Source: Hexactinellida sp. DTS-2022
Lineage: Eukaryota; Porifera; Hexactinellida
Direction of reading: 5' to 3'
DNA length: 64,000 nt
Assembly (NCBI GenBank): GCA_028753945.1
Contig: JAPNXP010000010.1
Location: forward strand, 5,273,042-5,337,041
Positions 1 to 64,000 of this stretch are shown one piece after another. The position numbers and the translations under genes were made by a program. The stretch's first letter is position 1, and each line of letters begins with the position of its first letter. A model generated the notes under the pieces. That model saw only the letters and a list, made by a program, of their open reading frames with translations, was not told the origin of the DNA and ran no database searches.

Positions 1-92
1 ATTGCGGTTTCTATTCCCCCAATCACTTTAATACAATCCGGACAAACACACACACAAACAAACAAACAACAATCGAGATTTAATAATATAGA
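1..92 (-). mobile_element. Helitron-like element, 5' end only (truncated by window edge)
   Basis: Read on the minus strand, the element begins with TC just after an A (A|TCTATATTATTAAATC). It continues through a GT-rich stretch and a run of Gs. The same ~90-bp end occurs at 48141-48236 and 12700-12792. The A|TC junction is the usual Helitron 5' boundary. The rest lies outside the window. Confidence 0.5.
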
Positions 93-228
93 TATTCAAG
101 TTCAACTAACTTTATTCTCTCTTAAGATATTTTCGACGTAGATAAAATTGATGACCTTTTAAGGTCTCTATTAAATTCTGATATTAATTATGGAATATCG
201 ACAGGAATCATATTTGATACGATAACTA

Positions 229-384
229 TAGTAGAACCTCGTTAGTACCAACCGGTTAGCATGAACACAATTTGAGTCCCTACAAAGCCTTTTCAATGCA
301 AATGATATTGGTCAATACGAATTCCGTTGAAGGCGAACACTTTTGACGGTCCTCTGAAGCTCGTACTAAGGAGGTTCTACTGTA
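229..384. repeat. pogo/Tc1-mariner-like MITE
   Basis: Imperfect terminal inverted repeats: AGTAGAACCTCGTTAGTAC on the left and a GTAC-TAAGGAGGTTCTACT-type end on the right, flanked by TA. The same end sequence recurs about a dozen times in this window. It has no coding capacity. Confidence 0.6.
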
Positions 385-567
385 ATATCTGGGAATACCT
401 GGGATTGAAGAATATGGCTAATAATTACAGGAACAGAATACACAGTCTATAACTAATTCTATTTAAGGAGCCGTTCGTACGTAAAGTAAAGTCAACGAAA
501 ACTATATACCTTGGAAGACAACAAATATTCATTCAGTTAACAACAACATTAATTAAGTACAATTAAT

Positions 568-1707
568 TTAAAATCTGTAATAAATACTTTCATGGTACTG
601 TGTCATGATGGGCTTGATGTAGCTGTTTATATTTTCCATCTTTTGCTTGTCTCTGTATGACTTGTAAACAACAACAACAAATATATACAAATAGTTAACA
701 GTAAACAATACAATACTGAGGAATACTGAAGGTACGATTACATACACTTCCATGGATTGTATGAACAAATCGATTCCATTCTTAATATGGAGAGGAATTG
801 GTAAATAATACAAAAATGAAGCGATCGGAATAAATATATCCGATAATCCTAAAGTATAAAAGAAGAGTGCAATTGCTACCAAAGTGGTTGAAACCTGGAA
901 ATGCACTCGGAGATATTTGCTGTCGAGATAGGCCTTCTTGTCGTAGTAAAATAATCGAATTTCCTTTTCGCGGCTTTTCAGATGCAAATAGAACTTTCTG
1001 GACAAATAAAGAAATTGTATATAGTCAAAAATATAGATTAATGTTCTCAACATTTCGATGAGACTTATCAAGATCCATTGGTAATCACTTGAGAAAATGG
1101 GATTATCATTAGTAATAATATTCAGAACCAGAATCAACAGAGTCCTTACTATTATGTAAACTGTCCACCGAATTAAAGTATATTTATAATCGTATTTCCT
1201 GTAGGCGAGCCATAAGAACGACATCAGAAAAGAAAGCACAGGGACAACCGTATATCTTATAGAATATACCAACAAACCAATTTTACTTGTGAGCGAAGAT
1301 ATGAAAGGGAAAATGGTTTGGTTTTCCGCATCGAATACCAATACCTAGTCAGGAAGAAGGTATATGACTAAACTCATATTTTGTATAAATTCTAAAACTA
1401 GAATTACAATTATGAAATTATTGACGACGCATTTTATTTTAAGATTTTTAAGATGATTCTTATAAGATTGCAGTATTAGCATTTCCTGTGGAACCCTCTT
1501 AATCTCCTGATACAGTTTGTACCTTCTCCGTACGTAGTACACCAATGCAAATAGAGTCAGTAGACAGAATGGGATAGGGACTAAGGAGAACACGAGGCTT
1601 TCTGCCTTCCTAATGGTGATCAGGGTATTTTCATATTTGTGCATGGACATGATGATAATCCGATTGTTTGATATGCTGGTATAAATATATTGAGAGAGAT
1701 CCAACAT
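568..1707 (-). pseudogene. Seven-transmembrane receptor-like gene with one in-frame stop
   Basis: Two open segments (1707-1345 and 1341-568) lie in the same frame and are separated only by a TAG at 1345-1347, after residue 120 (...YLLPD, stop, VLVFDAENQ). Read across, the product would be about 379 residues. It has a short N-terminus with possible N-glycosylation sites, seven or eight hydrophobic helices and a short cytoplasmic tail, with basic loops after the first helix and between helices 5 and 6. This looks like a 7TM receptor, but I see no DRY, NPxxY or other diagnostic motif, so the family is unassigned. The single clean stop suggests a young nonsense allele, a recent pseudogene or a sequence error. 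Nothing else in the frame is broken. Confidence 0.5.
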
Positions 1708-3480
1708 TTATATACTCTAGGAACACGAACACCATCTGATTAAAAGTGTGGTTTCTATTTAATATTCTTATGGACAACTATTATGTCTCATGAAGAATGT
1801 AATTACCTACATAATAACCAGAAAACCAATAAATTGTCTGAATTGCATATCTACATATTTGTTTAATTTTATCTACATGCCCATAACCTGGATAACAAGT
1901 TAGTTGGCAAATACCTAATAATTATGTCTATGATTTCAGGTATATGTTAATGCGACAAATCATTGTGAGCCAAAATAATTAGATACCTAATAACCAGAAA
2001 CTTAACCAACTTTTGCATTATTTGAATTTTAATAGAATATTGGAATCCCAACTTGAAACAATACCTAAAGCAGTTTACACATATCATAATGCAAATTATC
2101 CTTCTTACGAAAGGATGTCATAAAGTAAGCATACCACAAATTAATTCAAACAACAACCACTTATTATAGACAATTCGAATTGTCTAACTTACCTCGATTC
2201 ATATGGGAAAAATAAAATAAATGCGCCCTGGGAATAATCAATAGAGTAAATTCAAACTACGAATCTTCAACATATGTGGATAACTAGAATGGGTGGCTCC
2301 AAATATAGATAAATGCATATTAAATTATTCACTAATCAAATACATAAATATTATACAAATCCGCCCGATTTAAATTAAAAAAAATTCGCTCTTTATGTAT
2401 TTGAAACAAATCATTATTTTATCAACCCTGCAAGGTACTTAGAACCGTTAAACTCGCATGTAAATACGTACACGTATTAGGAAGTCTCTCCATTACGACT
2501 ATAATTTTTGGTCCCTTGAATGTTTAAAATAAAATATCTTGACTGTAGATCACTACAGTTCATACAATTAAACTCACTTGCAAATAGGGCACCTAATATG
2601 CTCGCTAATCTTCTTAACTGGGATGTATATAGGTAAGTCTGTGGATTCCTGTATCGGTACAAGAATAGCTTTTAGAATAATCTCAGCTTTCTGAGGAGGC
2701 GGTCCAGTGCTTTTCCATCGATCCATTCCTAAGTCGTATAATTGTAAAAACCTACGTTGTAAAATTGTATAAACCTAGGTTGTATAATTGTATAAACCTA
2801 GGTCATATAATTGTATAAATCTTTGTTGTATAATTGTATAGTCGTAGAATTATATAAAGAAGAGAGGCAGGAAGTAATATTTAGCCAAGTTTCTATTGTA
2901 TGCCCGAACAAAGATATTCAGAACGCTCCAATTTTTGTATGCACATGACTGGAAGTCCATAAAAAGTCGTTCAAATTTTACTTTGGAAGATTCTATGGTA
3001 TATTCTTGTCAGGACAAATCAAAATGTTACAAAATCTTACTGAAAATCGAACAAAAGGGCACTAAAACCACGTGGCATCAGTAATTTATCTCGGGTATAA
3101 ATACACTTGTTATATACTAGAAATCCTGGTTATACCGTCTAAAATCAGCCGCTGATAGTCTCCGGAAGTTATAACTAAGCTCTATAGGTTTTTATTTTGC
3201 TACGTCATCAAAGATAATCATGGACTTCGAAAAGGCCGCAATCAACAGTTTTAAGCTGTCTGGCCTGTCACAGTTGTAAAGTGTTGCTTCTTCCATCTCA
3301 CACAGAACGTTTGACGCAAAGTACAATCTGAGGGGTTGCAATCAGATTACAATCAGGATGCAGAACTGGCAATACGCATCCGCCTGCTGCCAGGCCTCGC
3401 CTTCGCCGCACCCCACGAGTTACCCCATATATTTGGCAATGTTTACAACTACTTCTCATGTCCCAAGCAACCGGTCTGTC
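1708..3480. other. Intergenic stretch, no gene recognised
   Basis: AT-rich sequence with only short open frames that show no recognisable domain. The one structured item is the tandem repeat near 2740-2845, listed separately. Confidence 0.5.
2740..2845. repeat. Short tandem repeat, about four copies of a ~27-bp unit
   Basis: The unit contains TTGTATAATTGTATAAACC and is repeated with small differences (cctaggttg, cctaggtca, ctttgttg). Confidence 0.75.
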
Positions 3481-3483
3481 TTA

Positions 3484-3861
3484 TAATTCGAGAACAACTA
3501 TATCGGGCGATTACTACCAGGCGACACTTACCAGGAGGCGCTGTTCCCCATTGAAATGTGGAATTACCCCATTCGGCTACCTCGGACAACTAATATTGTT
3601 GAGGCATGGCAACGTTCCTTTAATGCAACTGTTGGGTGCAATCATCCTACAATTTCGAAGTCTATTGCTTCCTTAAAACATGAACAAGGACTGGTCGAGG
3701 TGCAACAGGCTAAGTTCATTGCAGAACCTCAGCCACCTAAACGTGTGAAATCACAAGCTAACGAACATGCTTTGAAAGAACTCATCGCTAGTTATTTATA
3801 TCGTCCAAGAATGGAGTTTCTAAGAAGGGTTGCACACCATTTCAGTCCGGATGCTAACTAG
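3484..3861 (+). pseudogene. MULE-type transposase C-terminal remnant
   Basis: The frame reads FENNYIGRLLPGDTYQ, then FPIEMWNYPIRLPRTTNIVE, then AWQRSFNATVGCNHPTI, and ends with a stop at 3859-3861. This pattern (Y-I-G-R, then F-P-I-E-x-W-N, then R-T-x-N-x-V-E-x-W-x-x-x-F, then H-P-T-I) is familiar from the C-terminal end of MULE-domain proteins found in many animal genomes. An in-frame stop lies just upstream, and the DDE core is not present nearby, so this is a transposon fossil. Assignment is by motif recall, not by search. Confidence 0.55.
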
Positions 3862-3937
3862 TTGTTATATTTAATAGTTAGTTTTATGTTAGTGTAGTAT
3901 GTTACATTATTCAATAATATCATTCTAGCAGCTAAAA

Positions 3938-5217
3938 TCTATATATTAAAAGAGGAATTGTTGTATGTGTGTTTGTTTGGATGTTTGTCCGTAATTAATT
4001 GGAAAGACTACGAGTCCCAGGAAGCGGAAAATTTGTATACAGGGGTAATTTTGTACTGCGACAACGATCTATTGGTTTTTGAAACAAAATAACGGGATTA
4101 TGACGTCACAATTGCGAAAAACAGATATTTTGTACAAGCTTCCCAATTTTGCTCCGATCTGTAGAAAATTCAAATCATTAGACGTACACTAAATTTCTAC
4201 ACCTGATAGCAGTGACACAGTTAATTAATTAGTCCCTGCACTAATCAACCATAAATAGTGTATCGTATCAACACAGGTATAGCAAAGTGCAAAATCGATT
4301 TTCGATTGTGTTCTATTGCAAACAATTCAAGTAAGAGTGATTAACGAAAGTTATTAGTTAAAATGTATCATATTTTCTTAGCACTATGTGGGTGATCTCA
4401 ATCAGAAGTAAAATGGGAATTCGTGAACGATTTGTTTGGTTAACAAGAATGCACTCGAGTAGTTAACTTCTCTGATGCATTGTTTATTTATTACACCTAT
4501 ATTGGCTTCCTAATAATAAGACAATTAATGGAATTACGTAATTTCTAACCTATACTGAAATTATGAAATTAATTAAGTAGTTGATTCATCAAGGATTTAG
4601 GATCTGTCTAATTATGAGATTGATATGTTTATTATTACTATCAATCAAATCAAATATTTTACAACCCTGGATTTAACCTCTGCATAAAAATGGTTTAATG
4701 GTGAGAATAAGACCGCGAAGCGGTCTTATTCTCATCTTTAAACCATTATTATGCAGAGATTAAATCCAGGCTAAGTAAATTACTTTGCAATATAATATAC
4801 TTAAATAAATAATTGCGTATAATTTATCAGCCACGGGTTTCAATTTATTTGAGCTAACAAGCTAACCTATTAATGGAGCTGAAATGAGCTACCTTAGTTA
4901 AGAATTATTGAGCCAATATCATATATTATTAACTAATAAGTAATGAGAATAACATACATAACACATCATTTCCCAAACAGATTACATTAACGAATCACAA
5001 CCCAGAATGAATTTAAGCGCGCGTTAAGTAGTGTGTGTAATATACTAGCAACTGGTTAACTTATTTATTATAAATATTACTGTCTTTTAGAGGAGGTAAA
5101 GGCCGCGAAGCGGCCGTTAATTGCATCGCGTAGTGCCTAACACGAACGAACAAAGGTCGCGAAGCGACCTTTGTGAGAGAGTGATCCGTCGCGAAGCGAC
5201 CGAGACCGAAGGGCTCG
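3938..5217 (+). mobile_element. Helitron-like non-autonomous element (complete)
   Basis: The left end is A|TCTATATATTAAAAGAGG followed by a GT-rich run. The right end is a hairpin (GTCGC-GAA-GCGAC, 5189-5201), a 12-nt spacer and then GCTCG|T. Insertion between A and T, a 5' TC and a 3' terminal hairpin are Helitron hallmarks. The usual CTRR end is replaced by CTCG. Other GCGAAGCG hairpins lie at about 4710, 5101 and 5156. No Rep/helicase is encoded. At least two other copies in the window share the 3' end. Confidence 0.55.
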
Positions 5218-5358
5218 TATGATTAAAATCAATAGCATCAAGTGTTTAAAATTGACGAATCAATTAGTAGCGAAATGTCGTGTCACGAAATGTCGCAGTA
5301 ACGAAATGTCGGTATCCGCCAGGTGGGACCTGTACCCAAACCTGAACTTAAGTGTGCC

Positions 5359-6074
5359 CAGGGCCGGATTAACCCATGGGCAACCGGGGCAACTGCCCCG
5401 GGGCCTCCACCACCAAAGTTGTACTTCATTTTTCACTGGACAATTGTAGTGGAAGGCAGAGTGGATCATGGGTCAACATTGGTGACCCATGAGGCCATGA
5501 CCCATCTGACCCATCGCATTTGTGACCCATGACCCATTGAGTGACCCATTGACCCAACGTGTTATCCATTGACCTTTTTAAATATCTATTTTTAATATCC
5601 AAAGATTATGTAACACAATATATGTATAATGTATGATGCTTGTCAATCAATTAATTTTGGTAGATTTCTAATACCAAAGAAATACCCTGTAATGTTTCTG
5701 GGTAAATTTGATTCGTTCTATAACTGGAATTCCAAATGGATCATGGGTCATGGGTCACAGCCGTGACCCATGACCCATCAATTTAAGTGACCCATCTGAC
5801 CCATGACCCATGACCAGGGCCGGCGGAAGCTCGTGAGAGGTGGGGCGGCCTTGTATTATGATGATAATTGTGAGGATTGCAGAGTCAAAAAACAGCCCCG
5901 CGAAATTTCAGAGTACCAAAAAAATCACAGAAAAAGTGGGGCGGCCCAGGCCGCCCCAACCGCCCCTCTTCCGCCGACCCTGCCCATGACCCATGGTCCA
6001 CTCTGGTGGAAGGAGTTAGGGGCCTCCACAACACTGGTTGCCCCAGGGCCTCCACCTCTGTTAATCCGGCCCTG
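5359..6074. mobile_element. hAT-like MITE with 8-bp target duplication
   Basis: Ends CAGGGCCGGATTAAC and GTTAATCCGGCCCTG are inverted repeats. They are flanked by the exact 8-bp direct repeat AGTGTGCC (5351-5358 and 6075-6082). The body is rich in GACCCAT/ATGGGTC repeats and contains a second nested element. CAG termini and an 8-bp duplication point to hAT mobilisation. No transposase is present. Confidence 0.85.
5815..5982. mobile_element. hAT-like MITE nested inside the 5359-6074 element
   Basis: Termini CAGGGCCGGCGGAAGC and CTTCCGCCGACCCTG are inverted repeats. The 8-bp duplication CCCATGAC (5807-5814 and 5983-5990) is exact. It is only 168 bp long and inserted into the GACCCAT repeat tract of the older element. 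Confidence 0.85.
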
Positions 6075-6082
6075 AGTGTGCC

Positions 6083-7350
6083 CCGCCTCATTAATGTAAG
6101 TGTGCCCCAGTTTAATAGCGTGTGCCCCACCTGTGACGAATTTGTGCCCCACCAGTTGCGGCTGGCTTGCGTCGCCACTGATTGAGTAATTCAAACATTT
6201 TTTGAGAACTAATTTCAAAATTAAAACCAAAAAGCGGGAGGTTTTACCATTTTGGCGGGAGCTTTACCAAAAAAGCGGGAGGTCGAAGATGAAAAAGCGG
6301 GAGACTCAAAATATATGCTATTTCTTGTATCCTACATGAATAGAACGATACAAATATGTTATAATAATGTGCCGACTATACTATAGTATAGTGGCCCATT
6401 TCTAATCTTAGTGCTTTGGTATATTATTATTAGTCCGTATCGTTTCCACAGAACAGAGCATAATTAACTAACTGAAATTTTCAGGACAGGTGTCTCATGG
6501 GTTACAGATGTGCACCCGGGATCACGATTTTTTATTACATTTATTCGGACACATTTTACACCTGTTTATTGTTAGAAAAGGAACAATAAATAGTGTGCTA
6601 CTAATCAATTTATATGTATTCATTCAATAGAGAATATAATTCTACACCATTTCACAGTGCACGAATTTTCAAATTGGGTTTAGTTTTCCCACAATTGAGT
6701 TACAAGTTCCCTTTGTTTACTAACACTTCAGTTCAATTGAAAGTGTTAAATCAAATTCTATTGTTTCAACTTGTAATAATTATATTGATTCCACTTGTGA
6801 GATCGAGTAGGCTTCTATTTTCCAATTGAAAACAAAGATTATATATTTCATAACAACGACAGATTATGTGATTATACTGTATGTATTTCTGCGAGAATAT
6901 TCTTGCACAATGGATACACTGAGATATTTAATTCTAATTAATTCGCTCTGGTTTAATTTATAGAGATGGTTCCAAATAGATTATTGGGGTTATCCGGCGT
7001 TATCGAGTACGCTTAAATCAAATATTATAGTGAAATTCAATTTAAATTAATAATTATTGCAAATAATTGAACTGAATTTATTTTGCTGTACTTAATAATG
7101 GTGTTAAATTATGAATACATTAATTAAATATTTATACTAATTAGCTAAATTTCATTAATCTCCGAGTTGATACAAGATAGAAACAAACTTCCAATTTATC
7201 AATTGGTCCTTATGCCACGTACCACCTCTACAAATGGATCTTGACACCTTGAGGTGATGATGACATCGTCAATAAAATGTGTTTTTACAATTTTGTGAAT
7301 TATATATTCGAATGGGTTGGTTGGTGTTGGGTCAACTCCCAACACGCACA
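6083..7350. other. Intergenic stretch, no gene recognised
   Basis: AT-rich DNA with short shadow frames only. Positions 6372-6420 hold a repeat whose inverted copy is at 28398-28450 (both contain ACTATACTATAGTATAGT). Confidence 0.5.
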
Positions 7351-7354
7351 TAAA

Positions 7355-7740
7355 AAATGTTGACTCATCACCTATTATATTCTACTGAAACTTGAAAATC
7401 TCGAAAATGAATTGAGCTAAAAGGAAACATCCATCACTTTAAGGGTCTATCCTTTCCGAAACACCTTTCTGAAATGGTTTAACACCTTCATAGTGATGAT
7501 GACATGGCGGAAAAATCCAAAATTGCAGCTGTGCCAACAGCATTTCCTTGGAGGCACTATCAATTAGCCAAACAGTAGCCACCAAAAGAACATGCGACGG
7601 CACAGCTGCAATTTTGGATTTATTTCCAATATTTCTCCGTAGAATGTGCCCTGGCCACACCTTTATAGATTGAAAGCTGAAACTTTGCATGTAGGTGCGG
7701 AGTGACCGTATAATTTGCACCTGGGGTTACGATTTCGATC
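7355..7740. repeat. Foldback MITE, CAGCTGTGCCGAC family, copy 1
   Basis: The inverted-repeat core (TTGCAGCTGTGCCAACAGCA ... GCACAGCTGCAATTTTGG) lies at about 7510-7620. Longer flanks are shared with other copies: 7355-7510 matches 13500-13660 inverted, and 7640-7740 matches 19395-19500. This shows the mobile unit is larger than the core. Confidence 0.7.
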
Positions 7741-7974
7741 AACAATATTTAACATCTATTTAGACTAATCATAGCTCATAACATGGAACATTACATGTGA
7801 CCTTGATCAAATGTAAAATTTTGGGTAGATAATTCAATTCTACACCTTTAAGCTAATATTGAATGTTTAATTTAATTCGCCCTATAATGATGGTTTTAAC
7901 AAACTTCCAATTCATCAATCGTTCCTTGTGGCTCTTGCAACTTGACGAATGTGTCTTAACACCTTGAAGCGATG

Positions 7975-8115
7975 ATGACATGGCGAAAAAATTCAAAATT
8001 GCAGCTGTGCCGACTGCAATTTCCTTTGTTGTTGTACTATCAATCAACTAACCACCAAAATATAGTGCCTCCAAAGGAACATGCTGTCGGGACAGCTGTA
8101 ATTTTAGATTTTATT
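7975..8115. repeat. Foldback MITE, CAGCTGTGCCGAC family, copy 2
   Basis: Arms AAAATTGCAGCTGTGCCGAC and GTCGGGACAGCTGTAATTTT surround a centre containing TAGTGCCTCCAAAGG, the same centre as in the other copies. Confidence 0.7.
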
Positions 8116-8580
8116 AATGTTGCTTTTTAATATAGTGAGCAGATAGATAATATGAACATCTTTGGGATTAAATTAATATGTTCTTATTGAATACTTGTCA
8201 CACAAGAAGAGCTACCTGATAAATAATATGGCTCTGATATTTCAAGCCAAACCTAGAATTCTTTCAATAATACAGTGCAACCTCGTTATTGCGAATACGG
8301 TTAATACCAAATTTTGTATTCAATAAAATAGTGTATTTCATGTTTTCAACAATGGAAATCAAAGAAACATCTAATTCCAAAAAAATGCGAGATTTCCAGG
8401 AATTTTAGCAATAATACCCAGGATTTATTTTAATAAGTATTTTAGTATGTTTCTTACTAACTGTTTGAGAAATATTATCCTATTTACAGTATCTACCGAG
8501 TTATGAGACTTGTAAATTTCAGTTTATTAGAGCAATGCATTAATTGGTTAATAAGCACATTAGCCAAGCAGAAATAACAG

Positions 8581-9822
8581 TTAAGCAGTAAATATTTGGA
8601 TTCCAAAGTGATTGTTTCCAGAAATACAAACTAATTTCGTATTGTTGATGATTGCAATGCCAGAAGGGGAGTAAAACATTCCAGCTTGATGTTCTTTCTG
8701 TCCTACCGTGTGTAGGAGGTCTCCTGCTGGAGAGAATACCTTGATAGCGTGAGCTAACCAGTCGCTGATGACAATATTATTGAGTCCGTCTAAACAGAAG
8801 AAATATGCTGCTGAAATTCCTATTCCTCCTCTGGTAACTAGGGAGCGGGACTTCTCTCCTGATAATGTAAACACGTGGATACAGGGATTGCCTTGAAAGC
8901 TTAGCACAAACATTTCATTATTTGTGAATTTAACATCAATGGGTTGTGTCATTGTTTGATGTTGTAGCGAGCCTTGGAAAGCTAGATCTGTAGACAGGAT
9001 TTGAATTCTGTCGTTGTATGTATCAGGCACGTAGAGGAGTTGGTTTGGAGAAATAGCGAGTTGTTTCGGAATATTGAATTCTTTCTTTCCTGATCCTATC
9101 TCCCCTACTCGCTTTATCATTGTGAGATCTGACAGTTTATATCGGAACAAAGCGTGGTGTCCTATGTCCGTAACAAATATACTGTCTTTGTAGGTCAATA
9201 TGCCCCATGGCTCCTTCAGATGTTGATTCCCAAATTGGTTGAGACATTCTCCTGTTTCAGAGAATATTTGGATTCTCTTGTTTTCCATATCTGCCACATA
9301 AATGTGTCCATATGTTTGTTCGATTGTAACACCTCTTGGGCAGTTTAACTCTCCAGGAGCTAATCCTTGTTTCCCAACAGCAACACTGGGTTGTAGGAAT
9401 GCAGCGTAGTCAGGCACTGCTGGAGGAATGTCGATCTGTAGAATCTCTCCCAGACGGGAGATGTGTCCCTCTAGGTCCCGTGTGTCGCACAGGAACTTCA
9501 GGTCTTGAGGAGGCGGGGAATTGGCTTGCATTTCAGCTCGCGTAGCTTCTAACTCTGCCACCATTCTCTCCTGCATGGAATGGAGCTTATTGTGCATTAG
9601 TTGGCCTTCCAAAAGCGCGCGTGTTTCAGTTATTTGTAGCTCGATTTGTTGTCGCGCCACCCGATTGGCTCTCATTTCCTCTCGGCTGTCCCTCAAGTTG
9701 GTCAACAGCTGGAATCTTCTCTGCTCGAGAGAGCGTATCAACCTGTCTATCGATTGGTTTATCTGTGTGGCTATTGGGTCTACGAGTGGCACTGGTATGG
9801 GTTCTGGAAACTGTGTCGCCAT
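8581..9822 (-). CDS. Coiled-coil / NHL-repeat beta-propeller protein (no RING or B-box)
   Basis: A 413-residue single-exon gene starting MATQFPEP. Residues ~20-110 form a charged, heptad-like coiled coil. Residues ~145-413 carry about six NHL repeats, with signatures such as GVTIEQTYGHIYVAD..NKRIQIF, GILTYKDSIFVTD, YVPDTYNDRIQIL and DGLNNIVISDW..HAIKVFSPAGD. NHL propellers bind RNA or protein in TRIM-NHL proteins, but this protein lacks the RING and B-boxes, so ligase activity is not expected. It has two paralogues nearby (15245-16477 and 17264-18816) with the same architecture and a similar MAT start, so it is a local gene family. The function is unknown. The ORF is intact. Confidence 0.85.
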   Translation of the reverse strand: MATQFPEPIPVPLVDPIATQINQSIDRLIRSLEQRRFQLLTNLRDSREEMRANRVARQQIELQITETRALLEGQLMHNKLHSMQERMVAELEATRAEMQANSPPPQDLKFLCDTRDLEGHISRLGEILQIDIPPAVPDYAAFLQPSVAVGKQGLAPGELNCPRGVTIEQTYGHIYVADMENKRIQIFSETGECLNQFGNQHLKEPWGILTYKDSIFVTDIGHHALFRYKLSDLTMIKRVGEIGSGKKEFNIPKQLAISPNQLLYVPDTYNDRIQILSTDLAFQGSLQHQTMTQPIDVKFTNNEMFVLSFQGNPCIHVFTLSGEKSRSLVTRGGIGISAAYFFCLDGLNNIVISDWLAHAIKVFSPAGDLLHTVGQKEHQAGMFYSPSGIAIINNTKLVCISGNNHFGIQIFTA

Positions 9823-11330
9823 TGTAAAATTGATTCTGATACTATTCAGTTTATTGAGTTAGTTGCTACAGAATTCTATTTATAACTGTGTGCATTAGAG
9901 CTCTGTAGAAACTCCTTATCCGACATAATCAGTGGAAATAGGATGACTAGATTTCTCAGTGGTTAGTGCTGTGTACTATTCTCTGAACTCCGTAGCCTTA
10001 CACAACATTATTCCACAAACATGTTTGGATTACAAGAATCAATAAAGTTGTTTCCTAAGTTAGTTGAATTAGTGGTTGTATATTTGAACTCTGCTAGACA
10101 CACTCGTTTGCACACCAATCTTGTTTGCTCGTACTTTGGAATTAATACTTTTGTGCACAAAATTATTGTTACTACAGTACACCCTCGCTATTCCGAACAG
10201 AGTTGTTTCGATTAAAAAGAAATTGTTCCGATTAATGAATTCGTTCGGATTTTATTTATCCGCTTAATGGGGTAAAAATTTTACAGGATTTATAGCACAG
10301 AATTACAGTTTGACAACAACACCCGTTTTCTCGAATACGGTTAATTTAAAACTTTATTTGGAGGTATAAGCTATTACGATACTTCGGGTATTTTATATTT
10401 TTAAGTTATAGTATTTATTTGTGTTTGATACTAATTTGTTTGTTGCCGTTCTGTAGTTGACAGATAAAATTTCGCACCCTGAATTAAATCAGATAAGTTA
10501 CCATTTTATTTGGGTATTTGAAATGTTTTCTCTCGATATTAGATGAGGGTTTCCTTTTCTTTGAATTTATGAGTTTTTTCAAGATTTCTATTGCTAATTT
10601 TATCCATGTTGAAAAATATAACATGTTTAAAAGTGACTTCAGAATCTCGTTATTTCTTTTAGAATACCAATAGATCGTTGTCAGGGTGAAAAATCACCCT
10701 TGCATGCAAATTTTCAGATTTCTGAGCTTATCGTCTTTCCTATTAATTCTGGACAAACACACAACAATTTTGCTTTGAATATTTAAAAGTACTCTATCCC
10801 AAAATAAATTCTCTAAATCCCTCGATTTGTCCCGAAATAGGATACCTGGAATATACACTGGATATTTCTATTGAATAGTGTCAATGAGAAATCCCTGGTT
10901 TGCAGTGCAACTTTGATTATCCAAACTCGTTGGGACCAGTTAAGCAAGTTCGAATAATTTAACTTTGAACTAATTTTAACAACAACATTGGGACCAACCA
11001 GTGTTGTTCGGATGATAGAATTATCGAGGTTGCACTGTAGTATATATAGGCCAAATCACTGTAGGGTTGGCAGGTGTGTCCTTGCTCCCAATGTAGGGTT
11101 GGCAGGTGTGTCCTTGCTCCCAATGTAGGGTACCCCCTGTGTGACGTAGCCAGTGCTAGCGACAGTGTGAGTATTCACCTCGCTGAGAAGGAATCGGGCC
11201 TAGCCTCTATCCAATCTTCTTCTTCCCTCAAACCGTCCATAGTCCACAGCCTAGAGAGCACCATAGACTTGTTGCTGCGGTGTGGCAACAGACCGCAGCA
11301 ACAGGTCAGAAAGGTGTTCCGAAACACCTT
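9823..11330. other. Intergenic stretch, repeat-derived
   Basis: No convincing gene. Positions 10650-10760 resemble, in inverted orientation, the GT-rich end of the Helitron-like elements. Positions 11050-11130 hold two copies of a ~35-bp direct repeat (GTAGGGTTGGCAGGTGTGTC). Confidence 0.5.
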
Positions 11331-11334
11331 CATA

Positions 11335-11480
11335 GTAATGATGACATGTCGAAAAAAAAAAAAATTGCAGCTGTGCATACAGCATTTTCCTTTGGAGGCA
11401 CTATCAATTAACCAGCCAATTGCCAACAAAAGATAGTGCCTCCAATGGGAAATGCGTCGGCACAGCTGAAAATTTGGATT
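11335..11480. repeat. Foldback MITE, CAGCTGTGCCGAC family, copy 3
   Basis: Arms AAATTGCAGCTGTGC and GTCGGCACAGCTGAAAATTT flank a centre with TAGTGCCTCCAA. The flank ACACCTTCATAGTAATGATG matches copies 1 and 4. Confidence 0.7.
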
Positions 11481-11737
11481 TATTTAATGTTTGATATCTA
11501 CAATTAGGAAACGCTTATTTTTCTATTTCTATCTACCAAATTTCTTCACGCTTATCTCATATTCACACGAGTATACAATAATACAACAAAAACGAGATTG
11601 TTAGATTAATTAATTCTAATATTTCTACAAAGTATGTTTTTTATTAGAAATACGTAGATGTAGCAGATTTAAATATATTCAAAAGTTCTCGTAATTTACG
11701 AGCATTTTTCTTGAGATTTCAAGGAATTTCATGACGA

Positions 11738-12175
11738 TTAGCCATCAAATTTGTAAAATGTGTTGTAAAGCTTATTCCACCGTGGTTGCATAGATCGACA
11801 TATAAACTTAACGAGAAAAAAATTCAGCATCGTATCTAGTATAATAACTTCTGGGGGATGAGGCAATTTCTTCCAAATTCGAATTGAAACATAATTGTAC
11901 AGTGTACACACTGGACTTATATCCCTTTTCTCCAGTTTCACGACCACATCTCAAGTGAATTGGGGTGTGCAACAACATTCAGGACACTTGTGTACGTCAC
12001 TTGTATAAAGATTGCAGACAACACAGTCGAGATTAGTGCTTGATGAAGAAGCGGAAATGGAAGGAGAGAAGATACGATTCCTTCTAGCATTGGCTGTAGA
12101 TTTCATCCAAATAGGAATCTTGTATGAAGTGCTCTTTTTGTACGCGTGCACTCTAAAATAGCAATTCAACCTCAT
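11738..12175 (-). other. Unassigned open frame with one stop; Cys-rich segment
   Basis: Two open segments in one frame are separated by a single TGA. The first ends with a Cys cluster (LDCVVCNLYTSDVHKCPECC, CxxC...CxxCC) that could bind metal. The second reads DVVVKLEKRD and PHPPEVIILDTMLNFF. It may be a transposon remnant or chance. I do not recognise it. Confidence 0.2.
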
Positions 12176-12229
12176 CGATTACGTTGTTTACATTGGGTTG
12201 AGTCAATAAACTTGGAACATGCAAACTAA

Positions 12230-12792
12230 CGAGCCCTTCGGTCTCGGTCGCTTTGAGACGGGTCAGTGCTACGCACTTCAAGTTAACGGCCGCTGTGCGG
12301 CCTTACTTCTCACCTTTTCTACCATGGAAAATGGTAGAAAGGTACATCCCTTTCATAGGCGTAACCTCCGGTAGGACTGGTAGGCCCATGGCCCTACCAA
12401 TAATTGTCCTTTCTCCATAGAAGCTAACACAAATATGCCAAGATGGCCCTACCAATGCTAACATCCAGCCTATAATGGCCCTACCAATCTCCAAAACGAG
12501 TCGACGCCCCTGCCATTATATTATAAGGGGATGTATATAACGTATCTTATAAGGCTTATAAGATTTCCATAGTTTTAACTTGTTTTCCATATCTAAATTT
12601 ATAAATGCGAAAATCGTGTTCAGCATACTTGTTTACCTATTATTATAACATTTGTTTACCTAATATAACATTTGGAACTTAGTCTCTATCTCAATTATAT
12701 ATGCGGTTTCTATTCCCCCATCGCAATAATACAATCCGGGCAAACACACAAACACAAATACACACACAACAATCGAGATTTATTAATATAGA
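12230..12792 (-). mobile_element. Helitron-like non-autonomous element, second copy
   Basis: On the minus strand it starts A|TCTATATTAATAAATCTCG and ends ...CCGAAGGGCTCG|T, the same termini and A/T insertion pattern as the copies at 3938 and 47446. It has internal segments GTTCAGCATACTTGTTTACC and CCATGGAAAATGGTAG in common with the 47446 copy but lacks its tandem repeats. Confidence 0.55.
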
Positions 12793-13374
12793 TATATACA
12801 CACTCACATATACACATATACAGCATTGTGTTTTAATATATAGCAGGGTTGCCAAGACTCGCTTTCTTGCCTTTTTTGCTCCCATCCTCCCGACCTCCCG
12901 CCAAACTTTTCAAACTCCCTCTGTATTGGAAATTGTTTCTATATTTAGATTTTATGATATATAAGTAAATAACTGGATTTTTTGCTAAAATTAGTCAAGA
13001 TGCGAGTAGCAAGTTTTGTTCAACTCATATCTTGTAAGTTAGTTAAGATTATTTAGCCCCCTTATTAATTACACCACAGTGGTCAAAGCAGGAGAAAATT
13101 TGTGAAAAGTAAGGTTGTTAAAATTAATTATTTTACTTCTATTGAATTCAGCATACTCGAAAACCTAGAAAAACGTTTCAACAGTGGAGAATTATTAGAG
13201 TTGCATTCCAATTTCACCTAACTGAAGTTGTCATAGATATGATAACAACTTGTTGGTTTAAATTTAAGTTGGTAAAAAATGCCATTTCTCTTTCAATCTC
13301 TAGGATAGCTTATATAAATAGTAATAATAATGTGATGACATGTTTCGAAAGTATTTTATTTCCTCTTTCTAATG

Positions 13375-13660
13375 ATAAAAAGCCAAAATTGCAGCTGTGC
13401 CGACGCATTTCCCTTTGATGGCACTATCTTTTGGTGGCTACTGGTTGGGTAATTGATAGTGCCTCCAAGGAAAATGCTGTCGGCACAGCTGCAATTTTAG
13501 ATTTTTCGCCATGTAATCATTACTATGAAGGTGTTAAATTATTTCAGAAAGGTGTTTCAGAAGTCAACGACCCTTAGAGTAGTGAAAATTTTCTTTTTAG
13601 CTCACTTCATTTTAGAGATAATCAAGTTTCAGTAGAATATAATAGGTGATGACTCAGCAT
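13375..13660. repeat. Foldback MITE, CAGCTGTGCCGAC family, copy 4
   Basis: Core arms GCAGCTGTGCCGACGCATTT and AAATGCTGTCGGCACAGCTG. The right flank (GGTGTTAAATTATTTCAGAA ... AATATAATAGGTGATGACTC) is the inverted match of 7355-7500. Confidence 0.7.
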
Positions 13661-14367
13661 TTTTTAAGTGCGTGTTCATCCATTCGTTTTCCATACTTTC
13701 TAACTTTTTCCCTAGAACTTAACTATTATTTTCCTTCCTTCCTTCCTTCCTACTCTATTTCCTCCGACGAGATCCAGTTGAGCACCGACTGGGGGCTCCA
13801 TGGAGCCCCCGTCAAATACGCCCCTGAGGATAAGGACTACTTGCTCATGTGGCAAACTATCCTTATTATTACAAACGGAAAAAATCGTGACACAAGGAGG
13901 AGTGTGTATAATTTTCGGTCATTTGAACGGCCCTTATAGCAGTCAACAGTACATAACGACAATTTTAGGCCAGTCCTTTGAGTGGACATTACTAGCAGGT
14001 CACATAGTATTTAAATACATTATTGTATTTAAAACAATTTCCTTAGAAACTTGTAATTACAACTTAAGTAGGCATCGTCCATTAATTCAATAAAAGTGGT
14101 TCTAATATAGTCCGAGTGACAATGGCCCTGCCAATCCCCACTCTTAATACACGATTATGCCATATTATTGCAATTAATCATAATCAAAAAATACTCAAAT
14201 ACAGAAAATAGCATTATATATTCGCGTCACACAGTTTGGAAGCTGTGTAAACACACAGTAAATATACTGTGTGTTCGCGAATGCGATTGTGTTCGTGAGC
14301 AGACAAAGTTTTCTAATGGACTGTAACAGTAGTAGCAACAATTGCACTAAAATAATTAGTATCCAAG

Positions 14368-14845
14368 CAGGCTTGGGGCTGATTACGATTACAATCGTAA
14401 TCGATTGTAATCGATTACAACTTTTCCTGTAATCGTAATCGTAATCATAATCAAGCTTTTCTTGAAGGATGTAATCGTAATCGTAATCGTAATCACCCCC
14501 TAGTAATCAGCCCCAGATATGGCACCAGGCCCCCCCAAATTTTCCACAATAACTTTAAATAAGGATATAGTTTTAGGGTTCGCTGATCTCATTGCACCTC
14601 CAAATATATATCCGGCCCCTACAAATAATTCTTGGTGGCTACCCCCATGCACACGGGCATTATTTTTCGTGCGCATGAAACTCCGGGGCTTAATCGAAAC
14701 AATCGTAATTGCATCGTAAAGAAATGAATTGTAATCGATTACAACATTTCCTGTAATCGTAATCGTAATCATAATCAAGCTTTTTCTGAAGGATGTAATC
14801 GTAATCGTAATCGTAATCACTCACTAGTAATCAGCCCCAGGTCTG
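14368..14845. mobile_element. hAT-like MITE rich in TAATCG repeats
   Basis: Termini CAGGCTTGGGGCTGATTAC and GTAATCAGCCCCAGGTCTG are inverted repeats. The 8-bp duplication TATCCAAG is exact (14360-14367 and 14846-14853). The body has two related halves of GTAATCGTAATCG-type repeats. Between them lies a ~190-bp non-repetitive segment (14515-14695) that may be a further insertion, so the element looks like a dimer. Confidence 0.8.
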
Positions 14846-14898
14846 TATCCAAGTGAACACTGAAGAACGAAGGTGGAACATTACAAGCTGTAATTCTA

Positions 14899-15045
14899 CA
14901 GTAGACTCTCAATAATTAATGGAACACCAGGGGACAGTCAATATTTGTTAGTGTTATCCGGAATTTCGTATTAACCGCAGTAACTCGCATGCATTGCATA
15001 GGTTAGGAGAATTAACCTTGTATTCCTTGTTAAATCGTAGATAAC
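14899..15045. repeat. pogo-like MITE just upstream of an NHL gene
   Basis: Starts CAGTAGACTCTC and contains GTTATCCGGAATTTCGTATT and TTAACCTTGTATTCCTTGTT, shared with the copies at 16891 and 61155. The right end is degraded. It lies ~200 bp upstream of the start codon at 15245. Confidence 0.55.
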
Positions 15046-15244
15046 GTATCTAATTCCAATTAACATTATGGTCGCTAATCATTCAGCCACGTGTAACCAA
15101 AAAAATTCCCTAACTCTTTTGTTATTTCCATAGCAACAAATGATTTACAATGGTATACTCCGGTTACAAAGTAATATTATTAAGATATACTTTGCAGAAT
15201 CCAAAATAAATTACTTGAACAAACTAACTTCATACAACAATCAA

Positions 15245-16477
15245 ATGGCCACTAATCTGTCACCAAATGTGCCACTAAACGCATTCGCACAGTTTGATGC
15301 TGTTGCCATAGAAATAGCCCAAACCTTTGACCCTCTTATCGCACAGCTGATCGCGAGGAGGGACGCTCTCCTACTCGAACTGTCCCAGCTCCGAGAGGAC
15401 TACACCACCAAGGAGACCACGCGTAAGGCTGCCATTCAGGAACTGGAACTAACTCGTCAACAGTTGCAGCTGATGAGTCTCAAAGTGAATACGAACATTC
15501 CTATTCACCAACAGGCCACTGAGCTGTACCAACAGGGCCTAGAGGGTCTGTCGACACCTACCAAACTCCCGTACCCTCTCTTCGACTGTCCGACTCTCCA
15601 AACGCTACGGAGTGTAATCTCAGGATTCGGGGAGCTGTCAGTTTGGGAGGTACCCGACTATTCCAAGAAAGTGGAACCGACACTAACAGCTGGGAAGACA
15701 GGGAAAGGTGCCAATGAACTCAATGCAACTGGCCTCTCGATCGATGAAGCAAACAAACTAATCTACGTAGCTGATTATGGCAACTCCCGAATTCAAGTGG
15801 TGTCATTTGAAGGGAAGTTCGTAACAAGCTTCGGAAAAGGAATACTCACGACACCATGGGGCATAGCTGTGACAGACGAACACATATTAGTTACGGACCA
15901 AGGACACCACTCTCTGTTCCAGTTCGGTAAGAAAGATCTGAAACTAAAGAACAGAACTGGAACTGAAGGGAAACAAGAAGGACAGCTAAATAGCCCACGC
16001 GGTCTCTCCATCGACACAAATGGAGATGTGTTTGTTGCAGATTGCTTCAATAGCAGAATAACAAAGTACTCCAATACGCTGCAACACAAAACGTGTTTCG
16101 GAACTGGACAACTACACTATCCACAAGATGTGGAACTAACAAAGGAATGTGTCGTGGTGCTGGACTGGAGTCCCAAATGTGTTAAGTTCTTTTCGAGGAA
16201 TGGATCCCTCCTCAGTTCCTGTATCTCTCAGGGACAGGTTAGTTTGGTGTATCGGCCTTGGTTCTTTTGTTTGGATCTAGCTGGGAATATCATCATTAGC
16301 GACACTAGACACGATGCTATAAAGATATTCTCAAAAAGCGGACAGCACATCCATACCATTGGGAAAGAAGGAAACAAAATAGGAGAGTTTATTGCACCAT
16401 TTGGTATTTCCATATCCCGATTAGGAACAATATTTGTTGTGTCTCATAATCCTAATTACTCATTACAATGTTTCTAA
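15245..16477 (+). CDS. Coiled-coil / NHL-repeat beta-propeller protein, paralogue 2
   Basis: About 410 residues. I chose the ATG at 15245 (MATNLSPNVPL) because it aligns with the MATQ and MATEF starts of the two paralogues; the frame is open upstream to 15140. Residues ~45-110 are a coiled coil (ARRDALLLELSQLREDYTTK). From ~145 there are NHL repeats: GLSIDEANKLIYVADYGNSR, GLSIDTNGDVFVADCFNSR and LDLAGNIIISDTRHDAIKIF. It ends in NYSLQCF. No RING or B-box. A possible polyadenylation context (AATAAA) lies shortly downstream. Intact single exon; the role is unknown beyond a likely scaffold or RNA/protein-binding propeller. Confidence 0.85.
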   Translation: MATNLSPNVPLNAFAQFDAVAIEIAQTFDPLIAQLIARRDALLLELSQLREDYTTKETTRKAAIQELELTRQQLQLMSLKVNTNIPIHQQATELYQQGLEGLSTPTKLPYPLFDCPTLQTLRSVISGFGELSVWEVPDYSKKVEPTLTAGKTGKGANELNATGLSIDEANKLIYVADYGNSRIQVVSFEGKFVTSFGKGILTTPWGIAVTDEHILVTDQGHHSLFQFGKKDLKLKNRTGTEGKQEGQLNSPRGLSIDTNGDVFVADCFNSRITKYSNTLQHKTCFGTGQLHYPQDVELTKECVVVLDWSPKCVKFFSRNGSLLSSCISQGQVSLVYRPWFFCLDLAGNIIISDTRHDAIKIFSKSGQHIHTIGKEGNKIGEFIAPFGISISRLGTIFVVSHNPNYSLQCF

Positions 16478-17263
16478 TTTATTTGTCTGTTTGAAGTTTG
16501 CTAATAAAATATATACCTGTTGTAACTATGTTCACATAACTTCACAAATTAATGTTCCTATTTACATAATACGAATTTCGGTTAAGACACATTTTGACGG
16601 TCCCATGTTAATTAACGAGTTTATAGTGTCATTGTGTATTCAACTAAACCAATAAATAAGGTAGTATTTTAATAAATAAAATAAAAACACAATGCATAAG
16701 TTACAGGTTTGTCGTATTTCTATACAAACAATAAACTCTGTGTGTCTGTGTATAGACAGTAGTTCCATATTTACAAGTTTGCTAAAAAATATAATTCCTT
16801 CAGGAAAGCGAAAGGTGTCAATAACAGCTGTTTAGAACTCGGTCTCTGCGATGAATCTCTACACGATTGTAAATCTATAAATCTCCAGTACAGTAGACTT
16901 TCGTTAATAGGAACACGTTAACACCAAGGGACAATCGTATTATGTTCGTATTATCCGGAATTTGTATTAACAGGAGTCACTTGCTTGCATTTGTACGTAT
17001 AGGCTATGGGAATTAAACCTTGTACTCCTTAACAATAAAAGAATAACAATTGAACCGAAAGTTATTCAAAGCAAATTCCATGAGCGTGATACTATAAGTA
17101 AGGTATTCGAATAATACGTATCACATTATACGTAATACGTATCACACAGGAGTAAGTGACAGGTTATAAGAACAATATATGCAGTTCCCGACGATGTTCT
17201 TATAACCAACGTCCACTGATTTAACTATTTCCACAAATAGAAAATAGTAGCTCAACTGTAAAC
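16478..17263. other. Intergenic stretch with a pogo-like MITE at 16891-17040
   Basis: The MITE begins CAGTAGACTTTCGTTAATAGG and contains TATCCGGAATTTGTATTAAC. The remainder shows nothing I can assign. Confidence 0.5.
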
Positions 17264-18816
17264 TCAAATAATAACCCTGAAGGCGGCTGAAAACAAATAA
17301 TCGCCTAGTCTACTATTCGAGTTAACACGGTATTTATAATGTGGTTATTACTAATGAACTGAGAGTTTCGTGTGGAAGCAACAAATAGGAATAAATTGAA
17401 ATAAATTAATGGAGCAACATACAAATAGGGCACAGGACAATATGAATACAATTTGCAGTAAATAATTGATAGCAAAAACAAAGAAAATATAGTTGCAATG
17501 AGTAAAGCGAAACCGTGTGGATTGGCGATCAGTAGCGAACGAACGAAAATCATTGGAAATATCAAAATAAATATAATATGAAGTCAAAAGAATTGTAGCA
17601 TATGAGACTACTTACAATCAACAACAACAATAAGTCCCTCCTTATTGATATCTATGCCATGAGGAAATTGGAACTCTCCAGGTCCTGTCCCTTCGTGTCC
17701 CATGCTACAGACAAGCTGTCCCTCTCTGTTGAACACTTTAATATTATCAGCTCTCTTGTCACTAATTATAATATTAATGTGTCTGTCCAGACAGAAATAC
17801 CAAGCATTCATCAGCTGTTCCCGTGACACAATCGAATGCATTAGGTTCCCATCTCTGGAAAATGATTGGACAGAATAGGTCACAAACAGGACTATAAATA
17901 GAGAGGGAGCAAATTTTAGGTCGCGTAGCCTAGTGTCCTCTGTTATGTGTGGAGAGTTAAGTGGAGTCTCATCGACATACCGTAAATCCTCAACACTGAA
18001 ATGAGATATGATATTAGTATCACGCATTCCTACATACAGTGTGTCTGTGTCAATTGACAGACCACAAAAGAAATACTCTGTTTCAACACGACACATAATG
18101 TCCCCAGACACTTTATCTAGCCTGCAGATACTACGTGGAACAATACAGCTGACAAACAGGTGATGGAGTGAGACAGTTATGAAATTAGGATGAGACATTC
18201 CTTGTGGCTTAATTGTTCTAGAATAATTGCCTTCTTTGCAAAACAACTGAATCCTATGAGCAGGCCAATAATCACACACAAATATATCGCCATTGTCTCT
18301 GTCTATTGACAGACCAAAAGGATTACATATTTCCATATGTCCCTCTCCTTCATTGACACCAGACCACACTGGGTTGTGTCTGTTCACGTAGGATACACCC
18401 TCACACAAGCGACATAATCCAGCCATGCCACCTTCCAACCACCCGTCATGCCACTCGAGCCACACAGATGGAATCCGATCCACAGTCGCTTCTAGTCCCC
18501 GTATCTTCTCGTCCAACTCTCGGGACAAATTTATTAGAATCTCGTTGAGCTCATTGTGTTGGAGATTTAGTGACGCATCAGCTTTGGTCACTTTCAATTG
18601 ATTCAGCTTCACCTGTCTATCCTCCACTCGTGTCTCTGCCACACGGACCACTTCATCCAGCTGTGCCACCAGTTCGAGGTGTCTGCCACGTAGCACTTGG
18701 AAATAATACTCGAATCGGGAAAGTAACTCCTCTTTCGCTATCACCACTTCCCCTCGAATTCGTTCCAGCTCACTGGCTGTCTCTTCTCGAAAGTCCGCTA
18801 GAAACTCCGTTGCCAT
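17264..18816 (-). CDS. Coiled-coil / NHL-repeat protein, paralogue 3 (two exons)
   Basis: Exon 1 is 18816-17616, starting MATEFLADFREE (an upstream Met at 18849 is possible). Residues ~10-110 are a coiled coil. NHL-type blades follow, with GLSIDRDNGDIFVCDYWPA, LSIDTDTLYVGMR, DRHINIIISDKRADNIKVF and GIDINKEGLIVVVD. Exon 1 ends at a GTAAGT donor, and the frame closes at once if it is not spliced. An acceptor TTGTTTTCAG|CC at 17286 restores the blade end as VVVDSAFRVII, with a TGA at 17264-17266. The ~330-bp intron distinguishes it from the two intronless paralogues. The second exon is inferred. Transcript data would decide it. Confidence 0.75.
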
Positions 18817-19252
18817 TCTACACTCGATTAGTTTCAGTTCCTTTAACACAGTTGCATTGTCCTATCTCTGCTGGCTGCACTTCTTATAGTCACACAGCTC
18901 GCAACACGCAACACGCCACTTCTCTGCTAGCTATCCCGATACACCACTAACCACACAACTCTTATCAGGCAATCCCAGAGCTCTCTGCTCGCTACACAGC
19001 CTGGCAACCATATGGCTACTATGCTACGCATAACCTCATTCAACTAATCTCTCCATAACAACAACATCTGTAGCTAGTTATGCTTACTTTCAGTTCTTAC
19101 CACTAATATGAATAATTTTATAGTTACAATGTAAGTTTCAAACTGCAATTAATGGAAACATGAAATGAGGCCATCAGGTTAGCTTCCAACTGGTATGATA
19201 AGTAAATAAGTATGCTGATTTCGAATTTCGAATTTATTTCTAGTAAGAATTA

Positions 19253-19500
19253 GAAAAATCCAAAATTACAGCTCTTTCGACAGCATATCCATAGTAAAGC
19301 ACTATACTTTGCTGGTTGGTTGATTATTAGTGCCTCCAAAGAAAATGCTGTCGGCACAGCTGTAATTTTAGATTTTTCTAAATCATATTTTTTCTCAAGA
19401 GACGGTGCCCTACCCACACCTTATAAATAAAGAGTTGAAACTTGGCATGTAGCTTCGGAGTGACCGTCAAATTTGCACCTGGGTTTACGATTTTGGGTCA
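19253..19500. repeat. Foldback MITE, CAGCTGTGCCGAC family, copy 5
   Basis: Core arms at 19258-19375 (right arm AATGCTGTCGGCACAGCTGT). The right flank GAGTGACCGTCAAATTTGCA matches the flank of copy 1. Confidence 0.7.
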
Positions 19501-19716
19501 AATAATTTTAACACCTATTTAAGTTAAGTCATGGTCAATATTCCGCCATTCGCTTATACCTACTCATTAATAATTAGGCATTAACTACATTAAACTTTCG
19601 TAATTCGAACAAGGTTTTAATCTCCTAGCCTATGCTAATGCATGCAAATGGCTTCGGTGTATACGAATTTCAGTTTAAATATGAACAAATTTCGACGATT
19701 CCTTGGTGTTCGTATT

Positions 19717-19851
19717 ATAGCAATATTCATAATTGTAAATTGTTAAGCAACCAGATCAGTTATTATACTCGTAGACTACATAATAGGAAACCTGTAAATA
19801 TCGTTAAGTAACTGTTATTAAACTATTCTATTTCTATACTATACTGTTATA
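19717..19851 (+). repeat. 5' LTR of Ty3/gypsy retrotransposon
   Basis: 135 bp, identical by eye to the 3' LTR at 24538-24672. A 5-bp direct repeat GTATT flanks the whole element (19712-19716 and 24673-24677). The termini are ATAG...TTATA rather than TG...CA; the exact first base is uncertain by one or two because TAT is shared with the flank. Confidence 0.9.
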
Positions 19852-19852
19852 T

Positions 19853-19863
19853 TGGTAGCAGAG
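19853..19863 (+). promoter_or_regulatory. Primer-binding site for initiator tRNA-Met
   Basis: TGGTAGCAGAG starts one base after the 5' LTR and is the exact complement of the 3' end of animal initiator tRNA-Met (CUCUGCUACCA). Confidence 0.85.
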
Positions 19864-19881
19864 AGTGGTTGTAATTTAAAT

Positions 19882-20841
19882 ATGGCTCAGTTTGTACAAG
19901 TTGACAAATTTGAGAATGGAGATATTGACGATTTTATGGACCACTTCGAGATTTGTTCTCTGGCCAACGAATGGTCAATTCAAAAGAAAGCCCTGATGAT
20001 AGCAACTTGCCTGAAGGGAGAGGCACTTGAAGTGTACAAGTCTCTTGAGAATGATGAAAGAGAGTATGGCAACATTAAAGCTGCTCTACAAAAAGCGTTT
20101 AAACCAGAAGATATTAAATTCACTTCGTTAAGTGAATTTCACGAACGGCGGATCTACCCAGGAGAGTCTCCTCAAAAATATCTCTACGAACTGAAAAGGC
20201 TACTGAAAAGAGCCTTTCCAGAAATGATCCTAGAAGCCAAAGAACAGCTCCTATTTGAACAGTTCATTCGTGGATTGCCCAGACATGTTTACGAAAACAT
20301 TCGCACATCTCCAGATGTCAAAACAAGCGAGGATGCAATGAAACGGGCTCAATTAGTGATTCGGATGCATGAAGAGGCGTCACTTCGAAGCTCTGAAGAG
20401 GTGGCTGTTATTAGCTCTAGGATTTCGATAGATAATTTGCAAGCGGAAACCGCGAATAAAGAAGCGAGTGAAAAAAACATTTCACAAGCGGCTATCAATG
20501 AAGCGGTTAAGGTTATTACCGAAAAGTTGGGGGTAACATCTGATGAAATCACGTGTGCGGTACAGAGAGGAGTAGGTGGACGATCCTTTGTCGAAAATAA
20601 GAAATCTGGCTATGCTAAGTGCTACGTGTGTGGAGGAAGAGGACATTACGCTCAAATCTGTCCAAGTTCGAGACGATCTACGAACCAGCCGAGTAGTCAA
20701 CGTCGAATTACACAAGTGCGTTGTTACAATTGCAATCAATTAGGACATATAATGAGATACTGTACCGAACCCGCGACTGGACAAAGTTTAAACTCTCAGG
20801 GACTTGTTGGGAGAGCCGAAACAAGGTCCCAGAGATATTAA
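19882..20841 (+). CDS. gag: Gag polyprotein of Ty3/gypsy element
   Basis: 319 residues from ATG at 19882 (MAQFVQVDKFENGDIDDF). Residues ~20-170 resemble the retrotransposon Gag capsid region (WSIQKKALMIATCLKGEALE, FHERRIYPGESPQKYLYEL). The C-terminus has two CCHC knuckles, CYVCGGRGHYAQIC and CYNCNQLGHIMRYC. It packages element RNA into cytoplasmic particles. Its last ~18 codons overlap the protease frame, which is reached at an in-frame -1 slippery heptamer (20787-20793). The ORF is intact. Confidence 0.92.
   Translation: MAQFVQVDKFENGDIDDFMDHFEICSLANEWSIQKKALMIATCLKGEALEVYKSLENDEREYGNIKAALQKAFKPEDIKFTSLSEFHERRIYPGESPQKYLYELKRLLKRAFPEMILEAKEQLLFEQFIRGLPRHVYENIRTSPDVKTSEDAMKRAQLVIRMHEEASLRSSEEVAVISSRISIDNLQAETANKEASEKNISQAAINEAVKVITEKLGVTSDEITCAVQRGVGGRSFVENKKSGYAKCYVCGGRGHYAQICPSSRRSTNQPSSQRRITQVRCYNCNQLGHIMRYCTEPATGQSLNSQGLVGRAETRSQRY
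20787..20830 (+). promoter_or_regulatory. Gag/pro -1 ribosomal frameshift signal
   Basis: TTTAAAC sits in the gag frame as T TTA AAC (20787-20793). A 5-nt spacer follows, then an apparent stem-loop: GGGAC-TTGTT (20799-20808) pairs with AACAA-G-GTCCC (20820-20830) with one bulged G. A -1 slip enters exactly the open frame that encodes the protease. The heptamer, spacer and stem match textbook -1 signals. Confidence 0.8.
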
Positions 20842-21245
20842 ATATGGCTCAATCCATAAATCAGTACTCCAGAGAATCAATTGTAGCTTTGTGCCAACCT
20901 ACTCAACCATTGAAGGTTGTAGCGAAGATCGGAAATACTAATTGTAACGTTATGCTGGATAGTGGTTCATCGGTATCCCTTATTTCGAATTCAATATTTA
21001 AGAAAGTCAAGAATGCAAGAACTACCCCTACGGAACAGTTGTTATTTACTGCTTCTGGAAATACAATGGAATCCTTGGGTGAAGTAGAATTGGAAATTAA
21101 AATTGGAAAACTTCATTCGCCACAAAAATTCACAATAACACCTTCTCTAATAACGGATTGCATCCTGGGCGTGGATTTTTTAGCAAGACATCAAATTAAC
21201 CTGGATTTTTTAATAGAGTTGCTACTGGACCAAACCTTGGTATAG
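20787..21245 (+). CDS. pro: Retroviral-type aspartic protease (pro), -1 frame to gag
   Basis: Read after the -1 shift as FKLSGTCWESRNKVPEILN, then MAQSINQYSRESIVALC. The catalytic motif is LDSGSSVSLIS, and the flap-to-C-terminal part includes LEIKIGKLHSPQ and ITDCILGVDFLARHQINLDF, typical of a pepsin-fold retropepsin (ILGxDFL). The frame ends at TAG 21243-21245. About 30 nt before that stop is a second -1 slippery heptamer leading into pol. It cleaves Gag and Pol. Confidence 0.88.
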   Translation, partial: FKLSGTCWESRNKVPEILNMAQSINQYSRESIVALCQPTQPLKVVAKIGNTNCNVMLDSGSSVSLISNSIFKKVKNARTTPTEQLLFTASGNTMESLGEVELEIKIGKLHSPQKFTITPSLITDCILGVDFLARHQINLDFLIELLLDQTLV

Positions 21246-21247
21246 TA
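21206..21247 (+). promoter_or_regulatory. Pro/pol -1 ribosomal frameshift signal
   Basis: TTTTTTA is in the protease frame as T TTT TTA (21206-21212). After the slip the next codons (AAT AGA GTT ...) run without a stop into pol. A weaker hairpin (TACT..ACCAA-ACC-TTGGT..AGTA) starts about 10 nt downstream. A simple indel in the T-run is the alternative. Confidence 0.6.
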
Positions 21248-24200
21248 AAGTCTTTGGATTCGCAAGATAGTCCGCAACGCGTGAATCACACTTGTCCAAT
21301 ACATGATGAACAAAAATGTCCAGGATCTTATGCAGTCTTAAGATCGACAGATCAAGAACAAGAAGAAGACTGGGAGTGTTTGGGGGCAATTCCTAGGTAT
21401 GACTGCTCACCTTCGATTGAGTACCCAGACACAGAAGAAGAGTTCTCAGGGATAGTACTGAAGTTTCAAGATCTATTTGTTACTCTACCTGGCGTGGCAA
21501 AGGTCGATCCCTTTCCTGTCCGTACAGGTAATGCAGCTCCGGTGAAAGTTCCCCCGCGAATGATTCCACAAGCCTATCAAGATGAGATGAAGTCTCAGAT
21601 TGGAGAGATGTTGAGTAAAGACGTTATACAAGTTTCAAGCAGTCCCTGGCTTGCCCCACCGGTGTTAGTTGAGAAGAAAGATGGAAGTATACGATTCTGT
21701 ATTGATTATAGAAACTTAAACAAAGTAACTCAGAAAGATGCATATCCGCTGCCGCTCCCGGATCAGGTTCAGGACAAACTAAGCGGAATGAAATACTTCA
21801 CAAAACTTGACTTGAATTCTGGGTATTGGCAAATACCCATTAGGGAAATGGATCGTGAAAAAACAGCGTTTTCTCCAGGACCTGGAATGGGACTTTATGA
21901 GTTTAAGGTATTGCCATTCGGGCTTACAGGTGGACCGAGCTATTTTCAAAGAGTTATGGATCAGGTATTATGTGGACTTGAACATTGTAAAGACAATTTC
22001 ATTGATGATATACTAGTATTTTCACCGGATCTGGAGTCACATAGACGAGATTTAATGCAGGTTTTCCTACGGCTTCGTGAATACAAATTGACTTTAAGGG
22101 GAAGAAAATGTGTAATTGGAAAGCAATCTGTTACCTACTTAGGACACACTTTTTCTGATAAAGGAATGGCACCACAGACAAACAAGGTGGAATCCATTGT
22201 AAACTGGCCACAACCTACAAGTCAGAAAGAATTGAAACAATTTTTAGGCTTAGCGAATTATTATAGGCGGTATATCCAGAACTTTGCAAACATCGCAGAA
22301 CCACTGAATTCCTTGTTAGCTAAGGATATTATATTTTCTTGGAATGCACATGCAGGAAAATCATTCGCAGAACTTAAGGAAAAATTGGCATCGAACCCAG
22401 TTCTAATTTGCCCAAATTTCACGAAAAAGTTCGTATTGTGTACGGATGCGAGTGGAACTGGATTGGGGGGAGTTTTGGAACAAGAAGGACATGTTGTGGC
22501 TTACTATAGCAGGGGATTGAGCACTGCAGAAAAACATTATAGCACTATTGAATTAGAGTGTCTTGCGATTGTCGAATCCGTGAAGCGATTTCGACATTAT
22601 CTATTAGGAAGGCAGTTCGAAATACTCACTGATCATAAGCCATTAGAATGGCTGGAGAAGCAAAAGAGTGTCGGACGACTATGGCGTTGGGCTGTAATAT
22701 TACAGGAGTATGACTTTGTAATTCGATATCGCAAAGGAACTGACAATGAAAATGCAGATGCTTTATCGCGTTCTTCATATAATTTTGGAATTCTAGCTGG
22801 TAACGAAAATCACAAGCATTGTGCGCTCACGGAATTATCACGTTTACCTACTATGGAAATGATTAGACAACAACAGCTTGATGACCCTGTATTAGGCAAT
22901 GTATTATATGAGCTCGAGGCTATTCAAACTCGGCTACGATTCTCTGGTGTCAAGTGGAACCAACCGATACTCAAGCGTTTTAAGCAGATTCAATCACAAT
23001 TACAATTAATTAATGGAGTTTTAACTCGTAACTACAAGATTGAACCATTTTCCGACTTACGAAGTGTCATCATTGTTCCTGATACACTGAAACAAGATTT
23101 ACTATGTCAAGCCCATGACGATGCCGGTCACCAAGGCGTAGAACGCACTCTTAGTCGTGCAAAATATTTAGGATTTTGGGTTGGAATGAGCTCTGATATC
23201 CACGAGTATGTGACCTCTTGCGAAACTTGTCAAAAAGCTAAACTACCTTTACCGGTCAGAGCCCCATTACTCAATACTCCAATTGGGAGAACGATGCAAT
23301 TAGTTAACGTGGACGTTCTTGAAGTTCCTGTTAGTACAAAGGGACACCGATTCATCTTAGTAGTCGAGGACGCGTTTACAAAATGGCTGGAATGCATTCC
23401 AATGTCTGATCAGAAGGCTGAGACCATTACGAATATATTGGTCGACTTCTTTGCTAGATTCTGTATCCCTGAATTCCTCCATTCCGACCAAGGACGGAAT
23501 TTTGAATCTTGCCTCTTGAAAGAAACTTGTAGGTCGTTGGGAATCCGTAAAACTCGTACTACCCCTTATCATCCTCAGGGAAATTCTCTGGTTGAAAGGA
23601 GCAATAGGACGGTCCTTCAAATGCTCCGATGTTACGTGGAAAAGAACGAAGATTGGGAGAAGTATTTACACTTAGTTTTGCTATCATACCGAACTTCCAA
23701 ACATTCTAGTACTGGTATTTCACCTTTCCAATTAATGTATGGGCGAGACCCACCTGTCATAACGCAGTTTCTAACTCCAGCAGAATGCAACCAAACTTCT
23801 TATGAACAATTCTTGCGAAGGAAACTGATCGAGATACGTGAGTTTGTCGAAGGGAATTTGGTACAGGCACAGCATAGACAGAAGGAATGTTATGATGCAC
23901 ACACGAGCTCGAGGAATTCACTAAGGTTTACAGTCGGAGACAGTGTCTGGCTTTCCCTTCCACATTCTGGAGTTTCTAAGAAACTTGCAGACAGATGGGA
24001 GGGAGGATGGTTGGTGACTCAAGTTAAAGGCCCAGTGGATGTTTTAATTAAAAACACAGATGGTAGAGTTAAAGTGGTTCATGTTAATCGATTACAACCA
24101 CATGTTAGACGAGAGGGAAATGGCATTCATAATCTCAACCAATCGCTTATTCAAACAGATCGCAATAAGACTACAGAAACAAATAATTCACTTAATCATT

Positions 24201-24493
24201 ATAGATCGTTAGACAATGTAACCGAAAAGAGTCAATCATTACAAGAAGCGACTAATACAAGTCTTCGAATGGATGGTTCACTTCGAAATAGGTCATTTGA
24301 CGACATAGTTCCAATTGATTCTCAACTACAGTTATCTATGGATTCAGATTATAGCTTCATTAACTCGACTCCTACGAAGATGACATCATCTACCCCTAAG
24401 CCTGAGAAACCAAGTGAATTCATAGGAAAAAGTTGTACTCGACCTCAACGTGAACGTCGCCTGCCCAAATACTTAGAAGATTACCAAATATGA
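21209..24493 (+). CDS. pol: Pol polyprotein: RT, RNase H and integrase (Ty3/gypsy)
   Basis: Open from the pro/pol slip site to TGA at 24491-24493, roughly 1,090 residues. The order RT-RNase H-IN is that of Ty3/gypsy. RT: RFCIDYRNLNKVT, YFTKLDLNSGYWQIP, and the catalytic box as FIDDILVF (the more usual form is YxDD). RNase H: CTDASGTGLGGVLEQ, TIELECLAIVESVKRF, FEILTDHKPLEWL, NADALSR. Integrase: HHCC zinc finger (HDDAGHQGVERT..CETCQKAK) and a complete D-D-E (NVDVLE, LHSDQGRNFES, NSLVERSNR). The C-terminal tail, rich in Ser and Asn, has no chromodomain that I recognise. No breaks, so the element may still be competent. Confidence 0.93.
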   Translation, partial: FNRVATGPNLGIVKSLDSQDSPQRVNHTCPIHDEQKCPGSYAVLRSTDQEQEEDWECLGAIPRYDCSPSIEYPDTEEEFSGIVLKFQDLFVTLPGVAKVDPFPVRTGNAAPVKVPPRMIPQAYQDEMKSQIGEMLSKDVIQVSSSPWLAPPVLVEKKDGSIRFCIDYRNLNKVTQKDAYPLPLPDQVQDKLSGMKYFTKLDLNSGYWQIPIREMDREKTAFSPGPGMGLYEFKVLPFGLTGGPSYFQRVMDQVLCGLEHCKDNFIDDILVFSPDLESHRRDLMQVFLRLREYKLTLRGRKCVIGKQSVTYLGHTFSDKGMAPQTNKVESIVNWPQPTSQKELKQFLGLANYYRRYIQNFANIAEPLNSLLAKDIIFSWNAHAGKSFAELKEKLASNPVLICPNFTKKFVLCTDASGTGLGGVLEQEGHVVAYYSRGLSTAEKHYSTIELECLAIVESVKRFRHYLLGRQFEILTDHKPLEWLEKQKSVGRLWRWAVILQEYDFVIRYRKGTDNENADALSRSSYNFGILAGNENHKHCALTELSRLPTMEMIRQQQLDDPVLGNVLYELEAIQTRLRFSGVKWNQPILKRFKQIQSQLQLINGVLTRNYKIEPFSDLRSVIIVPDTLKQDLLCQAHDDAGHQGVERTLSRAKYLGFWVGMSSDIHEYVTSCETCQKAKLPLPVRAPLLNTPIGRTMQLVNVDVLEVPVSTKGHRFILVVEDAFTKWLECIPMSDQKAETITNILVDFFARFCIPEFLHSDQGRNFESCLLKETCRSLGIRKTRTTPYHPQGNSLVERSNRTVLQMLRCYVEKNEDWEKYLHLVLLSYRTSKHSSTGISPFQLMYGRDPPVITQFLTPAECNQTSYEQFLRRKLIEIREFVEGNLVQAQHRQKECYDAHTSSRNSLRFTVGDSVWLSLPHSGVSKKLADRWEGGWLVTQVKGPVDVLIKNTDGRVKVVHVNRLQPHVRREGNGIHNLNQSLIQTDRNKTTETNNSLNHYRSLDNVTEKSQSLQEATNTSLRMDGSLRNRSFDDIVPIDSQLQLSMDSDYSFINSTPTKMTSSTPKPEKPSEFIGKSCTRPQRERRLPKYLEDYQI

Positions 24494-24522
24494 CCTCACC
24501 ATATAGATTATGAGATAATTGT

Positions 24523-24536
24523 GAAGAGGGGAGGAA
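24523..24536 (+). promoter_or_regulatory. Polypurine tract
   Basis: GAAGAGGGGAGGAA lies immediately before the 3' LTR, in the position expected for plus-strand priming. Confidence 0.85.
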
Positions 24537-24537
24537 T

Positions 24538-24672
24538 ATAGCAATATTCATAATTGTAAATTGTTAAGCAACCAGATCAGTTATTATACTCGTAGACTAC
24601 ATAATAGGAAACCTGTAAATATCGTTAAGTAACTGTTATTAAACTATTCTATTTCTATACTATACTGTTATA
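24538..24672 (+). repeat. 3' LTR of Ty3/gypsy retrotransposon
   Basis: 135 bp, identical by eye to the 5' LTR, followed by the GTATT target duplication. Identical LTRs mean a recent insertion or gene conversion. Confidence 0.9.
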
Positions 24673-24869
24673 GTATTAACGAATCTACTATAAATCGGTT
24701 AAAAACAATTCACTTAGAAAAAGGTTTATCAAACAATAAATACATAGTCTCAAAAAAGATAATTGGCATAATATATGGATATATACTCTGTAAATAGAAA
24801 ATAGTTATTAGCATAGCACATAGAAATTAATATCCTTTTCACGATTCACTAAATGAACATTATAGGACT

Positions 24870-25490
24870 TCATAATGGCAATCTTCTCGCACACCATTCT
24901 TTCTTCTCTCCATTCCATTTGTATTCAATCCTATCAGCCAGAAACATTGTGTTAGATTCATAGAACTCGAAGAGTGTCGGCTTCAACACATATGCTACCT
25001 GATCGACAGGCCTAGGGATGGGTTTGTCAGCGTATTTAGCTTTGATCTCTGCGATCTTTTCCAAGAATTCCTGTCTAGAACTAATCACTTCATCTTGTTT
25101 GAAAGAACTCACACTCAACTGTAGCTCAGTGCCTGTAAGACTCCAATACTTGTCGCTTAACTCATCAGCTTGTTCAACTCTACCAGCAATCCTTATCTGT
25201 TGGAATAATGGTTCCCAAAAGAAGAGACAAGAAGCATTAGGATTCTCCTTCAAATCTTTTCCTTTATAACTCTCACTGTTGGTTAGAAATGACAGACCCT
25301 CTTTAGAGAATTATTTCATCATAACCATTCTGGAGGAAGGAATTCCATTCAAAGAACATGTTGCTAAGCAGAACGCAATTGGCGCTTTTATGTCCGGATG
25401 GGATTTAGCTTTTGCAAACCAATCATTGAATTGATCAAAAGGATCAGCTACTTTTGGAATTTCGGTCCCTACACTAATAATATCTGCCAT
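24870..25490 (-). pseudogene. PNPO: Pyridoxamine/pyridoxine 5'-phosphate oxidase (PNPO), one in-frame stop
   Basis: Continuous frame from ATG 25490 (MADIISVGTEIPKVADPFDQ) to the stop at 24870, about 206 residues with a TAA at 25311-25313 (codon 60). Family motifs are clear: DPFDQFNDWFAKA, IAFCLATCSLNGIPSSRMV, the FMN/PLP-binding stretch NPNASCLFFWEPLFQQIRI, and the C-terminal RIEYKW..W..RRLPL. PNPO makes pyridoxal 5'-phosphate from PNP or PMP using FMN. The stop falls at the Gly of the conserved K-G-F region. No introns are present, so it may be a retrocopy, although no poly-A tail is visible. It begins only ~200 bp from the retrotransposon LTR. Confidence 0.8.
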
Positions 25491-25712
25491 CGAAAATGGG
25501 AATACTATACTAGCATTAGTAATTTTAGCCTCTATGTCGGGGGATTCCTAACGCTCCTTACCTCGAAAAACGGAGAATAATGGATCCATAAATATTGTTT
25601 GTACAATAAGTTAATGTTAATTTTGTTCGTCTAATAGTTAGCAGAAAATTTCATGGGAAATGCGATTTGCTCTTACGCGAACACCACTGTACTGATGTAC
25701 GTACTATAGGAT

Positions 25713-26586
25713 GGGGCTGACTGAATAGTGGAATCTAGTGGAATTTAGTGGAATCCAGTGGAATTTAGTGGAATCTAGTGGAATTACTAAATTTTAGTGG
25801 AATTGACTGAACAGTGGAATCGAGTGGATTTTCTAAAAACCGACTGAACAGTGGAATCGAGTGGAATCTTTGACTGAATAGTGGAATCGAGTGGAATTTG
25901 ACTGAATAGTGGAATCGAGTGGAATTTGACTGAATAGTGGAATCTAGTGGAATTTGACTGAATAGTGGAATTTGATTAAATTGTTAAACACTACGTACGT
26001 ATATGCTATAAGCTACGTGTGTATCATATTACGTTAATTTTCGCCCATGTAAAATTGTTTGCAATGATTGAACTAGTGTTGTGCATGAAGTGACACAATA
26101 GGATTTATTAGTTAGGCTTTGTTACCATGTTATTTAGACACATCTTATAAACATTATTTATCAACAATTCCTTATCAAATCCAGTTGGTATTCATTGGGC
26201 AGTTCAATAGAGGTGATTAATAAGAATACTAATATAGTATCATATTGTGCCACTTCATGCACAACACTAGTTTAATCATTGCAAACAATTTTACATGGGC
26301 GAAAATTAACGTAATATGATACACACGTAGCATATAGCATATACGTAGTGTTTAACAATTCAGTCAAATTCCACTCGATTCCACTCGATTCCACTCGATT
26401 CCACTATTCAGTCAAAGATTCCACTCGATTCCACTGTTCAGTCGGTTTTTAGAAAATCCACTCGATTCCACCGTTCAGTCAATTCCACTAAAATTTAGTA
26501 ATTCCACTAGATTCCACTAGATTCCACCATTCAGTCACCCTAGATTCCACTGGATTCCACTAGATTCCACTATTCAGTCAGCCCCC
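25713..26586. mobile_element. Foldback element of GTGGAATCGA-type tandem repeats, 8-bp duplication
   Basis: The arms are complementary. The left arm (25713-~25980) is tandem (GACTGAATAGTGGAATCGAGTGGAAT)-like, and the right arm (~26350-26586) is its inverse. The inner arms also pair (TTACGTTAATTTTCGCCCAT with ATGGGCGAAAATTAACGTAA). Ends GGGGCTGACTGAATAGTGG and CCACTATTCAGTCAGCCCC are flanked by the exact 8-bp repeat TATAGGAT (25705-25712 and 26587-26594). No ORF. Confidence 0.85.
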
Positions 26587-26693
26587 TATAGGATAACTAA
26601 CAAATTATGGTAGCCACATTCCGAGTCTGAGACTTTCCAGAATAACGGAATTATAAGATTATAGACAATAAATATGATAGGTATCACAATAAA

Positions 26694-27338
26694 TCCAATT
26701 TTAAACAGTATATTAATATTCAATGGATTAAAGCAAATTAAATTAAATTGGAAATTTGTTTACTTAACTCAACTCAACTCACATTGCTAAAATAATTAAC
26801 TATTTATATCATTTATTATCTATACATAATGAATGAATGGCATTAAACCCAAGATGGTTCAAGATAGAAATAATTTAAAATCAACAATGGTTCCTTTGTC
26901 CCGTACAACTTGTTAAATGAGACTAAACACTATGAGGTGTTCATGACATGGCGAAAAAATCCAAAATTGCAGCTGTGCCGACGCATGTTCCTTTTGTGGC
27001 ACTATATTTTGGTGGTGGTTTATTGATAGTGCCTCCAAAGGGACACGCTTGTGGCACAGCTGCAATTTTGGATTTTTTCGCCATGTCATGAACACCTCAT
27101 AGTGTTTAGTCTCATTTAACAAGTTGTACGGGACAAAGGAACCATTGTTGATTTTAAATTATTTCTATCTTGAACCATCTTGGGTTTAATGCCATTCATT
27201 CATTATGTATAGATAATAAATGATATAAATAGTTAATTATTTTAGCAATGTGAGTTGAGTTGAGTTAAGTAAACAAATTTCCAATTTAATTTAATTTGCT
27301 TTAATCCATTGAATATTAATATACTGTTTAAAATTGGA
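26694..27338. repeat. ~645-bp near-perfect palindrome built on the foldback MITE core (copy 6)
   Basis: Arms of roughly 300 bp run from TCCAATTTTAAACAGTATAT to its exact inverse, with the CAGCTGTGCCGAC / GTGGCACAGCTG core at the centre (~26960-27065). Arm identity is near-complete by eye, far higher than between the other copies of this family. Confidence 0.8.
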
Positions 27339-27344
27339 AATCAG

Positions 27345-28367
27345 CATACTTGTTTACTTAGAATGACAAAAGGGATCTAGTTTATATTCCTATTATAACC
27401 CCCTATCACTCTAATACAATTCGACCACCAAACACGCACACAGACGAATAGTCATTTAATAGATATTCCATTTCATTAATCCATTGTTTGTATATCAGTC
27501 ATCGTTTTAAAATTGAAATCAGCATACTCGCTTACTTTGAATGACATATGGGATTAAGTTTATATTTCCATTATAAGTAAATGCTTTATAAACCCCCCCC
27601 CCCCTTACACTCTAATACATTTCGGGCACCAAGCACACAAATAGACAAATATTTATACAAATAGATATCCCATCTCATTAATCCATTGTTTGAATATCAG
27701 AAATCGTTCTGAAATTGAATAACTGTTGAGTGAAATTGAATTTTCATATAGGAGAAAACTCTAATACAACTATTGTATTAGAAATCGATTTATATACTAA
27801 TGAATCAAATTGAATTATTCATATAAATAGAATAAATTATTGTAACTATGATATCAGAAATAGATTTGTATAGTAATAGCTATTGAATGTAAATTAGTTA
27901 TTCATATATACTAGAATTCTTTATTGTGATTATAATATCAACAATAACTTGAATCGAAATAACACTGAATCTAATTGAATTATTCATAAATATTAAATAG
28001 TAGTTATTCATCGAAACCACGAAATAATTGCATAATTGAATATTAATGAATTTACGATTTTAGAAAGTTAAGGGTCAATTGTGGAAACTTTGAGCCTAAT
28101 TCTCAGGAAAATGAGGACGGATTAAAAAAATCGTGAAGAGCTATCAGTTGCAAAATACTTTTCTGATACTAATGATTAAAAAAAAAATTTTGTTATTGCA
28201 TTTATTTTCTTGTGGGACAAAAAAAGCTAAAAGTCCCGTTAAAAGATTTTCCAAGTCGAAATTGAAAAATCAGGCCACGAAGTGCACATTAATCAACAAC
28301 CAGACACCTAGCCTGAAAATCTCATAGCTCTAGCACTTATGGTTTAGCCTGGGGAGGCGACACGGAG

Positions 28368-28398
<31 letters not shown>

Positions 28399-29049
28399 AT
28401 CCAAGGCACTAAGACCAATACTGGGCCACTATACTATAGTATAGTCGGCACAGTAAAAATCATGCATAGTAGTAATAAGACCATATACAGTACGTTAATT
28501 AATGTATTCCATGTATTTCTTCCAATTTATACTGGGCATATTAATACAACATGCCTGTCTGATACTATACTATCCAGTCAGTCGTACTCGGGCTGGCCGG
28601 GTTTGAGATATTATAAGAGACACGTTTAACCTCCTCTATGACCTGTTCCGAAATTTGATCCAGAGGGACTAGTTTTGACCTAGTCAAAATTGGTCCGGTT
28701 TCTTATATTAAAATTAGTGTTGGAAAACTGTTTTTTCTCCCAAAAAAACCTGTATTTTTGACCAAAAAATAGTATGTAATGTATGATTCTTTGGTGCGAC
28801 TCAAATAATCGATACATCTTTTCGTGCAAATTATATCTAATGTTTTATACTGTATATCTATATGATTATATCAAAAACTACCGGCATTTAGTTTGAAAGA
28901 AATATGCTTTAAATACAAGCAAGGGCCACAGGTCCTAGAGAAATATTTAAGGACGCGTATCCAGAAGAACAATGTGTTATTAATTATTATGAAATCATGC
29001 ACCACTACCCATAACTACAAAACTCAGAAATACTAAAAATAACTAAAAA
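27345..29049. other. Repeat debris, no gene recognised
   Basis: Positions 27350-27680 hold two related blocks that resemble the Helitron-like 5' end (…CTCTAATACA…AATAGATAT). A poly-A run of about 30 lies at 28370-28397, followed by the inverse of 6372-6420. Possible processed-element tail; nothing codes. Confidence 0.45.
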
Positions 29050-29378
29050 TCAATCTTGACAACGGAACATGGCCACAAGAATTTTCCTCTCCCCAATAAA
29101 ACTCTTCCTTGCATGAGCAACCAAATAATTATCAACCAATAGAACATCACCTTTCTCCCAATCAAACATAACCATATTAGATAGACAGATATCTTTAACC
29201 AGTTTGATATCTAAATGGGATATTTCCTTACTGTCTCCATGAGTACAGTGCTTAGGATAATCCTCTGTTGGGAAGGAGGATAGAGCCGAGCTAACTGTAT
29301 CTGGAAGCTCTGAGGGATGGAATAGGAGAGAATGGTTGAACCAAACTTCTGCATTAGTGATCGGGTGACGCCGTGTTA
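29050..29378 (-). CDS. Megasynthase exon 5: TauD/SyrP-like oxygenase C-terminal part
   Basis: Joined at CTTCAG|TA it continues [19 protein letters not shown]. The distal Fe ligand His and 2-oxoglutarate-binding Arg are in [12 protein letters not shown], and the protein ends MFRCQD. With the HxE in exon 4 this completes the facial triad of an Fe(II)/2-oxoglutarate oxygenase. In bacterial NRPS systems relatives such as SyrP hydroxylate carrier-bound amino acids. An alternative acceptor a few bases upstream (ATTATGTAG) would shift the frame, so I prefer CTTCAG. Confidence 0.8.
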
Positions 29379-32300
29379 CTGAAGCAGATCTACATAATAG
29401 TACCGTTATAAGAACAGAAGTACAAATCAATTTATTTAATAACGAATGTGAATTGTAATAAATTTCACTCAAATTACAGATTTTTCTAACTACTGAAACT
29501 ATAATCTCAAAACTCCACAAAAATTTGGAATGTGTTGTGTGCCATTAAGTAGGCATTATCCTATTCAAAATAATTTGTTAATATAAATTACAATGTTAAG
29601 TATGAATAAGCAATTGAGATAGATCCTGATAGATCTGCTTTTTATGAACAATTATTCATACCCTTAATATGAACTGTGTATCATAGACAAGCCATATTAA
29701 TTAGATCATTATAGATATTTTAAAGTATCTACAATTAACCCAATTTCGGTCCCTTAAATGTTAACAACTGTACAAACCTTGAAGTTTTGAGTCTATCTTC
29801 TCTCCATTCAAATTCAAACCCCAGCTCTCTCAGGTATTCCTCCACACACTCGCGATCTTCTGTCCCATACGTGTCCTGCCAGCTCTTCCCGGGACCCTTC
29901 CCGCGGCTGTACAAATTCCATAAATACTTCAAACCGCGCGATTTCCAATCCTCCAACAATTTCCGCGGAATCTTTTCAAGAACGCCTCTAGAGCTCATGA
30001 GGGGTGTTTGCCCCCCACAGCCCAGGTTAGGCGGAGTTAGACAGAAGAATACAATGTGTGTGGGGGGGGTAGGGGAGTATGACATTTCGTTATGGGGAGA
30101 CATATCATATTTGGAAGGGTACTCTGTTGAAGTGTATATTCTGTTAAGAACTCGGGTTCTCGGCGAAATACCATCTATGTAGTCCAGACAGGGGCCGAAG
30201 AGATTACTCAATTCAGTTGTAAAATCTGAAAAATGTTCTGCACTCTCAAGTTTGAAATTCCTAAATAGCAGAGCCCCGCTACCTAGCAACAGGGAATGGA
30301 ATGTTTGGGAATACTTTGATAAAATATTTTTCAGATGAATGATGTCATTACAATGTTCACTTGAAGGCTCGATAACCAATGGAAATGTACTATTTGAGAA
30401 TAATTGTAATATTCTTGTATTAGGAATAGAGAAATCAGTCCCATTCGATAGATTCGTTGAGTTTGTGTGAGAATTAGAATTCAGTGGAAAGTGTATTGGA
30501 AAGTTTCCCCATTCAGCCTGTATATACCGAGACAGTTCAGAAATAGTGTTATACTCAGATAGAAGGTTAAATGATATTTTCCTATTTAAATTACTCGAAA
30601 TCTGTTCAGCAAGAGAAATAGCTAACAGAGAATCTAATCCCAGTTGTGAGAACTCCAATTCAAAGATATCCAATCTATCCATTATATCTGTTCCAACAAG
30701 GTTTGATAGAGATTCTAAAATAACTGTTTCAATATCAGTCGTATCTCTAGGAGTTCGAATTTCACGGTTCTCATCACTGGTTAGTTCTGGTAATGGGGAG
30801 TGGTTTGTTGGCTCTACTTGTTGTTCGCGGTTGTTTATAGCGCGAATAGGAGCCTCGCCTGCTGGCATAGACCCGCCCCCTAAAGCGGTTATCTGTTTCT
30901 CTCCGAAAGAAGCCGGAATTGAATTGGGACCTCCTGTCATGCTACTTGAATAGAAAGCAGAGTATAAATTTGAAACTGTAGAGAAAGTGAATTCGGATAG
31001 TTTAGCTAGCTTTTTACAATTTTCAAGACTTGTATTGCAAGCGAGGATAAGCGAAGTTTTCCATTCTAAATCTAAGGCCAACCAAATTGAACTTCCATTG
31101 GTGATACCTGTTAAGAAAAAGTAAGAATGTCTATCAGAATTAATCATGAAATCAATTACACCGTCTATAGGAATCTCACAAGATGTATGCCCAGTTAAGA
31201 ACTGAGCTAGACGAATGAGGTCATCTAGATTAGTATGAATTCCATCAGAAAATTTGAACGCTTCTCCACATTTCCAACTTGAGACTTTCACACCTTCAGT
31301 GGTGTAGCCCTGGTAATGCTTGAATTTAAGAGTCCTCATAGATGCTGTAATGAATGTAGATGTTAAGCCTAAAGGCTGTAAGATACATGTCTGCAGAAGG
31401 TCTTCGTAGCTTGTATCCGAAACAGCTGTTAGCGCGTGGGTAAGGAGAGCAGATCCAAACACAGAGTAGCGATACTTCTCGCCTGGTGCTGTGTGTAACT
31501 CACAGGCAACGAAATCCGCGAATAGATCAGATAAGGAATAAGTTGAAAGATCTGAAATTTCCCATTTGAGTTGCGATGGTAGGAAAGGCAAGCCAGATGT
31601 ATGTGTTGCGAGTTGGAATAGTGTGATATCACTTTTTGATCCAGATATTGAGAACTCTAAAGGTAACATGTCGAGTAGCCTAGTGTTGCGTGTAATTTGA
31701 CCTGTTGAGAGGAAGTTGTTGAATAGTATGTAGATAAAAATGCTGGAGAGACACCCAATGGGATATATAGTAGTACTTGATATAGGCAGTGGTGTGAGGG
31801 AATCAAATGCAGTAGTGCCACCAGGAAAACCAATGGCCAAGGATATATTAAAGTTGTGATGCTCTCCTTCTAAAAGCCTAGTTGAAACGTTCTTTATAAG
31901 CTGCATTATTGAAGGTGAAAGCTGTTGATCTATGATTTTGAAAGATGATTGAGGAACTGTATTAGGAGTTGCAGCGACTGGCATTGATAGCTGTGGAGTT
32001 ATTTGCGGCGTTTTAACACCATAGGGATTGATAATACTCTGTATATCATGCATGGTGAATTTCTTTCTCTGAAACGGGAATGGAAACATACGAAGTTTGG
32101 GAGTAGTCACATCAAATAAACCAAATAAGCTCCATTTTAAGTTAATTCCAAATTCCCATATCTCCTTGAATGTCTCAAGGTAATTACTGTTAGGAGCAAT
32201 GAGTGATGGGAACACATGGTATTTTGACAGATTATTTCTCACAATTGAAGATAACCTGTTTCCAGGGCCGATTTCTAAGAAAACAGGGTTCGCCATTTCA

Positions 32301-35300
32301 ACAGCCGATTCAAGTGCAGCGTAAAATAGCACTGGACTAACCATCTGTTGTTCCCAATAGGATACAGTAGAAACTGTTTTGCTATCCACCCAACCACCTG
32401 TGACAGTAGATATGTATCTGCAAGCTATGGACTGAGGAGAATACTTAACCAACAGATCTCTATACTCTGGGAGTATCCTTTCTAGCTCTTTAGAATGATA
32501 AGCTGTTGGTACGGATAATAGTTTATACTGCACAGATTCCTCAGCCAAATGACTGCACAGTTCCCCTATCTTACACTTCTCACCGGATAACACCGATTGT
32601 ATGGGACTATTTATAGCCGCGATTGACAAGCCAAACGTTGTGGCTAATCTCCGAGCAGTTATATGTTCTGTTTTAACAGCTACCATACCATAGCCCTTGA
32701 GTCCTAACATAAGCTTACTTCGATGGTAGACAAGCTGAATAGCATCTTCTAGTGTAAATACGTTATAGCAAGTTGCAACAGATATCTCTCCTATACTGTG
32801 ACCTATCAAAGCGGATGGTACGAGGCCAATTGAAGTGAGAAAGCGATGTAAACAAACTTGTAAACAAACTATGTACACCTGGAGTTCGGTTGAATTGACG
32901 TTAAGTGTTTGTGTAAATAACAAGTCGAGTAAATCAAATTTGAGCTTTGAGCGACATATGGCAACACATTGGTCGAAATATGTGCGAAAGGAATGTGAGT
33001 CTAAATATAATGCAAGTCCCATATTAGCAAAATGGGCACCCTGACCTGCAAATATTAATATCAGGTTGCTAGGGGATACATCTTTGGAATGCTTAACTGC
33101 GAGCTCACTGGAATTCCATTTCTTCAGTTGACTTATAAGATCGAATTGATTCGGAGATACGAAACATTTCCTGAAAGGGAGATTACGAGTTGTGTTGTAC
33201 AGAGAGACCATGATGCTGTCTAAACCTATCTCTGACTGCCGTTCAATTAGTTTAATTAGCTCGCTACATACAGACCTCAATGCATGTTCAGTGTGAGCAG
33301 AAATAGGACAGATAATACCGTTATCAGACCGAGTGGCATCAGTTGGTTTGTATTCTGTCTGTCTGTGTTCCTCTAAGATAACATGCACATTAGTCCCGCC
33401 CTGGCCCATGCCATTAACAGCTGATCTCCTCTCACTACCAACCCATGGCTCTACCCTACAGCCCACGCGGAACGGAATACTACTGTGTCTCTGCACATAG
33501 CTCTTATTCCAGCTGCTAAAGTGGAGGCTCGCGTACAGCACGCGTCTCTCCAGCTGCAGAACTGATTTGCATAGACCAGCCGCCCCAGAGGCATACCCGA
33601 GATGTCCAATGTTAGACTTAACAGAACCCACATTTATACTACCCGGAGTGTTGCTGTATTTGGAATACGCGCGATGCAGCGCTTCTAGTTCAATTTGGTC
33701 ACCGATATTCGTACCAGCTCCGTGTGCCTCGATAGAACCAACCAGCGTTTCATTCTTGTTGTCCGCAACTAAACTAATACAGTCTGTTATACAGGCAGTG
33801 AGCCTGTCCAGGCTGGGAGAGAAATACGTGTCCTTGTTGCTTCCGTCATTGTTGATTGCACTGGCGATAACTCTGCAGTATATCGGGTAGCCGTTAGAAA
33901 GCGCGTTCTGTAGAGTTGTCACTACGAGCAGGCCGAGTCCACAGCCAGAGACCAAGCCATCAGCTGTCTCGTCAAACGACTTGCAGTGGCCTACATAATA
34001 CACATTAATACAGTATCGTAATGGTGTACCAACGGACTGAGAATGTACTACAGTAAAACTCGGTTATAAGTCATAAAGTACCCCTCGGGAATGGAGGATA
34101 AGTCGTATTATCCAAGTTTACCTTACAATTATAGTATAACCTAGTTAGTACGAGCACCAGGGGACCGTCAAAATGCGTTCGCCTTATCCGGAATTCGTAT
34201 TAACCAATATCATTTGTATTGAAAAGGCTTTGAAGGGGACTGAAATAGTGCTTAGTATTAACCAAAATTCCATATTTTAACCGTGTTCGTACTAACGAGG
34301 ATATAATTGTTTTAAAAAACCATTAAGCCGAAGTATGTACTAACCCAGGTACGTTATAACCGAGTTATACTGACTACTGCATAACAACTGCCATCTCGCG
34401 TTGCTAGCACTACGCTACCTGAAGGAGAGAATATCATGTCCTGCTGCTCTCTAACTGCGGTTATTTGCGGAAACGAGACATCGACACCTCCCACGATAGC
34501 CGCAGTGCACTCTCCCGCGTGCAGCGAGCGGACAGCCAGATGCAGCGCCGTGAGAGAAGAGACACAGGTGCTCTTAACCAGGAGAGAGGGACCCGTCAGG
34601 TCCAGGTGATAGGACACGAAGTTAGCAGCTGTCTCCTCTGTCAGCACTCTCTGTATGTGGAAGGAGAGGGCGGGGTCCTGTCGCAGGGTGGAGAGATCAA
34701 CTCCTGACTCAGATAAGTAAGTGTTCGATGCACAGCCTATGTATGTACAGTTAATTTGATAATACAGTGGTGTTCGCGTAATAGCAAGTCGCATTTTGCA
34801 CGAAATTTGCTTGCAAATAATAGGCGAACTTGCTATTAGAGGAACAAAATTAACATTAAATACTCGCTTGGGGACAACAAATAACTTGCTAATATTGTTA
34901 TTAGAGCAATTGCTATTACGCGAACACTACTATATACAATACTCTCGTTAATATGAACACCAAAGGATCGTCGAAATCTGTTCGTAATATTCTTAATTTG
35001 TATTAACCGAAGTGATTTGTATGCATTTGTATATGCTATAGAATTAAACCTTTTCGCATTAACGAGAGTCTACTATACTGTAGTGTGACATTAATTACCG
35101 ATTATCCCGGATATAACAATCTGCATCAGTCACATCAACCAGTTTCAGTTCTAACATACTAATTAACTTCCTATACAAGCTTATAAAGTTTGGAATATGG
35201 TAAGTACTGTTGTATGACAGTTTAACTACCATGACAGTTTAACTACCTTGTATTATTGTAACCATGGATATTCTAGCCATGACAGTTTAACTACCATGAC

Positions 35301-38300
35301 AATTCTACAACTTATTTTTATGACTTCCTCAACTTGTAGTTCCTATTGCATGATGACGCATTCAATTTCACATGGCGTATAAAGTTTGATAGGCTCTTAT
35401 AATTGTGTTAGTTACATTATCATTTGTTTCTCAGCGATTTATAGTATGTATTATGGTATAGCGTTGATTGAATTAATACTATTAGAAAGAATGCGTCATC
35501 ATGCAATAGGAACTACAAGTTGAGGAAGTCATACAAAGAAGTTGTAGAATTGTCATGGTAGTTAAACTGTCATGGCTGGAATATCCATGGTATACTAATA
35601 CAAGGTAGTTAAACTGTCATGGTAGTTGAACTGTCATACAACAGTACTAATTGTGTCTAACGAAATATTTGATTTTTCCGAATGTTTAGTTGGTTCATGG
35701 CCTACGTAATATATTAAGTGGGCCATGGTTGGTTCTATTGGAGTCACAACAGTCGAGTTTGCATCAGTTAGTAGCATTAATAACCAACCAATAAATACTC
35801 CCACTGTTTCTGTCTCCAGCGAGAGAGCAGCGTCCCTGATAGCGTCAACAGACAGCTCCAGCACCAGTCTGTACTGAGGGTCCATTAGACAGGCGTCCAA
35901 ACGGGAAATGTTAAAATAATCTGCGTCGAATAACTCCGGGTCAGAGAGACACCCTCCTGCCGCGATAAAACCCTCTTCTAACAAAATAGAGTTAATATAT
36001 ATTATATACTATATAGTACAAGAGTATTGAGATATTGCATAGTGTCCATATAGTAGTTAAAAAAAAGTTATTTGTTTGTAGTACAGTAGATGCCGGGTAT
36101 AAGAACATTATATCGGCAAACGGTTTCCATATACCCTGTATAATTTATGCCGGTTATAAGAACATGTCGATTATAAGAACACTATATGCAGTTCCCGACA
36201 ATGTTCTTATATCCGGCATCTACTGTATGTGTATTTGTGCGTTTGTTTGTTTGTATGTCCAGGATTAATAGGTTAATTTATAATATATAGTATAAGAGTA
36301 TTGAGAATCTCAGGGTATTATACAGGACTAGAATTGAACACTCCTAACTGTCCTAAGGTCGCTAGAGTATTAATTTTGTACGCATAAAAGGTTAGTTTTG
36401 TATTACTCTATGGGGACTTTCGGCAGTTTTCGCGCTCCTAAACGCAAACATATCCCAATTTATATGCATCGAGGCGTATGGCGTGCTCCTGGATAAAACC
36501 CTAATTGAGATACTGCATAGTGTCCATATATTAAAAAAAGTTCTTTGTTTGAATGTTGTATTTGTGCGTTTGTTTGTTTGTCCATAATTAATAGGAAAGA
36601 ACATATGCTCTGGAAATGTTAAATTTGCATGCAGGGGTAATTTTACACGGTGACAACGATATATTGGTTTTCTAACGAAATAACAATATTATGACGTCAT
36701 AAAACCATATTTAATAGTACAGTAGATTCGTTTGATTGTAAAACATCTAATCTTATAAATGTACGAAAAAATATTGGGAACTTTAACTTGTACTGGTACA
36801 GTAGAACCTCATTAGTGCGAACACCAGGGGAATTCGCATTAACCAATATCGATTGTATTGAAATGACATTGAAGGGACTGAACTAGTGTTCGTATTAACC
36901 ATGTTCGTACTAACGAGGTTCTACTGTACATATTAACTTATAAGAGACACTACATATATTCTCACCAGCATGTAGTTCTGTAATACAATCTTTCCCTTGC
37001 AATAGAATATCATGGAACGCTTCTTTACTGTCACTTAACGGGAACTTACAAGACATCCCTATGACTGCTAATGGGGGATATTTAATGTTAGGGGAGTCCA
37101 TATCTTTTCGCGGTGATTCTAAAGCAGGATTGGAGTTTATCGTTTCAGTTATTTTACCAGTTTTGTTCGCAATCCAGTTAGATTGAAGCCACACAGTATT
37201 GTGTGTCAGTATTTCCGGCAAACTCAGATGGACATTGAATCTCTGCTGCAGCTTATAATGCAGTTGCACCAGCAGCAGAGAAGTGCCGCCTAGCGAGTGG
37301 AATGTCTGAGAGAGTGCCACCTCTTCCAATCCTAACACCTCTCGCCAACACGTACACACCTCCTCGAGAAGATTCTGACTCACAAAACTCGGCAGACTAA
37401 TATCCTTCTTAACTTCCCTTCTATCACTCGTAATGCTTTCAAAGAGAATTTTCCGATCAACTTTCCCGTTTATTGACAAGGGGAATGTTTTGTAGAAATA
37501 ATATTTTGAAGGAACCATGACGGGAGATAAATAGTTCCTCGCATGCATCTCTATCTGCTCTGCTGACACATTATTCTTACAGAGAATGCAGGCGAATAGG
37601 ATTCTAACATTTGACTTATCTCTGGTTTTCAGAAACACTATAGCTAACTGTACAGATTCGTGCTTCATTAGAACATTCTCTATTTCGGAGAGTTCAATTC
37701 TTTGACCGTCCAACTTAACTTGAAAGTCGTTTCTACCTAAAAACTCTAATTTACCATCTTCCCTTTGCCGTACCTTATCGCCAGTACGGAAATACACGTT
37801 GGAATCTCCGGATGCGTGTTGTATAGTAACTAGTTTACAGCTGTTTTCTTTGGGACAATGGAGATACCCAGACATGATGGCCCCACTAATAAGCAGCTCT
37901 CCTGGCGTTGACAACGGCACAGGACGTAGGAATGCATCCACAATCATAAGATGAGTATTGGGCACAGCTGTTCCTATAGTTAAGCTGGGAGCCTGGCAAT
38001 CTTCCATTGTGATATGAGCACTCGAGCATATCACGGTTCCTTCTGTAGGACCGTAGGAGTTGTAGAGAGTGAGGTGGGGATAGGATCTCAGTATGTTATA
38101 CATTATACCTGGAATGGCGACATCTCCACCGAAATCGACAAATTTCATGTGTTCGAATATTTCCGGTATTGTTTCATAAACAGTGTGCAATACAGGAGTT
38201 GGTAGTGTCATGTATGTGATGTGATTCTGAATAACAGCTTTGCAGAGTTTGTGTAAATTAAGTCCGAGACAGCTTTGGTGGATAATCACACCTTTTGTGG

Positions 38301-41300
38301 CATTAAAAATAGATCCATACACTTGTAGTGTTAAAATATCGAATGAAAGACTGGAACAGATTAGTACAGTGTTATTGGGGAAGTAGAATGGTTTGGATTT
38401 AACATGGATACGAGATAGGAGCGAGGAATGTGGAATGGCGACAAATCTCGGTTCGCCTGTGGAGCCGGATGTGGACATAACATAAACTGTTGGGTTTGTT
38501 AATGCAAATTTGAGGTTGATTGGAATTTCAATGTAATTCAATTCACTTCTATCGAATACAGAAATTAAATGGGATTCTGATCGTACTTGATTACAAATCT
38601 GTTGATACTCTTTTGTAGTTAGTATTGCAATTGATTTTGTAGCTTCCAACATATTTTGTATGCGTTTAATAGGAAGCGCAGGATCCACCAACAGATAAGT
38701 ACAGTTACTGATAAGAATAGCTATTTTAGCAACAATCAATTCAATCGAGAGATCCATTAAGACAGCTATGATAGGATGGCCACTGGATTGGTTAACGAGA
38801 TCTCGTATAACTCTTGCGTAGGAATAACACTCAACAAAGAACTGTTTATACGTTATAGACCCATCATCAAATACAAATATTATTTTATCTGAGTTCTCAT
38901 TGCAAATCTTGTAAATTAAATCAACCACATTAACAAACTCAGATCGACAAGTGACACCTGTCAAAGCTAACTTATGTGGCTCTGGTAGTGCCACAATTTG
39001 AGACAGGGGTGTATCAATCGAACCACAAACAGCTTCCAATAACAGATTGTATTGAGTTAGAATATTGCTTGAGAATTCTTGTTTTATCCTAGACTGACTT
39101 ATGGTTAATGTCTCCTCAATTCGTGTGTTCGTATAATTAACTTCCATTAGGATATCATGCAGGAGAGTTGGTAAGAAATCGAATGCGTTTAATATTTCCG
39201 CATTTCCATACTTGCTACCTAAGTCAAGCGAAGTTTGTAATTGATTTGAATCAAAACTGAACACCACAGGCAACTTGGTAAGCCCATTGGAATTTTTGTT
39301 CATAAATGGATGTATTTTCTCATAAGAGATTGGTGAATTCTCTAATGCATTATGGAAAATAATTTGGATGAATTTAGTCAAATCTTTGAATGAGAAATTT
39401 GAACACAAATCCTCGCTATCAAGATTAATAGCTACGGGTATTAGGTTTACACTGGGGCCAAAGTGCTGCTCACTAATTAGTGTTGATCGTGTTGATACAG
39501 GTGTGATAATAACCGGTTGTAGAGATGGTTCTAGGAGAAAAGTAAACAAGTAAACAAAAGCTGACAACAGGGTTATGAAAGGTGTCACACCACATTCCTG
39601 ACTGGCTCTGTGGATACTTTTTGTTGATTTAAATTCGAGGACAGATTTATAAATTTCTGGCATTTCTAATAACGGATTTGGTTCAGTTATATGAAGCATA
39701 AAAGGTTTTAACTCATTAGTAACAAATTTAGAGAGATTTTCTTTCCAGAATTTGAGGTATAACTCATCATCGAAAGAAGTTAATTCCAAGAAATTCGTGC
39801 TTTTTAGTATGTATTTTGGATAATCTTTCATGAACAGTTGGAACTCGTTCAACAGGAGATTAACTGACCAACCATCGGCAGCAATATGGTGGATGATGAT
39901 GATAATAAGAGATTTATTTTCTGTTATTCCATTAGATATTATGTCAACAAATGTTGTTCTGATAGGAATACTAGTCTCTAGGTCAAGTGGTGAGTTCACT
40001 TCCGATTTAATTAAGTTCTTTATTTCAGGAATATCCAATGGACTTTCACTGTATCCAGGAGGAATAGTTATTTGAACATGTGTGGAGGGGAATTTTGGAT
40101 TTGGAATAAGTTTCTGTGAGAAGCCAGTAGACAGAGAATACACAGTTCTTAGAATTGTGTGATTTTGTATAAATGTAGTGAAAAATTCCGTCACAATATC
40201 CCAATCAAGTTGGTTGCTATAGATACAGATTGGAATGTGGTATGCAGATTCCTTTTCGTTTAAAACGTAGGCAAGTGCGAATTGACGCTGTGTAGCAGCG
40301 AGAGGAAATGAAATATGAGTCCCAGTATCTTCAGATTGTATTTGCAAGTTTAACTGTTGTATGATGAGAGAGCAGAGTTGATCCAAAGAAAGTATATTCA
40401 TAAAATCATTCGTATCCAAATTAAGACCGAAATTAGTGTTAATTGTATTACAAAGGTGTGTGGAGAATTCAGTTTTATGTAATTCGGTTTGTAAATTAGA
40501 TTCTGAGAGATTTGGGAACAGTGCGATCAGCTGTTTGAATATTTCTTGTTTTGAGAGATCCAAACTTTTTGAGTTTTTGCATTCATTCTCTCCGTCTAAA
40601 GCAACTACTTTATAATTATACTTTCCAACAATAAACTGTGCTAGCTTAGCAACAGTAGAGTGTTGAAAGAATTCCCGTAGAGACACAGATATCTCAAGGC
40701 TGGCATTTAATTGTGAAACCAACTGAAGAGCTATAATAGAATCGCCACCAATGTTGAAGAAATCAGAAGAACCAGAAATATCTAATTTAGGAAAATAACT
40801 CTTGTAGATACTCTCTAGTCTAGTAATGATATCAACGCTAGTTTTATTGTTAGAGGTATCCATGGTCTGTGTAGCCATAAGTTCATGCTCTGAAATCTCT
40901 CCAGTTTCAATCCATTTCAGAAGTTTTTGTCTATCAACCTTCCCAGTCACACCCTTTGGGAGTTTCCTTAGCAAATACAGCTGACTCGGCACCATATAAG
41001 GAGTTAGTTTGTTTCGGAAATGTTTGGTAAGTTCCTCTTTCAGAGAATCGTATCTCTCCTCCTCCAAACTAGTGCTACAGAATCCGATTATAGACACGGG
41101 GACACTGGCCTCAATAAGGCACACAGCAACGAACTCATTTACGCCTGCACATTCCGTAGCAACGCGTTCTATCTCTCCGAGCTCCAGTCGCTGACCGCGC
41201 AGCTTTATCTGCCAATCGCTTCTACCAATAAACCTGAAATTACCTGAAAAGTCTAAGTAGCCTAGGTCCCCTGATTTGAACAGTTTCGTAGTTACATGTT

Positions 41301-44300
41301 GGCTGAATTGGAATGTTTTGAACTTCTCCTTGCTCTTCTCAGAGCTGTTAAGATATCCCAGCGCTACAGTAGACCCTCCCACTAATATTTCCCCGACAAT
41401 TCCCTTTGGCAACAGATTCATGTGTTTATCCACAATGAATATAGAGCTATTAGTGAGCGGCCGCCCTATAGGAATATCAGCGTAGCACAACTCATTTATG
41501 CGATAAATACTGTCGACAACAGTAGCCTCTGTGATACCATGCAGGTTATAGAAGTTCCTAGGAGGGCCTTGCGTTAGAATTCTATTCGATAGACTAGGTT
41601 GTAGAGTGTCTCCGGACAACATTAGTGAGTGGAGATACGAGAATACACGCGGGTAGCATTTGGAAATGACGTCACAGAGAGGTGGCGCTAGCATCATACA
41701 GTCGATATACTGGCGGTGGAGTAGCGAGGCGAATAGAGAGAGATTTGCCAAATACTTTGTCCGTTCAAACATACACAGAGTAGCACCATTCAGCAGCGAG
41801 CAATACAGCTCATAAGCGTAAATATCGAAACTGAAAGAGGACACCTGACAGAACCTAGCGCCCGGGGGCCCCACTAGTTCTGGCGTGTTACAACACCGCG
41901 ATATTATATTAGCCTGACTCACTATAACGCCTTTAGGCCTGCCAGTACTACCTGACGTGTATAGTATATACCCTATCTCATTAGCAGGCTGTATACTACC
42001 CATACAGGCATCAGTGTTGCTGTTAAGCAATATAAGCTCTATGTTGATGAGCGCAGTGATTTGATTTGACGAGAGATCTAATTCAGTGCTGCTGTCTATG
42101 AGAACAGCTGATATATTCGCGTCCTGTATCATGTACTGTAATCTCCCAGCTGGGAAGTCCGGGTCTAAATACACGTAACCGAAACCTGCGAATAAAGCCG
42201 CGAAAATACCGGTTATTAGGCTGAGGGATTGCCGCATGCAAATTCCAATAACACACTTATGTTGCTGGGAAGATTCCAGTAGAGACGGTACAATTAGTGA
42301 AATTAGCTCATAGAGGTGTGAATATGTGTATAATCGGTCCTCAATCTCAAGAGCGATGGCGTGGGGAGTGTCCACAGCCCATGCATGGAATATGTGTGCG
42401 ATCGAAGAGCTGGCTAGCTTAACGCACGGAGCAGAACTTATCGACATAACTGCTTTGTACTCGCTTTTGGAGAGAAGCGAGAAACGAGCCAGGAGAGAAG
42501 TGGGACGGGCACACACGAACTGAAGTAACTGTCTGAAATCATGTCCGAACTGTCGCATGTAACTCTTGCTAAACTTACAAGTTCTATAATTGAATCTGGC
42601 CTGCAGACCCCCATTCCCCATCAGGTCAATGGAGAGCACTAAGCTGCTCTTCGCCTGTAGGTTAACCTCGGGATAGAAGCAGTATTCTCGCACAGAATAC
42701 TCACTGCTTCCCACGGACTTGAGAACTCTGCTGTGCTCGTGAAACACAAACAGAGCCTGGAGAGTGTCATCAAACGGCGCTGCTACCTCCCCTCCCGTCC
42801 TAAGCGCACTCACAACCTGCTCCAGCGGGACGCTGGCGTTATCCAGGGCCTCTCTCACTGTCTTATGCATCTTTGTTAAGAGCTCCGAAAAACTGTGCTT
42901 AGTGAGAGACTTCAGAAGCCCGAATTTACTCCTGATTAACACAACATTAATTAACGGACCGATCAGATCCATTCCCTGTGCTATAAAGGGTCGTAGGCTC
43001 ACAGGAGTGGCCACCGTGACGTCATCTTGGTCCTGTGCGTATTTAGAAAGTAGGAACAGGAATGTGGTTAGTAGAGTTGTGAAGAGAGAGGTGTTATGAG
43101 CTAGCGACACCTCTAGAAGTCTGCATTTGGTGTCAGCACTTATCTCACAGATAAACTGATCAGCTGATTGAGTACCAGATGTACTTTCTGAGTCAGGTAG
43201 TAAGTGCAGTGTCTCCATAGCTTGTAACTGAGAGCGCCAGTATTCTAATTGACCTTTGAACCTCGCTTGGTACTTCTCTGATCTCTCTTCCAACACAAAG
43301 CTTATATACTGCGGGGGATTCGTGTAGATTAGTTTAGCAGAACTGTCTAAGTACGTGTTGTATACAGTGAATAGTTCTACAGCTATTTTGTACATCGAGA
43401 GACCGTCAATGAGGATATGATGCGCAACCAATAGCAATACTAATTTCCCGTCAATTTGCTTTGAGAAACTAATGGAATGCTGTGTATCATTCAAAATGAA
43501 TAATTTAACTTGGAAAAGAGGTAGATTGTCTAAGTGAAATTCTTGCTGTATACTATCAATGATCTCTTGGTTCAGTTTAGCAGTTGACGTTTGTAATATT
43601 TGTAGTTTGTAATTAAGATTGGGATGAATCGTCTGATGGAACTCTTGTTTGTCAAGGTGGAATGTTGTGCGTAGAATTAAATGCGCAGTGATTACGTCAT
43701 TAATCGCAGTTTGTAAAAGTGGCACATTAAACTTACCCTCTATTTCTACGGAAATGAATTCATTGTAAGTGTATTTCGAATTATCTGACTGATGCAGGTA
43801 ATACAGCTCTTCTTGTGCGAAAGAAAACGGGATTCTCTCTGGCAAATTATCCGGTAAAACGAGTTCCAAATTAGTGTTTGTTTGTTTCTCACATCTCATA
43901 TTCGATTGTATAAATTCACACAGATTCTGTACAGTAGAATTCTCTATAAACTCAAACACAGGCATACATACATTAAACTTACTCTCGATATCTTCAAACA
44001 GTGACATCACGAGCAAGGAGTATCCGCCTAATTCCATAAAACTGTCTGTTAAACCGATCGAATTAGCTTCCAAATAGAGATGCTTTGCGAATACAGACGT
44101 TACAAACTCAACAATTTCGTTATCAACTCGAGGAGAAGACGGCTTGCAATTTGTTTCCCAGTTAAGCAGGAACGGATCTGGCAAGGAATCAGTATCTATC
44201 TTGCCAGAATGCAAATGTTGGAATTCTTTCACGAATATATACACTGTTGGTGCCATGTATGTTGGGAGAGTTCTAGCTAGCAAGTTGTGGATCTGTTTTT

Positions 44301-45774
44301 GTCGATTTGTGTCCTTCCAGTAGGGGGGACCGTTGGACACAGATGGGACACAATTTTGGTCCAATTGTACATACGCGACTAGAGTTGTGTCCTGTTTCGA
44401 AGGAGTAAACACACGGACGATTGCACGCTCTATAAAGGCTATTTTGTGTAAATTTATTTCGATTTCTTTCAAATCACACTTTGATCCTGATATCTTTATC
44501 TGATCATCTAATCGCCCAACAAATTCCAATTCACCACTCGGTAACCAGGATACCAAATCACCTGTTTTAAACCCTTCTATTGCCCTTTCATTCGGAGACA
44601 GGAATAAAGGACAAAATTTACGTTTTGTCAATGCAGGGTTCTTATAATATCCGTGAGAGAGACACACTCCAGTAGCTATCAATTCCCCAACAACATACGG
44701 GTCCTTAAGAATGTCACCCTTTTCATCCACAACATAACAAGTGACACCTGTTATAGCGCGACCAATTGGCACCTTTTGGTGCTCGTCAGCACCACTAATG
44801 CAATCCGGATTAACCACGTAATATGTGACGTCACTCGCTATCTCAGTTGATCCGTAGAAATTAGCAAGAGTGCAGTTAGGCAAAAAGTTAAGGAATTCTT
44901 CTGCAATGAAATCGTACAGAATTTCACCTGAGGATACGGTGAATTTAAGTGCGGGCAATTGTTTCCCAGTCGAGCCAATAGCTCTGTTAATTCTCCGCAG
45001 AATAGATGGAATAGTGGAGAGATGCGTGACTGAGTGCGATGACAAAATATCAAGGAAAAGTGGTATTCTCATGAACAGTGGTTTCGGTACAATTACAGTG
45101 GTTGTGCCTACGAGTAGGCCACCAAGAGACGACCACATAAAGTCTGTGAAAGAAGGAGAAGTCTGACAGCAAAGCAGGTCATTTGGGACAAACGGGAACT
45201 GTTGCCATTGCCAACAAAACCGGTTCAATATTCCGGTATAACTTCCCATAACACAGTTAGATTTACCGGTAGAACCCGATGTATTCAATAGGTACATGAC
45301 GTCATAATCAAATTCAGATGCACTCTGATGGAACACGAAATCAGCTGACTGAATCTGGTCACACAAAATAGACTCAATGAATACTATAGGAAACCTTATA
45401 TCTCCATCTGAGAATAATTCTTTCGGGAAATATTGGTCTATAATTAGAATATCTGGCGCGCGAGATGAAATAAAGTCTGTGACGATATTTTGGTTTTTGT
45501 GCCTGTCGATATTAAGGAGAATGCTACCGTTCAATATCACAGCTGTAACGGCTGTTATGTAATCAAAATTCTGTTCGACACAAATACCAACCACATGATG
45601 CCTAGCAACGCCTATTTGCGATAGGAATTCACGGAGTTTATTAGCATTACGTTCAAGTTCAGAGTATGTATTGTAAGAACTATTGTCTGCAATGACAGCA
45701 ATGCCAGAGCTGTTTCTGTTGAACTGTTCGCTGAGAAGATCCAGCATTTCCTGGTATGGATGTGCAGTTGCCAT
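29050..45774 (-). CDS. Hybrid NRPS-PKS megasynthase with TauD-type oxygenase (five exons, ~4,631 aa)
   Basis: Splice model: exons 45774-36966, 35977-35789, 34736-34419, 33990-29740 and 29378-29050. All four introns are phase 1 and the total is 13,896 nt in one frame. The start ([10 protein letters not shown]) has an in-frame TAG a few codons upstream. Domain order: A1-T1-C1-A2-T2-degenerate carrier-C2-A3-T3-KS-AT-beta-lactamase-like-ACP-TauD oxygenase. Such an assembly line would load an amino acid at A1, add two more, extend once with malonyl-type units and hydroxylate while carrier-bound. No thioesterase or reductase is visible, so release is unexplained. A phosphopantetheinyl transferase must act in trans. 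Introns, animal-like flanks and AT-rich codons make it a resident eukaryotic gene, whatever its origin. Exon joins are inferred from sequence; the KS N-terminal part is ~20 residues shorter than usual, so one small exon may be missing in intron 1. Confidence 0.9.
29740..33990 (-). CDS. Megasynthase exon 4: KS C-terminal half, AT, beta-lactamase-like, ACP, TauD N-terminal part
   Basis: Exon 4 starts [16 protein letters not shown] after TATGTAG|GC. KS His residues are in [10 protein letters not shown] (~residue 3197) and [17 protein letters not shown] ~3400-3700 has [12 protein letters not shown], the Ser in GHSIGE (~3503) and AYHSKEL, a form closer to malonyl- than methylmalonyl-type (inference). 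Residues ~3785-4115 look like a class C beta-lactamase fold ([26 protein letters not shown]), but the nucleophile motif SxxK reads CLSS and YxN reads YSV, so it is probably inactive. ACP Ser ~4223 (LGLDSLL). TauD/SyrP-like oxygenase from ~4300, with the Fe-binding pair in PHNEMSY (~4408). Confidence 0.88.
34134..34311. repeat. pogo-like MITE in megasynthase intron 3
   Basis: Ends AACCTAGTTAGTACGAGCAC and GTTCGTACTAACGAGG are inverted. It contains TTATCCGGAATTCGTATTAA as in the other copies. It occupies ~180 of the 428-bp intron. Confidence 0.6.
34419..35977 (-). CDS. Megasynthase exons 2 and 3: ketosynthase N-terminal half
   Basis: Exon 2 (35977-35789, 63 codons) joins as [20 protein letters not shown] and contains [16 protein letters not shown], the KS DPQxR signature. 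Exon 3 (34736-34419, 106 codons) starts [13 protein letters not shown] and carries the active-site Cys in [16 protein letters not shown], a variant of VDTACSSSL. Donors and acceptors: TTG|GTTGGT, TACATAG|GC, TTCAG|GTAGCG. The 1,052-bp intron between them contains three MITE-like insertions. Confidence 0.85.
34765..34930. repeat. MITE with CAGTGGTGTTCGCGTAATAG ends
   Basis: Left CAGTGGTGTTCGCGTAATAG and right TATTACGCGAACACTAC are inverted repeats with TA-rich flanks. It lies in megasynthase intron 2. Confidence 0.65.
34938..35076. repeat. pogo-like MITE in megasynthase intron 2
   Basis: Ends ACTCTCGTTAATATGAACACC and GCATTAACGAGAGTCTACT are inverted repeats, directly beside the MITE at 34765-34930. 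Confidence 0.6.
35203..35648. repeat. Foldback MITE in megasynthase intron 2
   Basis: Arms of ~150 bp: AGTACTGTTGTATGACAGTT ... GATGACGCATTC pairs with GAATGCGTCATCATGC ... GTCATACAACAGTACT. Short direct repeats of GACAGTTTAACTACCAT lie within each arm. Confidence 0.8.
36084..36225. repeat. MITE with CAGTAGATGCCGG ends in megasynthase intron 1
   Basis: CAGTAGATGCCGGGTATAAG on the left and CTTATATCCGGCATCTACTG on the right. A shorter copy of the same family is at 45885-45967. Confidence 0.75.
36799..36926. repeat. pogo-like MITE beside the exon 1 donor
   Basis: CAGTAGAACCTCATTAGTGC and GTACTAACGAGGTTCTACTG form clean terminal inverted repeats with TA flanks. It ends ~40 bp from the exon 1 splice donor at 36965. 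Confidence 0.8.
36966..45774 (-). CDS. Megasynthase exon 1: three NRPS modules and start of KS
   Basis: 2,936 codons. A1 ~1-540 ([11 protein letters not shown] at ~163, [24 protein letters not shown], catalytic Lys in HSGKID). T1 Ser ~585 (GGYSL). C1 ~645-1070 with HHILIDG at ~785. A2 ~1110-1625 ([11 protein letters not shown] ~1270, [23 protein letters not shown] ~1610). T2 Ser ~1676 (GGDSI). Residues ~1725-1800 resemble a carrier without the GxDS motif. C2 ~1810-2250 with HHIAADG at ~1961. A3 ~2280-2790 ([11 protein letters not shown] ~2435, [23 protein letters not shown]). T3 Ser ~2828 (GGTSL). KS begins ~2895 ([11 protein letters not shown]). The exon ends GCTG|GTGAGA. A1 is unusual in having T-D at pocket positions 235-236. 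Confidence 0.92.
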
Positions 45775-46677
45775 TGAAAGCTATACTTAGTCATTCAGAA
45801 TAATTGGTTGAAATAATATTAAACACAGTACACCCTGAATATTCCGAACCTCGTTAATTCGTACACTCGCTATTCGGCCATATACAGTAGATGTCGGATA
45901 TAAGCACACCGGTTATAAGCAACTTAAGTGCAGTTCCCGACTATGTGCTTATAACCGGCATCTACTGTATCACATTCTGAAATGTGTTATACAGTCGAAA
46001 CCGGGTTTTCTAACCAATTCTTTGAATGGAAATATAGTAAGAAAAATCCGATAGTTTGACAAACTGATTAAAAATAAAACAAAATTGGAATTTCTTATAC
46101 ATTTAGAATAATAGTTTTTAGAAAAAACCGATTCGTTATAAAAACCGGTTTCGACTATACAGTGCACACTCGCTAATCAGAACCCTCGCTAGTCCGAACA
46201 GAAGATCCAAAACTATTTTCGTATAAATTTGGGAAAAAACCTTAAATAATTGAATAATACAATGGAAGTATATAAATAAACAAGTCTCAGACAAGAATTT
46301 AGGTATTATTATACTTTATGTTATTGTGGATTCAAAAGGTTTGGACAAGTTTTGATTGGATTATCTGGGTCTCTTTTTATTTGGCCCATAGAAAATGTAT
46401 TACTTCACTAATCAGGGACGTCGCCACGGGGGGGGTATAGGGGGGCAATGCCCCCCCCCCTGGGAAATCTATTGAACTATTTTATTCCTCTGATTCATTG
46501 ATGCTATTGAATTCAATTTAATGAGTTCACACTTCCCAATCCATTTGAGTCATATCCCTGTACGAGGCTCCAATTTTCCCCTGTACATTGGTCAAGATCC
46601 CTAGACACCTCAATTTTTTTTCTCGCTCGCTTCGCTCGCTCGTCTATAATATATATCTACACTTATATTGAAACGAA
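45775..46677. other. Upstream region of the megasynthase, repeat-rich
   Basis: Holds the short MITE at 45885-45967 (CAGTAGATGTCGG ... CCGGCATCTACTG) and other inverted fragments to ~46200. A G/C-run element (GACGTCGCCACGGGGGGG) starts at ~46430 and runs to TTCGCTCGCTCG at ~46650. No promoter motif can be called. The megasynthase promoter must lie here or in the MITEs. Confidence 0.45.
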
Positions 46678-47115
46678 TTACACTAACCAAAGCATTTTCA
46701 TACTATCTTTTGTTTCGAGACTAAGATTACGAGCGATAATAAATAATTCTTCTTCCTTAGTTTCATGTGAGAAACGAGATGCTCGCGATGTCTGCGTAGA
46801 AGATAAATAGCTAGGACAGCCAGGAAGAAGTGAAGGTATAGCACCTTTAACTAAAAGAGGTCTGTCTCGTTTGAGGTACTTGATTTCTACGCCGTCATTA
46901 ATTCTAAACGTGTAGTCAATGTCTTGTTTGAGGAAATGCTTTTTACACACATAGAATGTCTTAGGAGGATTAGAATGTTCTCTGTGTAACGCGTTTAGCC
47001 AAGCTTGACGTAATTCTGGGTCTTCGGGAGATTTGAATACGGGTGTATAGGTATCATTCGGATAGTAGTTGCTTTTACATCCAGGAGCCCAGCATTTGTT
47101 TGGTATACTCTCACT
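46678..47115 (-). pseudogene. THAP-domain transposase remnant, inverted relative to the next one
   Basis: The minus-strand frame reads IPNKCWAPGCKSNYYPND, then FKSPEDPELRQAWLNALHRE, then FYVCKKHF, a C2CH THAP zinc finger, followed by PSLLPGCPSYLSS, which is shared with the plus-strand copy at 48359. The expected ATG is ATA. The sequence ends at a stop ~40 residues beyond the shared block. This is a fossil of a P-element-like transposase. Confidence 0.7.
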
Positions 47116-47445
47116 CGATGTAGATATGAACCAAAAATATCTAATATACGTATATTGAAATAGAAGAATAGGTTAGAACAGGCATAAAAGATTGGCAAAA
47201 GCATACATATATGGAAGAAGAAAATACGTTGTAACGTGGAGTACGAAAATAAGGAGAGAGTACCCAATTGGAAAAGTGCACCATGAATTGGTTAGAAGTG
47301 CATTTTCTTGCGCAACCACAATTTCTACAACAAATTTATACAGTTGTATCAACTCTCAAGACTGTTGTTGTTGGCACATAAATATTATTAGCGACTATAT
47401 TCTCCTCTTCTACTACTAAGTAAGATAACTTAACTTTCTTAATTA

Positions 47446-48236
47446 CGAGCCCTTCGGTCTCGGTCGCTTTGCAACAGATCGGTGCTACGCACCTCAAGTT
47501 AACGGCCGCTGAGCGGCCTTACTCCTCACATTTTCTACCATGGAAATGGTAGATAGCTACAGTATCTAATTTTCATTAATTTGTTTACCTATTTTGTGTA
47601 AACAACAACAACAAATATTCATATTAGAAAATTTTAACCGCGAAAATCGTGTTCAGCACACTTGTTTACTTATAATACCTATTGAAAGTTAACTTCTAGG
47701 TTGATTTTGAATTTTCATTAAATTGTTTAGCTATTTTGAGTAGACAAAAACAACAACAACAAATATTCATATTAGAAAATTTTAACCGCGAAAAACGTGT
47801 TCAGCATACTTGTTTACCTATAATACTCGTTGAAAGCTAACTTCTAGATTGATTTTGAATTTTCATTAATTTGTTTACCTATTTTGTGTAAACAACAACA
47901 ACAAATATTAATATGAGAAATTTATAAACGCGAAATTCGTCTTCAGCATACTTGTTTACCTATAATACCCGTTGGAAGCTAACTTCTAGGTTGATTTTGA
48001 ATTTTCATTAATTTGTTTACCTATTTTGTGTAAACAACAACAACAAATATTAATATGAGAAATTTATAAACGCGAAATTCGTGTTCAGCATACTTGTTTA
48101 CCTATTATAACATTTGAAAGTTAGTTTATATCCCAATATTAATTGCGGTTTCTATTCCCCCATCACTTTAATACAATCCGGACAAACAAACACACACACA
48201 CACACACACACAACAATCGAGATTTAATAATATAGA
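47446..48236 (-). mobile_element. Helitron-like non-autonomous element with ~145-bp tandem repeats
   Basis: Minus-strand 5' end A|TCTATATTATTAAATCTCG and 3' end CCGAAGGGCTCG|T, as in the other copies. Between ~47565 and 48125 there are about four tandem ~145-bp units, each with TTTGTTTACCTATTTTGTG, AACAACAACAACAAATATT and GTTCAGCATACTTGTTTACC. No ORF. Confidence 0.6.
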
Positions 48237-48358
48237 TACTCCTTAATTCTTATTACATGCTATTACTTACTTTCCGTTAATTTTAATTAACGCAATTATA
48301 TTTACAATTAATTTGTTTTTAGCTAATCCATCTATAATAGTTTATATCCTTATTATTT

Positions 48359-51090
48359 ATGCCGAACCAGTGCTCTGCTCCTGGGTGTAGAAGCAATTAC
48401 TGCGGTGAGCCTTATACGCAAGTTTTTAAACTTCCTGCCACGCCCCCAGAGTTACGTGATCAATGGATGAATGCGCTCCATCGAGAAAATATTGAAAGTT
48501 TGAAACATATTTATGTTTGTGCACACCACTTTCACCCTGAAGACATAATTACTGTTGACAGAACATTACAGGCTGACGGAAGTGTCAGGGTTTTTTCTAG
48601 GGGGCGGGGCGCGGGGGGCAAATTGACCCCCCTTTTAAACAATCCTAGAAAATCACTGAGTGTTACCGAGAGAATACGCGAAAGACCTAAACTTCGTTCT
48701 ACAGCAGTTCCTTCTATTTTGCCTGGCTGCCCTAGTTACCTTTCATCTGAATCATTGCCAAGGCCAACTCGATTAACCGCGAGTCAAAGGAGGAAGAACA
48801 GTTTGCACAAGCTCTTAAACTAAGCTTAGACCAACAAGCCCACGATGACGAGAGATTCAAGGTGCGCAATTTTCAAGACCTAACAGCAAAGATGTCATTA
48901 CTAACTTCATCGAATAAGTGGGTCGTTTAGTATCCTGAATGTATTCTTCACATCTTCAAGCCAAAATTACATGATCATGTGCTGAACATTGAAATTCGTT
49001 TAATGAGAACTTGACGATCATGGGATTTCTTGATAATGTTGAAATTCCCGTTTATATAAACACTTTATTCGATACAAGGCAAGTTGAAGTTTGTTTCTAA
49101 GAAATTGAGGTTCTTCTACCCCCGATAATTTGTTTGACTCATTTGACCATCATCTTAAAGAAGCTTCGAACCACCTTAGTGTATCGATAACTAAACTGCA
49201 TTCACAACTATCTGACCCATTAACTGACAACGATTGTAAATTCGCGTACCTCTCACGTCTACAATTCATCCAATGCCAACTAGATAATGTTCTTCTGCAT
49301 AAGAACAGTAGGAAGTATAATGCAATTACACAAGTGTTGGCTCTCAAATCCCATATTATGTCACCAGCATGTTATCGATGCCTCCAATCGTTAGACTGTT
49401 TTACTCTTCCTCATCCTAAAACTCTCCAACGGCTCTATTCTAAATTCGGTTTAGAGAATGATTATTCAACATTTCTCAAAAAAGCAACTTCAGAATTTAA
49501 TCAAGGGAGCGAAATTTAATTCTACACATGGATGAGATACATGTCAAATCTACTGTGGCTTATACAGGAGGAAGAATAATCGGTTATTCGTTGCAACCTG
49601 ATCAACCTATTAAAACAGTTTTCGCCATAATGGCATCAAGTCTCTACAGAAAATGGTCTCAGGTGGTCCGTCTATTACCCTGCTCTTCGAATACAGCTGA
49701 AGATATCTTTACAGTAGTCAAGTCTGTTATTACTGATATTGAACGTTGTGGTCTGATAGTACAAGCAATATGTACAGATAATTATCCGCTAAATGTTAGC
49801 CTTTTTAAATTATTCTCTTCAGATAGTAAAACTCTAACTCCTACCGTTACTCATCCAAATGATCCGAAACGGAACCTCTATCTCCTCTTCGATTCGTACA
49901 CATCATCAAAACAATTCGAAACAATTGGCTTAATTTAAAAGACTATGATCGTACTTTTTCCATTAATTTTTCCAAACTTTGATGATATAGCTAAGTTACG
50001 TTTTGCTCGTTTCCAGGACATACGATTATTATACAAAAAGGAACAGTCTTCTTTAATTAAACAAGCACATCGCTTAACTTCCAAAGCTTTCTGGCTTACT
50101 ATGTTGGAGAGACAGAATGTAAACCTTGCCTTGAAGATATTTGATACATCAACTATGCTGCGCTAACAATTTACCAAGCTACCTGCACCAACTTGAATTC
50201 TCAGACACCAGAATTTCTAGACATTATTATCAAGGTATGGAAAATATTCAACGTAAATACAACACATAAACACATTAGGCTTAATGATGCGTACTCGAAG
50301 CCTCTTGAGTACAACGATGAACGCTTTAATTTTCTCTGACTAGTCATCAGCTGGCTTGAAAGATGGCGATGTCGTCAAGGAAAACATGGAACACTTGGTT
50401 CACAAACTTTCACAAGTTTTCCCCATTCCTGTATTGCCCTAATAGCGATTGTTAATCACCTCACTCAGAACTGTTGCTTTGATTATGTTCTCACTTCGCG
50501 ATTGCAAAATGATCCAATTGAACATCATTTTGGTTTGTACCGCATGATGTCTGGTGCACAATACCATATCTCGTATTCACAAATACTAGAGAGCGAAAGG
50601 AGAATCAAACTTTCCAGCATGCTTAAAATATTCTCACACCAAGAGGAAAGCGACTACGTCAATGTCAAAGATTTGATTCAATCATTCTCCCCGCCACCTG
50701 ATGAACCATTGGATAGTTTTCTAAATTTAGATCTATTTCTCTCGGTCATAAGAAACATTCCAACCTTGGGCCCTTGGCTCTGGATACTTCACTTCTTCAA
50801 TCTATCGCCTTTGTAGGAGGCTATGCAGTACACTCCTATATGAAGCAATCTAAGAGCTGTGAAGCTTGTTTTCTATGCTCACCCAAGACAAAGAGTTGAA
50901 TGTTGTTGAATTTAATGACACATACAAACTAATCCAACTTACTGACCGAGGTTCACTCAAATGGCCATCACATATCGTTATTGATGTCATCATCGTAGTT
51001 TGGAAACTATTCGTCACCATTGAGAAAGACAGTTACCTAATGCATCGATTTTTAGCAGGAAGATTTTGATCCAACTAACAACGATTTTCA
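48359..51090 (+). pseudogene. THAP / P-element-like transposase, decayed
   Basis: It starts with a good THAP domain: MPNQCSAPGCRSNYC, then WMNALHRENIE, then YVCAHHF (C2CH). It then continues across several frameshifts and stops. Recognisable pieces: KMSLLTSSNKWV; LPHPKTLQRLYSKF; MDEIHVKSTVAYTGGRIIGY with a candidate first catalytic Asp; CTDNYPLN with a second; and NDPIEHHFGLYRMMSGAQYH with a candidate acidic residue near the C-terminus. The last part appears to resume at 57530 beyond a 6.4-kb insertion. It binds its own transposon ends through the THAP finger in active relatives; here it is inactive. Confidence 0.75.
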
Positions 51091-52022
51091 TTGAAGATAC
51101 ACAGAGTGCAAATTTGAGGAATGAATGCAGCTTTTGTAAAGAACAAGGATGGACAATGAGTGTTATCTTAGCGGCGGATTCATCGGCGGATTCGCAGACC
51201 TCACGTTTATGCTAATAACTCAAAAAGTTTACGCTGTACGTGAAAAATTTTCACATCAGCGGGAAGATGAAAGTTGTGACAACCCATATATAATCCCAAA
51301 ATGTCAAAATTCCTTAAGATGACTCAGCAATTTTCGCTCAAATTTAGACCTCGGTTTTTCCATAATAACTCAAAAATTATCCATCAAATCAAATTTTCCT
51401 TTTAATCACATGTCTATCTCACCTATGACAACCTGTCATGCAAATTTCAAAACAAAATATTCATTTTTGAAAAAATATTATTAACATAAATTTTTCTAAA
51501 ATCGGCTTACAATGATGATTTGAATACCTATCCAATATCCACAATGTAGAATATGTTGTCTAATAACTATTGATCAGAATTTATTATATCCTTTGTTTAT
51601 AATTCAATGATTTCTCACTATAAATGGTACACTGCCTTTCTTCTACGTGTACTTGATTTTCTTCGAATTTATTTCATTTTTTTCAAACACACTTTTCACT
51701 TTTTTTTCAAAGATCTTTTTGACTTTACAGCATATTTCTCATCTCCATTTTCTTCTCATTTATTTTCTGCTCTCTTCTTTATTCCTCCAAGTCGATTCTT
51801 CCAATTCAAGTGAGTTTTTTTATTTTATTTGCCTTTTAGCTACTTTGTTATTTATTTTAATAATACCAGGGCAGGCCATGGCCAGACCGATATTTTTACC
51901 ACTACATTTTGAATGATCAGATCTAAAATTTAATTTACAATAACGTGGCCTTCAAGCTTTGGATGCCCAAGTCCGGCGGAAGGAAATACCGCCGGCCTCG
52001 AATACTAATATAATTACTATAT

Positions 52023-52346
52023 GCAGTCGATACCAACGGACAATAAAAATTTGTTCGCTTTATCCGGAGTTCGTATTAACCGGAGTAATACCCATTCAAT
52101 CGCCATTGTAAGGACCTGATTTTGTGGAACTGTTCTTCTTATCCGGAAATTCGTATTAATTAACCGTGTTCGTACTAACGAGGTTCTACTGTAGTAGTAT
52201 ATATATATGTATTGATTAATTATAATAATTATTATTATTTCATCTAGTAATGACTTAATTAACCGTGTTCGTACTAACGAGGTTCTACTGTAGTAGTATA
52301 TATATATGTATTGATTAATTAAAATTATTATTATTATTTCATCTAG
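52023..52346. repeat. pogo-like MITE plus ~95-bp tandem duplication before the DDE-OTU ORF
   Basis: The MITE spans 52023-52192 (ends GTCGATACCAACGG, degraded, and AACGAGGTTCTACTG). A ~95-bp block, GTGTTCGTACTAACGAGGTT through CATCTAGTAATGACTT, occurs twice (52165-~52255 and 52263-~52354), so the second copy abuts the start codon at 52349. Confidence 0.65.
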
Positions 52347-52348
52347 TA

Positions 52349-55300
52349 ATGACTTCAATAGAGCAATTCGTGGAAGCTCTCCAGAAACTCGGCTATGAAA
52401 GCTTCGATAGCGTAAGAGATGCTTTGAACAAAGGAGACAAACATAAGCCAAAATCTGTCTGGGGAAAATTATCAATTATTCTTTTTGGAAAAAACAAGGC
52501 TACTAAGCGCGATTCTCTCAGCTCCAAATGGAGATTGAATAGAGGAAACTTTCAGCATCTCGTAAAGCAAATGATCAGTACGCGTAAGTCTATCACCAAT
52601 GATGTATCCCGATTGGCAGTAGAGCATATCAGTACTCAGTTAGTATCTGCTAGCTCATATCCTGACACTATAGAACTCAGTAAGAGGAGTTTGGATGAAA
52701 TCGATTTCAGTTTTCCTAGTTTACAGCGAGACGTAACGAATAACAGTTTGCTAGGTTTATTGGCATCTGGTTGCGATGACTGCCAGCTTTACGGTCTCAT
52801 GTCTAAGATAGCTTCTCCTCCTCCCCAAACAGGGAGGACTGATAGCCATTTTTGGTCATTCATAAACTGTAATAATAGTCTATGGTTAGATGCAATGAAA
52901 TTTTTCAGCTTAGAGTGTCCGCTTGTTAGTGGTGAGTTCATGCTAGTGGATGACAAACTCCACGACCAGTCGAAAAAGTTTAGTTGCTGTCTAATGGAGT
53001 CAATGCAATGGATTCGACTAATCAGGCGAAATTGTAACTTAGTGGAAGCATGGATTTTAGTTGAAAACATTAGTTGTAGGATATTAGAGCTATTCGGGAA
53101 TTCATATATAGCTATCACAGTGCAACAACTAGATTTATTCACTAGCTTTATTCTAGCCTGTCGAGAAAGTTCAGATACTTTAAGCTCATTTCATGAATCT
53201 CTGTGCCTAAAATTGCATCATACCTCTTCTTCTTCTTCAAATCAACAAGTCCCGGTATTGTCATCTACCGATGACCCGCAACCTGAAATTGTTATTACCT
53301 CTAATATCCCTGAGTCCAAATTGCTAGTGCCATCAGTAGATGACAGTACTCTGGGTAATGAAATCATAGTTGAACAATCCATGTTTAGTGAGGAAATCTG
53401 TGGTGAATTTTTGCTAAGTGGAATGGAATGGAAAAGTATTACACTAATTCATGGAGACTCTGTAGTATTTTCTAAAGATTGGACCAATTTATTTAGTTCA
53501 AAAATCGAGGGAAATTTTGTATGTGTTCTTTCTTTTCAATACAAAAAGGTTAATAAACTTAGTAGTAGAAAACAAAATAGCTGTTTTTTTAGAGCTAAAG
53601 CAGTGTGTAAGTTTAAAGATTGTTTTGAATTTACATTTGTAATAAAGAAAGAGCCGTTGGAGTGTAAAATTGATGAAAATATTATTGTGGAGTATGTAGC
53701 TTATGGAACCTTATCTGAACAGCATTTCGATAATACAACTGTGCACTCACGAAATTTATCACATTCGCATAGGTTAGAAGTAGCTAGAGGGGTAGCAGAT
53801 ACATCTGTAAATGCTTATTTCTATGATCAATTTGATTCTGTAGAGAACACAAACTTAGCGCTTAATTATGGTAACCTAAATAAGGTTAGAAGTTCTGCAG
53901 TCCTGCGAAAAGCTAAATTTGATTTGTCTAGTTTACAGAGGTATTCTAATGATAACTGGACTGAGTTAATTAGCTTACAACAGTATTATAGAAATAGTGT
54001 TATTGGCCTTCATGTTAGAGGTTACATACAGTCACTAAGTTATAATCCTTTTATTGTACATATGTACACTGAAGATCAAATCAAAATATTGAAATTGTTT
54101 AAAGATACAAGAATTGTTCTTCACTTGGATGCCACAGGATCAATTGTTAGGAAAATAGAACCCTCACTAAAGAAAGTATTCTATTACGCTCTAACTGTAA
54201 GACATCCTACTTACTCCACTAGTCCAATTCCACTAGCAGAAATGATTAGTTCAGGACACACCAGTGCTGAAATAAGTTATTTTTTGCACAAATGGTCCCT
54301 TGATGCAAAGAAAATACTGGGCGATCTAAACATTTCACAAGTTCAAATAGATTTCAGCTGGGTTTTGATTCACAGTTCTTGTAGTATTTTTCTCAAGTGT
54401 GATATAGATACTTATCTCCATAAGTGTTGGAATATGGTAGATGTAAATTCTGCAGTTAATGAGACGGACTTTAAAGTAATTCTTCACTTATGTTCGGCTC
54501 ATTTAATGCACAGCATAGGATTTCATATAAATAAAAAATTTAAACTACAAAAAGAAGTGAGAAAACTGTTTTTACATAGTATCGGATTTATTGTACGCGC
54601 TGTTGAAATGACAAGTATCAATAATTTATTCCAATCTTTATGCATTGTATTTATGAGTAGTTCTTTAAGTGCAATAGTAAAGACACATACTCATTTGCTA
54701 GAAACATTCATTAGTAATGATTCCGTAAACTCCTCAGAGACTAATGAATATTTGGTTGAAGAACATATGGACGATAATAATATTGCTATTGATAACAAGG
54801 ATAGTAAAACATACAGAGAAAAATCCCCTTTCGGCAAACATTTTGTAAATATTGCAAAAAATTGCAAATCTTGGATCAACAATAATCCAGGAAAAAATGC
54901 AGATCCAAATCCTTGTTATAATCCGGAGCTTATAGAATACTTGTTAACATTCTACCTACCTATATTACCTTTATGGAGTGGAATAATCTTAGGACCTATT
55001 AGTGTAGCGGATAAGAACAAGACTAGCATCTTTAGCAACGCTATTGTGGAGAATTGGATGCGTATTGTGAAGTTAAATATTTTGGAATCCAAAACTAATT
55101 TGAGGCCTGGAGATTTGATACAATTGTTGTATCCTGGTATAGTAAGTAGGTTATCAGCGTTTCAATTTGCCTTTCACCCGCGAGCGAATAAGGTATTTAA
55201 AGGTCATAAAAGAGTAAGAAATAGTTTGGAAGAGGAAAGTGTTGAAGAATGGTCACGAAAAAAGAAAGTGTATTGCGGTTATTTACAACCTAAATCATAT

Positions 55301-56083
55301 GAATTTCAAACATTTAAGAAGAAAAAAGTTGAGAAGAAAAATAAAATATGTAAAATTAAGCGTAAATTTGTCCCACGAAAATGCGAAAAGTTATCTAGTT
55401 TACGTACGCAAACTGCATCAAAGGTAATGCGAGTGGCCTCTATAATTACAGATGAGGAAATAGTTGAGACGGGGCTAATACGATATGTACTACCAAGCTT
55501 TCGTCCGCCACATACAGACTGGCAGATTTCTACATGTAAAAAGTGGAAGTTTCACTTTCGCGAGGAGTTACCGTACTCCTATAATGATATTGTAGATAAT
55601 GAAGAAAGTTTATTTAGTTATTCGCCAAACTTGACTCAATATATAATTGGCGATGGAAATTGCTATTTCTCGACAATTTCTTATCTCATCACTGGTAGTC
55701 AAGATTTCCATGCAGAGTTTAGGGAGCTAATAATTGATAATATGCTAGGTGACCTAAGTATGAGTTGCAATAAATATTTACGCACAAAATATGTTTATAC
55801 GCAGGGTAATTACCGAAATGTACAAGACTGGGTCAACAAAACAGGAATGAGGAAGAGTGGGAAATGGGCTACTGATCTTGAACTCTTTGCAACTGCTTTG
55901 TTATTTAATATAGATATCTGGGTATTCTTGGGTCCGTTGGGAACACGTTGGATTGAATTTTCAGGGAATGGATCAACTTTTGAAGAGTTAATGAAGGCGC
56001 CAACCCCAAATGGGATATATATACGAAATATTGGGAATCATTATGAACCTATTATTTCTGTTAAATTCGAAAATAATAGTTAA
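52349..56083 (+). CDS. Transposase-like protein with C-terminal OTU cysteine protease domain
   Basis: 1,244 residues in one intact ORF from MTSIEQFVEALQKLG. The middle has a DDE-like pattern: IVLHLDATGSIVRK (Asp ~591), VQIDFSWVLIHSSC (Asp ~666), CSAHLMHSIG (~715) and VENWMRIVKL (Glu ~900). This resembles MULE/NOF-type transposases by layout, not by search. Residues ~1050-1080 are strongly basic. The C-terminus is an OTU domain with IGDGNCYFSTISYLITG (catalytic Asp/Cys ~1100) and NHYEPIIS (His ~1230). OTU proteases remove ubiquitin, and an OTU module in a transposase could counter host turnover (speculation). It sits inside the long-inverted-repeat element at 51158-57529 and is its only gene. 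Confidence 0.8.
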   Translation: MTSIEQFVEALQKLGYESFDSVRDALNKGDKHKPKSVWGKLSIILFGKNKATKRDSLSSKWRLNRGNFQHLVKQMISTRKSITNDVSRLAVEHISTQLVSASSYPDTIELSKRSLDEIDFSFPSLQRDVTNNSLLGLLASGCDDCQLYGLMSKIASPPPQTGRTDSHFWSFINCNNSLWLDAMKFFSLECPLVSGEFMLVDDKLHDQSKKFSCCLMESMQWIRLIRRNCNLVEAWILVENISCRILELFGNSYIAITVQQLDLFTSFILACRESSDTLSSFHESLCLKLHHTSSSSSNQQVPVLSSTDDPQPEIVITSNIPESKLLVPSVDDSTLGNEIIVEQSMFSEEICGEFLLSGMEWKSITLIHGDSVVFSKDWTNLFSSKIEGNFVCVLSFQYKKVNKLSSRKQNSCFFRAKAVCKFKDCFEFTFVIKKEPLECKIDENIIVEYVAYGTLSEQHFDNTTVHSRNLSHSHRLEVARGVADTSVNAYFYDQFDSVENTNLALNYGNLNKVRSSAVLRKAKFDLSSLQRYSNDNWTELISLQQYYRNSVIGLHVRGYIQSLSYNPFIVHMYTEDQIKILKLFKDTRIVLHLDATGSIVRKIEPSLKKVFYYALTVRHPTYSTSPIPLAEMISSGHTSAEISYFLHKWSLDAKKILGDLNISQVQIDFSWVLIHSSCSIFLKCDIDTYLHKCWNMVDVNSAVNETDFKVILHLCSAHLMHSIGFHINKKFKLQKEVRKLFLHSIGFIVRAVEMTSINNLFQSLCIVFMSSSLSAIVKTHTHLLETFISNDSVNSSETNEYLVEEHMDDNNIAIDNKDSKTYREKSPFGKHFVNIAKNCKSWINNNPGKNADPNPCYNPELIEYLLTFYLPILPLWSGIILGPISVADKNKTSIFSNAIVENWMRIVKLNILESKTNLRPGDLIQLLYPGIVSRLSAFQFAFHPRANKVFKGHKRVRNSLEEESVEEWSRKKKVYCGYLQPKSYEFQTFKKKKVEKKNKICKIKRKFVPRKCEKLSSLRTQTASKVMRVASIITDEEIVETGLIRYVLPSFRPPHTDWQISTCKKWKFHFREELPYSYNDIVDNEESLFSYSPNLTQYIIGDGNCYFSTISYLITGSQDFHAEFRELIIDNMLGDLSMSCNKYLRTKYVYTQGNYRNVQDWVNKTGMRKSGKWATDLELFATALLFNIDIWVFLGPLGTRWIEFSGNGSTFEELMKAPTPNGIYIRNIGNHYEPIISVKFENNS

Positions 56084-57529
56084 TTATTTTTTAAATTGAA
56101 CAAGGCAGAGTTTTAGAAGAGTTGCAATAGTTTTACCACAATTTGTAGATGTACTTTCCTGTTATATTTAATGGCGCCCTTTTAATATCGTATCAGTGAA
56201 AAGAATTAATGCATATTATCATTAATGTGTTAAATCCTAAACCAATAAACTAGTTCTCTCTTTATTTCCATGTTCTACTAAGTAGTTCTCTTACTTTTTT
56301 AGAATAACTTTGGTTATCTCGATCTTTCTATATAAAGCATTACTAATATTTGTCACCATTTTAATAACATGCACTCGTTGGTAAGTCATATTCTGAGATA
56401 ATATGTTGCTTTACATTTATATGAGATTCACCCTCTTTAAAGGCAAATAGTACGTATATTTGGAGAGAAGGAACATGGCCACAAGTAAGATCATTCAGAT
56501 AGAAGTTACGCAGATTATGGAAATGGAAAAACCTGGAGATGCTTAAAATACCTAACATTATTGTAGTAACCATAATATTGTTTATATGTCTGATTCTATT
56601 CTCTTAATGAATATTGCATTCCAAATATATTTGTATATATGAAGTTGTTTGTATTATGTAAGCTTGTTTACAGAAAGTAATCACTAAGCCTGATATAATT
56701 AAGAATGCGGTCATTAATTATTCTTCAGAGGTACCTAAAACTTTAATTCCTGTGAACACTGACGCAAATCAAATACATTCTTATCAATAGTATTATTAAA
56801 TGACAACATATCAACATTATGGATATTGGAAATCATCATTGTAAGCCGATTTTAGTGAAATTTTATGTTAATAATATTTTTTCAAAAATGAATATTTTGT
56901 TTTGAAATTTGCATTACAGGTTGTCATAGGTGAGATAGACATGTGATTAAAAGGAAAATTTGATTTGATGAATAATTTTTGAGTTATTATGGAAAACCCG
57001 AGGTCTAAATTTGAGCGAAAATTGCTGAGTCATCTTAAGAAATTTTGACATTTTGGGATTATATATGGGTTGTCACAACTTTCATCTTTCCGCTGATGTA
57101 AAAAAAATTCACGTACAGCGTAAACTTTTTGAGTTATTAGCATAAACGTGAGGTCTGCGAATCCGCCGATAAGATCGTGAAATTAATTTAATGAAATTTA
57201 TGTTCAAAATTTTTTTTCAAAAATGAATATTTTGTTTTGAAATTTGCATGACAGGTTGTCATAGGTGAGATAGACATGTGATTAAAAGGAAAATTTGATT
57301 TGATGGATAATTTTTGAGTTATTATGGAAAAACCGAGGTCTAAATTTGAGCGAAAATTGCTGAGTCATCTTAAGGAATTTTGACATTTTGGGATTATATA
57401 TGGGTTGTCACAACTTTCATCTTCCCGCTGATGTGAAAATTTTTCACGTACAGCGTAAACTTTTTGAGTTATTAGCATAAACGTGAGGTCTGCGAATCCG
57501 CCGATGAATCCGCCGCTAAGATAACACTC

Positions 57530-57667
57530 GTGACAATTCTTCATAAAATATGTTCCATAGCAACTAATTGTATCCTATCAAATAAAGTTAAAGACATTAA
57601 CTCAAGACAGCGAGAACATTTAAAAGCTATTCAGGGTAGGAAACTAAAAATTTTTAAAGAATCCTAG
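57530..57667 (+). pseudogene. C-terminal tail of the P-like transposase beyond the insertion
   Basis: The frame ATTCTTCATAAAATATGTTCC reads ILHKICSIATNCILSNK, then DINSRQREHLKAIQGRK, and ends at a TAG at ~57665. It follows on from ...CKEQGWT before the insertion at 51158, which supports the nesting order. Confidence 0.4.
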
Positions 57668-58017
57668 TTATTTCTGTCCCGAAAACAATATTTACCAGTA
57701 TAACTTAATGTACAACACTAGTATATTGTTTCCATCTATTTAAAAATGCAATGAATTGTCGCAGTTGTCTAGTTGCCAGTGGTTATTATTACTAAAAAAG
57801 AAAATTGTGAGAGTGTATAACAGTTTTCAATATATTTGATGAATAAATCCGCAATACTCGTTGATGTGAAAGAAGAGTATATCCTAGAATACCCAAATAA
57901 AAAAATTTGTGTTCATATTCAATGTATTCTGAAATATTTTATTTGGCACTAACCAATCCATGCTGCACTTTTCCAATTGGGTACTCTCTCCTTATTTTCG
58001 TACTCCACGACTGAGTA

Positions 58018-59055
58018 TATTTTCATTCGACTTAATTAAACACTTGCAAGTCTTTGGATAAAAGGTATACATAGAAAAATCACCACTTTCACTTTCACTG
58101 TAAATTGAATTAGCTTTCAGTTTTACTTTCACATTAAAGGCAACCAAAGTTAAGCTAACAATTGGAATTTAACAAATGCACTCAACCTCGAGATCCGGAC
58201 CTCTCAGATACGGGGACCCTTGTTGGTCCAAGCTAAATATGTTTTCATTTAACAAATACAGGGGTTTAATGACAAAAATTATATAACAAATGAATATCAT
58301 AAATTATCCAAACTCGTTAAAAACCTAAGTTTTGATTTTTGAATGAATCTAGAAATATGGATTCGACACTTTGGGATTGCACATATACTAGCCATTGTAT
58401 TTATGAGATCCGGGCAAATTCCCAGTTACGGGCACCCTCCGAACGACAGTACCTGGTAAGGGAGGTTTTAGTGTATTATATACAGTTAGAATTTAACAGA
58501 TACATTATAAATACAATGATCTTCACGTTATAGCTAACCTGTTTCATTTAACAAATCTTCCTCTCCTTCATCTGTAATAGGAATAGTAGTTATAATATCA
58601 GGAATACTATTAGGTGTCGAAATTGTATTATAAGTAGTAAGGAAAGTTAATTTTGCTTTCTATCATTGCAGATATCACGAGTATGATAAGAAGTGAAGTT
58701 TAATAACCTTATGCTATCTCATATGCTCAAGGTTATGTAGCCTTACATATTATAACATCCAATCGGGTAGTGTAATTAGCTAGTATATCGAACTTTACGT
58801 TTTATGCATTATGATCATTATTAGATTGGTCATGTAAATATGTACACAACTGTAATTTCATAAATTAATTCAGCAAATACAGTATTAGCCAAATTATTCT
58901 TAATAAATACGAATAAATTAGACTCCAAAAAACAAAAGAGTAATATTTAGGAAGGGAAGAGCAAAAATATCAAGAAACAAATCCAACACACTATCTAAAG
59001 TAGGGCCTAAAGTATGGGGGAAAACACATTACAAACTATACAAATATTATTAATC
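58018..59055. other. Intergenic stretch, no gene recognised
   Basis: A repeated AATTTAACA / ATTTAACAAAT motif and inverted fragments around GATCCGG suggest another MITE at ~58150-58520. Nothing codes. Confidence 0.45.
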
Positions 59056-59058
59056 TTA

Positions 59059-60195
59059 CTACAAGCTAGTTTCTACACAATCATTCCCATAAACAGTACA
59101 ATCCTCGTTGTTGCGAACTTTGGGACGCACAATGTTGAATTGCAGGGACTGTACACTAGGAATAGCCTGTTTTACTGTACTCACTTCCGTCATTGATGTA
59201 GCTGGCTGTTGCGCTTTGGGTCTGAATAATTTGGGTAATCGTGCTTCGGGGATTTGGACGGTTATTAGAAGAAAATGAATGAAGCCAATTGGAGCGTTGG
59301 ATAGAATGTAGGCCCATTCGAATACCAGATGCAGAGTTTCGTTGTTGGTCAGGAGGGACAGAGGAATCGAGATTATGAACGGCAGACTGAGAGCTGGTAT
59401 CAGTAGCATAGCGCCCATTGAGACTCTACGGAGCCTGGATAGCTCATTCTCAGAACTGTGCTTCTTCTTGAGAGCTATCCTAATCCTATACAGACAGAGA
59501 GACAGAGGAGAATGGTGTTGAGCAGAAGAATAACGTATACGGGGACCAGGAATGACAAGTGGAGATTCTGTTCTATGTTCAGAATGCAGGAATACTCACA
59601 GGCTTTGTCGGAAGAGTGATTATGCGTATCGACATCCAGGTATTGATTGGTCAGTTTCCCGTATCCGAACCATGCCAGTGACCATAATAGCGAGAGACAC
59701 CAAGCAATAGGGACTAAATACTTGTACAGCTTTATAGAAGGGCGTTTAACACTGACTACCCAGATAGAATAGAATACGAGTATTCCTATCGCTAGAGAGG
59801 ACAGGAACACGTTTGTCCAAAGGAAGTGTAGCAAGAATGCTACAGCAGTGCAGAGCCAGTGGACACTTGACGCAGATTGCACTAAGAGTACAAATACACC
59901 AACCGCGAGTAATAAACTTAGCGCATGGTTGAAATGTATGATATTAATGTCGACTAGAAAGAATTTTTTCCCAGAGAGAACGAATATTGCGACAGAAGAA
60001 AACAGGAACAACAACGAGATGCCCAACAATGTGTAGCTAGTAATGGTCAAGATTAATCTCCATATATCATTGGGATCCCTACTACACTGCTTTGCTGAAG
60101 AGAATAGGACGGCAAATGTTGTCAGATGATTTGTGGTACACTCTATGCTTCCATTCAATAATATGACTGTAGTTATCCCTTCTATTGACCATTCC
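59059..60195 (-). CDS. aGPCR terminal exon: GPS and seven-transmembrane domain, frameshifted
   Basis: After the GPS (NHLTTFAVLFSS), helices appear as WRLILTITSYTLLGISLLFL (TM1), INIIHFNHALSLLLAVGVFV (TM2), WLCTAVAFLLHFLWTNVFLS (TM3), KYLVPIAWCLSLLWSLAWFG (TM4) and LHLSFLVPVYVILLLNTILL (TM5). The frame then stops at 59475, while TM6-TM7 continue in another frame (RIRIALKKKHSSENELSRLR, then GAMLLIPALSLPFIISI), ending VETSL at 59059. The shift falls in a CTCTGT-type microsatellite near 59485-59510. A 1-2 nt length change would repair it, so an allele, sequence error or young pseudogene are all possible. The tail of ~50 residues is Ser/Thr-rich. Confidence 0.75.
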
Positions 60196-63100
60196 CTATT
60201 GGTAAATAGAATAGTTACAAAACTATGTTATGCAGAGGCCTATAAATTGTAAATTTGGGTAAATTTGGGGCGAACTTATGTGGCGCCAAATTTTGGTTAC
60301 ACAAATGTGTTATTTAGGTCTACAAAATGAACTACAGAATCTATCCGCAGTTAACTATTGGGAAATGCTTACTCTATTGTATTGTTGGTTAGGAAAACAC
60401 ATTGAATAACTCCATCCTCCTAAATATAGAATATAGTAACTTAAAAGTCAATTCTGTAAGATAATTAATTCAATTGCATGTAAACTTACATATTTAGCTA
60501 TATTCTCAATTTGGAAAACAATCGTTAGTTCTCCAATCAATTCGTTGGAAGCGAATATCGAAATGAAGTCACTAATCAATCTAAAGATTGGATTAAATTA
60601 CGTACTAGTATAACTTAGACGCATTGTAAACATTTCATTCCACTTAAACAAGTTTGTAAAATCTAAAACTACAGCTGTGCCGACAGTATTGGAACATGTT
60701 GTTAGTTTGTCCAAAATAACTGTAATATTCGGTTAACTCACTTTACTGTAGTTTTGGGGGGATTTGTGTCAACCAGAATTACAAGAGTTGTTTCAGCTAA
60801 AGATGGAGATTTTAAAATGTAATAAATATTTGAGTATTCTTCTGAAATTAATTTACCTGGAAAGGAATCTGTTGCAATTTCTATGCTATTTCCTTCAACT
60901 GGTATATTAGTATTTTCATCAGCACTCACTCGAGTAATAACCACAACTAAATACAAAGAATAAATTACAATAGTACAACTACTATTAATTCAAGTTACCT
61001 ATAGATTGGGAAATGTAGAGAACTAGAGTTATTCCTGTTGTTATATTCACTTTCAAAAGAATCCTCTGTAATATCACTTCTCTTTGCAGAAGAAGTGAAA
61101 CCTATACACAAATAACGCACATACTAAATTACTTGAATAGCTGTAGTATAAATACAGTAGACACTTGTTAATAGGAACGTAAGGGGACCGTCGAAATTTG
61201 TTCACATTATCCGGACATTCAATTACCCGGAATCACTTGGATGCATTTGTCTTGGCAAGGGGAATTAATCTTGTACTCCTTAACAGATATTTCGCCTTAT
61301 CGGTTTTCCTATTAACGAGTCTACTCTAGTTTTCTTGAAATATCTGGCTACTATATATATTTATGTATTATTTTGTAGTAATTATTTGCACTTACCTCAT
61401 TGGAGGTTTCATTTTGTGGTTCCGTTACGAACTATAGAGTGTATAAATAACTACAATTCTGAATTTTATTTTCTATTCAAACAACTTACTTCAAATGATG
61501 TACATAAAATTTCTTGATTTGTAGCTGACGAAGAACAATTCACAGTATCTGTTGAAAGAATGGATACTATTATACGTACCAGTATATCATATTCATATTA
61601 CGTATAATAATGTTGAATTTGCAATTTGATCCATTGTATTTATTAGGGCTGAAATTAATATTCGAATATTCGTTTGTTTAGATGGCTCCCTATACGTGCA
61701 CCTGGAAAATAGTTTTTTGTTAGTGTTACAATAATTAATTCATACATAGTGTATTAGACACAAGTTAGTTCTTAACCTCTTCTTATAAGTTAGTTTGTTC
61801 GATCATTTCGAACAAATGTTATGTATATTCGTTTCTGCCCCAGAATAAATGAACTTACTGTTTTCACTGATGACAATTATATCCTTTGTTGTTGGTGAGG
61901 CTGTGGTAGTGGTGCCAATTGTAGCTATAGGAAATTTAACAAATTTTAATATATTTTCTACTATATTTTAATTTTTAAGGTTATAATAGTTAAAAAATTT
62001 GTTCGTATTTGTTTGAAGAACTGATGAGAGCTACATACTTTTAATTTGGCTGGATTGTGGTAAATACTGTATCTTGGGAACAATTTAAAAATATTCACAG
62101 ATTTCCTCCCAATAGGTGACAAAACCGTTAACTGAGCAATTAAATTCTACAATTTTTGGCGCTTTTAGGTTGCTGTTATCAAGTTCGACTGTATTTAAAT
62201 AAATCGCATATCATTTGTAAAGGAATCTACTTGAAATACAAGCGAGGCAAGTCCGTGCGTATTATAAAACTTAGTAAATATTTAAAATTTAAATCTGTTA
62301 CCTTAATTATTGTATTAATTATTTGATTCAGATGAACTTACTATCTTCACTGGTGTTGAATATATTATTTTCTGTTGGTGATACTATGGTAGTGACAGTT
62401 GTAGCTAAATAAATATACTATCATAGTATGTATATAAAGGTATAATGTTTACTCTGTATGTTAACTTCTAGTATTAATTATGCATTATAAACTACATAGT
62501 TATAGAGTAAATTAATGGCAATTTTAACTTTCTCATATTCGATATTCGAAAATTCACCAAGTGTGCCCCTTAATCTTATTTTAGTTCAATAATCAAAATA
62601 TTTGGTGATTGAGGTTAACAGGTACCCTGGTTGGAGAAATATACTTACTGTTTTCACTGATGATGGTTGTAGGAGCTGTTTCTTTACTAGAATAAAAGAG
62701 ATTATTATGCAATCAATCTGGAACTAACGATTATAGATAGTTAAAATCGGATTTTTATAACCCCGGGTTATAGCCAGAATGCAACAGTCGAAAATGAGAG
62801 AGCATCTCACAATTTCTTCATGACACCAAATAGGAATATAAGATACTATAGAGTGTCAAATACATTTGTACACATTAAATAGTTTGTGTTATATTACACT
62901 TACACTTCGAAAACTGCAACAGTAGTTAAGCCATGAATGTAGGTGGTACACAGTACACTCCTTTCTGATTGGTTATATTGAGTAGTCAATCCTTCAGCAG
63001 ACCAATACCTAGTTAAAAGAACTCTTTACATTAGGTAGATGGTAGGGTTTTATTGTAGTTACATACAAAATACTTTAACCTTTTACTAAATTTGTCTAAA

Positions 63101-63777
63101 CTCTAAAGCAGTGGTTCCCAACCTGGGGTCACGGATGGCTTTAGGATCCACAAGATGTATTACGGTCAATGGGAGGGATCCACAGAATGCCAAATATTTA
63201 TTATAGGGGGGTCCACGGTCGAAAAAGTTGGGGAATCGCTTCTCTAAAGCATACGTATACACAAAACATTAGACTTAACGACACTCATTTCTGTAGGCTA
63301 AAAAGGTCGCTATTACCGATATGTCATTAATTCCGAAGTAGCTTCAAATACTGCTACGCATCTATGGGCAAGAGAAAAAAGTCGTTATCAGCGATTTGTC
63401 GCTAATAACGTTAAATTGTCGCCAATGTCGTTAAAACGCTATTGAGAGACACAAGAGTGACTAAATACTTACCCATCTGATCTCTGTGATACACACTCGG
63501 ACTTGTTCTAAAATAAGAAAAATATAGAATTCGTTGGTGATAAATTCGCCAAAATAATGTAGCAAACTTACATAGTCATAAAATTCAAATAATACGCTAA
63601 AATTTCCAGTTGAATTATTGTTTGTGTAGATTGTAATTATTTGGCTCCTCAAACTATCATTTAAACAAATAAATATAAATAGTCTAGTGAGTATACAGTG
63701 CAAATCAACTTACATGAAAGAAGCATTATCGAAATGTGTATAATAGTTATTACCGAGAATAACAATATTTGTGTCTT
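59059..63777 (-). CDS. Adhesion G-protein-coupled receptor gene, 3' part (at least 11 exons, open at right edge)
   Basis: Exons by phase-consistent splicing: 63777-63714, 63653-63572, 63507-63473, 63008-62904, 62686-62649, 62404-62342, 61924-61859, 61548-61490, 61101-60999, 60946-60742, 60195-59059. All have AG acceptors and GT donors (mostly GTAAGT), and the phases chain without a stop up to TM5. The order is GAIN-like strands, a first GPS-like motif (SECVSQRSDG, YWSAEGLTTQY, VLCTTYIHGLTTVAVF), a Thr/Ser-rich stalk of mini-exons, more beta-rich sequence, a second GPS (EWSIEGITTV, IECTTNHLTTFAVL) and a 7TM domain. It is a surface receptor, and GPS self-cleavage at HL|T is plausible for the second motif. 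N-terminal adhesion modules lie beyond the window. A frameshift after TM5 may disable it. Confidence 0.8.
61155..61328. repeat. pogo-like MITE in an aGPCR intron
   Basis: Ends CAGTAGACACTTGTTAATAG and CTATTAACGAGTCTACT (with mismatches) and internal TTATCCGGACATTC match the family. Confidence 0.6.
61859..62686 (-). CDS. aGPCR stalk mini-exon array (38, 63 and 66 nt)
   Basis: Three small exons encode related Thr/Ser-rich pieces ending in a shared pattern: KETAPTTIISEN, TTVTTIVSPTENNIFNTSED and TIGTTTTASPTTKDIIVISE. The 63- and 66-nt exons are phase 1-1, so they can be added or skipped without shifting the frame. Their flanking introns are similar at the donor side (GTAAGTTCAT). They look like products of exon duplication and would form a mucin-like O-glycosylated stalk. 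Confidence 0.7.
63109..63241. mobile_element. Charlie-type hAT MITE in an aGPCR intron
   Basis: Ends CAGTGGTTCCCAACCTGGGG and AGTTGGGGAATCGCTT are inverted. The 8-bp duplication CTCTAAAG is exact (63101-63108 and 63242-63249). 133 bp, no ORF. Confidence 0.8.
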
Positions 63778-63879
63778 CTATAAGATTACAATATAATAAC
63801 TGACATTATATAAAATTGTTGTATTTCCTATATTCATCACTCTCGCCTCAAACTTGAGGATTATTATCATTATAATTTA

Positions 63880-64000
63880 TATACAGTGGAACCTCTATAA
63901 GTGGGGGAGCATGGGACGGGGAAAATTTCAATTGCCCCCCATTCCCCGGTTATAAAATTCAATTGGAAAAACATTATATATGCTATATTATACAAAATAT
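63880..64000. repeat. MITE fragment at window edge
   Basis: ACAGTGGAACCTCTATAAGTG followed by a purine-rich stretch and GGTTATAAAATTCAATTGG, typical of the CAGT-ended MITEs. It is cut by the window end. Confidence 0.4.

Follow-up and report, generated by a model that had tools for sequence, protein, structure and literature searches.

A probable glass-sponge gene for a hybrid NRPS-PKS assembly line with a terminal TauD-like oxygenase

Natural products of sponges are often attributed to bacteria, and sponges are hosts of NRPS-rich bacteria. A gene in the genome of the glass sponge Hexactinellida sp. DTS-2022 raises the question of whether a sponge can own an assembly line of this kind, and if so what the line makes and where it came from. 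The gene was found in a stretch of 64,000 nucleotides (C2:5273042-5337041), here called the window.

The gene occupies 29050..45774 on the minus strand of the window, and all features below are on that strand too. Splice reconstruction gives five exons with GT-AG borders at all four introns, and the joined exons encode an NRPS-PKS-TauD hybrid of 4622 amino acids with zero internal stops. Exon 1 (36966..45774) holds A1-T1-C1-A2-T2, a stretch without Pfam match, C2-A3-T3 and the start of the KS. It is followed by intron 1 (35978..36965, 988 bases, phase 1), exon 2 (35789..35977, KS), intron 2 (34737..35788, 1052 bases, phase 1) with a long palindrome at 35203-35648, exon 3 (34419..34736) with the active-site Cys of the KS (aa 3057), and intron 3 (33991..34418, 428 bases, phase 1). 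Exon 4 (29778..33990) contains the KS end, the AT, a beta-lactamase-like domain, the ACP and the N-terminal part of TauD, and intron 4 (29390..29777, 388 bases, phase 2) separates it from exon 5 (29050..29389) with the C-terminal part of TauD and the stop. The splices are needed: the KS N-terminal model of Pfam, matched by a mere 35-residue stub within exon 1, is covered over positions 3-252 of 252 after joining, and the TauD match improves from E 1.9e-17 with exon 4 alone to 1.6e-36. The same joins are crossed uninterrupted by an independently annotated protein of the glass sponge Oopsacas minuta (P0123, 4604 aa). Reconstruction and P0123 together bear out the continuous five-exon gene proposed in an earlier sequence-only reading, but that reading placed all introns in phase 1, which holds for introns 1-3 only, and expected about 4,631 residues.

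The domain order is A-T-C-A-T-C-A-T-KS-AT-(serine-beta-lactamase-like domain)-ACP-TauD. Pfam finds three AMP-binding, two Condensation and 3+1 PP-binding domains, KS, AT and TauD in the spliced product, with AMP-binding at E 9.2e-145, and matches by chance are out of the question. These domains had all been named from the letters, but the PF00144 domain had been overlooked. The core NRPS motifs are in place in three A domains, two C domains with HHxxxDG and three T domains with Ser: A1, the loading adenylation domain (aa 1-540, 44155..45774, pocket letters T-D-W-S-V-S-F-S-D), C1 (aa 640-1110, 42445..43857, HHILIDG), A2 (aa 1118-1620, 40915..42423, D-I-Y-M-M-S-L-V-V), C2 (aa 1820-2250, 39025..40317, HHIAADG) and A3 (aa 2262-2790, 37405..38991, D-I-L-T-D-G-S-V-I). 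The same protein carries the C-H-H of the KS (aa 2898-3315, 33362..37083, across exons 1-4), the GHSxG of the AT (aa 3410-3740, 32087..33079, GHSIGE, TAYHS) and the Ser of the ACP (aa 4180-4262, 30521..30769, GLDSL). The TauD-like Fe/2-oxoglutarate oxygenase (aa 4300-4622, 29053..30409; H-x-E, distal H, R) has by motif the 2-His-1-carboxylate set and the 2OG-binding Arg (H4405, E4407, H4602, R4611). By domain content the predicted product is a type I modular NRPS-PKS hybrid. Between T2 and C2, some 90 residues (aa 1725-1815, 40330..40602) have no recognisable domain; they are a candidate dead carrier, and their best profile comparison is to ACP, with E 3.8e-4 yet a probability of only 15%.

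Is the gene part of the animal genome? For most domains, the closest relatives with a name are bacterial once the sponge set is left aside, which together with the bacteria that sponges carry would suit a misassembly in which symbiont DNA was joined to a sponge contig, a danger already named in the sequence-only reading. Against this, the window lies 5.3 Mb into its contig in a 112-Mb genome of 18 contigs, and the neighbours of the gene are animal-type genes and retroelement frames. The GC3 of the gene (0.403) is inside the range of six other frames, in agreement with the host-like base usage claimed earlier. Repeats that occur elsewhere in the window are present in three of the four introns, and the repeat in intron 1 is dispersed through the genome, with 39 further scored places on at least 15 of the 18 contigs (40 scored of 2317 candidates). 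Moreover, the frames of other counterparts break off at the sites of introns 1, 3 and 4. The genome context, the four introns and the dispersed repeat rule out a misjoin as far as sequence data go, so that symbiont DNA is hardly conceivable here and the claim of a resident animal gene is supported.

The gene also has counterparts in other records. The protein searches, which depended on shared words, covered the best 120 of 506 and the best 120 of 405 matches; among the matches listed there are 12 homologous records 57-91% identical to the window, and at least seven other distinct counterparts are 57-91% identical over exon 4. These searches say nothing on absence from demosponges or other animals. 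P0123 is 68% identical over 4581 aligned residues, an identity that by itself would point to a glass sponge as the source of the window, and its Pfam domains are those of the window's protein, with PF00144 and TauD among them. Its database name is 'Hybrid non-ribosomal peptide synthetase/type I polyketide synthase', whereas a word search of the main text of the Oopsacas genome paper (PMC10280926) gave no hit for "ribosomal peptide", "polyketide", "horizontal" or "secondary metabol".

The counterparts bear on whether the resident gene is a decaying relic, kept by descent only and encoding an inactive enzyme. Such decay might explain the embedded beta-lactamase fold, which is stripped of catalytic residues, and the unrecognisable T2-C2 stretch. 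However, the frame is open over 4622 codons, and all 29 inspected active-site positions are unchanged (26 covered by six to seven counterparts, three by one), whereas differences reach 43% across all aligned residues. The altered letters of the beta-lactamase fold are themselves identical in 7/7 counterparts, as under selection rather than decay. The pocket letters are nearly constant, and A1 reads T-D-W-x-V-(S/T)-(F/L)-S-D in 7/7 rows, window included. A relic is thus very unlikely, and the earlier statement that most catalytic motifs are intact agrees with these counts. A nuclear gene of the glass sponge very probably encodes an intact NRPS-PKS assembly line.

The PF00144 domain (30947..31999, E 1.1e-19) lies between the AT and the ACP. 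In the window and in 7/7 counterparts SxxK is replaced by CLSS and YxN by YSV, so the catalytic Ser, Lys and Asn are gone (Lys to Ser, Asn to Val), whereas the Tyr of YxN persists and a Cys occupies the place of the nucleophile throughout. Membership is by fold profile only, as the SxxK and YxN motifs of serine beta-lactamases and S12-type hydrolases are absent, and the structure model of the domain is poor (mean pLDDT 41). These letters set it apart from canonical serine hydrolases. The domain may be a retained pseudoenzyme with a role in docking or gating, or may have been refitted around the conserved Cys. No release domain (TE, R or C-type) is among the Pfam matches of the 4622-aa protein, and an active release or acyl-transfer domain, with Cys in place of Ser, could stand in for the thioesterase. 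The retained Cys and Tyr would fit this, but the loss of Lys and Asn in all rows does not, nor does a position before the ACP instead of after it, and we regard an active release domain as unlikely.

Hybrid lines are known from other organisms. According to passages of PMC8363725, nematode PKS-1/NRPS-1, which makes the nemamides, is an animal hybrid peptide-polyketide line of two separate megasynthetases with the PKS first. The sponge line, in contrast, is one protein with the NRPS first and with additional TauD and beta-lactamase-like domains. The fungal tenuazonic acid synthetase TAS1 is described in parts of PMC4640141 as an NRPS-first hybrid without fused thioesterase that releases by ring closure; it consists of C-A-PCP-KS only, and its KS, which has a C-H-N triad, performs the cyclisation, whereas the sponge KS has C-H-H and is accompanied by AT and ACP. 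A missing release domain does not exclude the sponge protein from the NRPS-PKS class, since TAS1 also lacks one. The DH, ER and KR set of the animal FAS-like PKSs (AFPK) is absent from the sponge protein. A survey of 2024, with 896 sponge transcriptome assemblies among its data, reports, in passages of PMC10764717, no sponge-encoded type I FAS/PKS ketosynthase, a statement that the sponge gene contradicts. Passages of PMC10531068 report NRPSs in seven of 19 phyla among 1059 animal genomes, sponges not being among the seven. The gene shows that glass sponges, at least, possess a full hybrid line, and which glass-sponge chemistry is animal-made becomes testable.

What might the line make? The pocket letters, located with the help of anchor motifs, were read against known specificity codes, so substrate naming is not firm, but A1 would load a beta-amino-acid-like starter because it has no Asp at the alpha-amine position and an Asp one position later, a pattern seen in one further A domain (P0166) among 475 collected. 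C1/A2/T2 and then C2/A3/T3 would each add an amino acid, and KS-AT-ACP one malonyl unit, which would be left as a beta-ketone because Pfam finds no KR, DH or ER in the 4622-aa protein. Bacterial TauD relatives are thought to hydroxylate carrier-bound residues for NRPSs, and the C-terminal TauD may do so in cis. As there is no thioesterase, the last amide nitrogen may close a ring on the beta-keto thioester (tetramic-acid/pyrrolinone type); this is the leading candidate for release but a tentative one, and an enzyme acting in trans is the alternative. We infer that the gene makes a hydroxylated peptide-polyketide.

The enzyme could also be active without a released secondary metabolite, in a housekeeping or signalling role like insect Ebony or other non-canonical animal NRPSs. 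The A domain of Ebony is of the beta-amino-acid type, as A1 appears to be, and the near-constant pockets are consistent with such a role. The only condensation domains found in the genome are the two in this gene, which is also the only gene found to carry KS and AT together, and no second NRPS was found. No tailoring enzyme is among the ten neighbouring frames scanned, where intron-split genes could be missed. Three A domains, two C domains and a PKS module with ACP nevertheless resemble a product-forming line, which makes a housekeeping role decidedly improbable. The single phosphopantetheinyl-transferase match in the genome could prime the assembly line. The best reading remains an old, resident and functional line, for which we infer product and release.

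The gene opens the question of how animals acquire and keep such lines. The ancient bacterial origin suggested earlier is plausible because, among 247 proteins collected, the top matches beyond the sponge set reach only 22-41% identity and are bacterial where named, except a rotifer TauD, but no donor was found. A TauD profile was searched against two phyla, that of a Cyanothece locus (386 genomes) and that of a Pyrinomonadaceae locus (396 genomes); at 1e-60, 27 and 11 genomes respectively have a match, and 68 matches were listed. Inspection of 26 loci (20 with short flanks, six with flanks of four to twelve kb; one site appears twice, as L059 and L069) revealed neither a donor nor, in any of the 26, a KS or AT before TauD. 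An ORF with a C-domain match is near the TauD relative in 17 of 25 loci. The bacterial SyrP-like TauDs, beside or fused to NRPSs, belong to the same TauD family (31-41% identical). In six distinct fused ORFs (L009 plus five of the six longer regions; BLAST order), and likewise in P0009, TauD follows a C (interface) domain, unlike the sponge TauD directly after the ACP. The sponge gene adds an architecture, the succession of AT, catalytically stripped beta-lactamase fold, ACP and TauD, which is absent from every bacterial record examined for domain order.

The rotifer match is P0241 of the bdelloid Rotaria sp. Silwood2 (2875 aa). Its domains follow the order of the sponge protein, A-T-(A part)-T-C-A-T-KS-(AT start, by eye)-TauD, although one C, half an A, most of the AT and the ACP are missing from the record. 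In the careful trees it forms clades with the sponges for TauD (99/97) and A1 (100/98), with odd letter make-up flagged in some rows, including TauD and A3 of the window. These groupings suggest a shared origin. P0241 was rejected as a plain orthologue: identity to the sponge protein is 25-42% per domain, its C matches only C1 by BLAST yet corresponds to C2 by position, its KS and A-part are 42% and 47% identical to presumably bacterial rows, the sponge and rotifer branches of the KS tree are very long, and the FastTree A-domain tree warns of long branches meeting. It is quite possible, if short of probable, that glass sponges and bdelloid rotifers share one line, acquired very early and kept by glass sponges, in which a beta-amino-acid starter is extended by two amino acids and one malonyl unit and a terminal oxygenase follows; the beta-lactamase fold would then be a novel domain, refitted for release or gating. 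If so, a second megasynthase family besides that of nematodes is common to several animals, one of them from a phylum for which type I KS enzymes have been published as absent. The A domain of P0166 is sister to the sponge-rotifer A1 pair (92/97), and since it has the shifted Asp, the A1 grouping may reflect substrate class.

The gene at 45774-29050 on the minus strand is a real, resident and conserved hybrid assembly line of a glass-sponge type. It is built up by five exon frames on that strand (exon 1, 45774-36966; exon 2, 35977-35789; exon 3, 34736-34419; exon 4, 33990-29778; exon 5, 29389-29050) which, joined at GT-AG borders, give 4622 codons and a stop, in agreement with the sequence-only reading of one continuous gene with four introns. 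The exon joins are needed by homology because both the coverage of the ketosynthase (KS) model and the TauD E-value depend on splicing: the spliced KS covers 3 to 252 of the 252 positions in the N-terminal Pfam model, and the TauD E-value goes from 1.9e-17 to 1.6e-36. Both ends of the protein, HPYQEML near the N-terminus and MFRCQD at the C-terminus, match the annotated protein of Oopsacas minuta (P0123). All four introns had been placed in phase 1, which is right for introns 1-3; intron 4 is in phase 2. Intron 2 contains a palindrome of about 446 bases (35203-35648, an opposite-strand self-match of 82%) that resembles a foldback or MITE element.

Protein searches with exon 4 and with exon 1 as queries gave 12 homologues that rank above every other hit: six covering only exon 4, five covering only exon 1 and the full-length P0123, named "Hybrid non-ribosomal peptide synthetase/type I polyketide synthase [Oopsacas minuta]" in the database. 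In exon 4 the window gene and seven others are all distinct, with 55-91% pairwise identity. The next-best proteins are 23-33% identical, and those with names are bacterial with a few fungi, among the best 120 of 506 and the best 120 of 405 hits. Intron sites in the counterparts were inferred from where their frames depart from the shared sequence. Four exon-1 frames diverge after AGE and the fifth after TGK, as expected from translation through a phase-1 donor (G/GTGAG or G/GTAAG). At intron 3 two exon-4 frames start just upstream of GHCKSF, and at intron 4 six stop at TSR/TAR or at most 6 residues beyond.

The counterpart gene is thus present in databases, as the P0123 entry shows, and a description was not found: the best hits among open-licence literature hold no published account of the sponge gene, and word searches of the available text of PMC10280926 and PMC10282587 gave no NRPS, PKS or transfer words. 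In the accessible parts of other papers, gene bundles for sponge alkaloids are described (PMC12833800), animal NRPSs are listed in 7 of 19 phyla with sponges unmentioned (PMC10531068), no type I KS is found in sponges (PMC10764717), nemamides are called the sole known animal hybrid peptide-polyketides (PMC8363725) and rotifer hybrids are described through sequence and expression (PMC11258130).

That the gene is a resident animal gene, as first proposed, is borne out by its position, its introns, its base composition and its neighbours. The window lies at C2:5273042-5337041 of a genome whose 18 contigs add up to 112,398,167 bases. Judging from the Oopsacas counterpart, the animal is probably a glass sponge. 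Part of intron 1, 375 bases long, has matches at 40 scored places (its own included) from among 2317 first-look candidates; they are spread over 15 contigs, and most span just the first ~150 bases of that part. Introns 1-3 also match elsewhere in the window and intron 4 does not. GC3 is 0.403 in the gene and 0.301 to 0.491 in six other frames. The neighbourhood is animal-type: of 14 window frames of at least 150 amino acids three belong to the gene, and the ten scanned among the other eleven gave NHL-repeat, gag, protease, RT/integrase, OTU-like, secretin-type receptor and THAP matches. These ten frames include no obvious tailoring enzyme; intron-split genes would escape such a scan. The window has no tRNA according to ARAGORN and nothing at Rfam gathering scores. 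At 19852-24493 three frames hold a retroelement with gag-like zinc knuckles, aspartyl protease, RT, RNase H and integrase, read here as Ty3/gypsy type. The NHL-repeat proteins at 8581-9822 (minus), 15140-16477 (plus) and 17608-18849 (minus) are clustered on both strands and look like local duplicates. At 52349-56083 (plus) lies a 1244-amino-acid frame in which Pfam matched nothing but a weak OTU-like protease close to the end.

Pfam searches of exons 1 and 4 and of the KS and TauD regions after splicing give the domain order A-T-C-A-T-C-A-T-KS-AT-PF00144-ACP-TauD. The NRPS, KS, AT, ACP and TauD domains had been recognised before; the PF00144 domain had been overlooked. None of 29 catalytic or motif positions is altered in an alignment with all 12 homologues, where six or seven counterparts cover 26 of the positions and P0123 alone covers the other three (KS Cys, distal TauD His and TauD Arg), A7 being scored on the Gly of TGD. 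Judged by sequence, the assembly line probably works.

PF00144 aligns with D-Ala carboxypeptidases and class C beta-lactamases (best E-value 5.4e-9, phmmer against solved structures). It has CLSS at the SxxK position and YSV at the YxN position, letters that the window shares with all 7 counterparts compared, and therefore, by its motifs, is no canonical serine hydrolase. P0247, a JGI NRPS of 3283 amino acids, has a PF00144 domain close to the C-terminus in which SLSK is retained by eye.

Pocket letters were chosen via anchor motifs, with GrsA anchors and codes as reference. They read TDWSVSFSD in A1 (TDWxVT(F/L)SD across the six others), DIYMMSLVV in A2 and DILTDGSVI in A3, each with a few conservative changes at most in the six others. 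The Asp of A1 is at the second pocket position, not the first, as is usual in beta-alanine codes (for example VDWVISLADK). The shifted Asp turned up in 9 of 475 collected A domains in a pattern search: seven sponge A1 domains including that of the window, the rotifer A1 and one in P0166. The P0166 domain, from residue 539, is sister to the sponge and rotifer loading domains in the tree.

Beyond the domain order we infer the mechanism. A1 would load a beta-amino-acid-like unit; the chain would grow by two peptide steps and then by one malonyl unit that is left unreduced, the TauD domain would hydroxylate, and release would need no thioesterase. A malonate-extended amino acid at the peptide end would have its amide nitrogen positioned for five-membered ring closure onto the thioester. 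Fungal TAS1, in the available text of PMC4640141, is likewise NRPS-first with ring-closure release and no fused thioesterase, but its KS type differs. For bacterial TauD enzymes of the kind described below, PMC7100376, citing SyrP work, gives the hydroxylation of Asp and similar residues as their part in NRPS pathways.

Searches of the whole genome took exons one by one, so the domain counts are lower bounds: at least two condensation domains, both within the gene; at least two AT matches, in the gene and on C11; and at least five KS matches, in three exons of the gene, on C7 (full-length, in a 432-amino-acid frame) and weakly on C1. The KS on C7 and the AT on C11, both separate from the gene, are by inference mitochondrial type II enzymes, which would leave the gene with the sole type I KS. 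The single phosphopantetheinyl-transferase match (locus L028, 1159-1992, on C7) is an intact frame of 277 amino acids; were there no other, both the assembly line and the mitochondrial ACP would depend on it.

A third protein search found P0241 from the rotifer Rotaria sp. Silwood2 (2875 amino acids), whose domains, A-T-A(part)-T-C-A-T-KS-TauD, follow the order in the sponge protein, with gaps. The rotifer A1 joins sponge A1 (100/98), and the rotifer A3 joins sponge A2 and A3 (99/99). In a careful maximum-likelihood TauD tree of 39 rows, four sponge sequences and P0241 group together (99/97) against 34 others; a quick KS tree, in which branches are very long, separates two sponge rows and the rotifer from 45 others (SH-aLRT 96). 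By plain identity the sponge's best match lies elsewhere for all P0241 domains except TauD. A common line acquired by both animals is the simplest account of the domain order and the trees, but independent transfers from related bacteria are no less likely than descent from an ancestor of both.

A profile built from the TauD domains of the window gene, of Oopsacas and of the rotifer found 25 bacterial loci, 17 of which have an ORF with a C-domain hit in the fetched stretch. Of 28 TauD ORFs at these loci, 27 lack any other searched domain and one is C-A-T-C-TauD. TauD matches at 1e-60 occur in 27 of 386 genomes from the phylum of the Cyanothece locus and in 11 of 396 from that of the Pyrinomonadaceae locus. 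None of 26 inspected loci (25 sites) from these two phyla has KS or AT ahead of TauD, and all five fused sites among the inspected loci have a C domain before it. In the sponge genome, more TauD-like matches on C16 and C4 (L036-L041) lie in pieces, as though divided among exons.
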